Assembly (NCBI GenBank): GCA_030654175.1
Contig: JAURXZ010000020.1
Location: 1-59,445, forward strand
Reading direction: 5' to 3'
Source of the DNA: Bacteroidia bacterium
Lineage (GTDB): Bacteria > Bacteroidota > Bacteroidia > 2-12-FULL-35-15
DNA length: 59,445 bases
This document shows positions 1 through 59,445 of the stretch, piece after piece (the first letter of the stretch is position 1; every line of letters starts with the position of its first letter). The notes below the pieces were generated by a model. That model did no database searches. It saw only the letters and a program-made list of their open reading frames with translations, and was not told where the DNA came from. Both the position numbers and the translations under genes were made by a program.

Positions 1-303
1 ACTTTAACAGGTGATATTTTTTCGATAGGCGGTATGTTTGGTAGATCGGACATAAATTTTACCAGCAAAAAAATTAACATTCAAAAAGGAAGTACCATAT
101 ATTTATTTACTGATGGTTTTGTTGATCAGTTTGGAGGAGAAAAAAACACCAAGTTTTTATCAAGTAGGTTTGAACAATTATTAAAAAGTATTCAGCAACA
201 CAATTTGGAAGAGCAACACAAGAAACTTATTGTTTCTTTTGATGATTGGAAAGGAAACAATAAACAATTAGATGATGTTTTAGTTGTAGGAATAAAAATT
301 TAA
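1..303 (+). CDS. SpoIIE/PP2C-type serine phosphatase, C-terminal fragment
   Basis: The frame is open from the first base of the window, so this is the 3' end of a larger gene; the first internal ATG at 34 is not a credible start. The visible 100 residues carry the end of a SpoIIE/PP2C-like phosphatase fold: an FTDGFVDQFGG motif, a DWKG segment and a closing LDDVLVVGIKI strand with the metal-binding Asp pair. The same block ends the 1241-residue regulator at 28565-32290, so the two are paralogs. The stop overlaps the stop of the convergent SiaC-like gene by a few bases. In Pseudomonas the SiaA phosphatase of this class dephosphorylates SiaC, and the next two genes here are SiaC- and SiaB-like. 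The fragment is therefore inferred to be the phosphatase arm of the same switch. Its sensor domains lie outside the window. Confidence 0.85.
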   Translation, partial: TLTGDIFSIGGMFGRSDINFTSKKINIQKGSTIYLFTDGFVDQFGGEKNTKFLSSRFEQLLKSIQQHNLEEQHKKLIVSFDDWKGNNKQLDDVLVVGIKI

Positions 304-674
304 ATTTCAACCATATCAAATTTAAACTGTAACAATTTAGAATATCGCTCACCTGATGAAAGCATATCGCTGTCTTCCTTGTTATAGTGCCAGGATATAA
401 TAACCTCATTCTTTTTAGACAATTCTTCTAACAATAAAAGAATTTTAAATATCTGTTTTGAACTGGAAGTATTAAAGTATTCAAGTTTAAAATTAAAATG
501 AGTGGATGAATTTGGACTTTTAGCATAATTTTTTATCCATTCAATGCTTGAGGAGAAAAAACCAACGGCATCTTCCGGAAAACATCTTTGTGAAATTTCA
601 AAAGTGCCGGATATCGCATCCAGTATTATTTCAGGGGTATCACTTGTTGCTTTTATATTTAATGCTTCCATCAT
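300..674 (-). CDS. SiaC-family regulatory phosphoprotein (DUF1987)
   Basis: A 124-residue protein with the DUF1987/SiaC signature: GTFEIS followed by a PED motif (residues 33-35), an aromatic patch, and YFNTSSSK at 66-73. Thr69 in this motif lines up with the phosphorylated threonine of Pseudomonas SiaC, so it is the predicted switch residue. In the known system the SiaB kinase phosphorylates SiaC and the SiaA PP2C phosphatase reverses this. Unphosphorylated SiaC then activates a diguanylate cyclase. Here the gene lies 6 bp downstream of a SiaB-like gene on the same strand and faces a SpoIIE phosphatase, so all three partner types are present. No GGDEF gene is visible, so the output target is unknown. 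A second ATG one codon in (671) is an equally plausible start. Confidence 0.85.
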   Translation of the reverse strand: MMEALNIKATSDTPEIILDAISGTFEISQRCFPEDAVGFFSSSIEWIKNYAKSPNSSTHFNFKLEYFNTSSSKQIFKILLLLEELSKKNEVIISWHYNKEDSDMLSSGERYSKLLQFKFDMVEI

Positions 675-680
675 AAATAT

Positions 681-1826
681 TTATTTTTTTTCTGATATCT
701 TAACCTGAATTTCGAAAAAAGAATAGTCTGCATCAATCTGGCTGAAATTATAGACAATATTATTTTTACTTTTCATTTTTATATCTATAAATCCAAGTCC
801 TGCACCTTTCTGTCCTTTCTTTTCATCTTCCATTATCGTCTTATCGAAAAGATTATCCAATTCTTCAAAATTAGCTTTATTTACTTTATCCAAAGAGGCG
901 CTTAATGATTCAACTCTTTTAGTTAAAATTAAATTTCCGGTAGTCAGGGTGTATTCTCCGTTTTTTTCTCCAAGCATCAAAATTCCTGATTTCCCTTCTT
1001 TTTCGGTATCCGGTTCATCTGCATGTTTGTATATGTTTTGAGAAAGTTCAACAATAATATTGAAGATCTTTTTCCGAAGCGCCAGATCCTCCTTATTTCC
1101 AATATTTCCTTCTGTCATAGAAAGGATGCTTATCAAACTTTCCTGTGTAAAATCAACCTGGTAAATTAGATTTAGATTTTTTTCTAAAATAAGGGCTTCC
1201 AAACCTTCAATCCATGTTAACCTGTCTGTGTTAATATCCTGGGAAGCCGTTTCAGCATCAGGTGCGGATACTTTTATCTGGAAATAAAAATTAGAAATTT
1301 CATTGTTGATCTCTTTAAAATCGTATGATAATTTGTTTCCGGATTTCCTTGCCATTTCAATTAATCCAAGCCCTGCGCCTCCTTTTGTTGAAAGTTCACC
1401 CTGAGAAAGCGTTTCCTTATAGTACTCTTTCAGGCTTTCTTTATCCAGGCTGTTTACTTTGCTTAACTTCGATTTTAATGAATCAATATTTTTATTTTCA
1501 ATAGTGTTTCCTGAAGTTATATAATAATCATTTTCCAGACGCTGAATAACAAAAAAGCTGGAGCTGTCAGTGCTTTCTTGTGTTTTAACGTCCTGGTGAC
1601 GGGTTATGTTCTGTAAAGATTCAAGCATAATAAAATACACTTTTTTCTTTGTGGAGGAAGATTCGCTGAAATTAGCCATGTTTGTTTCAGCAAGCGACAA
1701 AATTTTATTCGAAAGGTCAATAGAAAAACCACCACGATAAATATAGCTCAAGCTATAATGATTCATCTGGCGATACAGATCAAAGATAAATGAATGATTT
1801 TTGTTTTCTTGAGGATTCACAAACAA
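681..1826 (-). CDS. Tandem SiaB-like protein kinase (two fused kinase domains)
   Basis: The 381 residues are two copies of one GHKL/SiaB-like module. Copy 1 (about 1-185) has an N-box-like ESLQNITRH and a G-box GGAGLGLIEMA. Copy 2 (about 205-381) has ELSQNIYKHAD and KGAGLGFIDI. Both keep the spacing between boxes and a TTGN/TSGN strand between them. SiaB proteins phosphorylate SiaC and are normally a single domain of about 180-190 residues, so the fusion is unusual. The N-box asparagine and the glycine loops are present in both copies, so both could bind ATP. The gene is co-directional with siaC (6-bp gap) and has its own promoter at 1893-1921. Role inferred from family and neighbours: counteracts the SpoIIE phosphatase at 1-303. 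Confidence 0.8.
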   Translation of the reverse strand: MFVNPQENKNHSFIFDLYRQMNHYSLSYIYRGGFSIDLSNKILSLAETNMANFSESSSTKKKVYFIMLESLQNITRHQDVKTQESTDSSSFFVIQRLENDYYITSGNTIENKNIDSLKSKLSKVNSLDKESLKEYYKETLSQGELSTKGGAGLGLIEMARKSGNKLSYDFKEINNEISNFYFQIKVSAPDAETASQDINTDRLTWIEGLEALILEKNLNLIYQVDFTQESLISILSMTEGNIGNKEDLALRKKIFNIIVELSQNIYKHADEPDTEKEGKSGILMLGEKNGEYTLTTGNLILTKRVESLSASLDKVNKANFEELDNLFDKTIMEDEKKGQKGAGLGFIDIKMKSKNNIVYNFSQIDADYSFFEIQVKISEKK

Positions 1827-1892
1827 AAGGTTTTTAAATGAATTTTTAAGTCGGAAATTTAATTCTTTTTAATGAAATTTTATTAAATCAAA

Positions 1893-1921
1893 CAAATCTA
1901 TTAAAAATAGTCGAATTCCAA
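1893..1921 (-). promoter_or_regulatory. Promoter of the siaB-siaC-like operon
   Basis: Read on the minus strand this is TTG, 18 bases, then TAGATTTG. It matches the Bacteroidota pattern TTG-N17-23-TAnnTTTG and lies about 67 bp before the siaB-like start. Confidence 0.6.
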
Positions 1922-1933
1922 TTTCCCTTAGAT

Positions 1934-1984
1934 CAAAAAAAACACTTTTTGAAATGCATTATCATTATTTAATTCAAAAAGTGT
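1934..1984 (-). terminator. Rho-independent terminator-like hairpin, minus strand
   Basis: A perfect 12-bp stem (ACACTTTTTGAA, 1942-1953, with TTCAAAAAGTGT, 1973-1984) has a 19-nt loop. On the minus strand it is followed by a run of eight T. It sits upstream of the siaB promoter, with no minus-strand gene feeding into it. Confidence 0.5.
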
Positions 1985-2295
1985 AAATTTTCAGGAATAT
2001 GGACGGTCATTAGCCCAAAATACTTAAAATAACCCTGTTTAGCTCCTAAACAATTGAGATTAATGGGGTTTCTAAATATATTCTCAACAAAAAAGCCTGC
2101 TTTCTTGAAAATTATTCAGCTTTTTTGTGTCTTAATTATTTGATTATCAGGTGTGTAAAAAAATATACCCATTTCATGGCCTAAAATTGTGTTTTAATAC
2201 TCCTTTAAAAACATATTCATCTAAATTTTGATGAAAATCATTGCTATCCTTTAAATATTAAATCTAAATGTTTCATTCTTAAGGATTTATTTATT
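1985..2295. other. Intergenic stretch with a second hairpin
   Basis: No ORF or known RNA is recognisable. There is a 10-bp perfect stem, ACAAAAAAGC (2087-2096) with GCTTTTTTGT (2119-2128), but only a weak T-run follows. With the minus-strand terminator-like hairpin at 1934-1984, the stretch could hold a small minus-strand transcript; no promoter box of the TAnnTTTG type was found to support it. Confidence 0.3.
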
Positions 2296-2303
2296 TATCT
2301 TTG
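2296..2303 (+). promoter_or_regulatory. -7 box for the hypothetical gene at 2328
   Basis: TATCTTTG fits TAnnTTTG. It overlaps the upstream in-frame TTG at 2301, which rules that codon out as the start and favours ATG at 2328. Confidence 0.5.
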
Positions 2304-2327
2304 TACTCCAACCAAATCATAAAGATC

Positions 2328-2780
2328 ATGTTTGAAATTTTAAAAAGTTTTGAGACAAAGTATGGTTACCTTAAAAAAAAGGGATTAACTATCGAAGGAT
2401 TGGCTATGGTAGATGTTAAAAAGAAAAAACATGTTATTAAGATCAGCCGACCGTTGATATTTGATAACAGGTTGATTCCTAAGCGTTTCGAAGGGTTGGA
2501 TGTTAAAACGAATATTAAACTTGGGGCAGAAATGCCAATTGAGTTTAATGTTGACCGTACCCAACCTGATTGGCATAAAACCCAATACATATGGGCTCCG
2601 GAACGTTTTATCAAATATGTTGAACGTTGCGAAAAAGAGATCAAAGCAGAATTGGACAGCCCTCTTATGACAAGAGTTGAAATGTTGGACGCATTGTGTT
2701 TTGGTAATTTTGAGGAACATAAACAGAAAAGTCTGCAATTGATCAAAGAAGGAAAATTGCCAGCTTATTGCGTGAACTAA
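2328..2780 (+). CDS. Conserved-looking hypothetical protein
   Basis: About 150 residues starting MFEILKSFE. The frame extends back to a TTG at 2301, but that codon lies inside the -7 box, so ATG 2328 is preferred. The protein is soluble, rich in Lys and charged residues, and has no signal peptide or membrane segment. Visible landmarks are a KKKGLTIEGLAMVD segment, FDNRLIPKRFEGLDV, and a WHKTQYIWAPERFIKYVERCE stretch near residues 80-105. A helical tail ends in LIKEGKLPAYCVN. I do not recognise the family and assign no function. It is a monocistronic unit: promoter box just upstream and a good terminator at 2820-2850. Confidence 0.75.
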   Translation: MFEILKSFETKYGYLKKKGLTIEGLAMVDVKKKKHVIKISRPLIFDNRLIPKRFEGLDVKTNIKLGAEMPIEFNVDRTQPDWHKTQYIWAPERFIKYVERCEKEIKAELDSPLMTRVEMLDALCFGNFEEHKQKSLQLIKEGKLPAYCVN

Positions 2781-2819
2781 TTTATAATTAATTAAGGGTT
2801 AAGCATTTGTTAGTTTATT

Positions 2820-2850
2820 AAAGCACTCTGAGCGATCAGGGTGCTTTTTT
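2820..2850 (+). terminator. Rho-independent terminator
   Basis: The arms AAAGCACTCTGA and TCAGGGTGCTTTTTT pair around a 4-nt loop and end in a T-run, about 40 bp after the stop at 2780. Confidence 0.8.
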
Positions 2851-2853
2851 ATT

Positions 2854-2861
2854 TATATTTG
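2854..2861 (+). promoter_or_regulatory. -7 box upstream of the crotonase gene
   Basis: TATATTTG matches TAnnTTTG and lies just after the terminator. It would give a leader of roughly 125 nt. The leader contains degenerate AATTCACC-type short repeats (about 2935-2990). No clear -33 element. Confidence 0.45.
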
Positions 2862-2994
2862 CACCTCAAAGTAGAGATTTAAAGATTTATTGCTTTGGAG
2901 AATTGGAAAAGATCTCCAGATCACCAAAATCTTCACTAAATCACTAATTCTCCAATTCACTAATTTCCCAATTCACCAATTCAATAATTCAGAT

Positions 2995-3753
2995 ATGGAC
3001 AGATCATACGTAAAATCAAACACAGCAGATGGGATTGCAACTATCACCTTTTTTCACCCTCAAAGTAACTCATTACCAGGCACTTTGTTGGTTAAACTGG
3101 CCGAAGAGATATCCAAAGCAGGGAATGATAGTAACGCCCGTGTAATTATTTTAAAAAGTGATGGCGACAGTACTTTTTGTGCCGGAGCTTCATTTGATGA
3201 ATTGATTTCCATTAAGGATTTCGAAACCGGAAAAAAGTTCTTCTCCGGTTTTGCTATGGTTATTAATGCCATCAGAAAAGCACCTAAATTTGTGATTGCT
3301 CGTGTTCAGGGGAAAGCTGTTGGTGGTGGTGTTGGTATAGCGTGTGCTGCCGATTACACCTTGGCTATTGACGTGGCAGTGGTAAAACTTAGCGAATTAG
3401 CCGTTGGTATTGGTCCATTTGTTGTTGGTCCTGCAGTTGAACGTAAAATAGGGACTTCCGCATTTACATCACTTTCTATTAATGCTACCGAATGGCATCA
3501 TGCCGATTGGGCAAAATCAAAAGGCTTATATGTCGAAATTTATAAAACAATTGAGGAATTGGATGCTGCCGTGGCAACCTTAGCTGAAAATCTTTCCAGA
3601 TCAAACCCCGAAGCCATGGAAATGCTAAAAAAGGTATTCTGGAAAGGAACTGAGAACTGGGACACGCTGTTAATTGAACGTGCCGAGATAAGTGGGAAAC
3701 TTGTACTTTCCGAATTTACAGTGAACGCCATCAATAAATTTAAAGCAAAATAA
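2995..3753 (+). CDS. Enoyl-CoA hydratase/isomerase (crotonase) family protein
   Basis: 252 residues from ATG 2995 (MDRSYVKSN). The frame runs further upstream, but that part is translated low-complexity leader, so it is excluded. Crotonase fold: the first oxyanion-hole segment FCAGASFDEL lies near residues 58-67, and the second, GGGVGIACAAD, near 108-118. An SELAVGIGPF segment supplies one glutamate at the usual second acid position. The first acid position of classical hydratases (GGGxE) is replaced by GGGVG, so this may be an isomerase or another crotonase reaction rather than a standard beta-oxidation hydratase. It is cytosolic and not in an operon with other fatty acid genes. Confidence 0.85.
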   Translation: MDRSYVKSNTADGIATITFFHPQSNSLPGTLLVKLAEEISKAGNDSNARVIILKSDGDSTFCAGASFDELISIKDFETGKKFFSGFAMVINAIRKAPKFVIARVQGKAVGGGVGIACAADYTLAIDVAVVKLSELAVGIGPFVVGPAVERKIGTSAFTSLSINATEWHHADWAKSKGLYVEIYKTIEELDAAVATLAENLSRSNPEAMEMLKKVFWKGTENWDTLLIERAEISGKLVLSEFTVNAINKFKAK

Positions 3754-3770
3754 TTACCAGCATAAATAGC

Positions 3771-3834
3771 GCCACAGATTTCACAGATTTTGTCCCCAAA
3801 CGCTTAAAACAATAGAATCTACGTAATCTGTGGC
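3771..3834. repeat. CACAGATT-type inverted repeat
   Basis: The arms GCCACAGATTTCACAGATTT (3771-3790) and GAATCTACGTAATCTGTGGC (3815-3834) are imperfect inverted repeats. They lie just before the DUF3817 gene. A related element is at 37830-37951. Confidence 0.65.
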
Positions 3835-3850
3835 AAAATAAATTCCAAAA

Positions 3851-4156
3851 ATGACAACAAACGATATTTCATTTAAAACCCCATTAGGCCGCCTCCTGAA
3901 AGTGGGCTTTGCTGAGGGTGTTTCCTTTATTGTTCTATTATTTATTGCCATGCCCTTAAAGTATATGGCCGATATGCCGGCACCTGTGCGTATTGTAGGA
4001 ATGCTGCATGGTGTTTTATTTATTGCATATGCAATAGCGCTTTTGCAGGCAGGTTTTGTTTACAAATGGTCCATCAAAACAATAATAATAGCGTTCCTGC
4101 TCTCATTTATCCCTTTTGGTACCTTCTTTTTGGACAGAGTTTTGAAAAAGCAATGA
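3851..4156 (+). CDS. DUF3817 family small membrane protein
   Basis: 101 residues with three hydrophobic segments: about 20-37 (FAEGVSFIVLLFIAMPL), 46-67 (VRIVGMLHGVLFIAYAIALLQ) and 74-95. The pattern GRLLKVGFAEGVSF...MPLKY...GMLHGVLF is characteristic of DUF3817 (YdzA-like) inner membrane proteins. The biochemical role of the family is unknown. It is a single gene with 95 bp between it and the crotonase gene, most of which is the inverted repeat at 3771-3834. Confidence 0.85.
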   Translation: MTTNDISFKTPLGRLLKVGFAEGVSFIVLLFIAMPLKYMADMPAPVRIVGMLHGVLFIAYAIALLQAGFVYKWSIKTIIIAFLLSFIPFGTFFLDRVLKKQ

Positions 4157-4228
4157 TCCGGTCTTTCTCTCTTACGATTGTTAATTTTTGATAAAGCCAA
4201 ATAAACGCTTGCAAATTCTCTTTCATTG

Positions 4229-4331
4229 AAAATGCTGCGTTAGGGATTGCAGCGTAAATCCTTTTCTGTTTAGAAAAGATTGAAGCGGAAAGCCCGCCCC
4301 TTTCTCTAAAAAGAAAGGGGAACGCCCCAAT
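4229..4331 (-). repeat. Interspersed palindromic repeat, copy A
   Basis: About 95-100 bp that is the reverse complement, with roughly 85-90% identity by eye, of 5790-5886. It contains two internal hairpins: CCCCTTTCT/AGAAAGGGG and CTTTTCT/AGAAAAG. The two copies flank the helicase gene in opposite orientation. Confidence 0.8.
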
Positions 4332-4373
4332 GAAAGGTTCCAGACAAATTATTTTTATTTTATTGATAATAGC

Positions 4374-5684
4374 CTACCTCGATACCTCAATCTTTACCTT
4401 TTTACCCTTTATCTTTTCATTTTTAACCAATTGAACCACAGCTTCAGCCTTTTTAGTAGTTACAGCTGCATACGAAGAATGATCCAACACTTCTATCAAT
4501 CCCAATTCCTCTTTTTGTAAATTTCCTTTTTGAAGCAACAGACCTACAATGTCCACTTTATTAATTTTATCTTTTTTACCCGAAGCAATATAAAGTGTAA
4601 CCCATTCCGACTTTTCCGGAATCACATTTTTTTCAGGTAATGTTTCAACAGCAGGGGATTCTTTTATAAATGAAGGAACGTATTCCGTTTCCGACAATAA
4701 TAAATAAGAAGTTCCTTTTGCATTCATACGTGCTGTTCTGCCATTACGATGAATAAAAATATCTTCACTATGCGGCAATTGATAATGGATCACATATTCA
4801 ATTTCCGGGATATCTAGTCCGCGGGAGGCCAGATCAGTAGTGATCAGCATTTTATGGCTTCCGTTCCTGAATTTTATCAATGCACGTTCTCTGTCCTCCT
4901 GTTCCATCCCACCATGGAAAATTCCATGCGCCAATCCTTTATCCCAAAGCAAACCACTGATACGCTCTACAGCTTCACGGTGATTACAAAAAATCAATGA
5001 AGCTGTATTACCCAACTTGCAGATCAATGAAAATAAGGTATCCTGCTTATCTGTTCCTTCAGCTTTAACTATTTTTAACTTTAATCCTTGCGGTTTTGTT
5101 GGAGTAATACTCAAATAATTAAGTTCGATCGGGTCTTTAACACCCGTAAAATCTGGTATTTCCTTCATCTTGGTAGCAGAAGTTAAAATACGTTTATTTA
5201 ATTTTTTCAGTTCATGAATAATGAATGACATCTCTTCTTTGAAACCAAATTCCAATGATTTATCAAATTCATCCAACACCAAAGTACTAACCGTGTTCGT
5301 ATCAAAACTGTTCCGCCTGATATGAAAAGCAATTCTTCCCGGGGTTCCCACAAGGACAGAAGCAGGGTGTTCAAAATTGTTTTTTTCAGTTTTTGTGGAG
5401 TGCCCGCCATAACAGCAATTCACTTTAAAGCCCGTATTCATTGATTTAAAAACGGTTTCAATTTGTATGGCCAGCTCACGTGAAGGGACTAATATCAAGG
5501 CTTGAACTCCGGCTTTTTTTTGATCCAGATTTTGTAAGATCGGTAATAAAAATCCCAATGTTTTTCCCGAACCTGTTGGAGAGAGCAGTATTACATCATT
5601 TTCCTTTTTAGCAGCTTCAATCGAAGCCAATTGCATTTCATTTAGTGAAGGGATCTTTAAATGCTCCAGTATTTTTTGTATCAT
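4374..5684 (-). CDS. DEAD-box ATP-dependent RNA helicase (DbpA-like)
   Basis: 436 residues. Helicase motifs in order: Q-motif region (PSLNEMQ), Walker A SPTGSGKT (35-42), PSRELA, TPGR, motif II as DEFD rather than DEAD, SAT, then the second RecA domain with IFCNHRE and HRNGRTAR. The last 75 residues, beginning WVTLYIASGKKDKINKVDIVG, look like the DbpA/CsdA C-terminal RNA-binding domain, which in DbpA directs the enzyme to 23S rRNA. Likely cytosolic ribosome-assembly factor. The DEFD variant of motif II keeps the catalytic D-E and the last D. The gene stands alone and is bracketed by inverted repeat copies. Confidence 0.9.
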   Translation of the reverse strand: MIQKILEHLKIPSLNEMQLASIEAAKKENDVILLSPTGSGKTLGFLLPILQNLDQKKAGVQALILVPSRELAIQIETVFKSMNTGFKVNCCYGGHSTKTEKNNFEHPASVLVGTPGRIAFHIRRNSFDTNTVSTLVLDEFDKSLEFGFKEEMSFIIHELKKLNKRILTSATKMKEIPDFTGVKDPIELNYLSITPTKPQGLKLKIVKAEGTDKQDTLFSLICKLGNTASLIFCNHREAVERISGLLWDKGLAHGIFHGGMEQEDRERALIKFRNGSHKMLITTDLASRGLDIPEIEYVIHYQLPHSEDIFIHRNGRTARMNAKGTSYLLLSETEYVPSFIKESPAVETLPEKNVIPEKSEWVTLYIASGKKDKINKVDIVGLLLQKGNLQKEELGLIEVLDHSSYAAVTTKKAEAVVQLVKNEKIKGKKVKIEVSR

Positions 5685-5789
5685 TATTGTTTTTGTTGGA
5701 GTTCAAAGATACGGTATTTATTGGGGAGGAAGAGAGTGGGAACGAGGTAATTTATAATCTGAAAGTTCAGGCTTGAATAAATTTAAACA

Positions 5790-5886
5790 TTTTGGGCGTT
5801 CCCTTTCTGAAAAAGAAAGGGCCGGGCTTTGCACTTCAATCTTTTCTAAACAGAAAAGGATTTACGTTGCAATCCCTAACGCGCGC
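5790..5886 (+). repeat. Interspersed palindromic repeat, copy B
   Basis: Inverted copy of 4229-4331. It runs from GGGCGTTCCCTTTC to CAATCCCTAACGC and has the same two internal hairpins. A short apparent ORF (5792-5995) runs through it and is not considered a gene. Confidence 0.8.
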
Positions 5887-6205
5887 TACCATGAAATTTT
5901 TGACTCATCCTGCATCTCGCATACGAGCACCTCAGGTTGAAAATTTTAATTGGATTGGCGCGCGAGCCAGAAAAGGTAGCGGGGGGCTGCGTTAGCTTGT
6001 GCGTAAGCCTATTACCTTTTCTTGAATTTTTGTTTCTTTTGTTTCAAGACAAAAGAAAAACACGCAGTTTTTCCTGAATTGATAGTGGTCTAATGTCAAA
6101 TTGATGACAATACCATTTAAGATGAAAATTATTAATGAGAGCTATATTGAGTAGCCCCATCCATGGAGGGCTAAGAACTAAAAGCAAAACAGAATTTTAC
6201 AAAAT
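5887..6205. other. Noncoding stretch with hairpins
   Basis: No credible gene. It begins with a GC-richer segment (5881-5995, GCGCGCTACC ... GGTAGCGGGG). A hairpin follows, TTCTTTTGT/ACAAAAGAA around 6029-6053. Near the accD stop there is a small palindrome AGCCCC..GGGCT (about 6153-6172). It looks like more extragenic repeat material. Confidence 0.4.
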
Positions 6206-7051
6206 CTAATTCTTAAACATTTTAAGCAATTGGGCCAATTGTACTTTCAAATCTTTACGATTGATGATCTTATCTAAAAAACCATGTTCAAGCACAAATT
6301 CAGAGGTTTGAAAACCTTTTGGAAGATCTTTGCCTATGGTTTCTTTTACCACCCGCGGACCGGCAAAGCCGATAAGGGCTTTCGGTTCAGCAATGTTTAA
6401 ATCGCCAAGCATCGCATAAGATGCAGTAACACCACCCGTTGTTGGATCAGTAAGAAATGAAATATATGGGATCTTTGCTTCTGCCATCAATGAAAGTTTT
6501 GCGGATGTTTTAGCCATTTGCATCAATGAAAATGCGGCTTCCATCATACGCGCCCCACCTGATTTAGAAATGATCATTAATGGAATACGTTTCTCAAGAC
6601 AATAATCTATTGAACGTGCAATTTTTTCACCTACTACAGAGCCCATCGAACCGCCAATAAATGTAAAATCCATGCAGGCAATCACAAGATCTTCACCCCC
6701 AACAAGGCCATGTGCACTTCTTAGAGCGTCTTTTAAATTGGTTTTCTTCTGCGTATCAACCAAGCGGTCCGAATATTTTTTGGTATCTGTAAAGCTTAAA
6801 GGATCGGCAGCAGTTAAATTTGCATTTAATTCAATAAACTCATTGTTATCAAAGATCAGTTCAAAATATTCAGCCGACCCTATTTTTTCGTGGTAATCAC
6901 ACTCAGCACAAACATAAAGATTTTGAGCATGTTCATTTGAATTTGCTAATTTTTTACATGAAGGACATTTATACCACAAGCCTTCCGGAGTTTCCTTCTT
7001 TTCTTTAGTAGAAGTGGTAATACCTTTTTTTATACGTTTAAACCAACTCAT
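6206..7051 (-). CDS. accD: Acetyl-CoA carboxylase carboxyltransferase subunit beta
   Basis: 281 residues, the normal length. An N-terminal zinc ribbon (Cys29, Cys32, Cys48, Cys51) is followed by the crotonase-like carboxyltransferase domain with [11 protein letters not shown] and [18 protein letters not shown]. AccD pairs with AccA to move the carboxyl group from carboxybiotin to acetyl-CoA, making malonyl-CoA for fatty acid synthesis. accA and accBC are not in the window. It follows fbaB on the same strand after a 90-bp gap made of AATTTGAAAA-type short repeats, so co-transcription is likely. Confidence 0.95.
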
Positions 7052-7141
7052 CTTTTTAATTTGAAAATTTGAAAATTAAAAAATTTGAAAATTGGGCATT
7101 TGAACATTTTCAAATTACCTCATTTTCAAATTAGCACATTA
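7052..7141. repeat. Degenerate TTTGAAAATT short-period run
   Basis: The spacer between fbaB and accD is almost entirely made of repeats of TTTGAAAATT and its complement. Similar low-complexity runs occur upstream of other genes in the window (about 2935-2990, 25565-25640 and 48423-48495). Confidence 0.6.
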
Positions 7142-8200
7142 TTACGCAATTGTAATTGTTTTATCTAAATACACATCCTGAATGGTGTTTAGTAACTCAA
7201 TGCCGTCTTTTACTGGTTTTTGAAAGGCTTTACGTCCCGAGATCAAACCTTGTCCTCCTCCACGTTTATTGATTACAGCAGTACTCACTGCTTCAGCCAA
7301 ATCGGATGCCCCTTTTGATTCTCCACCGGAGTTGATCAAACCAATACGTCCCATATAACAATTAGCAACCTGGTAACGTGCAAGATCAATTGGATGGTCA
7401 GTGGTTAATTCAGAATATACTTTAGGATGTGTTTTTCCATAGTTTAAAGCAGTATAACCACCATTTTTATCCGACATTTTTTGTTTGATGATATCAGCTT
7501 GAATAGTTACTCCTAAATGGTTTGCCTGTGATGATAGATCGGCAGCAGTGCTGTAATCAATCCCATCTTTTTTGAAGGCATTATTACGGGTATAGCACCA
7601 TAAAACAGTTGCCATGCCTAATTCGTGAGCACGTTCAAATGCTTGGGCTACTTCTACGATCTGACGTGATGATTCTGCTGAACCAAAATAAATAGTGGCT
7701 CCAACAGCTACCGCACCCATATTCCATGCCTCCTCAACTGAGCCGAACATGATCTGATCAAATTTATTTGGGTAGGTTAAAAATTCATTGTGGTTTATCT
7801 TTACAATGAAAGGTATTTTATGAGCATATTTACGTGCCACAGAAGCCAATACACCATAGGTAGATGCAACTGCATTACAGCCTCCGTCAATAGCTAATTT
7901 TACAATGTTTTCTGAATCAAAATAAATCGGATTAGGAGCAAAGGAAGCCCCTGCGCTATGCTCAATTCCCTGGTCTACAGGTAAAATGCTCATATAACCC
8001 GTGCCGGCCAAACGACCGGTGTTGTATAGCTGGTGTAAACTACGTAATACTTGTGGATTACGGTTGGTATACGTAAAAATACGATCAACAAAATCAGCCC
8101 CCGGCTGGTGAATACTCTCTTTCGAAATGGTTTTGCAATGGTGATTCAATAAACTATCAGCATTTGAGCCCAATAATTCTTCAATTTTTTTGTTTGCCAT
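7142..8200 (-). CDS. fbaB: Class I fructose-bisphosphate aldolase (DhnA/FbaB type)
   Basis: 352 residues. It closely resembles E. coli Fba[11 protein letters not shown] near the N-terminus, ADIIKQKM with the likely Schiff-base Lys239, [14 protein letters not shown], and the C-terminal LISGRKAFQ and [12 protein letters not shown]. It cleaves fructose 1,6-bisphosphate (or runs the reverse reaction in gluconeogenesis) without metal. Cytosolic and full-length. A TAGCTTTG box on the minus strand at 8263-8270 probably drives fbaB and accD. Confidence 0.95.
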
Positions 8201-8262
8201 CTTTTTTTAATTTGAAAATTAAATTATCACCTCTTTTAATTTATCTTAAATTTTTCGGAAGG

Positions 8263-8270
8263 CAAAGCTA
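8263..8270 (-). promoter_or_regulatory. -7 box upstream of fbaB
   Basis: TAGCTTTG on the minus strand, about 63 bp before the fbaB start; matches TAnnTTTG. No good -33 TTG at the right distance. Confidence 0.4.
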
Positions 8271-8642
8271 CTAATTTTTATGTTGTTATGGAAAACGATT
8301 TTTGAATTATACTTTTCTACTGTTTTTTTATTGTTTTCAACCATCCTGAATGTTTAAAATCATTAGATTATAGAGGTTTTTGCTCGTTTTTTCACTTGCC
8401 GCAATCCTAAATTCTAAGTGCAAAATTGAAAAAATGGTTCATTTTAAGATAAATATCCAAAAATATATAACCTTTAATGTTAATTTTTCGTAAAATTTTT
8501 GTATTCACCTGAAATTAATTTATTAAATTCGTCAAGTATGAAACAGCACTACCCCTTTAAAAATAAACCGGTTTACGGGTTGTCTTTTGTTTTTGGCAAT
8601 CTGTCTTCTTTTTTGTGTAGCTTGTCTGGTAATTCATGCAGG
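8271..8642. other. Divergent intergenic region fbaB / surface cluster
   Basis: AT-rich. I see no repeat, RNA or clear promoter for the plus-strand cluster; a poor AATTTTTG box lies at about 8494-8501. Its right part is in frame with the next gene (ATG at 8538), so translation might start there instead of at 8643. Confidence 0.35.
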
Positions 8643-9872
8643 ATGGTCGATTTCTTGATTAAAAAAATAATTAACCTTTCCCCTTCACTTTATTTCTTGT
8701 TTTTCGTTTTACTTTCTCTTCATTCAACTTTTTCTTTTTCACAGATCGATGTCATTAACAATGGCCTTCCGGTTCGTAACTCCAACGACAGTGTTATTAT
8801 CATGGGTAATTTAACTCATCAAAACAATGGAAGTATTGCCAATTCAGGAAGTTTTTATATTTCTGGCGATTTGATAAATAATAACCCTTCCGGAACTATA
8901 TTTTCTAACGGAACTAACGGCTGGCTTCATCTGAATGGAGGCATGCAAAACATTGGTGGTAATACAAGTACCCATTTCAATAATCTTAATTTATCAGGCA
9001 CAGGAGTGAAGCAACTCAATGGGGTAAATACTGAAATTGAAGATACCCTGGCGCTCAACGATCGGGAATTTGCCTCTGGGGATAACACCGTCCTTGTTAT
9101 GGCTACCGGTACAGGCGTTGTTACCCGTTCAAATGGATTTGTAAGCAGTACTAATGATGGAGGGCTTTCCCGTAATACACTCTCTACAAGCACCTATTCT
9201 TTTCCCGTTGGTTCTAGTGCAGGAACCTCACTCTTTCGTCCGGTTGATGTTACTCCCAATTCAGTAACTGCAAATACTTTCAAGGTGAGAATGGCAAATG
9301 TGAATGCTACTGCTGAAGGCTTTGATCTTGCTGTGAAGGATGTTGCCCTTGGCGAAATAAATCCGAATTTTTATCATCGTATCAATAGGGTAAATGGTAA
9401 TTCATTTGCAGATATTACAATTTATTATGATAGTATTTTAGATGGTGATTTTACAGCAATGGCGCAATGGGGCACCACAAGTCAATGGGAAAATCTTGGA
9501 GCAGTTGCTACCACCAGCAATTATGGATTTCCTGGATTAACAAAAACAGGAATCTATAATTTCTCTACCACACCTTTTGCCTTATCATCAGAAGTGAATG
9601 CAAGTGTTTTTGTGCCAAACGTATTTTCTCCTAATGGTGATGGCTTTAACGATGTATTACGTGTGAGGGGTAAGGGAATTGAGGAGTTGCAATTTATCAT
9701 TTTCAACCGTTGGGGAGAAAAAGTATTTGAAACATCCGATGTCAATTCAGGCTGGGATGGCACTCAAAACGGTGAACCTATGAATTTGTCGGTGTTCGTA
9801 TATGTTCTCAAAGGGAAATACATAGACGGAAAATTCTTTGATGTAAAAGGGAATGTTACCCTCATGAGGTAA
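8643..9872 (+). CDS. T9SS type B sorted exoprotein (gliding-motility-type CTD)
   Basis: 409 residues from ATG 8643, chosen because MVDFLIKKIINL...HSTFSFSQ forms a normal signal peptide. ATG 8538 would add 35 residues. The middle is beta-rich with no family I can name; it has an N-terminal VINNGLPVRNSN and several NNG/SGT-rich strands. The C-terminal ~85 residues are the gliding-motility-associated (type B) sorting domain: FVPNVFSPNGDGFND, IFNRWGEKVFE, GWDGTQNG, FVYVLKGKY. Such proteins cross the outer membrane through the type IX system and often depend on a PorP/SprF partner. That partner is encoded 67 bp downstream. Role inferred: surface adhesin or motility component. Confidence 0.85.
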   Translation: MVDFLIKKIINLSPSLYFLFFVLLSLHSTFSFSQIDVINNGLPVRNSNDSVIIMGNLTHQNNGSIANSGSFYISGDLINNNPSGTIFSNGTNGWLHLNGGMQNIGGNTSTHFNNLNLSGTGVKQLNGVNTEIEDTLALNDREFASGDNTVLVMATGTGVVTRSNGFVSSTNDGGLSRNTLSTSTYSFPVGSSAGTSLFRPVDVTPNSVTANTFKVRMANVNATAEGFDLAVKDVALGEINPNFYHRINRVNGNSFADITIYYDSILDGDFTAMAQWGTTSQWENLGAVATTSNYGFPGLTKTGIYNFSTTPFALSSEVNASVFVPNVFSPNGDGFNDVLRVRGKGIEELQFIIFNRWGEKVFETSDVNSGWDGTQNGEPMNLSVFVYVLKGKYIDGKFFDVKGNVTLMR

Positions 9873-9939
9873 TTTATATTTGATAATGGGCAATGGATAA
9901 TTAGCAATAAACATCTGGAAATCCATAACTAAAGCATTA

Positions 9940-11019
9940 ATGAAAGTAAAATACATACATATCTTCGCTTTTTTAATTGTCAATTATCAATTATTGATTG
10001 TCAATTGCTATGCCCAGGATATTCACTTTTCACAAACCAATACGACACCTTTGCTTGTTAACCCTGCATTAACAGGTTTTATGGGAAATAATCACAGAGC
10101 CATCTTAAATTATAAGAATCAATGGATTGGAATGGGATCAGCTGGTGCAACTTATCGCACCGGGGCGTTTTCTTACGATACGCGTTTATTAACCAAAAAG
10201 TTCAAAACAGGCTATATTGGCGCTGGAATTAATGCTTTTAAAGATGTTGCCGGTGATTTAAAGCTGGGTACTACCCAACTGAATATTTCTTTTGCCGGTA
10301 TTGTGATCATCAATAAAAAGCAGTCGATATCCGGTGGTATACAAGGAGGTTATGTACAAAAAAGTATTTCTACTGCGGATATGAAATGGGATAGCCAGTA
10401 TGATGAAGGTGCCGGGGTATTCAACCCTCAGTTATCTTCCAACGATGTTGCTTCCATTCCTCCTTATCGATATGGTGATTTTTCAGGAGGGCTTGCCTGG
10501 AATTATAGTTCAAAGCAAACCTATATGACTGCCAATAATCAGTTAAAAGTGAATTTAGGGATTGCTGCTTTCCATATTAATCGTCCGAGTCAAAAATTAA
10601 ATCCATACAATACCAACTCTACCGATGATCTGTATACCAAATTCATTGCCCATGGTTCAGCTGTAATTGGTATAGCTTCAACAAATTATGAATTTCAACC
10701 ATCAGTTATTTTGTTTAAACAAGGTGGGGCTTTTGAGTTAAATATGGGAGCAATGATCCGTTGCAAAATTAAAGGAGAATCGAGATACACTGGTAATGTG
10801 GAGTCAATGGCTGTATCGCTGGGAGCACAATACAGAATTGGAGATGCTTTCATTCCTATGATGATGTTTGAATATTCTAATTATGCGCTTGGGGTTAGTT
10901 ATGATATCAATACTTCAATGCTAAAACAAAGCACAGGCTCGAAAGGCGGACTTGAAATTTCGTTGAGATTTACCACTCCGGATTTTAGCAACCGTTCATC
11001 TTCAAGATTATTAAAATAA
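9940..11019 (+). CDS. PorP/SprF family type IX secretion membrane protein
   Basis: 359 residues. The signal peptide ends CYAQ. It is followed by the family hallmark QDIHFSQ...PLLVNPALTGFMGNNHRAILNYKNQW (residues about 26-62) and a 12-14 strand outer membrane barrel ending in an aromatic strand. PorP/SprF proteins assist secretion or attachment of specific type B T9SS substrates such as SprB. The position between the type B exoprotein and an OmpA protein matches that arrangement. The signal-peptide codons (LIVNYQLLIVNC) come from a repeated AATTGTCAATTATCAATT-like DNA run. Only 3 bp separate it from the next gene, so they are co-translated. Confidence 0.92.
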   Translation: MKVKYIHIFAFLIVNYQLLIVNCYAQDIHFSQTNTTPLLVNPALTGFMGNNHRAILNYKNQWIGMGSAGATYRTGAFSYDTRLLTKKFKTGYIGAGINAFKDVAGDLKLGTTQLNISFAGIVIINKKQSISGGIQGGYVQKSISTADMKWDSQYDEGAGVFNPQLSSNDVASIPPYRYGDFSGGLAWNYSSKQTYMTANNQLKVNLGIAAFHINRPSQKLNPYNTNSTDDLYTKFIAHGSAVIGIASTNYEFQPSVILFKQGGAFELNMGAMIRCKIKGESRYTGNVESMAVSLGAQYRIGDAFIPMMMFEYSNYALGVSYDINTSMLKQSTGSKGGLEISLRFTTPDFSNRSSSRLLK

Positions 11020-11022
11020 CGT

Positions 11023-12924
11023 ATGAGAAATTATTTTTACATCCTGCTAATTATTCTAGGGATGACAGATCAACTTAAAAGCCAGGAAAATATGGACTCA
11101 GTCGAACATATTATTACAAATTTAGGGCTTACCGTGAATACACCATATGATGAATTTTCTCCGATCATATCATCCGATGGTTTAGTGTTGATATTTACAT
11201 CCACACGTCCAATTCTTAAAGAAGACATTGCAAAAAAAAATCAAGGATTTGAAAATGTTTATATTTCGTATTATAATGATATGACCTGGAAATGGAGTGA
11301 AGCCAAAATGTTGGGTGAAACGATCAATCAGCCTGGAAGAAATAATTCTCCGATTGCACTTTCTAATGATGGGCAGAGGATGCTGTTATACAGAGGTGAT
11401 CCGGATGGAAACATTTATGAATCTGTTTTAAATGGAGAACAATGGTCAGAACCGGTTAAACTGCCTGAACCTATTAATTCGAGTAAACATGAATCAACTG
11501 CCAGCATCTCACCTGATGGACGAACCATTTATTTTGTGAGCAATCGTAAGGGCGGACAAGGGAAATTGGATATATGGTTAAGCCATCAGGATAACACGGG
11601 TACCTGGGGGAAAGCAGAGAATCTTGGTGCAACCATAAATACAGACGACAATGAAGAAGGTGTGTTTATTCATCCTGATGGGAAAACACTTTACTTCAGC
11701 TCCATGGGGCATAATAGCAGCGGAGGCTTTGATATTTTTAAATCTATATTTGAAAATGGCAGCTGGAGTACACCTGTTACTTTAGGTAATTCCATAAATA
11801 CACCAGAGGATGATTTGTTCTTCACCTTAACTGCAGATGGGAAAACAGGTTATTATTCTACAGCTTATCTGGGGAATGTAGGTTCAAAAGAGGGAACAAT
11901 TTCCAAGGAAAAAACCGCTGCAACGGATTCATTAGTAAGAACCATTCTGGACGCACAGATTTTAATTGAAGAGCAGATTAAACGTGTTCAAAATGCTAAA
12001 TTGGTGATAACAGATCTTAAGCAGGAAAAGGCTCAACAGGTGATAAGGGAAACTCAGGTTCAGCTGGCTCAAATGGCTATAGAGGTTCAAAAAGTGATAA
12101 AGGAAGCACAAGCTCTTCTGGTAGTAAAGGAAGTGCTTGTCAATATGGGTGCAGCAGGTGCCAGCAGTGATACAATAAGTATAACTTCAACAGGTAGAAA
12201 CAATATTGCTGCAGCGCCAATAGCTGCGACCATGCGTGAGGGAGGTTATGGTAAAAAAGATATTTATGAAATAAGTTTTAAAAATAAAAAAACCGAATCA
12301 AACCTTACCTTGTTTAAAGGTGTTGTCATGGATTTTGAAACACTTGATCCTATAGGAACAGATATTGAAATTTCTGATAATGATAAAAATGAAATTATAG
12401 CCAACATTCAATCTAATAGCGTTACAGGAAAATACCTTATTTCCCTGCCTGCAGGTAAAAATTACGGGATAACCATAAAAAAGAAAGGATATTTGTTTTT
12501 CTCTGAAAACTTCGATATTCCTGTTTCGGAAGCCTTTAAAGAAATTAATAAGAATATTCAATTGCAAAAATTCAATGTAGGAAATACAATAACATTAAAA
12601 AATGTTTTCTATGATCAGGGAAAGGCTACATTGAAACCTGAATCTCTTTCCGAAATTAACCAGTTGGTTAATTTGATGAATTTAAATATCAACATTAAAA
12701 TAGAAGTAGCAAGTTATACGGATAGTGAAGGATCTGCTTCATCAAATTTAACACTCTCACAAGCAAGGTCACAATCAGTTTTGGATTTTCTTTTTTCTGC
12801 AGGTATTAGCAAGGAGCAAGTGGTAGCAAAAGGTTATGGAGAATCAGATCCAATAGCCTCAAATGATACCGAAGAAGGAAGAAAACTAAATCGCAGAACG
12901 GAGATCAAAATATTGGAGCAATAG
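11023..12924 (+). CDS. OmpA/PD40 outer membrane protein with a large unusual insert
   Basis: 633 residues. Signal peptide (1-20), then PD40/WD40-like beta-propeller blades (about 35-285) with repeated SPDGRTIYFVS and DIWLS/DIFKS strands. An insert of about 120 residues (about 287-405) follows, then the last blade (EGGYGKKDIYEI), a carboxypeptidase-regulatory-like beta domain (430-515) and an OmpA peptidoglycan-binding domain (525-633; ends RKLNRRTEIKIL). Related OmpA/PD40 proteins anchor T9SS parts to peptidoglycan (PorE-like), but the TPR domain of PorE is absent. The insert splits a blade between GYYST and REGGYG. It reads as helix-forming Gln/Val/Glu-rich sequence, but its DNA carries a Gly-x-y pattern in another frame (see findings). 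Confidence 0.88.
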   Translation: MRNYFYILLIILGMTDQLKSQENMDSVEHIITNLGLTVNTPYDEFSPIISSDGLVLIFTSTRPILKEDIAKKNQGFENVYISYYNDMTWKWSEAKMLGETINQPGRNNSPIALSNDGQRMLLYRGDPDGNIYESVLNGEQWSEPVKLPEPINSSKHESTASISPDGRTIYFVSNRKGGQGKLDIWLSHQDNTGTWGKAENLGATINTDDNEEGVFIHPDGKTLYFSSMGHNSSGGFDIFKSIFENGSWSTPVTLGNSINTPEDDLFFTLTADGKTGYYSTAYLGNVGSKEGTISKEKTAATDSLVRTILDAQILIEEQIKRVQNAKLVITDLKQEKAQQVIRETQVQLAQMAIEVQKVIKEAQALLVVKEVLVNMGAAGASSDTISITSTGRNNIAAAPIAATMREGGYGKKDIYEISFKNKKTESNLTLFKGVVMDFETLDPIGTDIEISDNDKNEIIANIQSNSVTGKYLISLPAGKNYGITIKKKGYLFFSENFDIPVSEAFKEINKNIQLQKFNVGNTITLKNVFYDQGKATLKPESLSEINQLVNLMNLNINIKIEVASYTDSEGSASSNLTLSQARSQSVLDFLFSAGISKEQVVAKGYGESDPIASNDTEEGRKLNRRTEIKILEQ

Positions 12925-12963
12925 AAAGAGATGAGTATTAAGTATGGAGATGTGAGAACCTAG

Positions 12964-15189
<2,226 letters not shown>

Positions 15190-15251
15190 ATTTTAAATTT
15201 AATTAATTATGTTATGATTCTTTTTCTTTCGTATTTTAAAAAAAATGAAAA

Positions 15252-17867
15252 ATGGATTTTGTTAAAACTAAGGGTGTTCTAATCGCTGTGACGATTTTCT
15301 CTCTCACCTTAGGTGAGGTTTGGGGTGTGGCATCCTACGCCCAAAATGTGGGTATAAATACTACTGGTAATGCGCCAAATTCTTCGGCATTATTAGATAT
15401 TAATGCAAGTCCCGGAAATGACAAAGGGATACTTATTCCACGTTTACCCTTAACTGCTACTAATGTAGGTACACCAATTTCACCTGCACCTGGTGTCAGT
15501 GAAACCGGACTCATGGTATTTAACACTGCTACAGCAGGTGTCCCACCAAATGATGTGGTTCCCGGGTTTTATTACTGGAACGGAACCGCATGGGCTCCTT
15601 TAGGTGGAGGATCCTCAGGGGCAGGCGGTTGGACTGATGACGGAACGGTGGTTAGGTTAACGACAAGCACCGATTTTGTGGGTATTGGCACAGCAAGCCC
15701 TGCTTCAACTTCTGCATTGGATATTTCTTCTACAACAAAAGGGATACTTATTCCCAGAATGACTACAGCTCAGCGAGATGCGATTGCTACTCCTGCAACC
15801 GGGTTGCAGGTATATAACACAGATTGTAAAATGTTGAATTATTGGTCAGGTACTTGTTGGATCTCTATGAGCAAGGCGCTGCCTAGTCCCGGTGCTATAA
15901 CCAGTACTCCTGCTTCTACGGTTTTTTGTGCAGGGCAATCACGTACCTACTCTATTGCAGCTGTACCGGGTGCAACTACTTATACTTGGACAGTACCAGC
16001 AGGAACAACAATAAATTCAGGGCAAGGGACCACTTCAATAAATGCTACATTCGGTAATATTTCAGGTAACGTTTGTGTAGATGCTTCCAATAGTTGCGAA
16101 ACAAGTCCGGTGCGCTGTATCAGCGTGAGTGTGGATCCTATCCCTAATACACCAGGAAACATTACTGGAATTACAAGTATTAATCCCGGTCAGCAATCCG
16201 TAACCTATTTTGTTGCTTCTGTAAATGGAGCCAGTACCTATACATGGTCAGTTCCTGCAGGTGCTACAATCGCTTCAGGAACCGGTACAACTACTATTGT
16301 AGTTAATTTCGCTTGTAATGCTTCATCGGGTAATATTTCTGTAACAGCCAACAGCACCTGTGGTTCAAGTCCTGCAAGTGCTTTAGCTTTAACAATCACG
16401 CCTTTACTTGCAGTTAATGCCGGGGCTGCTGTATTTGGCGGTACAACTCAAACAATAGGCAATGCTGCTACTGGAGGGACTGCTGGTTATACATATGCCT
16501 GGCTTCCGACTGCTAATCTTTCTGCATCAAATATAGCTACTCCTGTTGCGCAGTGTACTGGTGCCACCACTACTTATACCGTTACTGCTACGGATTCAAG
16601 AAGTTGTACAGCAACAAGCACTGTGGTTGTTACAAGAAATCTTGCAGCAAGTGCAGGAGGAAATTTAACCGGACCAGGGGCGATTGGCGGTGCACCAACA
16701 GCTACCGGAGGAGCTGGTACATACACCTATTCCTGGACCACTCCTTCTGAACTTTCAAGTTCAACGGTATCAAATCCTACTGCAAAGGCTTGCAATACTA
16801 CTACTTTTACCGTAACCGTAACCGATGCAAATTCCTGTACAGCAGCGAGTGCTGGTGTTACGGTAACGAAAAATCTTGCCGCCAGCGCAGGAGCGAATCA
16901 AACTATGATAAGTGGCTGCTCAAAAGTTATTGGTGGGAGTCCAACGGCTACAGGTGGTGCAGGGGCATATACTTATTCCTGGAGTTTAGGAACAGGATTA
17001 TCGAGTACAACTATAGCTAACCCAACCACTTCTACCACTTCCACTATAACTTATACAGTTACTGTAACTGATGGCAATTCATGCACAGCAACAAATTCAA
17101 TGACTTTAACTATTGGAGCTGGCACTGCAGTAACATTTAACAATACCAGCACAGGCCAATCGGGTACTATTCAAAACTGGACAGTTCCTGCAGGAATAAC
17201 CTGTATCAATATTGAAACTTGGGGAGCACAAGGAGGAGCAGGTGCTGCAGGGGCTGGTGGATTAGGAGCACGAATGAAGGGTACATTTACTGTAACAGCT
17301 GGGCAAGTATTGAAGATTTTGGTTGGTCAACAGGGCCCTTCGCCAGGTAGCAATGATGGTGGTGGTGGCGGTGGAACTTTCGTTACAGATAATGCCAACA
17401 GCCCTTTGATTATTGCAGGTGGAGGTGGTGGTGGTAGTTATTCTGCTCCAGGTGCAGGTATTGCAGGTACTACGGCCAATAGTGGAACTGCGGGTGCAAA
17501 TGGAGGTACAGGTGGAACAGCTGGTGGTGGTGGAACTTCTGTTGGATGTTCAGGTGCTGGTGGTGGTTTAACAGGTAATGGTGGTAATGGTCCATCTTGT
17601 GGTAGTGCATGTAATGGTGGTTTATCTTTTATAAATGGTGGTACAGGGGGATGTACTTCCAGTAATTGTACAGGAGGATATGGTGGTGGTGGTGGTACAC
17701 ATGGAGGTGGCTGGGGTGGCGGAGGCGGAGGCGGGTACTCGGGTGGTGGTGCATCCACAAGCAGTCAATACGGTGGTGGAGGTGGTGGGTCTTACAATTC
17801 GGGCGCAAATCCCAGTAATACCAGTGGTGTGAAAGCCGGGCATGGGCAGGTGGTGATAACCTACTAG
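15252..17867 (+). CDS. Modular surface protein with ALK-like glycine-rich domain, paralog 1
   Basis: 871 residues. Signal peptide (1-30, ends SYAQ). Two copies of the LD..(x)KG.L.PR module follow (about 32-115 and 125-210; the second ends NYWSGTCWISM). Next come two PKD/Ig-like domains (about 215-390, with TYTWTVPAG and CETS/CGSS cysteines) and three ~80-residue Ig-like modules (about 390-620; xVxAGAN...GGSPTATGG..YTYSW...TVTDANSCTA). The C-terminal glycine-rich domain (about 624-871) has WTVPAGITCINIETWGAQGG, ILVGQQG, GGGGGGTFV, PLIIAGGGGG, GGGGGGYSGGG and GHGQVVITY. The order of these motifs matches the ALK/LTK glycine-rich domain (Pfam Gly_rich type). No T9SS sorting domain. Inferred adhesin; the ligand is unknown. 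Confidence 0.8.
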   Translation: MDFVKTKGVLIAVTIFSLTLGEVWGVASYAQNVGINTTGNAPNSSALLDINASPGNDKGILIPRLPLTATNVGTPISPAPGVSETGLMVFNTATAGVPPNDVVPGFYYWNGTAWAPLGGGSSGAGGWTDDGTVVRLTTSTDFVGIGTASPASTSALDISSTTKGILIPRMTTAQRDAIATPATGLQVYNTDCKMLNYWSGTCWISMSKALPSPGAITSTPASTVFCAGQSRTYSIAAVPGATTYTWTVPAGTTINSGQGTTSINATFGNISGNVCVDASNSCETSPVRCISVSVDPIPNTPGNITGITSINPGQQSVTYFVASVNGASTYTWSVPAGATIASGTGTTTIVVNFACNASSGNISVTANSTCGSSPASALALTITPLLAVNAGAAVFGGTTQTIGNAATGGTAGYTYAWLPTANLSASNIATPVAQCTGATTTYTVTATDSRSCTATSTVVVTRNLAASAGGNLTGPGAIGGAPTATGGAGTYTYSWTTPSELSSSTVSNPTAKACNTTTFTVTVTDANSCTAASAGVTVTKNLAASAGANQTMISGCSKVIGGSPTATGGAGAYTYSWSLGTGLSSTTIANPTTSTTSTITYTVTVTDGNSCTATNSMTLTIGAGTAVTFNNTSTGQSGTIQNWTVPAGITCINIETWGAQGGAGAAGAGGLGARMKGTFTVTAGQVLKILVGQQGPSPGSNDGGGGGGTFVTDNANSPLIIAGGGGGGSYSAPGAGIAGTTANSGTAGANGGTGGTAGGGGTSVGCSGAGGGLTGNGGNGPSCGSACNGGLSFINGGTGGCTSSNCTGGYGGGGGTHGGGWGGGGGGGYSGGGASTSSQYGGGGGGSYNSGANPSNTSGVKAGHGQVVITY

Positions 17868-17937
17868 GGATTAGAATTGTTAAATTATCTGCTTAAAACA
17901 AATATTGAAATTAATAGATATAAGAAAAAAATAAAAA

Positions 17938-20520
17938 ATGAAATTACGTGGGACTAAACTCATTTTATTAGCAGCAACGATTTTCTCCCTCACTTTGGGG
18001 GAGGCTTGGGGTGTTGCTTCTTTTGCACAAAACGTGGGTATCAACACTACCGGAAACGCCCCAAACTCTTCCGCACTATTAGATATTAATGCAAGCCCTG
18101 GAAATAACAAAGGGGTACTTATCCCACGTTTGCCTTTAACTGCAACTAATAGTGGCAGTCCTATTTCACCATTACCCGGTGTTGCTGAAATAGGGCTTAT
18201 GGTATTTAACACAGCTACAGCAGGCGTTCCTCCAAATGATGTAATCCCCGGGTTTTATTACTGGAATGGTACCGCATGGGCTCCTTTGGGAGCAGGAGGA
18301 TCAACTGCAGGTGGTTGGACGGATGATGGAACTGTGGTGAGGCTTACAACAAGTACTGATTTTGTTGGAATTGGTACAGCAAGCCCTGCCGCTACCTCAG
18401 CATTGGATATTACTTCCACTACCAAGGGGGTACTTATTCCCAGAATGACTACTGCGCAGCGTGATGCCATCACAACACCTGCAACTGGCCTGCAAATATA
18501 TAATACGGATTGCAAATCATTGAACTATTTTACTGGCACCTGCTGGATTTCTATGAGCAAATCACTTCCCGATCCCGGGATAATTACCAGTACTCCGGCA
18601 ACCACTGTTTTTTGTGCCGGACAGGTCAGAACTTATTCCATACCCGCTGTACCAGGGGCAACATCCTATACATGGTCCGTGCCTGCAGGAACAAGCATTA
18701 CTTCTGGTAATGGTACTACCTCGATAAGTGCTACTTTTGGCAATATTTCCGGTGATGTATGCGTGAAAGCAAGTAATAGTTGTGAAACCAGTGAAAAAAC
18801 ATGCCTGGCTGTCAGCGTTGATCCTATTCCTAATACCCCTGGAAATATTACTGGTATAACAAGTATTAATCCCGGTCAGCAATCGGTAACGTATTTTGTT
18901 GCTTCAGTAAATGGAGCTAGTACTTATACCTGGACCGTACCTGCAGGTGCTACAATTGCCTCAGGTACTGGTACAACTACTATCGTTGTTAACTTTGCCT
19001 GTAATGCTTCTTCTGGTAACATTTCTGTAACTGCAAACAGTACCTGTGGTTCAAGCCCTGCAAGTGCTTTAGCATTAACAATTACGCCTTTGCTTGCAGT
19101 TAATGCCGGAGCTGGTGTATTTGGAGGTACTACCCAAACTATTGGAAATGCAGCAACAGGAGGTACTGCAGCTTATACCTATGCCTGGCTTCCCACTGCT
19201 AATCTTTCTGCATCAAATATAGCTACTCCTATTGCACAATGTACCGGTGCAACAACTACTTATACGGTAACTGTAACAGATTCTCGAACCTGCACAGCAA
19301 CAAGTAGTGTGGTTGTTACCAGAAGTCTTGCAGTTAGTGCCGGGGCAGGTGTATTTGGGGGTACTACTCAAACAATAGGCAATGCTGCAACTGGAGGTGC
19401 TTCTGGTTATTCTTATGCCTGGCTCCCGGCAAGTAATCTCTCCAGTTATATAATTGCTAGTCCTATAGCCCAATGTACGGGAGGATCAACCACATATACC
19501 GTTACTGCAACTGATGCAAACAGCTGTACTGCAACAAGTACCGTGGTTGTTACCAGGAATCTGGTGGCTAGTGCAGGTGCAAATCAAGCAATTACCTGTG
19601 CAGGGGTTGCTATAGGCGGAAGTCCTACTGCTACCGGTGGGAATGCGACTTACACTTATTCCTGGAGTCCAACCGCAGGCTTATCCAGTGCTACAGCCGC
19701 CAATCCAACGTCCGGAGTATGCCCCACAGCAACTTATACTGTAACAATAACCGATGCAAACGGATGTACAGCCACGAGTTCTATGGTGTTGACGAAAAAT
19801 CCTTGTTCAGTAACATTTAATTATACAGGTGCTGCCCAAACGTGGACAGTGCCTGCTTGTGTTACCTCTATTACTATAGATGCTAATGGTGCACAAGGTT
19901 CCACAGCAAATGCAGGTGCAGGCGGGGCGGGGGGACGAGCACAAGGAACTTTGGTAGTTACACCAGGAGCAACAATAAATGTGTATGTTGGGGGGCAAGC
20001 TGGTTTTAACGGTGGCGGAGCTGGTGGGGCTCCTGGAGGCGTTGCAGGTGGAGTTGGTGGAGGTGCATCAGATCTTCGAATTGGTGGTGTTGCATTAGCA
20101 AATAGGGTTGTAGTTGCAGGCGGTGGCGGTGGTGGTGGCGCGGCAGGTGGTTGGTCAGGAGGGGCAGGAGGAGTGGGTGGAGGAACAACTGGCGGAGCCG
20201 GTGGCCCGAGTAATGGAGGCAGTCCTTTTGGTGGACAAGGTGGTTCCCAAGTTGCTGGAGGTACTACTGGTGGAGGGTGTGGTTGCTGTGCCGGTACAGC
20301 AGGTTCTCTCGGACTTGGTGGTGCAGGCGCAAATTCCAGTAGTTGGTCAAGCGGTGGAGCTGGCGGAGGTGGTGGTGGGTATTATGGTGGTGGTGCAGGC
20401 CACGTATGCGGTAGTGGTGATGGTGGAGGTGGAGGATCTTCATACATTGTGGGGTTGGGTGGTGGTTCAACAACAAGTGGTGTGAGAGCAGGAAATGGTT
20501 TGATAATAATAACCTACTAA
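17938..20520 (+). CDS. Modular surface protein with ALK-like glycine-rich domain, paralog 2
   Basis: 860 residues with the same plan as the preceding gene: signal peptide (ends SFAQ), two KG.L.PR modules, two PKD/Ig-like domains and three Ig-like modules (LAVNAGAG, LAVSAGAG and LVASAGAN starts). The glycine-rich C-terminus (about 620-860) has WTVPACVTSITIDANGAQG, VYVGGQAG, VVVAGGGGGGG, GGGGGGYYGGGAG and AGNGLIIITY. The first ~400 residues are nearly identical in DNA to paralog 1 in blocks (for example 18830-19100 against 16140-16420), which suggests recent duplication or gene conversion. The 70-bp spacing to both neighbours suggests one transcript. Confidence 0.8.
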   Translation: MKLRGTKLILLAATIFSLTLGEAWGVASFAQNVGINTTGNAPNSSALLDINASPGNNKGVLIPRLPLTATNSGSPISPLPGVAEIGLMVFNTATAGVPPNDVIPGFYYWNGTAWAPLGAGGSTAGGWTDDGTVVRLTTSTDFVGIGTASPAATSALDITSTTKGVLIPRMTTAQRDAITTPATGLQIYNTDCKSLNYFTGTCWISMSKSLPDPGIITSTPATTVFCAGQVRTYSIPAVPGATSYTWSVPAGTSITSGNGTTSISATFGNISGDVCVKASNSCETSEKTCLAVSVDPIPNTPGNITGITSINPGQQSVTYFVASVNGASTYTWTVPAGATIASGTGTTTIVVNFACNASSGNISVTANSTCGSSPASALALTITPLLAVNAGAGVFGGTTQTIGNAATGGTAAYTYAWLPTANLSASNIATPIAQCTGATTTYTVTVTDSRTCTATSSVVVTRSLAVSAGAGVFGGTTQTIGNAATGGASGYSYAWLPASNLSSYIIASPIAQCTGGSTTYTVTATDANSCTATSTVVVTRNLVASAGANQAITCAGVAIGGSPTATGGNATYTYSWSPTAGLSSATAANPTSGVCPTATYTVTITDANGCTATSSMVLTKNPCSVTFNYTGAAQTWTVPACVTSITIDANGAQGSTANAGAGGAGGRAQGTLVVTPGATINVYVGGQAGFNGGGAGGAPGGVAGGVGGGASDLRIGGVALANRVVVAGGGGGGGAAGGWSGGAGGVGGGTTGGAGGPSNGGSPFGGQGGSQVAGGTTGGGCGCCAGTAGSLGLGGAGANSSSWSSGGAGGGGGGYYGGGAGHVCGSGDGGGGGSSYIVGLGGGSTTSGVRAGNGLIIITY

Positions 20521-20587
20521 GTAATGGTCTATTTCAATCTTAAAGAAAAACTAAGGAAATGGAGTATAAAAAAAAAGTATAAAGTTT

Positions 20588-23050
20588 ATGAAAAATAAAA
20601 TCATTTTTATAGCAGCAGCGATTTTCTCCTTCACTTTGGGTGAGGCTTGGGGTGTTGCTTCTTTTGCACAAAACGTTGGTATCAATACTACAGGAAATGC
20701 CCCAAACTCTGCAGCATTATTGGATATTAATGCTAGCCCTGGAAATAATAAAGGAATTCTTATTCCACGTTTACCATTAACTGCTACTAATAATGGCAGT
20801 CCAATTTCACCATTGCCCGGTGTTGCTGAAACTGGTCTTATGGTATTTAACACTGCTACAGCAGGCGTTCCTCCAAATGATGTAATTCCAGGGTTTTATT
20901 ACTGGAATGGTACCGCATGGGCTCCTTTGGGAGCAGGAGGATCAACTGCCGGGGGGTGGACGGATGATGGAACAGTGGTAAGACTTACCACAAGTACCGA
21001 CTTTGTTGGCATTGGAACAGCAAGTCCTGCCGCTACATCTGCATTAGATATTGCTTCTACAACAAAAGGTTTACTGATTCCCCGCATGACCACTGCACAA
21101 CGAGACGCTATTTCAACGCCTGCTATTGGTTTACAAATATATAATACTGATTGTAAAGTAGTTGATTATTGGTCAGGTTCCTGCTGGATCTCTATGAGCA
21201 AATCACTTCCCAGTCCCGGTGCTATCACCAGCAGCGGTACAACTGTTTTTTGTGCAGGGCAAAGCAGGACTTATACTATAGCAGCAATAGCAGGTGCCAC
21301 TTCTTATACCTGGACGGTTCCAGCAGGTACAACCATTAATTCGGGGCAGGGTACCGTTTCTATAAGTGCTACTTTTGGTAATATCTCCGGAAGCGTATGT
21401 GTGAATGCTAATAATGCCTGTGAAACCAGTGGTCAGTCATGCCTTGCTGTAAGTGTAGATCCGATACCTAATACTCCCGGAAACATTACGGGGCCATCTA
21501 GCGTCAATCCTGGCCAGCAATCGGTAAACTATTTTATTGCCTCTGTTAATGGAGCCAGCGCTTACACATGGGCATATAGTGGAACAGGTCTCACTATTGC
21601 TTCGGGAACAGGCACTACCAGTATTGTGGTGAATTTCGCATGTAATGCTACTGCAGGCAATTTAACAGTAACTGCTAATAGTACTTGTGGGGCGAGTACA
21701 GCATCTTCGTTGGCTTTAACGGTTACCCCTTTGCTTGCAGTTAATGCTGGAGCTGGGGTATTCGCTGGAGCTACCATGGGAAATACAGCTACGGGAGGGA
21801 CAGGCCCTTATACTTACGGTTGGGGGCCCACAGGGGATCTCTCCAGTTCTTCAACAGCTGTTACCACTGCACAATGTACCGGTATTACCACTACTTATAC
21901 GCTTACAGCAACCGATTCACGTTCGTGTATTGCAACAAGCACTGTATTGGTTACCAGAGATCTTACTACCCCAACTGCAGGTACTCATATACCTAGCACA
22001 ACCCAAATAGTTTGGAACTGGATTGCCGGTACCGGTACCGCTGGATATAAGTGGAATACAACTAATAATTACGGTACAGCAACAGATAATGGGGCAAGTA
22101 CAAGCAAGACAGAGACCGGGCTTACCTCAGGTACTACTTATACAAGATACGTTTGGGCCTATAACAGTAATGGTTGTGTATCTTCTGTATTAACACTTAT
22201 TTTTACCACATCCGGACAAATATCTTATACCGCAACTGGTACTGTTAATTGGACATGCCCTGTTGGAGTTACATCAATTGGTGTTTTAGTAGTAGCTGGT
22301 GGAGGAAGTGGAGGTAATCATAACACTACAAACGGCAACGGTGGTGGTGGAGGTGGTGGTTTGATTTTTAATGCTGCATATTCCGTAACGCCAGGGAATG
22401 TTTATACAGTCACCGTTGGAGCCGGAGGTGCAAGGATTGCTAATGCAACTTGTGGTCAAGGGAACAATGGACAAAATTCTGTTTTTGGGACACTTACAGC
22501 AATAGGTGGTGGTGGTGGTGGTTCTTCCGGTTGTGGTACTGGTGGTGGTAAAAATGGAGGTAGTGGTGGTGGTGCGGCATATCCCAATGGTAATGGTTCT
22601 TCAAATAGTGCAGGTACCGGAGTTGCGGGCCAGGGAAATGCGGGAGGTAGTACAGCAGTAGCTTGGGATGGTGCCGGTGGTGGTGGTTATGGTTCTGTGG
22701 GAGTTGCAGGAAGTGGTTCAGGTACAGGTTGCAATGGAGGAGCCGGTTATGTAACATCATTTTCAGGTTCATCAGTAGGGTATGCTGGTGGTGGTGGTGG
22801 CGGTGGTAACAGCAGTGAACATGGTGGTGATGGTTATGATGGGGGAGGACGTGGGGAAGGTACTACACAAACTCACAATTATAATAGTTATCCAGCAGGT
22901 ATGAACGGAACAACCAGGGGAAGCAATACTCCTGATGCAATAGCCAATACCGGTGGTGGAGGCGGAGGTGGTTCTTATTGGGCCTGTAACGGTGGTTGGT
23001 GTACGGGCTCCGGCCAGGGAGGCTCCGGTATAGTTATCATAAAATGGTAA
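20588..23050 (+). CDS. Modular surface protein with glycine-rich domain, paralog 3
   Basis: 820 residues. Signal peptide, two KG.L.PR modules and two PKD/Ig-like domains as in paralogs 1 and 2. It has only one xVxAGAG Ig-like module (about 380-460), then a fibronectin-III-like segment (TAGTHIPSTTQIVWNW...GLTSGTTYTRYVWAYN, about 460-540). The glycine-rich C-terminus (541-820) begins WTCPVGVTSIGVLVVAGGGSGG and ends SGIVIIKW. It lacks the LVGQQG element and looks more like the general bacterial glycine-rich domain (YTVTVGAGG, AIGGGGGG). The array has therefore diverged by swapping modules. It is the last gene of the co-directional cluster; tamL converges on it 61 bp away. Confidence 0.8.
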   Translation: MKNKIIFIAAAIFSFTLGEAWGVASFAQNVGINTTGNAPNSAALLDINASPGNNKGILIPRLPLTATNNGSPISPLPGVAETGLMVFNTATAGVPPNDVIPGFYYWNGTAWAPLGAGGSTAGGWTDDGTVVRLTTSTDFVGIGTASPAATSALDIASTTKGLLIPRMTTAQRDAISTPAIGLQIYNTDCKVVDYWSGSCWISMSKSLPSPGAITSSGTTVFCAGQSRTYTIAAIAGATSYTWTVPAGTTINSGQGTVSISATFGNISGSVCVNANNACETSGQSCLAVSVDPIPNTPGNITGPSSVNPGQQSVNYFIASVNGASAYTWAYSGTGLTIASGTGTTSIVVNFACNATAGNLTVTANSTCGASTASSLALTVTPLLAVNAGAGVFAGATMGNTATGGTGPYTYGWGPTGDLSSSSTAVTTAQCTGITTTYTLTATDSRSCIATSTVLVTRDLTTPTAGTHIPSTTQIVWNWIAGTGTAGYKWNTTNNYGTATDNGASTSKTETGLTSGTTYTRYVWAYNSNGCVSSVLTLIFTTSGQISYTATGTVNWTCPVGVTSIGVLVVAGGGSGGNHNTTNGNGGGGGGGLIFNAAYSVTPGNVYTVTVGAGGARIANATCGQGNNGQNSVFGTLTAIGGGGGGSSGCGTGGGKNGGSGGGAAYPNGNGSSNSAGTGVAGQGNAGGSTAVAWDGAGGGGYGSVGVAGSGSGTGCNGGAGYVTSFSGSSVGYAGGGGGGGNSSEHGGDGYDGGGRGEGTTQTHNYNSYPAGMNGTTRGSNTPDAIANTGGGGGGGSYWACNGGWCTGSGQGGSGIVIIKW

Positions 23051-23111
23051 TCTAAATTATGCTGTGCTTTTTAAGAAGTGTTGAACAAAAAAATGAGGTA
23101 CACTTGAAAAA

Positions 23112-25604
23112 TTAAAACGGATACCCTATCCCGATATTAAAGGCAAAAAAGTTGTATTTTTTATCGTTTAATGTGCGATATTCCTGTTTCCAGGCCGGAT
23201 CAAACAAGTGTTCAATCACCCATCGCCTGTCTTCTAAAAATTGCGGGTCACGCACTTTTATACCAATATCGGTACGAATAATAAAAAAACTAAAATCAGC
23301 ACGAATACCGAAGCCGGAACCAATCGCTATTTCTTTATAAAACCGGTTGAATTGGAAATCACCTCCCGGTCGTTTTGGATCCGGTTGACGTAACCAGGTA
23401 TTACCCGCATCCACAAAGATTGCTCCGTTTATTATTTTAAATAATTTCAAACGATACTCGATATTCGCTTCTAACTGGCCATCACCAAACTGATCGGAGG
23501 TGAAAATTTTATTGGTGTAGGAACCAGGGCCAAGTGTACGTGATTGCCAGGCTCTTATTCCGTTAACTCCTCCACTAAAAAAGCTACGCTCAAATGGCAA
23601 TACCTGGAAATTTTTTAATGGTCTGCCTATGCCTGCTGCAATACGGAATACTATTTGGTTTAATTCACTTGAATTATAGTAATAACGATAATCAGCATCT
23701 AAACGCAGGTACTGAGAAAAAGCAATGCCCAACAATTTATATTTATCATCCTGATATTTTCTGATGAGGTTGGTATCGATAGAATATGCCAAATCGGAGA
23801 TGCCTCTTAAAATATTACCTGAAGATTCTGCATTGATTCTTAAATAAGAAAAGTTCTGCTGTTTTTTTATATCCTGTTCATCATAAATAAAGGAGTACCG
23901 TGTGCTGGTCGATAAGTGGGGACTGAAACTGTTAAGGATATATCTGTTCTGAACCTGGTTGAGCAGATAATCCTTAAAAGCTGGTTGTAATTCAACATCT
24001 ACATAGTCGATAACAAGTGGGTTAATGGTGTGACGTTTTCTCACTGTTTCTTTCCAGGTATAACCAAATGAAAAATTGGTTATAGTGCGCGTATAATCGG
24101 GTCTGCGCTGATAGTTAACAGCAGTGGTAAAAGTGGTTCTTGGATTTGAATATATTGTAGATTTTACTTTAAAGGGTAATAAAAAACGAGGGATATTAAT
24201 ATTAAGCTCAGGACCAAACTCAGAGGTATTAAATAATTGCCTTGGAGCGGTCAGGTCATTGATATTAACTTTAGATTCATTATTAAATGTATTTTGAGCC
24301 TCAACTCCACCTTTTAGACGTAATTCGAATACTTCAGCTCCTTTGAACAAATTCCGGTTTTGAAAAACAAAACTTCCGGAAACACCCAGTAAGTTCCCCG
24401 ACCTGTTGGTTACTTCCGTTTCAACAGTAAATGATTGTTTTAAAATGGGGCTAAGTTGTATGTAGCAATCCAGATAGTCGCCACCGGGTTGAGTGAAAAA
24501 GATATTAATTGTTTTAAATGCTTTAAGCACTGAAAGCCTTTTATAGGTGTCTTCTACATTCTTTAACTGGTATAATTCTCCTTTACGAATAAAGATATCG
24601 TTAAGTAATACTCTGGTTTTATACCTTAGTTTTTCTTTGTGAAGAATGTGGTAATCGCCAACTATCAGAGTGTCTTTAGCATCGGCATCATTCTTTTTTG
24701 AAATAAAATCAGGTTGAATATAGATGTTATTGATCCTGAAACGTTGATGAGGTGTTTCTATTATTGAATCGGAATATTCGTTGAATTTTTTTGCATAATT
24801 TTTTATGCCCATTGTAATATTCACTTTTCTATTACCAATACTGGTGTCGATCTCATAGTAAATATAATCCTTTGTAAATAAATAATAACCAGTATTATTT
24901 AATGTATTGGTAACCCGGTCCCGATCGGCCTGGATAACATCCACATCGTAGTTGTTCCCTTTTAAAATAAGGGTGTTGGCTGTATCTCCGTAAACGTTAT
25001 ACTTAACAAGTTCATCCGGGATCTTGTAATCAAGTTTATTAAAAGTGTAAGGTGCAGAAGCTGTGATTTTATAATATACATTTGCTTTTTGTCTTTTCTT
25101 ATAATGAATTGAATCCTGCACTGTGCTTACAAAATACCCTTTATTATTTAAAAACATCTTAATTTGTTTAGATGTTTTTTTTACAAGGAAGGTATCAACT
25201 ATAACGGGAGGTTCACCAATATCTAAAAGCCATTCACCAAATAATTGCCTTTCACTGTTTTTAGCTTTTTTCCCTTTAGCGATTCGTTTTAAATTCCTTT
25301 TTTCAATTTTTTTATTGTAACGGAGGCGTTTAAGTTTAATTCTATCGGGGTTTGCCTGGTTATGGAGCCATAAATGAAAACGAAATAAAACTAAAATTTT
25401 TCGGTTAGGCTTTTGTTTTAAATAGTTTTCAATATCCTTTTTGTCAATTTTTGTGTCTTTATCAATTATAAAATTTTTATTGAGCAAAAACTCGTCCTCA
25501 TGTAGCTTTTTTGTTGGGTTACAGGCAGCAAATAGTAATGGCAATATAGCTATGAACAGTAGCTTACTGAAATTAGATAATTTGATGATTTGATAATTAT
25601 ACAA
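23112..25604 (-). CDS. tamL: TamL-type lipoprotein, Omp85/BamA-TamA family
   Basis: About 830 residues. Lipoprotein signal with a lipobox at LLFAAC, followed by NPTKKLHEDEFLLNKN and KQKPNRKILVLFRFHLWLHN, which are typical of Bacteroidota TamL. POTRA-like repeats fill about 120-390 and the C-terminal ~400 residues are an Omp85 barrel (FSGGVNGIRAWQSRTLGPG; ending FAFNIGIGYPF). TamL is the outer membrane half of the TAM transport system; its usual partner TamB is not next to it here. No ATG precedes the lipobox in frame. The start given is TTG 25604, and the first codons (YNYQIIKLSNF) come from a low-complexity ATTATCAAATCATCAAATT run, so the true start is uncertain. It is divergent from a TrmH-family gene. 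Confidence 0.88.
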   Translation of the reverse strand: MYNYQIIKLSNFSKLLFIAILPLLFAACNPTKKLHEDEFLLNKNFIIDKDTKIDKKDIENYLKQKPNRKILVLFRFHLWLHNQANPDRIKLKRLRYNKKIEKRNLKRIAKGKKAKNSERQLFGEWLLDIGEPPVIVDTFLVKKTSKQIKMFLNNKGYFVSTVQDSIHYKKRQKANVYYKITASAPYTFNKLDYKIPDELVKYNVYGDTANTLILKGNNYDVDVIQADRDRVTNTLNNTGYYLFTKDYIYYEIDTSIGNRKVNITMGIKNYAKKFNEYSDSIIETPHQRFRINNIYIQPDFISKKNDADAKDTLIVGDYHILHKEKLRYKTRVLLNDIFIRKGELYQLKNVEDTYKRLSVLKAFKTINIFFTQPGGDYLDCYIQLSPILKQSFTVETEVTNRSGNLLGVSGSFVFQNRNLFKGAEVFELRLKGGVEAQNTFNNESKVNINDLTAPRQLFNTSEFGPELNINIPRFLLPFKVKSTIYSNPRTTFTTAVNYQRRPDYTRTITNFSFGYTWKETVRKRHTINPLVIDYVDVELQPAFKDYLLNQVQNRYILNSFSPHLSTSTRYSFIYDEQDIKKQQNFSYLRINAESSGNILRGISDLAYSIDTNLIRKYQDDKYKLLGIAFSQYLRLDADYRYYYNSSELNQIVFRIAAGIGRPLKNFQVLPFERSFFSGGVNGIRAWQSRTLGPGSYTNKIFTSDQFGDGQLEANIEYRLKLFKIINGAIFVDAGNTWLRQPDPKRPGGDFQFNRFYKEIAIGSGFGIRADFSFFIIRTDIGIKVRDPQFLEDRRWVIEHLFDPAWKQEYRTLNDKKYNFFAFNIGIGYPF

Positions 25605-25769
25605 TTGATAATTTGATTTGACAGTTTGACAATTTCTGAAATTTAATATCCCAATAACTAACTTAAGTGGTATAATTATACCGGCACAGTTTCGTGAATT
25701 CTTACAGATTGGCTATCCTTAACCAATTAAACGGTTGCTAAATTACTACATTTGCTGAAATAAAATAAA
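25605..25769. other. Low-complexity divergent intergenic region
   Basis: Contains TTTGATAATTTG-type degenerate repeats next to tamL. Further right, about 25780-25860, are GGGATTGGTCATTGG-like runs. No gene is visible. Confidence 0.4.
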
Positions 25770-25777
25770 TAGATTTG
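25770..25777 (+). promoter_or_regulatory. -7 box upstream of the TrmH-family gene
   Basis: TAGATTTG with a TTTG at 25751-25754 (a 15-bp spacing, slightly short). It overlaps the far-upstream in-frame start at 25775 and so supports the ATG at 25898. Confidence 0.4.
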
Positions 25778-25897
25778 ATATTTGGGATACGAGATTTGGG
25801 ATCGGTCATTAGGGATTGGTCATTGGTACGTTGTACATTAAAATTTTGTTCACTGGTTGATCAGCACATCTTACATCTTACTACTAATATAATAAAA

Positions 25898-26677
25898 ATG
25901 TTATCAAAAAATCAATTAAAATTTGTTAGTTCCCTGAAACAAAAAAAGTTTAGAGAGGAACATAATTTATTTATCGCTGAAGGGACAAAAATTGTTTCTG
26001 AGCTATTGCAATCGAAAATTAAGGTGAAACAGGTATTTGCTACTGCCGGTTTTCTGAGTAAAGTGCAAATCGATAAAGGCATTGAATGGTCGGAAGTTAA
26101 AGAAAATGAATTAGATCGTTTATCTGCACAGGTAACAGCCAATGAAGTGCTTGCTGTTTGTGAGATCCCGGAATATATTCTTAATAACAATGAATTGAAT
26201 GATAAGTTGACTCTTGTACTGGATGAAATAAAAGATCCGGGGAATCTTGGAACAATCATTCGTATTGCTGACTGGTTTGGTATAGAAACTATTATTTGCA
26301 GCAAGGGAACTGTTGATGCATTCAACTCTAAGGTGGTACAAGCTACTATGGGATCTATCTCAAGAATAAAGTTGCATTATGTTGATCTGATCGAATTTTT
26401 CGAAGAATTTAAAAAAGATCACCCCGCCAATTTTAAATTTCCTATATACGGTGCTTTGCTGGAAGGCTCAAGTATTTATTCTCAACAATTGAGTTCTAAT
26501 GGGTTTATTGTAATTGGTAATGAATCAAAAGGGATATCAGATAGTATAATACCATTTATCACTGATAAAATTAGTATTCCATCCTTCTCTCATACAAAGG
26601 CAGGTGGAGGTGAAGCGGAATCATTGAATGCAGCTATTGCCACTTCAATTATATGCTCTGAATTCAGGAGAAGGTAA
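25898..26677 (+). CDS. TrmH/SpoU-family RNA 2'-O-methyltransferase
   Basis: 259 residues from ATG 25898 (MLSKNQLKFVSSLKQKKFREEH). The 41 codons upstream in frame cross a promoter box and low-complexity DNA and are excluded. An N-terminal substrate-binding domain (EGTKIVSELL) is followed by the knotted SPOUT domain: DEIKDPGNLGTIIRIADWFG (motif 1), VIGNESKGIS (motif 2) and IPSFS...AESLNAAIATSI (motif 3). It uses S-adenosylmethionine to methylate a ribose in rRNA or tRNA; the target is not predictable. The loop before AESLN (HTKAGGGE) is a little longer than usual. Divergent from tamL. Confidence 0.9.
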   Translation: MLSKNQLKFVSSLKQKKFREEHNLFIAEGTKIVSELLQSKIKVKQVFATAGFLSKVQIDKGIEWSEVKENELDRLSAQVTANEVLAVCEIPEYILNNNELNDKLTLVLDEIKDPGNLGTIIRIADWFGIETIICSKGTVDAFNSKVVQATMGSISRIKLHYVDLIEFFEEFKKDHPANFKFPIYGALLEGSSIYSQQLSSNGFIVIGNESKGISDSIIPFITDKISIPSFSHTKAGGGEAESLNAAIATSIICSEFRRR

Positions 26678-26754
26678 AGCGCCTCCTAACAAATGCCTCT
26701 TTCCGATCATAAAAAAGTGAAAAATAAGAGGACTTTCGTGAAGTTTGAGAGATA

Positions 26755-28509
26755 TTATTCTACTATCAGTTTACCTGTTGCAACAGGCCTGTTTTCCTCT
26801 GTAATTGTATAAAAATAAAGGCCGGATATTAGATAGTTCCTTTTAATAATAATACGTTTTACATTTTGTAGTTTAAAATTCTGTTCTTTAATTTCCTGTC
26901 CGAGGGTGTTGAAAATTTTTAATTCAGCATTTTTTAATTCTGTATTAAATGAAATAGTTGTTTCTGATATGAATGGATTTGGGTAAACAGAAAAATGATC
27001 CGTATTTTTTATTACATTTTTTATACCGGTAGTAGCGTCAAATTCAGATGCACCAATATCTATAATACTTCCAATTAACCTTGTATTTCCATAATAATCT
27101 AATTCTCCTGTGGTAATTACTGTCCCCGGGTTCCCTGCATTAATACAAGGACCAGCTGTTAATAAATGTAAATCAGGTGCAGGTAAAACTGTATTAACAA
27201 GATCCGGATCGTTGTAAATAGAATTGGTTTCACCAGAAATTCCAGTTTGATAATCAGCGAAAGTCGAATAAGTGGAAGTACGCCAGTTTACAGTGATGTT
27301 ATTGGGATCATTGGCTGGTGTGAACCAGCAATTGTAATTGAATACATTATTTGTTTGAGGGGAAATGGCATCAACGCTGAATAAAACATCCTGGCTGTTT
27401 GTATAAAAAATATTATTCTCAAAAATACAATTGGATGCTTTTGATATGTTCATTTCACCTGTGCCATCGTTGAGTGAATTGTTTTTAAAAAGTGTGTTAT
27501 TCCTGATGATACAATCGAGTACCTGGCCTGAAGTTGAAGTTGTGTAACCACCCACATATATCCCTACTTCCTGGTTGTTGTATACCAAATTGTTTTTTAC
27601 AATAATAGTGTTTGTCGTACCGTTTTCTTCGCAGCCTATCTCAATTCCATTTCCGTTTTCATAACATTTGTTTTTTTCAATTAGAATATTCTGCCCTCCA
27701 TCAACATAAATACCTGCTGAGGTAGCGGCCAATGAAACATTTTTATAACATGTATTATTGAACAATAATCCATTTCTTGCATGGTCTGTTGTTGGGTTTG
27801 AACTAACCTGGTAATTTCCGGCAATATCAATACCAATATTGGTGTTATCGTGGACCTCACAATTTTTTATCGTAAAACCATCAACGTTACCATCCAGGGT
27901 CATTGCTTCACTGAATCCTAAAATATTATTAAAAACTTTACAACTATCGATCGTAATATTTGTAATTCCACCATCGCCTCCGTATGCAATAAAGCTTTGT
28001 GCATTATTACTGGAAGTAGGTATGGTTAAGGGATTGCTTGTCCAGTTAATGTTTTTTATTGTGATGTTTTTAAAAGAAAGTTCTGTTGAAGAATTGATCC
28101 CGGTAGTTTCTATCAGTATACCTTGAGCATCATTAACAGTGAGGTTTTGGATCGTAAGATTTTGAAAATTTAAAAAACTTTTATCTGTTAAAGTAAGCAT
28201 GGTAGTTCCGCTTGTGCCCGAACCATCGATCAAAACAATATCATTCAAATAATTTTTTAGTGTGATGGAATTACCGGGGGTGCCGCTGATATTTACAACT
28301 ATATTTTCGTTGTAAGTTCCGGCTTTAATTTGCACAATGCTATTTGGTGTTGCAGCATTACACGCTTTTTGAATGGTTTTCCAGGCGGTTGCTAAACTTG
28401 TTCCATTATTGAGGTCATTTCCATTAATATCATCTACAAAATAATTTGTTTGAGCCGATGTATTAAGGCTTGTCAATAAAGCGATTAGAATGATGATTAT
28501 GTTTTTCAT
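26755..28509 (-). CDS. T9SS type A sorted right-handed beta-helix protein
   Basis: 584 residues. The signal peptide ends TSAQ. It is followed by a DUF1565-like start (YFVDDINGNDLNNGTSL) and pectate-lyase-like parallel beta-helix repeats over about 60-480 (many NN.I..N..Y.N and GI.V/GI.I turns). The C-terminal ~75 residues are a type A T9SS sorting domain (FSVYPNPF, LKIFNTLGQEI, GLYFYTI, KLIVE). Likely secreted and either attached to the surface or released. It could be a polysaccharide-active enzyme, but no catalytic motif is evident, so adhesin-like roles are equally possible. It lies 55 bp downstream of the sensor phosphatase on the same strand. Confidence 0.88.
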   Translation of the reverse strand: MKNIIIILIALLTSLNTSAQTNYFVDDINGNDLNNGTSLATAWKTIQKACNAATPNSIVQIKAGTYNENIVVNISGTPGNSITLKNYLNDIVLIDGSGTSGTTMLTLTDKSFLNFQNLTIQNLTVNDAQGILIETTGINSSTELSFKNITIKNINWTSNPLTIPTSSNNAQSFIAYGGDGGITNITIDSCKVFNNILGFSEAMTLDGNVDGFTIKNCEVHDNTNIGIDIAGNYQVSSNPTTDHARNGLLFNNTCYKNVSLAATSAGIYVDGGQNILIEKNKCYENGNGIEIGCEENGTTNTIIVKNNLVYNNQEVGIYVGGYTTSTSGQVLDCIIRNNTLFKNNSLNDGTGEMNISKASNCIFENNIFYTNSQDVLFSVDAISPQTNNVFNYNCWFTPANDPNNITVNWRTSTYSTFADYQTGISGETNSIYNDPDLVNTVLPAPDLHLLTAGPCINAGNPGTVITTGELDYYGNTRLIGSIIDIGASEFDATTGIKNVIKNTDHFSVYPNPFISETTISFNTELKNAELKIFNTLGQEIKEQNFKLQNVKRIIIKRNYLISGLYFYTITEENRPVATGKLIVE

Positions 28510-28564
28510 TTTTGAGGGTTATCATTAAATTATGAATTAGCATACTATTCCCCGATTTTCAATA

Positions 28565-31500
28565 CTAATACCTCACACCAATGATACACACATCATCTAC
28601 CTGTTCAATACTTCCTTTCCAGTCTTCAAACATTTTATCAATGATCACCAGCTGCTCTTTCATTTGTTTGTCTTGAATGCTTAATAATAATTTTCGCATT
28701 TTTAAAGCCTTGAATTTTTTTCCTTTCGCGCCTCCAAACTGATCAACATAACCATCGGTGAAAATATAAATGCTATCGCCTTTTTGCAATGGGATCAAAT
28801 GATTGGTGAAGGGGTTATTTTCAGGGTATTTACCTATGGGCTGTTTGTTAGGTTTGTATTCTGTTAAAACGCCATTACGAATTATCCAAAGAGGATTATT
28901 AGCTCCAGCCCATTGCAATTGATTTGTTTTATTATTCAATGCATAAAGTGAAATATCCATTCCGTCTTTTACTTCATCAATACTTTTTTCAAATTGTTCT
29001 ATAACCAGTTCACGTGTTTTGTTTAATATTTTATCGGGCTCAATTAATTCAAATTCACGCAATGCCCTGTTGAGCGCATTGTTACAAACAACACTAACCA
29101 TTGCTCCCGGAACACCATGCCCGGTGCAATCAGCAGCAGCAATAAAAATAAGATCACCATGGCTTGCTCCTAGGGGAGACTTAACCTCTTCTATCCAGTA
29201 AAAATCTCCGGCAACAATATCTTTAGGTTTGTATAAAATAAATGAATCGGGCAACCATTTTTTTACCGATTTATCTGAAGGTAAAATAGCTTCTTGTATT
29301 CGTTTTGCGTAAGTTATACTGTCTAAAATTTCTTTTTGTTTTTTCTCTACTAAGCTTCTTTGTTTTTCAGCTTCATCTTTTTGATGAACCACTTCCGCTG
29401 TTCTTTCTTCTACTGTTTTCTCCAGTCGTTTTTTAGCTTCACGCAGGGAGGCTGTTCTCCAGCGGTAAAAACTATAAAGTGAAATAAGAATGAATAAGCC
29501 AACAAGAGAGCGGAACCACCACGTTTTTGACCATGGCGGACGAATAGTAAAAGGATAATTAAATTCATTGCTCCAATTACCTTCGCTGTTCATTGCTTTT
29601 ACTTTGAACGTGTAAGAGCCATTTGGTAAGTTACCATAAGGTGCATCAGTCCGGCTTGTTAGTACACTCCAGTTTTCGTCATAGCCTTCTAATTTATACT
29701 GATATTTTACTTTTTTACTTTGTTTTTGAGTGATGCCTATAAAATTAAAAGTGAGGTAATTATTATTATGTGCTAAACTTAAATTTTTTGGTAAGCCATA
29801 CCAATTATCAACTTTATCAAAATCAAAACCTGCTATAACCACTCCATTACCAAGTGTTAAAGTGGTATCCTTATTTTCTTCAAAAATTGCCCATGCAATA
29901 TTTTCATTAAAAAGTTCTACGTTTGTTAATTGAATATTAGGTGGTGTATTATCGGATTCTTCTCCTTCTGCATGAAAGACTGTTAGCCTGTCGTTGGCAC
30001 CTATCCAGATGGTTCCTTTTTTATCTTCATGTATGGCATTGGCATTACAGCCGATACCTAAAAAACCATCCTGATATGTATAGTTCTTAAATAAAAGTGG
30101 TTGGTCGTTGGTTGTGTTAGCATACATTTTTGTAAGACCGGCCATATAGTTATTGGTTAATTTACTGAGCCCAAACCGTGTTCCAAACCAAAGGTTTCCT
30201 TTTTTATCTTCTAAGATCGACAAAACAACATTATTGCTCAGGCCTTCTTTTTCGGTGAAATGTGTAAAGTTTTTTCCGTCATATTTACTCACTCCTCCAC
30301 CTGAAGTTCCGAACCATAAATTTCCATTTTTATCTTCGATCATCGTGAATACAAAATTATTGCTAAGCCCTTCCTTCTCTGTAAATTGGGTAAAGGATGC
30401 TTTTTGCTGAGGACCTTCCTCTTTGCTTATTGTCAGCTTATTTACACCACCACCATAGGTGGCGAACCAAAGGTCCCCGTTTTTATCTTCAAGCATCGAA
30501 AAAATAACATTGTTGCTAAGGCCATCTTTAACAGTGTAATTTGTAAAAGATCTAACAAATTTTCCTTTTACTTTTTTCAGGTCCTCTTGTGTTCCTGAAT
30601 ATAGTTTCTCTCCCTTTTCTATTGCTTCAACTCTGTTCCCGTCATATTTGCAAACGCCTCCACCTTCTGTTCCAAACCAAAGGTTTCCTTTTTTATCTTC
30701 TATCATGCACCTCACACTGTTATTGCACAATCCTTGTTTATCGGTAAAATGAAAAAAGGATTTTCCATCGTATTTAAAAACACCACCGCCACTGGAGCCA
30801 AACCAAAAGTTTCCTCTTTTATCTTTTAACATTGACCATATTAAATTGTTTCCCAGTCCTTCTTTAGAAGTGAAATGAGTAAAAGATTTACCTTCATATT
30901 TACTCAAACCTCCTCCATTGGTGCCAAACCAAAGGTTTCCGTTTTCTTCCTCGAGTATAGAAAATACAGCATTATTGGTCAAACCTTCTTTTTTTGTAAA
31001 ATGTGTAAACGTTTTTCCATCATATTTGGTTAAACCTCCACCATAAGCTCCGAACCAAAGATTTCCGCTTTTGTCTTCCAGCATTGAGAAAACAAGATTG
31101 TTGTAGAGTCCGTCCGTATCCATATAATGAGTAAATGATCTGCCATCATATTTAATAAGGCCTCCACCATATGTTCCAAACCATAGGTTACCGTTTTCAT
31201 CTTCTAAACCGCTTGTTAAATAATTGCTGCTCAGCCCTTGTTCAGTAGTAAAAGTTGTAAAAGTGTTTCCATCATATTTGCACAAACCTCCGGAAGTGCT
31301 CAACCATAGATTTCCTTTTTTGTCTTCTAAAATATTTTTTACATCATTATCACAAAGACCTTCCATTATAGAAAAATGGAAAAAAGATTTTCCATCAAAT
31401 TTTATTATTCCTTCGCCTTCAGTACCAAACCAAAGGTTTCCATTTTTGTCTTTTCTTCCTGATAAAACAGGTTTATCGGTCAGACCTTCTTTTTCTGAGT

Positions 31501-32290
31501 AAATTGTAAAATGTTTGCCATCGTATTTGCCGAGTCCTCCACCATTAAAACCGAACCAAATGTTTCCGTTGTTGTCTTCAACCATTGTAGCGATAATATT
31601 GCTTAAGCCATCTTTTTCGTCAAAATGTGTAAAATATTTTCCATCATATTTTGTTACACCACCTCCATAGGTTGCAAACCAAAGGTTCCCGTTCCTGTCT
31701 TCCAACATTGCTAAAACAGAATTGTTGCTCAGTCCTTCGTTCTCTGTAAAATGAGTAAAATATTTTCCATCATATTTAGTAACGCCTCCACCGGCTGTTC
31801 CTAACCAAAGGTTTCCGAATTTATCCTGAAGCATGCAATTAATATTGCCATGTTTTAAACCTTGTAATTTACCGAACGAACTAAAATTTTGTGGGTTTTG
31901 ATCTTTGGTAGAAGCATCTTTGGTAATTACAACTTCGGGGATACCGGCCACAAAATGGCTATCCACAACAGGTATCATTTTGGGAAGTAAAAAAATGCCG
32001 CTACCCGGTGCTCTTACTTGTGGTGAACCAGCTAAAATAACTATAGGATCACCTGCAACGTGAACATTGGTATTGGTGAGAATTATTTGTGGTGTGCCGG
32101 CTTCTATAACTTTTGGAGACCCAACCGTTACTGATGCTGGTACATTAACACTATCCAAAGGGACGCTATAACCTTTGGCTTCAACAATTTTTGGCGCATT
32201 GATATTTGAGCGGTGGTGATCTTCCTGCTGGGTACAGGAAAAAAGCAAAAAAATAATTCCACTTATTATTGCAACTATTTTACTTTTCAT
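28565..32290 (-). CDS. Reg_prop / Y_Y_Y sensor with SpoIIE-type phosphatase output
   Basis: 1241 residues. A signal sequence with a lipobox (LFSC, Cys19) is followed by a Gly/Pro-rich linker of AG(T/S)P repeats. A long array of two-component-regulator propeller repeats fills about 140-750 (consensus DkxGNLWFGTxGGG..KYDGKxFTHFTxxEGL). Then come a Y_Y_Y beta-sandwich (about 850-925), one membrane helix (WWFRSLVGLFILISLYSFY, about 935), a coiled coil (955-1005), and a SpoIIE/PP2C phosphatase (AADCTGHGVPGAMVS; YIFTDGYVDQFGG; QVDDVCIIG). The architecture is that of a periplasmic sensor feeding a cytosolic serine/threonine phosphatase. Its substrate is likely a SiaC- or STAS-like protein. The lipobox together with an internal membrane helix is odd; the lipobox may be fortuitous. 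Confidence 0.9.
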   Translation of the reverse strand: MKSKIVAIISGIIFLLFSCTQQEDHHRSNINAPKIVEAKGYSVPLDSVNVPASVTVGSPKVIEAGTPQIILTNTNVHVAGDPIVILAGSPQVRAPGSGIFLLPKMIPVVDSHFVAGIPEVVITKDASTKDQNPQNFSSFGKLQGLKHGNINCMLQDKFGNLWLGTAGGGVTKYDGKYFTHFTENEGLSNNSVLAMLEDRNGNLWFATYGGGVTKYDGKYFTHFDEKDGLSNIIATMVEDNNGNIWFGFNGGGLGKYDGKHFTIYSEKEGLTDKPVLSGRKDKNGNLWFGTEGEGIIKFDGKSFFHFSIMEGLCDNDVKNILEDKKGNLWLSTSGGLCKYDGNTFTTFTTEQGLSSNYLTSGLEDENGNLWFGTYGGGLIKYDGRSFTHYMDTDGLYNNLVFSMLEDKSGNLWFGAYGGGLTKYDGKTFTHFTKKEGLTNNAVFSILEEENGNLWFGTNGGGLSKYEGKSFTHFTSKEGLGNNLIWSMLKDKRGNFWFGSSGGGVFKYDGKSFFHFTDKQGLCNNSVRCMIEDKKGNLWFGTEGGGVCKYDGNRVEAIEKGEKLYSGTQEDLKKVKGKFVRSFTNYTVKDGLSNNVIFSMLEDKNGDLWFATYGGGVNKLTISKEEGPQQKASFTQFTEKEGLSNNFVFTMIEDKNGNLWFGTSGGGVSKYDGKNFTHFTEKEGLSNNVVLSILEDKKGNLWFGTRFGLSKLTNNYMAGLTKMYANTTNDQPLLFKNYTYQDGFLGIGCNANAIHEDKKGTIWIGANDRLTVFHAEGEESDNTPPNIQLTNVELFNENIAWAIFEENKDTTLTLGNGVVIAGFDFDKVDNWYGLPKNLSLAHNNNYLTFNFIGITQKQSKKVKYQYKLEGYDENWSVLTSRTDAPYGNLPNGSYTFKVKAMNSEGNWSNEFNYPFTIRPPWSKTWWFRSLVGLFILISLYSFYRWRTASLREAKKRLEKTVEERTAEVVHQKDEAEKQRSLVEKKQKEILDSITYAKRIQEAILPSDKSVKKWLPDSFILYKPKDIVAGDFYWIEEVKSPLGASHGDLIFIAAADCTGHGVPGAMVSVVCNNALNRALREFELIEPDKILNKTRELVIEQFEKSIDEVKDGMDISLYALNNKTNQLQWAGANNPLWIIRNGVLTEYKPNKQPIGKYPENNPFTNHLIPLQKGDSIYIFTDGYVDQFGGAKGKKFKALKMRKLLLSIQDKQMKEQLVIIDKMFEDWKGSIEQVDDVCIIGVRY

Positions 32291-32407
32291 TTTAACAGGG
32301 CCATTTTGCGGTCCCTAAGATAATAAAATATTTATAGTTGAAGGATTGAAATGCTAAGGCTTTCTGTATGCCTTTGTCAATCAAGTATTATTCACTTCCA
32401 TCATAAA

Positions 32408-33457
32408 CTATGCTTTTATAGCCCAACGCAATTTTGCTGAACGCGCACGAGGATTAGTATTTGATTCTTCTGCTGATGGTCGGATAGGATCAGGTGCAAT
32501 TTCGCTGTAAATACCTTCACGAAATAAACTTTGAAATGATTTTTTAACACGCCTGTCTTCTCCTGAATGAAAGGAGAGTATTGCCACCCGGCCACCAGGT
32601 GCTAATGCGGCCGGTAGTTTTTCAAGGAATTTATCTAATACTCCGAATTCATCATTTACTTCAATTCGTAATGCCTGAAAGCAGCGTTGACAGGATTTTT
32701 TAATTAACTCCTTACGGGTATTTGTCGGAAGAAATTCCAGTGCTTCTGCGATGAGTTCTTGTAAGGCTTTTGTTGTGGCTATTGTAGCACCTTTTTCTAT
32801 TTTTGTAATTATAGCTTTAGCGATATGTTTGGAATAGGGTTCGTCTGCATTTTCTAAAAATAATTCTTCCAATTTATGTTGAGAAATGGTTTTTAAATGC
32901 GCTGATGCAGGTTTCCCGCTTTTGGGATTAAGCCTTAAATCTAAAGGACCTTCGATCTTAAATGAAAATCCTCTTTCAGGATTATCTATTTGCATGGAAG
33001 AAACACCCAGATCGGCCAGTACAAAATTCAAAGGCCCTGATTCATAAACAACCTGGTCTATGCCGGAAAAATTCATTTTTTTAATAACTAAAACTTCAGG
33101 CCCAAAACCCAATGCTGCCAAACGATCTCTCGTTCGCGGTAATTCAATAGGATCTACATCGGTAGCATACAATCGACCGCCCGGAACCAAACATTTTAGC
33201 ATCTCTAAGCTATGGCCACCATAACCAAGCGTAGCATCAAGTCCTACTTGCCCGGGAACTATGTTAAGGAATTTTAAAATTTCATTAACTAAAATGGAGC
33301 GATGCATGCCTGCCGGGGTACGGCCCTGTTCCATAACCTTTGCAATGTCCTCTTTATAAGATTCCGGTTGCAACTCTTTGTATTTTTCTTTATAGGATTT
33401 GGGATGTGTGCCTTTGTATCGTTCTCTGCGGATGCGGTCCGGCTTTTTATCTTCCAT
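32408..33457 (-). CDS. Divergent RsmH-like methyltransferase
   Basis: 349 residues from ATG 33457; a longer frame begins at 33535, but its first 26 residues look like leader. Core motifs of 16S rRNA C1402 N4-methyltransferase RsmH/MraW: HRSILVNEIL, DATLGYGGHSLEML (SAM site), DLGVSSMQIDNPERGFSF, GPLDLRLNP, VNDEFGVLD and ILSFHSGEDRRVK. It differs from housekeeping RsmH in three ways. It has a ~45-residue basic N-terminal extension rich in YKE/SYKE. The motif GYGGHS replaces GGGGHS. The gene is not in an mraZ-rsmH-ftsL (dcw) cluster. It may be a second RsmH-type enzyme with another target; the window does not show whether a standard copy exists. Confidence 0.8.
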   Translation of the reverse strand: MEDKKPDRIRRERYKGTHPKSYKEKYKELQPESYKEDIAKVMEQGRTPAGMHRSILVNEILKFLNIVPGQVGLDATLGYGGHSLEMLKCLVPGGRLYATDVDPIELPRTRDRLAALGFGPEVLVIKKMNFSGIDQVVYESGPLNFVLADLGVSSMQIDNPERGFSFKIEGPLDLRLNPKSGKPASAHLKTISQHKLEELFLENADEPYSKHIAKAIITKIEKGATIATTKALQELIAEALEFLPTNTRKELIKKSCQRCFQALRIEVNDEFGVLDKFLEKLPAALAPGGRVAILSFHSGEDRRVKKSFQSLFREGIYSEIAPDPIRPSAEESNTNPRARSAKLRWAIKA

Positions 33458-33612
33458 TTTGTGAAATTTAATGTGAGGTGTTGTAAGTTCTTTATCTCCT
33501 AGTATAGTCTTTCTGAGAAATTTTTCCGAACCCACAAAGCTGTTGAGAAGCGGAAAACTTTATTGTAGCCCTAAACGGCTAAAATCCTCCACAGCTTTAG
33601 GGCAATGTATTA

Positions 33613-33912
33613 TTATGCAGCATTGCTGGTATATTGTTTGATCGCATTCAGTTCGGTTTTTTTCTGATTTCTTTCTTCTTCAATATCAAAATCGTCTTGT
33701 AAGCCTAACCAAAATTTCGCTGAGTTACCAAAATACTTAGCCAGTCTAAGTGCTGTGTCAGCGGTAATACGTCTGTTGCATTTCACTATTTCTGAAATAC
33801 GGGTCTGAGGAATGCCAATGTCTTTTGAGAGCCTGTAAGCTGTGATTTTCAAAGGAACCAAAAATTCTTCTTGAAGGACTTCTCCCGGGTGAATGTTTTT
33901 TAATTTTTTCAT
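33613..33912 (-). CDS. higA: HigA-type antitoxin
   Basis: 99 residues. It starts KLKNIHPGEVLQEEFLVPL and has the HigA/VapI helix-turn-helix (AYRLSKDIGIPQTRISEIVKCNR, about 24-46) and the family tail RLAKYFGNSAKFWLGLQDDFD. It lies 12 bp after the HigB-like gene, giving the toxin-first order typical of higBA. The antitoxin binds the toxin and represses the shared promoter. Confidence 0.92.
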   Translation of the reverse strand: MKKLKNIHPGEVLQEEFLVPLKITAYRLSKDIGIPQTRISEIVKCNRRITADTALRLAKYFGNSAKFWLGLQDDFDIEEERNQKKTELNAIKQYTSNAA

Positions 33913-33924
33913 TATGATTTTGTG

Positions 33925-34206
33925 TTAATGGTAATCAATTATTTTAATTTCCTCTGCGTTGCCATTATTCCATTTGAAAATTATGCGCCATTGATCATTA
34001 ATTCTAATGAAATAAAACGCTTTAAAATTCCCCTTCAACTTTTCAAGTATATTCGATGGTGGGATAAGCAAATCTGTCAAGTCTTGAGAGTTGTTTAACA
34101 TTCTCAATTTTCTTCTGGCAGTTTCTTCTATCTCTGTTGAGAAACCTTTAACTCTTTCTCCTTCCCAGATTTTTTTTGTGTCTTTGTCACCAAAGGATGA
34201 AAGCAT
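33925..34206 (-). CDS. higB: HigB-type toxin (RelE/ParE fold)
   Basis: 93 residues: FGDKDTKKIWEGE at the N-terminus, RRKLRMLNNSQDLTDL, LEKLKGN and a final beta-hairpin WRIIFKWNNGNAEEIKIIDYH, all typical of HigB. HigB-type proteins cleave mRNA on the ribosome. The gene is intact and upstream of higA. A TAAATTTG box lies at 34259-34266, 53 bp before the start. The flanking DNA is full of palindromic repeats, which fits a mobile or accessory locus. Confidence 0.92.
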   Translation of the reverse strand: MLSSFGDKDTKKIWEGERVKGFSTEIEETARRKLRMLNNSQDLTDLLIPPSNILEKLKGNFKAFYFIRINDQWRIIFKWNNGNAEEIKIIDYH

Positions 34207-34258
34207 ACTATCGTTTTGCGTTACTTACGTTAAAGGTAGGTGTTTTGTCTTGTGAATA

Positions 34259-34266
34259 CAAATTTA
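34259..34266 (-). promoter_or_regulatory. -7 box of higBA
   Basis: TAAATTTG on the minus strand, matching TAnnTTTG. No clear -33. Confidence 0.45.
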
Positions 34267-34312
34267 TTTGTTGAAATATTTTGCGGGGTGTCAACATACC
34301 GGCTGTTCAAAA

Positions 34313-34398
34313 CGGATTAAAAATCCTTTGTTCTTTGGTCGGGATTACAAATCACGACCAGCAGGGTGTACGATTTTTAGTCGAATTTACAAATTCGA
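34313..34398. repeat. Cluster of three short palindromes
   Basis: CGGATTAAAAATCC (34313-34326), GGTCGGGATT.ACA.AATCACGACC (34337-34359, one mismatch) and TCGAATTT.AC.AAATTCGA (34381-34398). The last two share an ATTTACAAAT-like centre. They look like extragenic palindromic elements. Confidence 0.7.
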
Positions 34399-34455
34399 GA
34401 AAAACCAAGTACTACGCCAAAAGTTCACTAAACAGGTGTTTCGTTTTTTTTAGGG

Positions 34456-34463
34456 TATATTTG
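34456..34463 (+). promoter_or_regulatory. -7 box upstream of the small membrane protein
   Basis: TATATTTG. It overlaps the in-frame GTG at 34463, so translation must start at ATG 34490. Confidence 0.5.
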
Positions 34464-34489
34464 TGTTTGACAATTTGAATTTTCAGAAA

Positions 34490-35008
34490 ATGAAAATAAA
34501 AAATATACGACATTGGCTTAAGGACCTTGATCAAAAACCTCGCTTTCATCTATTTTGGGTTGTCCCTTTGTTTGTTTTAATAATTCTTTTTCTACTTCCT
34601 TTCATAATTTTTTTTCGCCCAATTTCATTTCTTTATAAGAAAAACAGAACAAGACAAATAAAAAAATTTTATGAAAACAATCAGGGAAAGTATTTTTTCT
34701 TTTATAGCAATAAAAATGGCTGGGGAGATTTTATCACTAACAACGTACTTCCGATATTACCGAAAGGCACTCTTATTTATAATATTTATCAAAATAAAAA
34801 GCATCAATTATCAAGAATATATGATGTAATTTCTTTCTATAAAATATCTCGAAATGAAGCTAAACTGCCTTTTATTATTAAATTTTGTTCGCAGGCTCCA
34901 AAAATTATGACTTTTAAAAATAATTTCAATATTGCAAGAAAAACTCCAAAACGTGACGACTTAATTCAAAGAGATATTCAAAATAAACTTGAAACATTGG
35001 TGTCTTAG
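34490..35008 (+). CDS. Hypothetical single-span membrane protein
   Basis: 172 residues from ATG 34490 (MKIKNIRHWLKDLDQKPRF). One strong membrane segment, about residues 23-47 (FWVVPLFVLIILFLLPFIIFF), is followed by a basic stretch (YKKNRTRQIKKF) and a ~110-residue Lys/Asn/Phe-rich cytosolic part with GWGDFITNNVLPILPKGTLIYNIY. No family recognised. It sits beside higBA on the other strand and has an AT-richer, lysine-rich composition, which hints at accessory status. Translation starts about 27 nt after the -7 box. Confidence 0.7.
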   Translation: MKIKNIRHWLKDLDQKPRFHLFWVVPLFVLIILFLLPFIIFFRPISFLYKKNRTRQIKKFYENNQGKYFFFYSNKNGWGDFITNNVLPILPKGTLIYNIYQNKKHQLSRIYDVISFYKISRNEAKLPFIIKFCSQAPKIMTFKNNFNIARKTPKRDDLIQRDIQNKLETLVS

Positions 35009-35009
35009 T

Positions 35010-35160
35010 AAAAAAGTAGGTGTTAAGTTAAAACACGACAGCACAAAACTCTCTTAACTCATAACATATGCTCCGTGCCTAAAAAAATCTTCCACCAAAT
35101 TCGTCAGTAACCGTATTTCAGTCCTTCTCCAATACCTGTCATGGTATACATTTCAGTCAA
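35010..35160 (-). ncRNA. Candidate small RNA or leader with a 15-codon ORF
   Basis: On the minus strand a full promoter (35165-35193) is followed at once by a 15-codon ORF (35150-35103, MYTMTGIGEGLKYGY). A hairpin with a T-run comes ~70 bp further on (GTGTT/AACAC, 35036-35020, then TTTTTT at 35015-35010). The stem is only 5 bp, so the terminator is weak. The transcript would be about 145 nt and ends against the stop of the convergent membrane-protein gene. Whether the RNA or the peptide matters cannot be told. Confidence 0.3.
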
Positions 35161-35164
35161 CGTA

Positions 35165-35193
35165 CAAAAATAATTTCCAAAAAGTCCGCGCAA
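35165..35193 (-). promoter_or_regulatory. Minus-strand promoter
   Basis: TTG at 35193-35191, an 18-base spacer, then TATTTTTG at 35172-35165. It matches the Bacteroidota consensus well. It lies downstream of purL, so it is not the purL promoter. Confidence 0.5.
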
Positions 35194-35330
35194 CAAAAAA
35201 GTCTTTTCCTAGCACCTCTGTCTTTTTCAACCTTGTTGCTACCAACATGTTTATAAACGCGAAGGTTGCGTTTACTTGTCCTATTTGGCCAGTATACGCA
35301 ACCCATGACGTTTTATTTTTATTAGAAATT

Positions 35331-37559
35331 CTAATTCAACAATTTCCCCAAAGCATTATCAAACAATTCTTTCGCTTCAGCAACAGTTCCGAATGATTTT
35401 TCATCAATGATCATTTCTTTGCCGGTCACATCACCAAGGTATTCAAACTCTGCACGTGATGCCATCATCAGGTCAATGAATTTATCTTCGTCTGATTTTT
35501 TTACTGAAACGATCACACGGCTTTGTGCTTCACCAAATAAGAATGCATCTTTACGAATTTCTTCATCTGAGCTGATGTCAAAACCTAAACCGTTTGTCAT
35601 TGCACTTTCTAACAAAGTGATGAACAAACCACCATCGGCACAATCGTGAGCAGACTGGATAACACGTTCTTTAATGATCGTTTTTACTGCTTTTTGAACT
35701 TCATATTCTTCATCCAAATTAAATGCAGGAGGAGGGGTGTTTTTTATTTTGTGGTAGGAGTATAAATATTCTGATGAAGAGATATCATCTTTTGAACTTC
35801 CAATTAAATAGATCGAATCACCTTCGTTTTTAAAGTTCAGGGTCATGCGGTTTGTTTTATCTTCCAATACACCCAACATACCTATTGTAGGTGTTGGAAA
35901 CACAGGTCCTTCATAAGAGGATTGGTTGTAAAAACTAACATTCCCTCCCGTTACAGGAGTTTGAAATTTAATACAGGCAGCGCCCATTCCTTTGATCGTA
36001 TTTACAAATTGCCAATACACTTCAGGGTTATAAGGGTTACCAAAATTTAAACAATTGGTGATGGCAGAAGGTTCTCCACCACTGCAAACTATATTACGTG
36101 CAGCTTCCGAAACAGCAATAGCACAGCCTATTTCAGGGTCAGCATTTACGTAGCGGGCATTACAATCTACTTTTAATGCAATTGCTTTTTTTGTTCCTTT
36201 AATATTTATAATAGCAGCGTCTGAAGGAGCATTGGTGCTCATGTTTACAGTACCCACCATTGAATCGTATTGATTATACACCCACTGTTTGGATGCAATG
36301 TTTGGATGAGAAATTAAAAATTTAGAAACTTCTACCAGATCTTTTGGTACTTCAACACTTTCAATTTTAAATTTCTTTGATTCGGCATAATAAGCAGGTT
36401 CTTTGTGATCGCGGTGATATACCGGAGCGCCACCACCAAGCACTAAATCAAATGCAGGAACATCAGCAACCAGATCATCTCCAACAAAAAACTTAATGCG
36501 TTTTGTATCTGTTACCACACCTATCATTGCACAGTTAAGGTCCCATTTTTGAAATACTTTTTCTACTTCTTTTTCACGGCCTTTTTTTACTACTATCAAC
36601 ATACGTTCCTGTGATTCGGAAAGTAAAATTTCAAAAGGCTGCATGTTTGCCTGGCGGGTAGGAACTCTGTCTAACCAGATATCCATACCGTGTTCACCTT
36701 TGGCACTCATTTCGGAAGTAGAGCAGGTAATACCTGCTGCTCCCATATCCTGCATGCCAATAACGGCACCGGTTTTAATAACTTCTAAACTCGCTTCCAA
36801 TAATAATTTTTCCTGGAAAGGATCTCCCACCTGTACAGCAGGTAGATCTTTTGCGGAATCTTCTGTAATATCTGCGGAAGCAAACGTAGCACCGTGTATA
36901 CCATCTTTACCTGTTGCAGAACCTACAATAAACACAGGGTTTCCAACACCATACGAAGTTGCCGAAGCCGTTTCACCAACTTTTACAATTCCTGCACTCA
37001 TTGCATTTACTAATGGGTTCACGTTATAACATTCATCAAAAAACACTTCACCACCAACAGTAGGAATTCCGAATGCATTACCGTAATCACCAATTCCTTT
37101 TACAACACCTTTTACAAGCCATTTTGTACGATCTAATTTCAGGTCACCAAAACGTAAAGAATTTAATTGAGCGATAGGGCGTGCGCCCATTGTAAATATG
37201 TCGCGGTTGATCCCGCCCACACCTGTTGCAGCACCTTGATAGGGTTCTAATGCAGATGGATGATTGTGAGATTCTATTTTAAAGCAACAAGCAAGGCCAT
37301 CACCAATATCAACTAAACCGGCATTTTCTTCTCCTGCTTCAGCAAGGATATAAGGGCCTTTTTTTGGTAATTTTTTCAACCATACAATTGAATTTTTATA
37401 CGAACAATGTTCGCTCCACATTACCGAAAAGATACTTAACTCTGTAAAGTTAGGAGTACGGCCTAAGATCACCTTTATTTTTTCATACTCATCCGGTAAC
37501 AATCCTAATTTAGCGGCAGTTTCAACGGTAGTTAAATTTTCTTGTGCAGTTGTTGACAT
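35331..37559 (-). CDS. purL: Phosphoribosylformylglycinamidine synthase subunit PurL (small form)
   Basis: 742 residues, the size of the small PurL, which works with separate PurS and PurQ; the glutamine amidotransferase domain of large PurL is absent. Visible motifs: [13 protein letters not shown] near the N-terminus, [42 protein letters not shown] and, in the second half, [18 protein letters not shown] and [11 protein letters not shown]. It catalyses the ATP-dependent conversion of FGAR to FGAM in purine synthesis. A TAAATTTG box on the minus strand (37717-37724) may be its promoter, with a leader of about 150 nt containing a GTCATTCC repeat. Confidence 0.95.
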
Positions 37560-37600
37560 GTTTTTTATTGTTGAATTTTATTTAAAAAATATTTTCTTCT

Positions 37601-37673
37601 GTCATTCCGGGGTCTTTACGAGGAATCTTGTTATTAATAAATGATTTTGTGAATGATAAACAAGATCCCTCCT
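37601..37673. repeat. GTCATTCC-type extragenic repeat
   Basis: Starts GTCATTCCGGGG and contains ATCTTGTT/AACAAGAT arms. Related sequences lie at 39746-39843, 41748-41809 and 50418-50500. Confidence 0.5.
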
Positions 37674-37829
37674 TTTTAATAATCTTAGGCTAATCCAAGA
37701 ATCCTCAAAAAGAACCCAAATTTAGTCAAATCCGCTCAATTGGGCTTCATATTTTATTTTGAATTTTCAACATTTTTGAATAATGGCAATTGTGTTAAAA
37801 AAGTACTTACCATTCAGATTTAAGGAATA

Positions 37830-37951
37830 GAACGCAGATGACGCTGATTATTTATGATTAAGGATGATTTTTGTTGGTTTTTATGATAAAATTTAGGATT
37901 TAAGTGGGTTTTATCAGAATTCATCATAAATAATCTGCATCATCTGCGTTC
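37830..37951. repeat. CGCAGATGA-type long inverted repeat
   Basis: Arms of 29 bp: GAACGCAGATGACGCTGATT... (37830-37858) against ...AATCTGCATCATCTGCGTTC (37923-37951), with about three mismatches. Same style as 3771-3834. Confidence 0.7.
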
Positions 37952-37998
37952 CATGTCAACTCCAGAAATTATCAAAATCGCTTATCCGATAATTTTTC

Positions 37999-38006
37999 TA
38001 TTTTTG
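37999..38006 (+). promoter_or_regulatory. -7 box of the permease gene
   Basis: TATTTTTG, 25 bp before ATG 38031. It argues against the upstream in-frame ATG at 37953, which lies before the promoter. Confidence 0.45.
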
Positions 38007-38030
38007 CTCAAGCATCAAAAAAAAACAATT

Positions 38031-39707
38031 ATGAGTTTCAAAAGTTTATTCCGTAAAAAATCAACTACTGTAATTTTAAGCCAGGGTGGTGATGGAGAGC
38101 ATACCTCTCTTAATAAAGTATTATCTGTTCGGGATCTGACTTTTTTTGGAATTGCTGCTATCATTGGTGGTGGTACTTTTAGTGCAATCGGTAACGCTTG
38201 TTTTTCAGGTGGTCCGGGAGTAATATTATTATACATTATCTGTGCGATTGCATGTGGCTTTACAGCCATGTGTTATGCAGAATTTGCGGCCCGTGTACCT
38301 GTTTCAGGAAGCGCCTATACGTATGCTTATGTTTCTTTTGGTGAACTGTTCGCCTGGATAATCGGCTGGGCATTATTAATGGAATATTCCATTGGTAATA
38401 TATACATCGCATTTTCCTGGAGTGGTTACTTTACCAATCTTTTAGATGGTTTTGGAATGCATTTACCCGAATGGCTGACCATTAATTATAAAGCATCTCA
38501 TCTGGCATTTAATGATGCTAAAATAGGGGAGGGCTTAACCGCCTGGAATACTGCTCCACAAATTGGAGGACTTCGCATTATTTTTGATCTTCCGGCTGTA
38601 TTGGTAAATGTGTTTATAACATGGCTCGTATATAAGGGTACTAAGGAATCCAGGAACATAAGTAATTTAATGGTTACCATCAAATTGGCTGTTATAGTGT
38701 TGATAATAGTTGTAGGGCTGTTTTATATTGATATTGAAAACTGGACCCCTTTTATGCCGAATGGATTTGGAGGAGTAATGGCTGGGGTATCTGCTGTTTT
38801 CTTTGCTTACATTGGTTTTGACGCTGTATCCACACTTGCTGAAGAATGTAAAAATCCACAGCGCGATCTGCCACGGGGGATGATCTATTCTCTTATTATT
38901 TGCACTATCGTGTATATCATTTTAGCGCTTGTACTTACCGGTATGGTTTCTTATTCTTTATTAGGAGTGACAGATCCTTTGGCCGAAATATTTAAAATAA
39001 AAGGTGTAAAATGGATGATGTTCATTGTTTCTATTGCAGCAGTTGTAGCCATGACAAGTGTATTGATCGTTTTTCAAATGGGGCAACCACGTATCTGGAT
39101 GACCATGAGCAGAGATGGTCTTTTGCCGAAACGGTTCTCTTCCATTCATCCGAAATATAAAACTCCGGGATTTGCTACCATAATTACTGGTTTTGTGGTT
39201 GGAGTTCCCATGTTTTTTACAGACGAAAATTTCATTCTTGATTTTACCAGTATAGGTACATTGTTTGCATTTGTGCTTGTTTGCGGAGGAGTGCTGATGC
39301 TTCCTGCACAAAAAAAGGATGAAAATAGTGAGGAAACAAAAGGGAAGTTCCGTATGCCTTATATCAACGCGAAGTGGATATTCCCGGCAATTATTTTAGT
39401 CGCTTTTACTTCCGTTTTTTATTTCATTCCCGATTTTTTCAGTTCTAAATTTACATTCACATCCGATACTATTGGTGGTAATTTGCCCATGCTTGTGTTT
39501 TTTATTTTATGTATTGTTATCGCTGTTCTATCCTTTACAAAAAAGCTCTCTCTAATTCCTGTATTGGGATTGATCTCCTGCTGTTATTTACTAACGGGAA
39601 TGGCACCATCAAATTGGATATGGTTTTCCATCTGGCTTGCAGTTGGCTTAGTGGTTTATTTTTTATACAGCTACAAAAACAGTAACCTGGCAAAAAATAA
39701 GGAGTAA
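38031..39707 (+). CDS. APC-superfamily amino acid permease (cationic amino acid transporter type)
   Basis: 558 residues from ATG 38031 (MSFKSLFRKK). Twelve to fourteen membrane helices. Family marks: LTFFGIAAIIGGGTFSAIG (helix 1 with the unwound GGG substrate site), GFTAMCYAEFAARVPVSGSAYTYAYVSFGE, FFAYIGFDAVSTLAEECKNPQRDLPRGM and a QPRIWMTMSRDGLLPKRFS loop. This is the CAT-like branch of the APC family, importing amino acids by proton coupling or exchange; the specificity is not readable. Inner membrane. Monocistronic, between two repeat elements. Confidence 0.92.
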   Translation: MSFKSLFRKKSTTVILSQGGDGEHTSLNKVLSVRDLTFFGIAAIIGGGTFSAIGNACFSGGPGVILLYIICAIACGFTAMCYAEFAARVPVSGSAYTYAYVSFGELFAWIIGWALLMEYSIGNIYIAFSWSGYFTNLLDGFGMHLPEWLTINYKASHLAFNDAKIGEGLTAWNTAPQIGGLRIIFDLPAVLVNVFITWLVYKGTKESRNISNLMVTIKLAVIVLIIVVGLFYIDIENWTPFMPNGFGGVMAGVSAVFFAYIGFDAVSTLAEECKNPQRDLPRGMIYSLIICTIVYIILALVLTGMVSYSLLGVTDPLAEIFKIKGVKWMMFIVSIAAVVAMTSVLIVFQMGQPRIWMTMSRDGLLPKRFSSIHPKYKTPGFATIITGFVVGVPMFFTDENFILDFTSIGTLFAFVLVCGGVLMLPAQKKDENSEETKGKFRMPYINAKWIFPAIILVAFTSVFYFIPDFFSSKFTFTSDTIGGNLPMLVFFILCIVIAVLSFTKKLSLIPVLGLISCCYLLTGMAPSNWIWFSIWLAVGLVVYFLYSYKNSNLAKNKE

Positions 39708-39745
39708 GAATTATTAATGTTAAGTTAATTGTAAAATGACGTAAA

Positions 39746-39843
39746 AAGTCATGCTGAGCAAAGTAGAAGCATCTTGTAAATCAATTAAAAGATTCCTCCA
39801 CGTGTAGTTTATCCTGAGCTTAGCCGAAGGGGAGGAATGACTT
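39746..39843. repeat. GTCATGC/GGAATGAC extragenic repeat
   Basis: AAGTCAT (39746-39752) and ATGACTT (39837-39843) are terminal inverted repeats around GCTGAGCAAAGTAGAAGCATCT and CCTGAGCTTAGCCGAAGG. It lies between the permease and phaC, which converge here. No terminator is obvious. Confidence 0.55.
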
Positions 39844-39880
39844 CAAAATAAATTTAACTTATCAATAGTTACTTTTAGAT

Positions 39881-41653
39881 CTAACCGGAAAAGTTTTCTT
39901 CGCAACATACTTCAAATACGTAGTTTCCGGGGGCGGCTATAAGTTCAGGGAATTCGGAATTCCCCAATTGTTTTTTTGCAGCAATTAATTTCCCTGATTT
40001 TTTTGCAAGCCAATTGCTCCAGGGTAGCCACCAGCTGCCCTCATGGCTTGTAGCTGTTCTCTGCCACTCATCATAACCCTCATCTAAAATTCCGCCCATC
40101 TTATATCCGTATTTGTTTTTTGATGGAGGGTTTACAACTCCCATTATATGGCCGGAATCCCCCAAAAGATATTCTACAGGTCCTTTTAAAATTTCAGTGG
40201 TAGTAAAGGCTGTTTTTGCCGGTGAGATATGATCTTCCTTCATCCCTATAACAAAAGCGGGCGTTTTTATTTTAAATAAATTTATAGGAACCCCGCAAAT
40301 ATTAATTGCATTTCTTTTGCTTAGTTTATTTTCTAGTACCAATTGCCTCATGTAAAATACATACATTCCAGCCGGCAAATTTGTATTGTCATTTGTCCAT
40401 TCCATAACATCAAAGGGAGGCGGGCTTTTTCCTTCAAGGTAATTGTTTACCACATAATACCAGATAAGATCTTTGTCACGGATAAGATTAAATGCTTTTT
40501 CCATTGTTCTTCCGGGCATTACGCCTCCTTGAAGAATGTCACCTCTCTCCAGTTTTCTTACCAAAGCTTCTTCAATTACATCACCCATTGGGCCAATATC
40601 TGTGAAATCGAGCATAGAGGCCAGGAAGGTAGCAGAATTTACAATATCTTGCTTTCTGGTAGTTAATATGGCAAGCGCTATACTCAAAATTGTTCCTCCA
40701 ATGCAATAACCTAGCGTGTTTATTTTTTCGACACCCGTAATTTTTCGTACTACATCAATTGCTTTTAAAACACCTGTTTCAACATAATCATCTAACTTCA
40801 GGTGCCCCATTTGGGAAGTCGGATTTTTCCAGGAAATAATAAACACAGTAAATCCTTGTTCAACGTAATACCGGATAAAAGAATTATTTTTCTGAAGATC
40901 TAATATGTAATATTTATTTATCCATGCGGGGATGATCAGTAAAGGAATAGAATGAACCTCTTTGGAAAGGGGCGCATATTGAATAATTTCAATCAATTCA
41001 TTTCTATATACTACCGATCCTTTTGTGATGGCAAGGTTTTCTCCAACTTTGAAAGTTACATCATCCGATTGAGTGATCCTGTGATTCCGGATATCTTTCA
41101 TCAGGTTTTTAAACCCTTCTGTTATGCTTGCCCCATTTGTTTCCTTGGCTATTTTTAAGGCTTCCGGATTTGTTAGTAAAAAGTTAGAGGGGGAAAGGGC
41201 ATCAAGATATTGCTTGGTGTAAAAATTAAGTTTTCTCTTTCTATATTTATCCAGCTCCAATTCATTTATGATATTGAAAAACATTTGAGAAGTGAGGAGG
41301 TAGTTTTGTTTCAGAAAATCAAAATAAGTTTCATTCCATTCCGGAGCATTAAATCTTTTATCATTTTTTTCGGGAGTAATTAATGGAGAATCCTTTTCCC
41401 ATGCTCCATTCACCAAGCGCATCCAAAGTTGCTGCTGATTTTGAATTAACCGGAAATAATTTTTTTGAATTTTGAAAATTTCTTTTTCACTTGTAAATAT
41501 TTTTATTGCAAAATGTAAATAAGTACGTGCCAGATCCTTTTCATCGTGGATAATGCCATGGGAGTTGTCAACTAAATATTTTGCAACTGTTTCATTCGTT
41601 TTTATCAGATCATTGATAACAGATGGGCCAGTGAGATAGTTCGAATTTGACAT
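39881..41653 (-). CDS. phaC: Poly(3-hydroxyalkanoate) synthase, class I-like
   Basis: 590 residues, the size of class I PhaC. The N-terminal PhaC_N region (about 60-240; DALSPSNFLLTNPEAL) precedes an alpha/beta-hydrolase core with the lipase-like box GYCIGG (nucleophile Cys317), FIISWKNP, GMKEDHISP (catalytic Asp) and GDSGHIMGVVNPP (catalytic His). It polymerises hydroxyacyl-CoA into storage granules. phaA and phaB are not in the window; the crotonase and acyl-CoA ligase elsewhere might feed it, but this is not shown. The gene upstream on the same strand encodes a candidate phasin, with 239 bp between them that hold a large hairpin element. Confidence 0.93.
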   Translation of the reverse strand: MSNSNYLTGPSVINDLIKTNETVAKYLVDNSHGIIHDEKDLARTYLHFAIKIFTSEKEIFKIQKNYFRLIQNQQQLWMRLVNGAWEKDSPLITPEKNDKRFNAPEWNETYFDFLKQNYLLTSQMFFNIINELELDKYRKRKLNFYTKQYLDALSPSNFLLTNPEALKIAKETNGASITEGFKNLMKDIRNHRITQSDDVTFKVGENLAITKGSVVYRNELIEIIQYAPLSKEVHSIPLLIIPAWINKYYILDLQKNNSFIRYYVEQGFTVFIISWKNPTSQMGHLKLDDYVETGVLKAIDVVRKITGVEKINTLGYCIGGTILSIALAILTTRKQDIVNSATFLASMLDFTDIGPMGDVIEEALVRKLERGDILQGGVMPGRTMEKAFNLIRDKDLIWYYVVNNYLEGKSPPPFDVMEWTNDNTNLPAGMYVFYMRQLVLENKLSKRNAINICGVPINLFKIKTPAFVIGMKEDHISPAKTAFTTTEILKGPVEYLLGDSGHIMGVVNPPSKNKYGYKMGGILDEGYDEWQRTATSHEGSWWLPWSNWLAKKSGKLIAAKKQLGNSEFPELIAAPGNYVFEVCCEENFSG

Positions 41654-41710
41654 CTTATAATTTAAAATATGAAAATATTTTTTTCAATTTATTGGAGACT
41701 GTTTAAATTA

Positions 41711-41873
41711 GACTTTATATAAGTTAAATCGTTACGGTAATCAGCAGCACTTTCTCGACAAGCTCGAAATGGCCATGTGCGCGGCCATTTCGAGCTTGTC
41801 GAGAAAGTGTTTGTAAGCATTTTAACCCTCAATTTCGCTGTAAACTTATAATGTATTTTAACTTATATAAGTC
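41711..41873. repeat. Nested palindrome: 27-bp perfect hairpin inside terminal inverted repeats
   Basis: The inner arms 41748-41774 and 41783-41809 are perfectly complementary over 27 bp (CACTTTCTCGACAAGC... / ...GCTTGTCGAGAAAGTG) around an 8-nt loop. The outer arms GACTTTATATAAGTTAAAT (41711-41729) and ATTTTAACTTATATAAGTC (41855-41873) are also inverted. MITE-like; no target duplication is evident. Confidence 0.85.
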
Positions 41874-41892
41874 TTCTTAATTCATCAATATT

Positions 41893-42594
41893 TTACTTTT
41901 TATGATTTGTCACAGTTTCTTTTTTTGTTTCTTTCGCTGTTTTCTCATGAGTTTCTTTTGATTCTTTTTTTGAAACTTTGCTCATTGCGCCCATTAGATC
42001 AGACCAAAGCGTTAGATTTGACTTCAGGGTAGCATCCATCTGGGTATTGATTTCTTCCCACATTTTTTTATTATTTGGCTTTAAAATACTTTTGAAAGTG
42101 TCTAAAGAGGAATCCAAATTTGCTTTCATACTATTGTTTAATAGCTCGATCATGTGAGAATAATCGAAAGATGTTCCTTTCGTGTTTTTTTCTAAAGCTT
42201 CAAAAAAATAATTATTTAATTCTTTCATTTTATAAATTTGTTTCTCATAATTTTCAGTAACCATTTCAAAAATTTTATCTGAATAATTATTTATTTCTTT
42301 TTCTTTATAAAATGAACCTGTAAAGAATGAGGTCATTCTTTTGGTCAGATCTGAATACATTTCCATGTTTTTCTCAAAAAGATCGGAATTGCTTTTAAAA
42401 AATTTCGCAGTTAAAAAATCATCGCTGAAAGCAGTTTTTTCATTAGAAAACGGAACTGCAATAAGTTGGTTATACATTTTAGCAGAAACTTCCATTTGTT
42501 TTTTTAATGTTTCATTCATTGCCTCTGTAATGTTATTATAAAGAGCTTCTGAACTTTTTGCATGGCCATTTCCGGACCCGAAATTATTTCTCAT
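41893..42594 (-). CDS. Candidate phasin / PHA-granule-associated protein
   Basis: 233 residues from ATG 42594 (MRNNFGSGNGHAKSS); an in-frame extension to 42648 lacks support. All-helical and amphipathic over about 15-200: SEALYNNITEAMNETLKKQMEVSAKMYNQ, ENMEMYSDLTKRMTSFF, NYEKQIYKMKELNNYFFEAL. The tail (about 205-233) is very basic and Lys/Thr/Glu-rich (KKESKETHEKTAKETKKE), like the nucleic-acid-binding tails of PhaF-type phasins. No signal peptide or membrane helix. I do not match it to a named family. The function is inferred from the fold type and from being directly upstream of phaC on the same strand. A PhaE-like synthase subunit is the alternative. Confidence 0.6.
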   Translation of the reverse strand: MRNNFGSGNGHAKSSEALYNNITEAMNETLKKQMEVSAKMYNQLIAVPFSNEKTAFSDDFLTAKFFKSNSDLFEKNMEMYSDLTKRMTSFFTGSFYKEKEINNYSDKIFEMVTENYEKQIYKMKELNNYFFEALEKNTKGTSFDYSHMIELLNNSMKANLDSSLDTFKSILKPNNKKMWEEINTQMDATLKSNLTLWSDLMGAMSKVSKKESKETHEKTAKETKKETVTNHKK

Positions 42595-42985
42595 TTTTTT
42601 AGGTTTTAAATTATTAACGATGTTTTTATATACGCTTAAAAAAATCATGCCGTTTGTTTCATCATGCCGGAATTAATTACCTATAATTTTTGTTTTCTTA
42701 ATAAATCAGGCTCATTTGCAATTCAAAAAGCTGAATTAAATGAAAAATATTTTTTAAAAAATCCGAAGAAAAAAATGGGGAAATTTTGTCCCATTTAAAG
42801 GAAAACAGTACTATGTATACCGGTTTTGGATTTTAGTCCGGAATTCAATAATAATATATCGTTAAAGAATTCTTCTGGATCGGGTCTGTGAATTGCGCAT
42901 AAAAAAGTATCTTAAAACGTTTGTATTACGTATTTTTGTAGTCAGATATGAATAATCAAATCATTTCCGTTGGTGATGATTAAAT
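42595..42985. other. Divergent intergenic region
   Basis: AT-rich, with no gene or repeat recognised. It contains a TATTTTTG box on the plus strand at 42931-42938 that probably serves the barrel gene at 42986. Confidence 0.4.
42931..42938 (+). promoter_or_regulatory. -7 box of the outer membrane barrel gene
   Basis: TATTTTTG, 48 bp before ATG 42986. -33 unclear. Confidence 0.4.
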
Positions 42986-43735
42986 ATGATTAATGATCCG
43001 GTGAGAAAAATAAAAAAAATAGTAGCCATTATTTTTTATGCTTTGAGCATTCCGATCTTATATGCCCAAGACCCAGGTGATTTCCGTAAAGGCGCAATAA
43101 AAAGTCGGTTGAGCGTGGCGCCTGTTATGTCATTTTATAAAAATCATCCGGAACATACTGTCGATACTAAAGCGAAGGGCGGTTTTTGCGCATCTTACAA
43201 AAGCGAAATTTTATTGGGCCGAAAAGTTAGTTTTATAGTTGGAATAGAATATTTTAATCAGGGTTTAACTTTCAGGGGCTATTATTCTGCACCGGGCAAT
43301 ACTTATTTGTTTGATAAAACCTTTGCATATACTCATGATGTGAGGATGCAGGAAATACAGATGCCTATCGGTTTTAAAAAAGCATTCAATTATGAGAAGG
43401 ATAATTTTTATACTCCTTATTACTTCGGTGGTGTAGGTGCCCGCTACCTCTTCAAGTCATATTATGTGATAATAAATGATTCTACCGAAAATGTTGTTTA
43501 TGATGGTAAAGGCAGCATGGAATTTGAGCACCATGTTGTTGCAAAAGCGATAAATGCTTTTGCTTATGGAGGATTAGGAGCTCAATATAATTTGCGTACT
43601 TCCGGAAAGGCTATTTTTATTGATCTGACTTATAAATATGGTATTTCCCGTTTACACTATGAAGGTTATCAAAAATCGAATAATTTGAATATTAAAGAAT
43701 CGCATTTTTCATTTAGTATTGGATTAAAATTTTAA
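42986..43735 (+). CDS. Outer membrane beta-barrel protein (porin-like)
   Basis: 249 residues. The signal peptide ends ILYAQ (about residue 28). The mature part alternates short strands with turns (FIVGIEYFNQGLTF; MPIGFKKAF; PYYFGGVGARYLF; FAYGGLGAQYNL; IDLTYKYGISRLHY) and ends in a canonical outer membrane strand, HFSFSIGLKF. This resembles the 8-stranded outer-membrane-beta-barrel/PorT-like families of Bacteroidota. The function is unknown. The CAP gene follows 44 bp later, probably in the same transcript. Confidence 0.8.
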   Translation: MINDPVRKIKKIVAIIFYALSIPILYAQDPGDFRKGAIKSRLSVAPVMSFYKNHPEHTVDTKAKGGFCASYKSEILLGRKVSFIVGIEYFNQGLTFRGYYSAPGNTYLFDKTFAYTHDVRMQEIQMPIGFKKAFNYEKDNFYTPYYFGGVGARYLFKSYYVIINDSTENVVYDGKGSMEFEHHVVAKAINAFAYGGLGAQYNLRTSGKAIFIDLTYKYGISRLHYEGYQKSNNLNIKESHFSFSIGLKF

Positions 43736-43779
43736 CGCAAGTACAATTATATTGTGCTTACTAACGTTATTTTCTTCAA

Positions 43780-44409
43780 ATGGGGCTACTTTCTAAAATA
43801 ATTTTCACACTTGTATTTCTTAGTTTTTCAATTAAAACAGTTTTTGCTCAAAAGGCATGGACTCCTGAAATGGTTGAAAAGGCTAATACTGCGAAAAATA
43901 TTGACTATTTAACTGAAGAAGAAAAGTTGGTGGTTTTTTATTGCAATTTGGTAAGAATGAATCCACCGTTATTTATGGATACCTACGCAAAAAAATATAT
44001 CGATTCCACTAAAAATAACACGAGCTTCACAAAATCTTTGATCAAAACACTTGGTAAAACAGAAAACATGGAGGTGCTTTACCCTTCCAAAAAGTTATTT
44101 GTAATAGCAAAAGCGCATGCAAGTGATTTTGGTAAGAGCGGTGGAATGGGACATGGGAACTTCAAAAAAAGATTTGAAAAATATGGTAGAGAATGTAATT
44201 GTGAAGTTGGTGAAAATTGTGATTATGGTTATAGCAAAGCATTGGATATTACGATGAGACTATTGATAGATGAAAAGATAAGTAATCTGGCCCATCGCAA
44301 AAATATATTAAATCCAAACTATAAAAATAGTGGCGTATCTATTATGAAGCACAAAAAATACAGCTGGCATTGTGTAATTGATTATAGTGCGAATTCAGCA
44401 ACTGATTAA
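43780..44409 (+). CDS. Secreted CAP-domain (SCP/PR1-like) protein
   Basis: 209 residues. Signal peptide to VFAQ (residue 24), then a CAP domain: EEEKLVVFYCNLVRMNP (helix 1), LFVIAKAHASDFGKSGGMGHG with the His pair, ENCDYGYSKALDITMRLLID, AHRKNILNPNYKNSGVSIM and a final WHCVIDYS strand. The conserved His/Glu cavity residues of the family appear present. Bacterial CAP proteins are exported and mostly of unknown function. The last 4 bp overlap the stop of the convergent AAA ATPase gene. Confidence 0.88.
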   Translation: MGLLSKIIFTLVFLSFSIKTVFAQKAWTPEMVEKANTAKNIDYLTEEEKLVVFYCNLVRMNPPLFMDTYAKKYIDSTKNNTSFTKSLIKTLGKTENMEVLYPSKKLFVIAKAHASDFGKSGGMGHGNFKKRFEKYGRECNCEVGENCDYGYSKALDITMRLLIDEKISNLAHRKNILNPNYKNSGVSIMKHKKYSWHCVIDYSANSATD

Positions 44410-47018
44410 TTGCCAAATTTAAAACCTAAATTACCGCCTGAAGAACGCTTGCTATCTGTATCAAATTCCATTACATCACTAAATATTAATGTTTCCAAAT
44501 GCTTTGCTGTGCGGTCTGAAGATGCCAGATCAGATAAACGCAAATTTTGATTCTTAATACATTCCCCTATAACCTGACGTACCGTTCGGGCATTACCAAA
44601 ATGCTTATCACGAGAGTTATAAATGTGATTGAAATATTTTTTTAAATGTGCTTCAGCCTCTTCGTCTGCTGAAATCTTTTCTTTCGCTAATATTGAACTG
44701 GCAATTGAATACATTTCATCAGGCGAATAATCATTGAAGTTAAAAGTCCGGTCGAATCGTGATTTTAATCCGGGATTGGAATCCACAAATTCATGCATTT
44801 TATCAGGATAACCAGCTACAATAACCCCAAAGTGTCCACGCAGATCTTCCATTCGTTTTAAAATTATTTGGATGGCCTCATGTCCGAAATCATTAGCCCC
44901 CGCCTTGTTTGACAAAGCGTATGCTTCATCAATAAACAAAATACCTCCCTGAGCCTCTTCAATTTTTTCACCTGTTTTTATTGCTGTTTGACCAACAAAT
45001 CCCGCTACAAGTCCCTCCCTGTCAACTTCCACCACATGCCCTCTTTCAAGTAAGCCCAAACCTTTATAGATCTTTGCAATTATCCGTGCAACGGTTGTTT
45101 TTCCGGTTCCGGGATTTCCTGTAAATATACTATGCAAAGAAAATTTGTTGAGAACATCTCTTCCGGTTTCTTTATAAAAACGAACTAATTTTACTAACTC
45201 ATTTATTTCTTCTTTAATATTACTCATTCCTGTAAGGGCATTCAATTCAGCTAACCCCTCTTTCAGTAATTTTTCGTTTACCTCTAATTTCAATTTTTTA
45301 GTGTTGCGTCCTTTAAATACTTTTTCAATGTCGGCATATTCAATAGTTGAAAGGGTTTCGTTAGATAGTTCCGCAACATTTGCTGTGTCCATCAATCGTA
45401 AACCTAAATTCATTTTAGCTTCATCAATAATAGAAAATACAAAACGTGCATTACCAAAAGCTTTGTCACGATTCCGATAGGCTTCAACAAGCATTTCTTC
45501 TAAAAGCACTTTAGATTGCGGAGTTAATAGTACTCCTTTTTTCATACTTGCTAAATCTGCAATTGAAACCATTTCTTCGGGCAAATAATCGTCAAAATGA
45601 AAGTAATGACTAAAACGTGATTTTAAACCCGGATTAGAATCAATAAATTGTTTCATTTCTTTTGGGTAACCGGCACACATAATGGCAATATCCCCGGTAC
45701 CATCCGACATTTCTTTCAGTAAAATTTCTAATACTTCATGACCAAAATCGTTTGAGTCTTCTTTTGTTCTTGTTAATGAATAAGCTTCATCAATAAATAA
45801 GATACCTCCTTTAGCTTCTTCAATTATCTTTTTAACTTTTGGAGCTGTTTGCCCTATATATTGTGCTACCAGATCAGAACGGTCTACTTCTTTTACATGC
45901 CCCTTTGATAAAAGTCCCATTTTTTTGTAAAGGCGGCCAAGCATGTTTACCACTGTAGTTTTGCCGGTTCCGGGGTTACCGGTAAAAATACTGTGAAGAT
46001 TTAATTTTCCTGAATCGTCAAAACCTTTTTCTTTACGGAGTTTAGTGAAGTTGATATAATTAATATGATTTCGGATGTTCTTTTTCACTTCATCCAAACC
46101 GATCAACTCATCCAGTTTTACAAGCAGTTGATCAATGGTTTCTTCATTCACAGGCTCAGGTGAAGTCGTTTGATTAAGATGTGCTTGTTCTGCATTAACA
46201 AATGGTTCTAATACTCCTTCTTCATTTATTTGTCCCATTTCAAAAGGAACAAGAGCAACAAGAGTATCCATGAACACAATTTCTACGGTATATTTATCGT
46301 CCTTCCAGGAGCCGGAAAACTCGCTTCCCCAGCCGGCATCAAACGTATAGATCAGATTTTGTTTGTCTTTTTCAATATATCCTATTCGTGAAGTTTGTCC
46401 TTTAGGCTGTCCTGCATCATCATAAAAATTAAAGAAAAATTCATAATTCCAATCAGTTGTAGTTTTTGTTTTTATTTTAAACTCCACCCATAAATAGGGG
46501 GTTTGATTGCGATCGAATTTTTTTAAATAAGTTCTTTCCGTAACCTTCCAGCTATCAAAAACACCTGAAAATAATTTCACTGATTCAACGGTGAAATATG
46601 GATTCGCAGATGTTGTTACTTTCCCGACATCCTCAACAAAAAAAGTTTTTGAACCTACAAATTCATCATCGATATATGCTTCCCAGGAATAATTTCCTTT
46701 TGTCCAGAAGCTTCCTTCTGCAGCATTTCCCCATCCATCACGTATATATATTATGTTATCGTTCATATTAATAACCACAGAAGAATCAATGCTGCACAAC
46801 TCGGCACGAATACCTGAAATTAAAGAAAAAGCTTTAAGTGTAACTTTGGCGTTCCATTCCTGCTCATCAAACAATTTATTATAAAAAGAAAACTCAGTAC
46901 GTATATACGAAGTTTCCATTCTGTCAAATACGGTACGGTATTTTTTTGTTGCATTCACCATCCATTCGTCTGATGAGAACACTTTCATGTCTTTGAACTT
47001 ATAATTTTTTGCCATCAC
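44406..47018 (-). CDS. Tandem CbbX/SpoVK-type AAA ATPase with duplicated N-terminal domain
   Basis: 870 residues. The N-terminal part is two copies of a ~125-residue beta-rich module (about 7-130 and 142-262). Both carry RTEFSF/WVEFKI, DGWGN/AGWGS, a S.W..G/D.Y..E motif and a final F.VED/FEMG strand. Two AAA domains of the CbbX/SpoVK type follow. AAA1 has Walker A GNPGTGKT at 347-354 and ILFIDEAY near 406-413; AAA2 has GNPGTGKT at 634-641 and a second ILFIDEAY. Arginine fingers sit in GLKSRF. Such ATPases remodel bound protein complexes. The N-terminal modules probably recognise the client; I do not know it. Cytosolic, and a single gene. Confidence 0.88.
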   Translation of the reverse strand: MMAKNYKFKDMKVFSSDEWMVNATKKYRTVFDRMETSYIRTEFSFYNKLFDEQEWNAKVTLKAFSLISGIRAELCSIDSSVVINMNDNIIYIRDGWGNAAEGSFWTKGNYSWEAYIDDEFVGSKTFFVEDVGKVTTSANPYFTVESVKLFSGVFDSWKVTERTYLKKFDRNQTPYLWVEFKIKTKTTTDWNYEFFFNFYDDAGQPKGQTSRIGYIEKDKQNLIYTFDAGWGSEFSGSWKDDKYTVEIVFMDTLVALVPFEMGQINEEGVLEPFVNAEQAHLNQTTSPEPVNEETIDQLLVKLDELIGLDEVKKNIRNHINYINFTKLRKEKGFDDSGKLNLHSIFTGNPGTGKTTVVNMLGRLYKKMGLLSKGHVKEVDRSDLVAQYIGQTAPKVKKIIEEAKGGILFIDEAYSLTRTKEDSNDFGHEVLEILLKEMSDGTGDIAIMCAGYPKEMKQFIDSNPGLKSRFSHYFHFDDYLPEEMVSIADLASMKKGVLLTPQSKVLLEEMLVEAYRNRDKAFGNARFVFSIIDEAKMNLGLRLMDTANVAELSNETLSTIEYADIEKVFKGRNTKKLKLEVNEKLLKEGLAELNALTGMSNIKEEINELVKLVRFYKETGRDVLNKFSLHSIFTGNPGTGKTTVARIIAKIYKGLGLLERGHVVEVDREGLVAGFVGQTAIKTGEKIEEAQGGILFIDEAYALSNKAGANDFGHEAIQIILKRMEDLRGHFGVIVAGYPDKMHEFVDSNPGLKSRFDRTFNFNDYSPDEMYSIASSILAKEKISADEEAEAHLKKYFNHIYNSRDKHFGNARTVRQVIGECIKNQNLRLSDLASSDRTAKHLETLIFSDVMEFDTDSKRSSGGNLGFKFGN

Positions 47019-47329
47019 AAAATCTTTTTTTTGATCTTTATTAATTTGAATGGTTCCATTAGAATGATGCCATTCTTTTCTGGGTCACAAAATATTATTT
47101 TGGTGTGAATCGATTCAGGGAATTCACAACCGCATATATGTCAGACCATGCACGCTTTTATTTCAAGCTGACAATGTTCTATAGTTAAGATGCCATAGAT
47201 GACGGTGGGCTGATATTTTTTCTTAAAAAAAGACATTGTTCAAGCGAAGCAGGGAAAGGTGCCTAGCTATGAAAAAAACATTGTAATATTTTTAATAAAA
47301 ATTTAACAGGTGCTTAGTATAATTAATAT
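47019..47329. other. Intergenic region without recognisable content
   Basis: 311 bp, AT-rich. An imperfect inverted pair GACAATGTTC (about 47170) / GACATTGTTC (about 47231) occurs in direct rather than inverted orientation. No ORF, promoter box or RNA is identified. Confidence 0.3.
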
Positions 47330-48343
47330 TTAATTCAACTTTGTTTCCATTAAAAGCGCCAGCTCTTTATACGCTTGAATTGTTTCTTTTTTCATTCTTT
47401 CAACGATGTGATTAACTGAAAGGATATCATTGATCAGCTCCACACTTTGCCCTGCGCACCATAATGATTGATAGTTGCCCGGTTTAATGGATTTTTCAAG
47501 TTTTTTCATTCCACTTAACTGCACCCACATTTTGAAATATTTTTTTGTGGTTGAATTATTGGACAATGTCTTTTCCAGCCAATTTTGTTTGTACCCGATT
47601 TTTTGAGCAAATGGTGTATTAATAATGGTACAGGGTGTTCCCGAAATTTTTTCTGTAAGCACTATATCATTCATCTTTGAAGCTACAATTGCGTTTTTGT
47701 AATCATTACTAACTGTGGCTTCAACACTTGCAATAAATCGCGTGCCTACCGAAACACCGGCAGCTCCTAATGAAAGCATGGATAAAATACCTTCACCATT
47801 TGCAATTCCACCGGCAGCAATAACAATTTTATCCGGAAAATGATGATGTAAGGAAGGAACTAAAACCTGCAAGGTATTTGGCCCTGCATGTCCACCGGCT
47901 CCTTGTCCAACTGCAATAAAACCATCACAACCCAGTTCATAACATTTTTGCGCATGCTCAATATTGGTTACATCGCAAAATACTTTGGCTCCATACGAAT
48001 GTGCCTTTATGATCACTTCTTTTGGACTGCCTAAAGAGGTAATATAGAACGGAACTTTTTTCTCTACGCATATCTTCAGGTGTTGCTCGTAAAGAGGATT
48101 GGTTTTTTGTACAATTAAATTTACTCCGTATGTTCCTTTGATATTTAATTTACTTTTTTCAGCATTTAATTTATCTAATATCTGTTCAAATTCTTCATTT
48201 TTCCGGTAATTCAAACTTGGAAAAGAACCAGCAATACCACTATTCATGGCTGCAATTACCATCGCATCATTACTTACCAAAAATAACGGTGCCATGATCA
48301 TTGGAAAATCGATATTTAATATTTCTGTAAGTTTTGTTTTCAT
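47330..48343 (-). CDS. Nitronate monooxygenase-family flavoprotein
   Basis: 337 residues, TIM-barrel FMN protein: start FPMIMAPLFLVSN, FYITSLGSPKEVI, CDGFIAVGQGAGGHAGPNT (with the catalytic-type His), IVIAAGGIANGEGILSMLSLGAAGVSVGTRFIAS (FMN phosphate loop). It matches nitronate monooxygenase / 2-nitropropane dioxygenase. Many family members are enoyl-ACP reductases of the FabK type or other flavin oxidases, so the substrate is uncertain. Cytosolic. Divergent from the acyl-CoA ligase gene. Confidence 0.88.
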   Translation of the reverse strand: MKTKLTEILNIDFPMIMAPLFLVSNDAMVIAAMNSGIAGSFPSLNYRKNEEFEQILDKLNAEKSKLNIKGTYGVNLIVQKTNPLYEQHLKICVEKKVPFYITSLGSPKEVIIKAHSYGAKVFCDVTNIEHAQKCYELGCDGFIAVGQGAGGHAGPNTLQVLVPSLHHHFPDKIVIAAGGIANGEGILSMLSLGAAGVSVGTRFIASVEATVSNDYKNAIVASKMNDIVLTEKISGTPCTIINTPFAQKIGYKQNWLEKTLSNNSTTKKYFKMWVQLSGMKKLEKSIKPGNYQSLWCAGQSVELINDILSVNHIVERMKKETIQAYKELALLMETKLN

Positions 48344-48357
48344 TTTCGTAAATTATT

Positions 48358-48388
48358 TTGATGGATATGGTAAAATAGTTTATTTTTG
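48358..48388 (+). promoter_or_regulatory. Promoter of the acyl-CoA ligase gene
   Basis: TTG (48358-48360), a 20-base spacer, TATTTTTG (48381-48388). It is an excellent match to the Bacteroidota consensus, about 110 bp before the start. The leader holds CAAATCAAC-type short repeats (48423-48495). Confidence 0.6.
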
Positions 48389-48497
48389 GTTGCTTGTAAA
48401 GATACAATAAATATAAAAATAGAGAATTGGAGATTTAATAAATCTGCCAAATCAACAAATCTTCAAATCAACAAATTTTCAAATTCACATTAAAACT

Positions 48498-50264
48498 ATG
48501 GCAGTAACACGTGTATTCGAGATCATTCCTCAATTACTTGAGAAGTATAATAAGCCAGATGCCCTTGCAGCAAAAGAAAATGGCCAATGGGTAAAATATT
48601 CAACTCAACAGTTTGCAGATTCAGTTAATTACCTGAGTTACGGTTTACTTGGTTTAGGTGTTGAGAGAGAAGATAAGATCGCTATCATTTCGAACAATCG
48701 TCCCGAATGGAATTATGCTGATTATGGTATCCAGCAATCCGGTTGTGTTAGTGTGCCTATTTATCCTACAATCAGTGAAAGCGATCTGAATTTTATTTTG
48801 AATGATGCCAAAGTGAAATATATTTTTGTTTCAAGTGCTGATCTGTACAAAAAAATAAAAACGGTTGCTGCTAACGCTCCAACAGTGAAGGAAATATACA
48901 CGTTCAATAAAATTGAAGGCGCAAAACACTGGACAGAATTAGTAGAAGCGGGTAAAAAGAATCCAAAAGCTGCCGAAATTGAAGTAATAAAAAAATCTAT
49001 TAAGCCTAACGATCTATTAACAATATTATATACCTCCGGAACAACTGGAAATCCAAAAGGTGTAATGCTTTCGCATAACAATTTACTGAGCAATTCGTTA
49101 GCCACACAAAATCTTTGTCCCTTTAACGGAAGTTGGAAAGCATTAAGTTTTTTACCGCTTAACCACGTTTATGAACGTATGTTAACTACCTTATATATGT
49201 ATAAAGGTATATCCATTTATTATGCCGAAAGCCTTGAAACAATTGGGGATAATTTAAAAGAAGTAAAACCTGACGTGTTCTCAACAGTACCTCGTTTACT
49301 TGAAAAAGTGTATGATAAAATTGTAGCTAAAGGCACTGACCTGAAAGGAATTAAACATAAAATGTTTTTCTGGGCACTTGATTTAGGTCTGCGTTATGAG
49401 TTAAATGGCGCAAATGGCTGGTGGTATGAATTTCAGTTGAAAATTGCGAACAAATTAATTTTCAGCAAATGGCGCGAGGCATTGGGTGGAAACATTGTAG
49501 CTGCTGTATCGGGTGGTGCAGCTTTACAGCCACGACTGGCACGTGTGTTTAATGCAGCAAAAATTACCGTTCTGGAAGGGTATGGTTTAACTGAAACATC
49601 TCCGGTTGTTGCTGTTAATAGCTTTCAACCGAATGGTATTCATTTTGGTACCGTAGGGCCGGTAATTGACGGTGTTACTGTTAAAATAGCCGAAGATGGG
49701 GAAATATTGGTGAAAGGCCCTAATGTAATGTTAGGTTATTATAACCGTCCGGATGCAACTGCTGAAGTGATTGACAGTGAGGGATGGTTCCATACAGGTG
49801 ATATAGGAATGTTTATAGAAGATCGTTTTTTGAAAATTACCGATCGTAAAAAAGAAATATTCAAAACCTCTGGTGGAAAATACATTGCACCTATGATCCT
49901 TGAAAACAGATTGAAAGAATCACCATTTATTGAGCAGGTAATGGTAATTGGTGAAAACCAAAAATTTGCATCTGCTCTTATTGTCCCTTCGTTTGTTTTC
50001 TTAAAAGAATGGTGCATTAGAAAAGAAATTCCTTATACTTCAAATGAAGAAATAATCAAAAATGAGGAAGTAAAAAAACGTATTCTTGAAGAAGTAGAAA
50101 AAGTAAATAAAACTCTGGCGCAATTCGAAACTATAAAACGTCCTGAATTATTACCACGTGAATGGACTATTGAGTTTGGTGAAATGACTCCAAAGCTTTC
50201 CTTTAAGCGTAAAGTGATTATGGCTGCTAATAAGGAGTTGGTGAATAAGATTTATAGTGAGTAA
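48498..50264 (+). CDS. Long-chain fatty acid-CoA ligase (AMP-binding)
   Basis: 588 residues. Adenylation enzyme motifs: the AMP/ATP loop ILYTSGTTGNPKGVMLS (about 176-192), GYGLTETSPVVAVN, EGWFHTGDIG and ITDRKKEIFKTSGGKYIAP. The length and the LNHVYERM and GGAALQPRLARVF segments match the FAA1/FadD15 group of long-chain acyl-CoA synthetases. It activates fatty acids to acyl-CoA with ATP, cytosolic or membrane-associated. It is monocistronic with a strong promoter and a strong terminator. Confidence 0.93.
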   Translation: MAVTRVFEIIPQLLEKYNKPDALAAKENGQWVKYSTQQFADSVNYLSYGLLGLGVEREDKIAIISNNRPEWNYADYGIQQSGCVSVPIYPTISESDLNFILNDAKVKYIFVSSADLYKKIKTVAANAPTVKEIYTFNKIEGAKHWTELVEAGKKNPKAAEIEVIKKSIKPNDLLTILYTSGTTGNPKGVMLSHNNLLSNSLATQNLCPFNGSWKALSFLPLNHVYERMLTTLYMYKGISIYYAESLETIGDNLKEVKPDVFSTVPRLLEKVYDKIVAKGTDLKGIKHKMFFWALDLGLRYELNGANGWWYEFQLKIANKLIFSKWREALGGNIVAAVSGGAALQPRLARVFNAAKITVLEGYGLTETSPVVAVNSFQPNGIHFGTVGPVIDGVTVKIAEDGEILVKGPNVMLGYYNRPDATAEVIDSEGWFHTGDIGMFIEDRFLKITDRKKEIFKTSGGKYIAPMILENRLKESPFIEQVMVIGENQKFASALIVPSFVFLKEWCIRKEIPYTSNEEIIKNEEVKKRILEEVEKVNKTLAQFETIKRPELLPREWTIEFGEMTPKLSFKRKVIMAANKELVNKIYSE

Positions 50265-50326
50265 AAGTTTAAGATCAGGTGAATAAATAAATTATTCATA
50301 GCATATTTATTATAAAATTTTATCAT

Positions 50327-50366
50327 AAAAAAAACACCATGTAAAAAAACATGGTGTTTTTTATTT
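50327..50366 (+). terminator. Strong Rho-independent terminator
   Basis: AAAACACCATGT and ACATGGTGTTTT pair perfectly around a 6-nt A-loop and end in a T-rich tract (about 60 bp after the ligase stop). A-runs upstream make it potentially bidirectional. Confidence 0.9.
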
Positions 50367-50417
50367 TGTTCTACTTGTCATTAGGTTTATTAAAGACCGA
50401 TTAAATTAAGTGAAAAC

Positions 50418-50500
50418 GTCATTCCGAACTTGTTCTGGAATCTCCCTGATACTGAAGCTGATTCAGCAGGACAGAGATTAATTGATGATTGCTCACGCTC
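50418..50500. repeat. GTCATTCCGAACTTGTTC-type extragenic repeat
   Basis: It contains hairpin arms CCGAAC/GTTCTGG and AATCTCCCTG ... CAGGACAGAGATT. Related in style to the elements at 37601 and 39746. The rest of 50265-50564 has no gene. Confidence 0.55.
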
Positions 50501-50564
50501 CGTAGTATTATTGCATTACAGCATAGTTTCCAAATTAGACGATTACAGAAATCAGATTTTCAAA

Positions 50565-54674
<4,110 letters not shown>

Positions 54675-54730
54675 TTAATTTTTCTACCCTAACTGAAGTT
54701 TGGTTATTTTTTGAAATAATAACGTTACCC

Positions 54731-54738
54731 CAAAAATA
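54731..54738 (-). promoter_or_regulatory. -7 box between the two giant adhesin genes
   Basis: TATTTTTG on the minus strand, about 69 bp before the start at 54662. No -33 TTG. It would allow independent expression of the downstream adhesin. Confidence 0.35.
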
Positions 54739-54763
54739 GTAGAAAAAATCATATTTTTACATC

Positions 54764-57700
54764 TTATTTTTTCGTGTCTTTTTTAATTGTTTTCAATTTC
54801 GCCTCCACCGGCAAATTTGTTTGCAGTATTTTCTCAATTGCCGCCTCTAGTTTTGCAATCTTTAATTCCGATATTTTTTGCTGTGACTCTTGTTCTTTTT
54901 TTATTTCTTCTATCAGTTTTTGTTGAATAGAGTATTGGTTACCTAAAGTTGTGTTTTCCTCTTGCAAATTATCAATAGCCGATTGCAAACCCTTGTTTTC
55001 CATTTTGAAACCAGTGATTTGAAACTTTAAACTATCTTTTTCAGCATTCAACTCCTGCATACCTTTTACCAATGGCATAATAAAATCAACATAACGTAAG
55101 GTATAAACCTCCTTATCATTCCTTGGTACATCTATGCCCGGAAAGTTGAAACCACTTTCTTTCGCAGCTTTTTCAACATCCTGAGCTAAAAACCCAATAC
55201 GGGTTTCTTTTTCAACTTCGCTGAAGTTCATTTTATTTACCAGTGAATCAGGTGTGCCCCATATTTTATGAAGTTCTGTTGGCCGCACATTATAAGTTAC
55301 AGGTTTAAGTTTTAAAATGAAATCTAATCCGGCAACATTATCTTTAATGTTTGTTTTATATCGCGCATCAGAATAAGCAGTAAGGCCACCAACCTGTGCA
55401 CGGATTTGTGCAATAGCCGTATTGCCCAGCATTACCTGATTATTGCCAGTGCATTGAGCATCAAAAATACCATAACCGAGTGCAGTTACATTAGTTCGTA
55501 CCGTAGAAATAATAGTTGAAGAACCAATAAATGTACATTGGCTATGAGTGGCTCCACCACCTCCACCTGCGAAATACCCCAAGGCAGTATTGTCAGATCC
55601 TGAGGTGTTGCTAAAAAGAGAACTTGCTCCGCAAGCGGTATTATTGTCGCCAATGGTATTGGAGACAAGCGCACCTTCTCCGCTGGCATTATTCCTTACT
55701 CCTGAAATATTTTGACGGAGTGCATTAGCTCCATTGGCGGTATTATTGCTCCCACTGGTGTTGGAAGACAGCGCGGAATATCCGCTCGCAGAGTTGTACT
55801 GCCCGCTAGTGTTGCCTGTTAGCGCAATAGCTCCAACTCCGGTGTTGAACTGAGAAAAGTTGGCGTACAGTGCCTGATATCCATTGGCTGTATTGGAATT
55901 ACCTCCTACACCGGCATAAAGAGCCTGATAACCTGTTGCGGTATTGTAGAATCCTGCAGCGTTATAAAGTGCCTGACATCCATTAGCAGTATTGAAGTTG
56001 CCTCCTCCCCAGTTTGAATAGAGCGACTGGTATCCGGTAGCGGTATTACCCGTTCCTATGGTGTTGTTATAAAGGGCCTGATTTCCTATAGCAGTATTTT
56101 GATTACCATTTGTGTTTGCAGTTGGTTGGTTTAAATAAAGTGCTTGGTAACCAATAGCCACATTATCGCTGTTCCAGGCAACACCACCATTATTGAAGGA
56201 TTGGGTGTATAAAGCATCATTTCCAATGGAGGTATTTCGGCTTGCAGTCAAATTGCTATAAAGCGCATGGTTTCCTATAGCCGTATTGTAGCTACCGATA
56301 GTGTTAAAATAAAGTGCTACAAGTCCCAAGGCGGTATTAAAACTTCCTGTGTTGTTCCAATAAAGACTACTCGCACCAATGGCTGTATTATTACTTCCTG
56401 TGGTATTATTAATAAGTGCATAACTACCGCTGGCGGTATTGTTATTTCCTGTAGTGTTGGTTTGAAGCGCCTGAAATCCATTGGCAGTATTCCACATTCC
56501 TGTGGTGTTGCCCCATAATGTTTGATAGCCAATAGCAGTATTCCAATTGCCTGTATTTGCTGCAGCTGAAACGGAGCCGCGTAGTGCCTCATATCCAAGA
56601 GCCACATTGTAATTGTTAAAGGCACCGACTTGATCATTAGCATAATACATTGCATTCGTTCCAATAGCAGTGGCATTAGAACCTGCTACATTGGTGAAAA
56701 GCGCTGAACTTCCGCTTGCTGTATTGTTGCTTCCTATATTATTGCTAACAAGCGCAGCCCACCCATTGGCAGTATTATTGCTTCCTGTTGTGTTTGCCTG
56801 AAGTGAAGAAGTTCCGGTGGCTGTATTGGCCTGTCCTGTGGTGTTGGCTGGAAGCGAACTATATCCAATAGAGGTATTATTGAATCCCGAAATGTTGAAT
56901 TTAAGCGCTGCTGCTCCAATGGCGGTATTATTAAATCCTGTAGTATTGGATAAAAGAGCATACATTCCGATTGCAGTATTAACGGTTCCACTGGTATTTG
57001 CATTACCAGACTCAAAACCATAAAATGTATTAAATGTGGCGTTGTCTATCCTTCCTGCTTTTTGGTTATTTACTCTAATATTAAAAGGTATATTATCAGT
57101 TGTACCAATAAAGTTGGTACCGTCCACCGTTCCAGCATTGCCGAGTAGCAGCCAACCAGGGCCGCCCGCTCCAGGAGTTTGCCAACTGCCTTGTCCGGTG
57201 CCATCCGAAGTAAGTACTTTTCCTGCAGCCTGGTTTCCATCTACAATTTTTATAGTTGTTCCTGAAGCACCAATAATTTCAAGCTTAGCACCAGGGCTAT
57301 TAGTATTGATACCAACATTACCGGTACTGAGTACCGATAAAACTTCAGTTGTTGAGTTTCCAAAAGCAAGGCGAACAGCGGGGTTGGTAGGTCGAGCAAT
57401 CTTCATTAAATTTGTACCAGTCCAGTCTGCTAAAGCGATCTCTACTTCACCTCCTGCCCAAGGCGACAGTTTTAGCCCTATATTATTAGCTGTATAAAGT
57501 TGAGAAGCAGGATTTACTCCGTAATTTGGACCTTCGCAGAATATTTCTACTGGAATTGTTGTGGATCCTTGATTAGCAGATCGAACACTAATAGCTTCTG
57601 CACCACAGTCAACTTGAATTTTTGCAGGTGTCGCCCCCCCCATACCGATGTATCCGACATGAAGAGCAGCTGTTGGAGTGGTATTGCCAATTCCTATAAA

Positions 57701-59445
57701 ACCTGTGCTTGTCACTCTTAACCGCTCCAAATTATTAGAACCAACAATAAAATCTTTTGCATCTGAAGTCCCTACATAATTTTGTCCAGCTCCAATAGCT
57801 ACACCAAAAGCAGAAGTAGAAGGTGTTGTTGTTGCGTTTCCAAGGATAGTCCAGTTGTTCCCCGTTGCAGGTGTTGTCCATGTGGGGGCTCCGGCTCCAG
57901 CCGAAGTAAGCACTTGCCCTGCTGTTCCCACAGCTGTTGAAGCGTGTTGCGTTCCGTTAGAATAGGTTGCAGAACCTGCAGCGCCAATGGTTCCAATAGC
58001 TGTTCCACCATTGGCTATGGGTAAAATTCCAGTAAAAGTAATGTTTGGTGTTGCTCCTCCACTTGAAGCAATATTTCCGCTGCCGGTTACTGTTGTTACC
58101 GTACCGCCTGAGTTAGCATCTGCCATCCATGCCGGGTTTCCTGCTCCATCAGTTTTCCAAACCAAATTAAATTGGCCTGCACCTGAAGCAACTACACCCG
58201 AGCTTGTGGAGGAATTTGCCGCCACTGAAATTACAGGTGTTGCGCCTCCAGAAGAAGAAATTGGTAAAGTGCCAGTTACAGAAGTTAAAGTACCAGTTGT
58301 TGGTGTGGTCCATGTAGGCGCTCCTGCTCCGCCCGAAGTAAGTACTTGTCCTGCTGTTCCTACTGCTGTTGAAGCGTGTTGTGTTCCATTAGAATATGTT
58401 GCAGAACCTGCAGCGCCTATGGTTGAAATATTTGTACCTCCATTGGCAATTGGCAAGAGGCCTGTAACTTTGGTTGTAAGATCAATTGTACCATTTGTTA
58501 TATCTGAATTTACAATTTGGCTCCATGAAGGATTTCCTGCTGCATTCCCATGTAAAACGGTAGTAGTAGTACCCTGATTTTGAAATAAAGCAGAAGCAAG
58601 GGTTGGTGTAAAAAAGGCCGGAGCCGCAGCTACACCAGTGTTATTACCCAAAATGGAATAAGCTCCGGCATTTGCAATAGTAAACGATAATGCAGGTGTT
58701 GTGGTGGGGGTAGCTACAGATGTAGTGAATAACGGAGCTAAATTACCGGAACTAAAAGACGTTAATGTTCCAACTGTTGGAGTTGTCCAAGTTGCCAAAC
58801 CAACACCATCAGAAGTTAAAACTTTACCTGCTCCGGGAGCGCCTCCTGTTATTTTTACCTGGCCTGCCACTTCTAATTTTGTACCAGGACTTACTGTTCC
58901 GATACCCACATTGGTTCCATCATCATAAATAACAGAATTACAAATAGAAGTTGGGCTGGTAAATTTCGTAACATAATTAGTGGTTGCAGTGCCACACATT
59001 AAGTTCTGAATTGAAACACCATTAACAACAAGTGAATCAAAGTTTGCATAGTTTGCAAACAAGCTATCTGCATTTATATAATTTGCAAATAGAGAATCAA
59101 TATTTGCATAGTTAGCAAATAGGCTATCTGCATTTATATAATTTGCAAATAGAGAATCAATATTTGCGTAGTTAGCAAATAGACTATCTACATCTATATA
59201 ATTTGCAAATAGAGAATCAATATTTGCATAGTTAGCAAATAGACTATCCACATTTATATAATTTGCGAAGAGGGAATCAATATTTGCATAGTTGGCAAAC
59301 AGGCTATCCACATTTATATAATTAGCAAAGAGTGAATCAATGTTTACATAGTTAGCAAAAAGACTATCCACATTTATGTAATTGGCAAAGAGTGAATCAA
59401 TGTTTGCATAGTTGGCGAACAGGCTATCTGCATTGATGTAATTAG
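54764..59445 (-). CDS. Giant tail-fibre-like adhesin with S74 chaperone domain (5' end outside window)
   Basis: At least 1560 residues; the frame is open to the window edge, so the true N-terminus is missing. Order seen: at least 13 copies of a ten-residue repeat DSLFANYxNx; [21 protein letters not shown]; tail-fibre-like modules (VGIGTVSPGTKLEV; GVGIGAGQNY); a long array of YadA-head-like repeats (NTAIG..AL..NTTG, nt about 55560-57010). Then comes a C-terminal Peptidase_S74/intramolecular chaperone domain starting YSDARYKTNI (Ser codon at 55370-55372), with IGFLAQDVE and YVDFIMPLVKGMQEL. A ~110-residue coiled coil follows. S74 domains trimerise fibres and cut themselves off at the Ser-Asp site. 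Probable trimeric surface fibre; no T9SS domain. Confidence 0.85.
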   Translation of the reverse strand, partial: NYINADSLFANYANIDSLFANYINVDSLFANYVNIDSLFANYINVDSLFANYANIDSLFANYINVDSLFANYANIDSLFANYIDVDSLFANYANIDSLFANYINADSLFANYANIDSLFANYINADSLFANYANFDSLVVNGVSIQNLMCGTATTNYVTKFTSPTSICNSVIYDDGTNVGIGTVSPGTKLEVAGQVKITGGAPGAGKVLTSDGVGLATWTTPTVGTLTSFSSGNLAPLFTTSVATPTTTPALSFTIANAGAYSILGNNTGVAAAPAFFTPTLASALFQNQGTTTTVLHGNAAGNPSWSQIVNSDITNGTIDLTTKVTGLLPIANGGTNISTIGAAGSATYSNGTQHASTAVGTAGQVLTSGGAGAPTWTTPTTGTLTSVTGTLPISSSGGATPVISVAANSSTSSGVVASGAGQFNLVWKTDGAGNPAWMADANSGGTVTTVTGSGNIASSGGATPNITFTGILPIANGGTAIGTIGAAGSATYSNGTQHASTAVGTAGQVLTSAGAGAPTWTTPATGNNWTILGNATTTPSTSAFGVAIGAGQNYVGTSDAKDFIVGSNNLERLRVTSTGFIGIGNTTPTAALHVGYIGMGGATPAKIQVDCGAEAISVRSANQGSTTIPVEIFCEGPNYGVNPASQLYTANNIGLKLSPWAGGEVEIALADWTGTNLMKIARPTNPAVRLAFGNSTTEVLSVLSTGNVGINTNSPGAKLEIIGASGTTIKIVDGNQAAGKVLTSDGTGQGSWQTPGAGGPGWLLLGNAGTVDGTNFIGTTDNIPFNIRVNNQKAGRIDNATFNTFYGFESGNANTSGTVNTAIGMYALLSNTTGFNNTAIGAAALKFNISGFNNTSIGYSSLPANTTGQANTATGTSSLQANTTGSNNTANGWAALVSNNIGSNNTASGSSALFTNVAGSNATAIGTNAMYYANDQVGAFNNYNVALGYEALRGSVSAAANTGNWNTAIGYQTLWGNTTGMWNTANGFQALQTNTTGNNNTASGSYALINNTTGSNNTAIGASSLYWNNTGSFNTALGLVALYFNTIGSYNTAIGNHALYSNLTASRNTSIGNDALYTQSFNNGGVAWNSDNVAIGYQALYLNQPTANTNGNQNTAIGNQALYNNTIGTGNTATGYQSLYSNWGGGNFNTANGCQALYNAAGFYNTATGYQALYAGVGGNSNTANGYQALYANFSQFNTGVGAIALTGNTSGQYNSASGYSALSSNTSGSNNTANGANALRQNISGVRNNASGEGALVSNTIGDNNTACGASSLFSNTSGSDNTALGYFAGGGGGATHSQCTFIGSSTIISTVRTNVTALGYGIFDAQCTGNNQVMLGNTAIAQIRAQVGGLTAYSDARYKTNIKDNVAGLDFILKLKPVTYNVRPTELHKIWGTPDSLVNKMNFSEVEKETRIGFLAQDVEKAAKESGFNFPGIDVPRNDKEVYTLRYVDFIMPLVKGMQELNAEKDSLKFQITGFKMENKGLQSAIDNLQEENTTLGNQYSIQQKLIEEIKKEQESQQKISELKIAKLEAAIEKILQTNLPVEAKLKTIKKDTKK
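59040..59445 (-). repeat. 60-bp tandem repeat (two 10-residue units)
   Basis: The sequence repeats every 60 bp (TTTATATAATTTGCAAATAG-type) and encodes alternating DSLFANYINV and DSLFANYANI. It continues beyond the window. Confidence 0.95.

Follow-up and report, generated by a model that had tools for sequence, protein, structure and literature searches.

ALK is a major cancer receptor, and its ligand-binding fold was thought very unusual when it was solved. A glycine-rich domain of bacteria and phages is already on record, and its link to ALK is recorded in Pfam; in 2010, the BspA-GRD domain of Trichomonas vaginalis was described as common to the protist, a flavobacterium, C. difficile, B. 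cereus and phages (PMC2843621, in the portions available). Pam3 gp24, a phage fibre with a TNF-like and a glycine-rich part, is stated to serve host recognition and to resemble nematode ALK, which the solved fibre reportedly matches over 125 residues (available portions of PMC9608196). In the fibre of a Klebsiella phage, restored infection was accompanied by a pair of changes in its glycine-rich domain, and the authors judge a role in LPS binding likely (available portions of PMC12671077).

Three neighbouring paralogs of a Bacteroidia bacterium (p1, p2 and p3), encoded in a window of 59,445 nucleotides (contig JAURXZ010000020.1), are compared here with these systems. The heads that end p1 and p2, each held on a stalk, are homologous to the glycine-rich (TG) domain of ALK/LTK, and we propose that, on balance, they serve cell-surface recognition. 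New, as far as we searched, are the closeness to ALK/LTK, the breadth of the family and the layout of stalk and head. Titles and abstract openings of the open-access literature gave, among the matches listed, no joint report of bacterial cell-surface proteins and the ALK fold, and the text of PMC12017499 gave no match to fold terms.

Three paralogs and their neighbours

The features of the window that bear on the argument are as follows.

8499..9872, + strand: protein with a C-terminal CHU_C domain, a type IX secretion signal (PF13585, 7.6e-17)
9940..11019, + strand: PorP/SprF family type IX secretion membrane protein (TIGR03519, 1.9e-43, above cut-off)
11023..12924, + strand: PD40/OmpA protein, PorE-like (PD40 and OmpA Pfam matches; the PorE and CHU_0125 models score under their NCBIfam cut-offs)
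12982..15189, + strand: collagen-like (G-x-y) protein (PF01391, 1.1e-83)
15252..17867, + strand: p1, 871 aa (open reading frame; PKD_6, 2e-41)
15342..17135, + strand: p1 stalk, residues 31-628 (p1-p3 alignment; two PKD_6 matches and a K319L-like PKD match)
17136..17864, + strand: p1 head, an ALK/LTK-type TNF-like and glycine-rich (TG) domain
17938..20520, + strand: p2, 860 aa, architecture as p1 (open reading frame; alignment to p1)
19837..20517, + strand: p2 head, a TG domain of a subfamily other than that of p1 (PF12810, 1.1e-7)
20588..23050, + strand: p3, 820 aa, N-terminus and PKD stalk as in p1 and p2 (open reading frame)
22229..23047, + strand: p3 head, a Pfam Gly_rich_2 domain (PF21722, 4.6e-20)

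p1 is composed of a signal-like N-terminus, two short VGIGT/ALLD-type modules (read by eye), a PKD-like stalk and a C-terminal glycine-rich head. The stalk modules of the paralogs are PKD-like (Pfam PKD_6), and the PKD fold is Ig-like. Residues 5-470 of p1 align with p2 at 88% identity and residues 2-508 align with p3 at 75%. p3, which the first-pass annotation omitted, also ends in a glycine-rich domain (Gly_rich_2). The collagen-like protein opens with a module that resembles the VGIGT/ALLD type, as judged by eye from its translation.

The N-terminus of p1 is hydrophobic and, by eye, signal-like. As regards a transmembrane helix, the maximum 19-residue Kyte-Doolittle window past residue 40 (1.70-1.83, near residue 377, within the PKD region) scores about the same as the N-terminal window (1.74-1.91). 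With export suggested by the signal-like N-terminus and the tip by the C-terminal position of the head, p1-p3 appear to be exported, surface-displayed stalked proteins. No type IX sorting domain of type A, B or C was recognised in any of the three (0 NCBIfam families at E<=0.1), and on this ground they were rejected as T9SS cargo.

Homology and predicted fold of the heads

The first-pass annotation had read the same ordered series of motifs in p1 and p2 and likened it to that of human ALK. The ALK motifs were cited correctly, as seen in the aligned ALK chains. p1 carries the whole series in order: WTVP (17178), GAQG (17223), LVGQQG (17319), GGGGGGTFV (17358), PLIIAGGGGG (17403), GGGGYSGG (17724) and GHGQVVITY (17838). 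p2 keeps the order in different wording: WTVP (19843), GAQG (19888), VYVGGQ (19981), VVVAGGGGG (20107), GGGGYYGG (20368) and GNGLIIITY (20491). Since four of the quoted words (GGGGGGTFV, PLIIAGGGGG, GGGGGYSGG and GHGQVVITY) are missing from p2, this part of the annotation is only partly confirmed.

Membership of PF12810 (ALK_LTK_GRD, cut-off 24.5 bits), to which the annotation had pointed, divides the two heads in a similar manner. p2 lies above the cut-off (32.5 bits with the full-length protein and 31.6 with the domain alone). The p1 domain alone reaches 20.2 bits, just under it, and the family is not listed by Pfam for the whole p1 protein at E<=0.1; because its score falls below the cut-off, p1 is a homologue and not a formal member. 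The C-terminus of p3 passes the PF21722 cut-off of 24.3 bits with 73 bits (4.6e-20), whilst the p1 head scores 20.6 bits and stays under it. We take PF12810, from Pfam's own text, to be the BspA-GRD domain.

Searches of the PDB carry the link to ALK/LTK. The p1 head alone (phmmer) recovered eight chains at E<=10, all of them ALK or LTK, the best at 3.3e-8. A profile of p1 with 27 relatives reached ALK at 3.3e-21, LTK at 3.2e-18 and nematode ALK at 7.4e-7, with the next non-ALK chain only at 0.093; a 76-row profile reached ALK at 2.5e-27 (next 0.024) and a p2-type profile at 3.2e-8 (next unrelated chain 0.079). A phmmer search with just the p2 head recovered none of the ALK chains, and its ALK link is supported by PF12810, the p2-type profile and the fold. 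The p3 head alone found by sequence neither an ALK chain nor any related solved structure there. The alignments comprised 27 of 32 candidate loci with p1 (A1, from which three near-copies, the locus of p2 itself and one locus with a frame shift at the end were dropped), 74 of 85 loci with p1 and p2 (A2), 29 of 31 p2-type loci with p2, p1 and 11 others (A3), 25 of 31 with p2 (A5) and 31 of 56 (A6).

AlphaFold2 models, built without templates, agree with the sequence searches. The training cut-off of AlphaFold2 is 2018 and the ALK structures in the PDB were released in 2021 or later. The model of the p1 head (pLDDT 94.1, pTM 0.92) matches solved LTK/ALK with Z 30.6 at 1.6 Å over 212 residues (ALK/LTK range about 29-31), and 212-221 of its 247 residues superpose on human ALK/LTK (TMq 0.63-0.72). 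The model of the p2 head (92.6 and 0.90) matches solved LTK with Z 15.1 at 2.8 Å over 167 residues. Both heads are thus predicted to have a TNF-like fold with the glycine-rich region between its strands, and superposition on ALK/LTK would imply glycine helices of the polyglycine-II type in the p1 model. Together, the searches and the predicted fold support the view that p1 and p2 end in homologues of the ALK/LTK TG domain, in agreement with the identity and the structural match that the first-pass annotation had anticipated.

A possible exchange of heads and a probable role in recognition

The annotation had also raised the question of how widespread the domain is. Of 395 genomes sampled from the class, 107 have the head module, this genome included. 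The p1 sequence alone found no related loci as a query; a profile query succeeded, the best 80 of 105 being used. Among relatives, 41 of 56 C-terminal tails carry a T9SS type A signal (tails from ended frames that run on for more than 60 residues past the domain, with 50 bits or more for the best domain and identical tails taken once). Among the loci, L097 and L126 overlap on the same contig, and some of the frames counted are alternative readings of one stretch. The module is therefore of wide occurrence and is often found on type-IX-secreted proteins. ALK's fold is predicted in a large bacterial family (Z about 30 over 212 residues for the p1 model) that is mostly without a name, since PF12810 covers 19 of 76 members and PF21722 covers 5 (E<=0.001).

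p1 and p2 are 83-90% identical over residues 1-385 (dN/dS about 0.05-0.12), 70% over 386-540 and 63% over 541-628; their heads are 52% identical (dN/dS about 0.3), the dN/dS values being limited by synonymous sites close to saturation. The heads of p1 and p3 are 36% identical. The p2 head groups with eight other p2-type heads (support 100), away from p1, in an 80-row tree from a quick search that leaves 31 of 77 inner branches open; the p2-type rows were gathered by similarity to p2, so that some of this grouping is to be expected. A second p1-like head, 63-64% identical, ends a 1222-aa frame in the same genome (C47:2897-3667); this frame has no Pfam match and, apart from the head, resembles p1 only in the short module that precedes it (49%). 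The neighbouring paralogs combine one conserved holder with heads of different subfamilies and, because the stalks are alike and the tips differ, they look like a set of changeable binding heads. The heads may have been exchanged rather than have diverged in place. The divergence of p1 and p2 climbs gradually along the protein, without a jump at the head, a pattern that faster evolution in place would also explain.

We propose that the heads of p1 and p2 would be TNF-like jelly rolls whose loops extend into a bundle of glycine-rich strands, riding on a PKD-built and apparently exported stalk. The glycine-locked scaffold would present variable loops to a partner, probably a surface glycan or protein, and the role would be ligand recognition at the cell surface; the neighbouring paralogs would amount to one holder with changeable heads. 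The proposal is drawn by analogy from the same fold in phage tail fibres, where recognition is thought to be its role, and in ALK, which binds a cytokine. For p1-p3 we infer export, surface display, binding and the kind of ligand; we found no binding data on bacterial members of the family.

The TG domain might instead be an assembly or structural module that trimerises, caps a fibre or packs into a coat and meets no foreign ligand. This we consider unlikely, although its TNF-like roll, recognised by the match to ALK/LTK, is of a type whose other C-terminal representatives (TNF/C1q) do so, the collagen-like protein with a similar N-terminal module adjoins, and Pam3 gp24 is a trimer according to the available portions of PMC9608196. 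Over all columns, strands and the remainder of the head are equally variable (1.93 and 1.98 bits), yet without the glycine columns non-strand positions vary more (2.55 vs 1.97 bits). Further points against assembly are that (i) the ligand-binding part of ALK has this fold, by the titles of its PDB entries; (ii) in phage fibres, host recognition is ascribed to the part with this fold (PMC9608196, same portions); (iii) an assembly part would be expected to follow its stalk, yet the heads differ on a conserved one.

We regard as improbable that the bacterium has retained, in this domain, the tip of a phage tail fibre, whether as a captured part or as an anti-phage decoy. The p1 head does match phrog_22713 (1.1e-36), the p2 head phrog_7388 (5e-22), and p3 phrog_2295 (2.4e-40, spanning stalk and head); some viral proteins, by their predicted structures, lie at least as close to p1 as ALK does (TMq 0.79 and 0.83 for the best matches in BFVD); strong relatives stand at protein ends in viral contigs; and, far off in the window, the open reading frame at 54764-59371 has matches to tail-spike and virion PHROGs. 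However, the scan of the nearer flanking frames revealed no gene for a tail, a capsid or an integrase, tblastn with the p1 head gave no match in 50,697 phage records (E<=1e-4), and the relatives are frequently on T9SS cargo. A near phage or plasmid copy was rejected on these phage records and on 72,556 plasmid records, which likewise gave no tblastn match for the p1 head (E<=1e-4).

Scrambled heads were used as controls for composition (p1, one full and one glycine-fixed; p2, one full and two glycine-fixed; p3, one glycine-fixed), and none of the six gave a Pfam match, with E values up to 10 allowed. Against the PDB, neither of two glycine-fixed p1 scrambles found ALK at E up to 10; one p1 scramble was without a match and the other gave one unrelated chain at 0.12. 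That the likeness to ALK is shared glycine richness alone, as the 33-41% glycine of the heads and HMMER bias terms of about 44 bits in the p1 head and profile searches might suggest, is taken as refuted by these controls and by the fold, alongside the profile match to ALK at 2.5e-27.

Recognition heads on a conserved stalk remain our preferred reading. More tentatively, and with rather less confidence, the ligand-binding domain of ALK/LTK may belong to, and may even descend from, a microbial module circulating among bacteria and viruses as an exchangeable head, of which p1-p3 would be a natural head-swap series on one stalk. In the 80-row tree, from a quick search, the end branch of ALK measures 2.42 and adjoins a single row from a viral contig (support 88), with no starred set; its placement says nothing on transfer either way. 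The bacterial family opens the origin of the receptor domain to testing, offers small versions for studies of binding and stability, and suggests a function for a widespread class of Bacteroidota proteins.

Comparison with known systems

The text on BspA-GRD (PMC2843621) makes, in the portions available, no link to a fold or to ALK. Of the Gly_rich_2 family, the p3 head is a member and p1 a weak match. A similar layout is seen in an array of genome G200, where 14 of 16 genes are divisible into a better conserved N part (median identity 0.67) and a more variable glycine-rich head (0.45), as in p1-p3. The lipoprotein-like genes of the array (lipobox judged by eye) match PF12810 in all five scanned and Mfa_like_1 in one of the five; unlike p1-p3, the proteins have a short lipoprotein-like base and no PKD match.

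The tips of Pam3 gp24 and S16 gp38 share with the heads a bundle of glycine strands, and Pam3 gp24 has a TNF-like base that is itself ALK-like (PMC9608196, available portions). S16 gp38 was absent among the structure matches listed, an absence that does not speak for a differing fold. p1 is not known to belong to a phage particle. Among predicted viral structures, some phage proteins carry the label 'receptor protein-tyrosine kinase'; it probably comes from the TG domain alone, and caution over such labels is advised.

ALK and LTK are receptor kinases, whereas p1-p3 are apparently stalked bacterial surface proteins; Pfam found neither a kinase nor an EGF domain in p1-p3 and, with no kinase domain, they were rejected as receptor kinases. 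ALK also has an insert of about 30 residues after VGQQG that is missing from the bacterial profile. p1 aligns longer with LTK (212 residues, Z 30.6) than with the solved Pam3 fibre (125 residues, Z 9.9), and the TG domain of ALK/LTK and the heads of p1 and p2 are alike in motif order, in full-length profile match and in predicted fold.

Three paralogs with glycine-rich heads

The paralogs p1, p2 and p3 are encoded by adjoining genes:

15252-17867, + strand: p1, 871 aa
17938-20520, + strand: p2, 860 aa
20588-23050, + strand: p3, 820 aa

By eye, each protein opens with a signal-like stretch, and two short modules of the pattern VGIGT...ALLD...KGxLIPR...Y.WNG.W come next. Pfam then identifies PKD_6 (p1, 2e-41; p2, 8e-39; p3, 6.7e-35), and the stalk so formed is capped by a C-terminal domain (the head) that is 33-41% glycine. 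Encoded 5' of p1 are a protein with the CHU_C signal of type IX secretion (T9SS), a PorP/SprF protein, a PD40/OmpA protein and a collagen-like protein (12982-15189); an NCBIfam scan found no T9SS signal in p1, p2 or p3.

The short VGIGT/ALLD-type module also occurs in two collagen-like proteins (12982-15189 and 50565-54662), both with G-S-T type triplets. Pfam gave it no name there, and it is a candidate for an unnamed assembly module. The protein at 54764-59371 (- strand) has Peptidase_S74 (endosialidase chaperone), many NTAxG repeats and strong PHROG matches to tail-spike and virion proteins.

Relation of the heads to ALK and LTK

The first-pass annotation likened the heads of p1 and p2 to the ligand-binding glycine-rich domain of the animal receptors ALK and LTK. 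The motif order quoted for human ALK is exact in p1; p2 keeps the order but with changed words. The proposed match to PF12810, a Pfam model named for ALK/LTK, held for p2 (1.1e-7, over the cut-off) but not quite for the p1 head alone, which scored just under the cut-offs of both PF12810 (20.2 bits) and PF21722 (Gly_rich_2; 20.6 bits). p3 matches PF21722 (4.6e-20).

Direct comparison with the PDB (phmmer) bears out the likeness for p1, whose head alone retrieved ALK and LTK chains exclusively, eight distinct ones at E<=10 (best 3.3e-8); the p2 and p3 heads alone retrieved no ALK chain. Six scrambled heads gave zero Pfam matches at E<=10, and two p1 scrambles with glycines fixed found no ALK chain in the PDB, one giving an unrelated chain at 0.12. 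Profiles reach further. That of p1 and 27 relatives found human ALK (3.3e-21), LTK (3.2e-18) and nematode ALK (7.4e-7), with no other chain better than 0.093; a 76-row family profile found ALK at 2.5e-27 (next, 0.024); p2-type heads found ALK (3.2e-8), nematode ALK (6.3e-8) and LTK (0.0037; next, 0.079); and 31 heads from viral contigs found LTK (1.5e-25) and ALK (3.9e-25; next, 0.0077). Since each profile finds ALK/LTK chains, the p1-type, p2-type and viral-contig subfamilies are, at the level of sequence, related to ALK/LTK. By profile score, p1-type and viral heads are nearest.

The predicted folds also resemble ALK/LTK. AlphaFold2, given no templates but alignments of sequences from the window and of related loci from the profile search, modelled the heads of p1 (pLDDT 94.1, pTM 0.92) and p2 (pLDDT 92.6, pTM 0.90). 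With Foldseek these gave 21 and 20 PDB matches respectively at E<=0.001, all ALK or LTK. With VIA-align the p1 model superposes on LTK 7nx1 with Z 30.6 (1.6 A, 212 residues, 38% identity), on human ALK entries with Z 28.8-30.0, on nematode ALK with Z 21.4, and on the cyanophage Pam3 fibre and mycobacteriophage Bxb1 tip with Z 9.9 and 9.7; the remaining rows have Z <=3.6. The p2 model gives Z 15.1 with LTK (2.8 A, 167 residues), 9.3 with Bxb1 and 2.4 with galectin-3. The ALK structures matched are dated 2021 onward, after the AlphaFold2 training cut-off, which makes it unlikely that the models copied them.

Among predicted viral proteins (BFVD), 123 rows match the p1 model at E<=0.001, and the best two (TMq 0.79 and 0.83) are as near to it as human ALK/LTK (TMq 0.63-0.72), or nearer. 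Several of the matching entries from phages and algal viruses carry the label 'receptor protein-tyrosine kinase', which probably stems from the glycine-rich domain alone.

Occurrence of the domain

At E<=0.001 the 76-row profile has a match in 107 of the 395 genomes sampled from the class, the window's genome counted (92/339 good genomes; 51/196 genera); the p1 head alone, as query, matches 91 of the 395. PF12810 itself is found in 13/59 relatives and 6/395 of the phylum sample (own genome counted in both) and in none of 14 control genomes, one of which matches PF21722. Only 19 of the 76 family members match PF12810 at E<=0.001, and five match PF21722.

Among the matches listed from named genome contigs, 77 of 79 loci gave 168 domain copies, some double-counted through overlapping loci or alternative frames. 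Record titles name Bacteroidota for 55 of the 79, and another phylum or just 'bacterium' or 'archaeon' for the others; many of the records are metagenome bins whose taxon labels may be wrong. In 24 of 109 open frames the domain is C-terminal (<=40 residues left) and in 64 a longer tail follows it; the other 21 frames run off the locus. At E<=0.001, 56 tails scanned yielded 41 T9SS type A signals, one type B and three matches to the type C model.

A large expansion of the domain is likely in one genus (g28): at first look, genomes G062, G137, G277, G300, G322 and G381 have 24 to 66 candidate stretches each, and the six scored in each all matched.

Variable heads and putative recognition

Over residues 1-385, p1 and p2 are 83-90% identical (dN 0.08-0.12, dS 1.0-1.8); their heads are 52% identical (dN 0.47, dS 1.5). 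p3 aligns with p1 up to about residue 508 at 75% identity, the two heads sharing 36%. In a tree, the p2 head (entered twice) groups with eight other p2-type rows (support 100), apart from p1; these rows were themselves selected by similarity to p2. Elsewhere in the genome a head, 63-64% identical to the p1 head and nearer to it than p2's, ends a 1222-residue frame that runs to the contig edge, has no Pfam match and shares with p1, outside the head, only the short module before it (49%). The genome has two more copies, each close to the N-terminus: one in a protein ending in CHU_C (contig C16), the other in a 9698-residue open frame (contig C34, from about 56100; L168:6107 onward), which begins with a signal-like segment and, directly after it, a PF21722 domain. 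The simplest reading is that heads have been exchanged on a conserved holder. Alternatively, they may have diverged faster in place, with divergence growing towards the tip: p1/p2 identity falls to 70% over residues 386-540 and 63% over 541-628 before reaching the head.

A pattern of conserved N parts and variable heads similar to that of p1-p3 is seen in a distant genome of the class (G200), where 16 lipoprotein-type genes form two opposed blocks of eight (G200:C1:1954000-1992000, excised as L164 and L165). For the 14 genes amenable to automatic splitting, median identity is 0.67 for N parts and 0.45 for heads. All five genes scanned have a PF12810 C-terminus, and at least one array gene lacks a glycine-rich end. 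The array contains a tyrosine recombinase (L164:1332-2348), and upstream of the start of all 16 genes lies the inverted repeat TCTCTTCTCTC-GCG-GAGAGAAGAGA, with one base changed before one gene; candidate roles for the repeat are a site for recombination, a regulatory element and a hairpin. ALK-type heads may be switched in this array.

A glycine-rich domain of this kind and the Pfam link to ALK were known before. A 2010 paper describes a glycine-rich domain, its function then unassigned, common to Trichomonas, a flavobacterium, clostridia, Bacillus cereus and phages (PMC2843621), and another notes that S16 gp38 and ALK/LTK both have glycine-rich polyproline-II bundles (PMC13243192). The literature searched did not yield a description of how close the heads are to ALK/LTK, how widely they occur in Bacteroidota, their link to T9SS or the layout of stalk and head; these points are apparently new.

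We favour a reading of the p1-p3 heads as putative recognition heads on a putatively exported stalk, for which we infer a surface location, on the following grounds. Non-glycine columns of the bacterial family are more variable outside the strands (2.55 bits) than within them (1.97), though with all columns counted the two sets vary alike (1.98 outside, 1.93 within). Regained infection in a Klebsiella phage accompanied two changes in the glycine-rich domain of its fibre, and the authors call an LPS-binding or catalytic role 'likely' and ask for further validation (PMC12671077). In ALK, the corresponding domain is the ligand-binding region, according to PDB entry titles.
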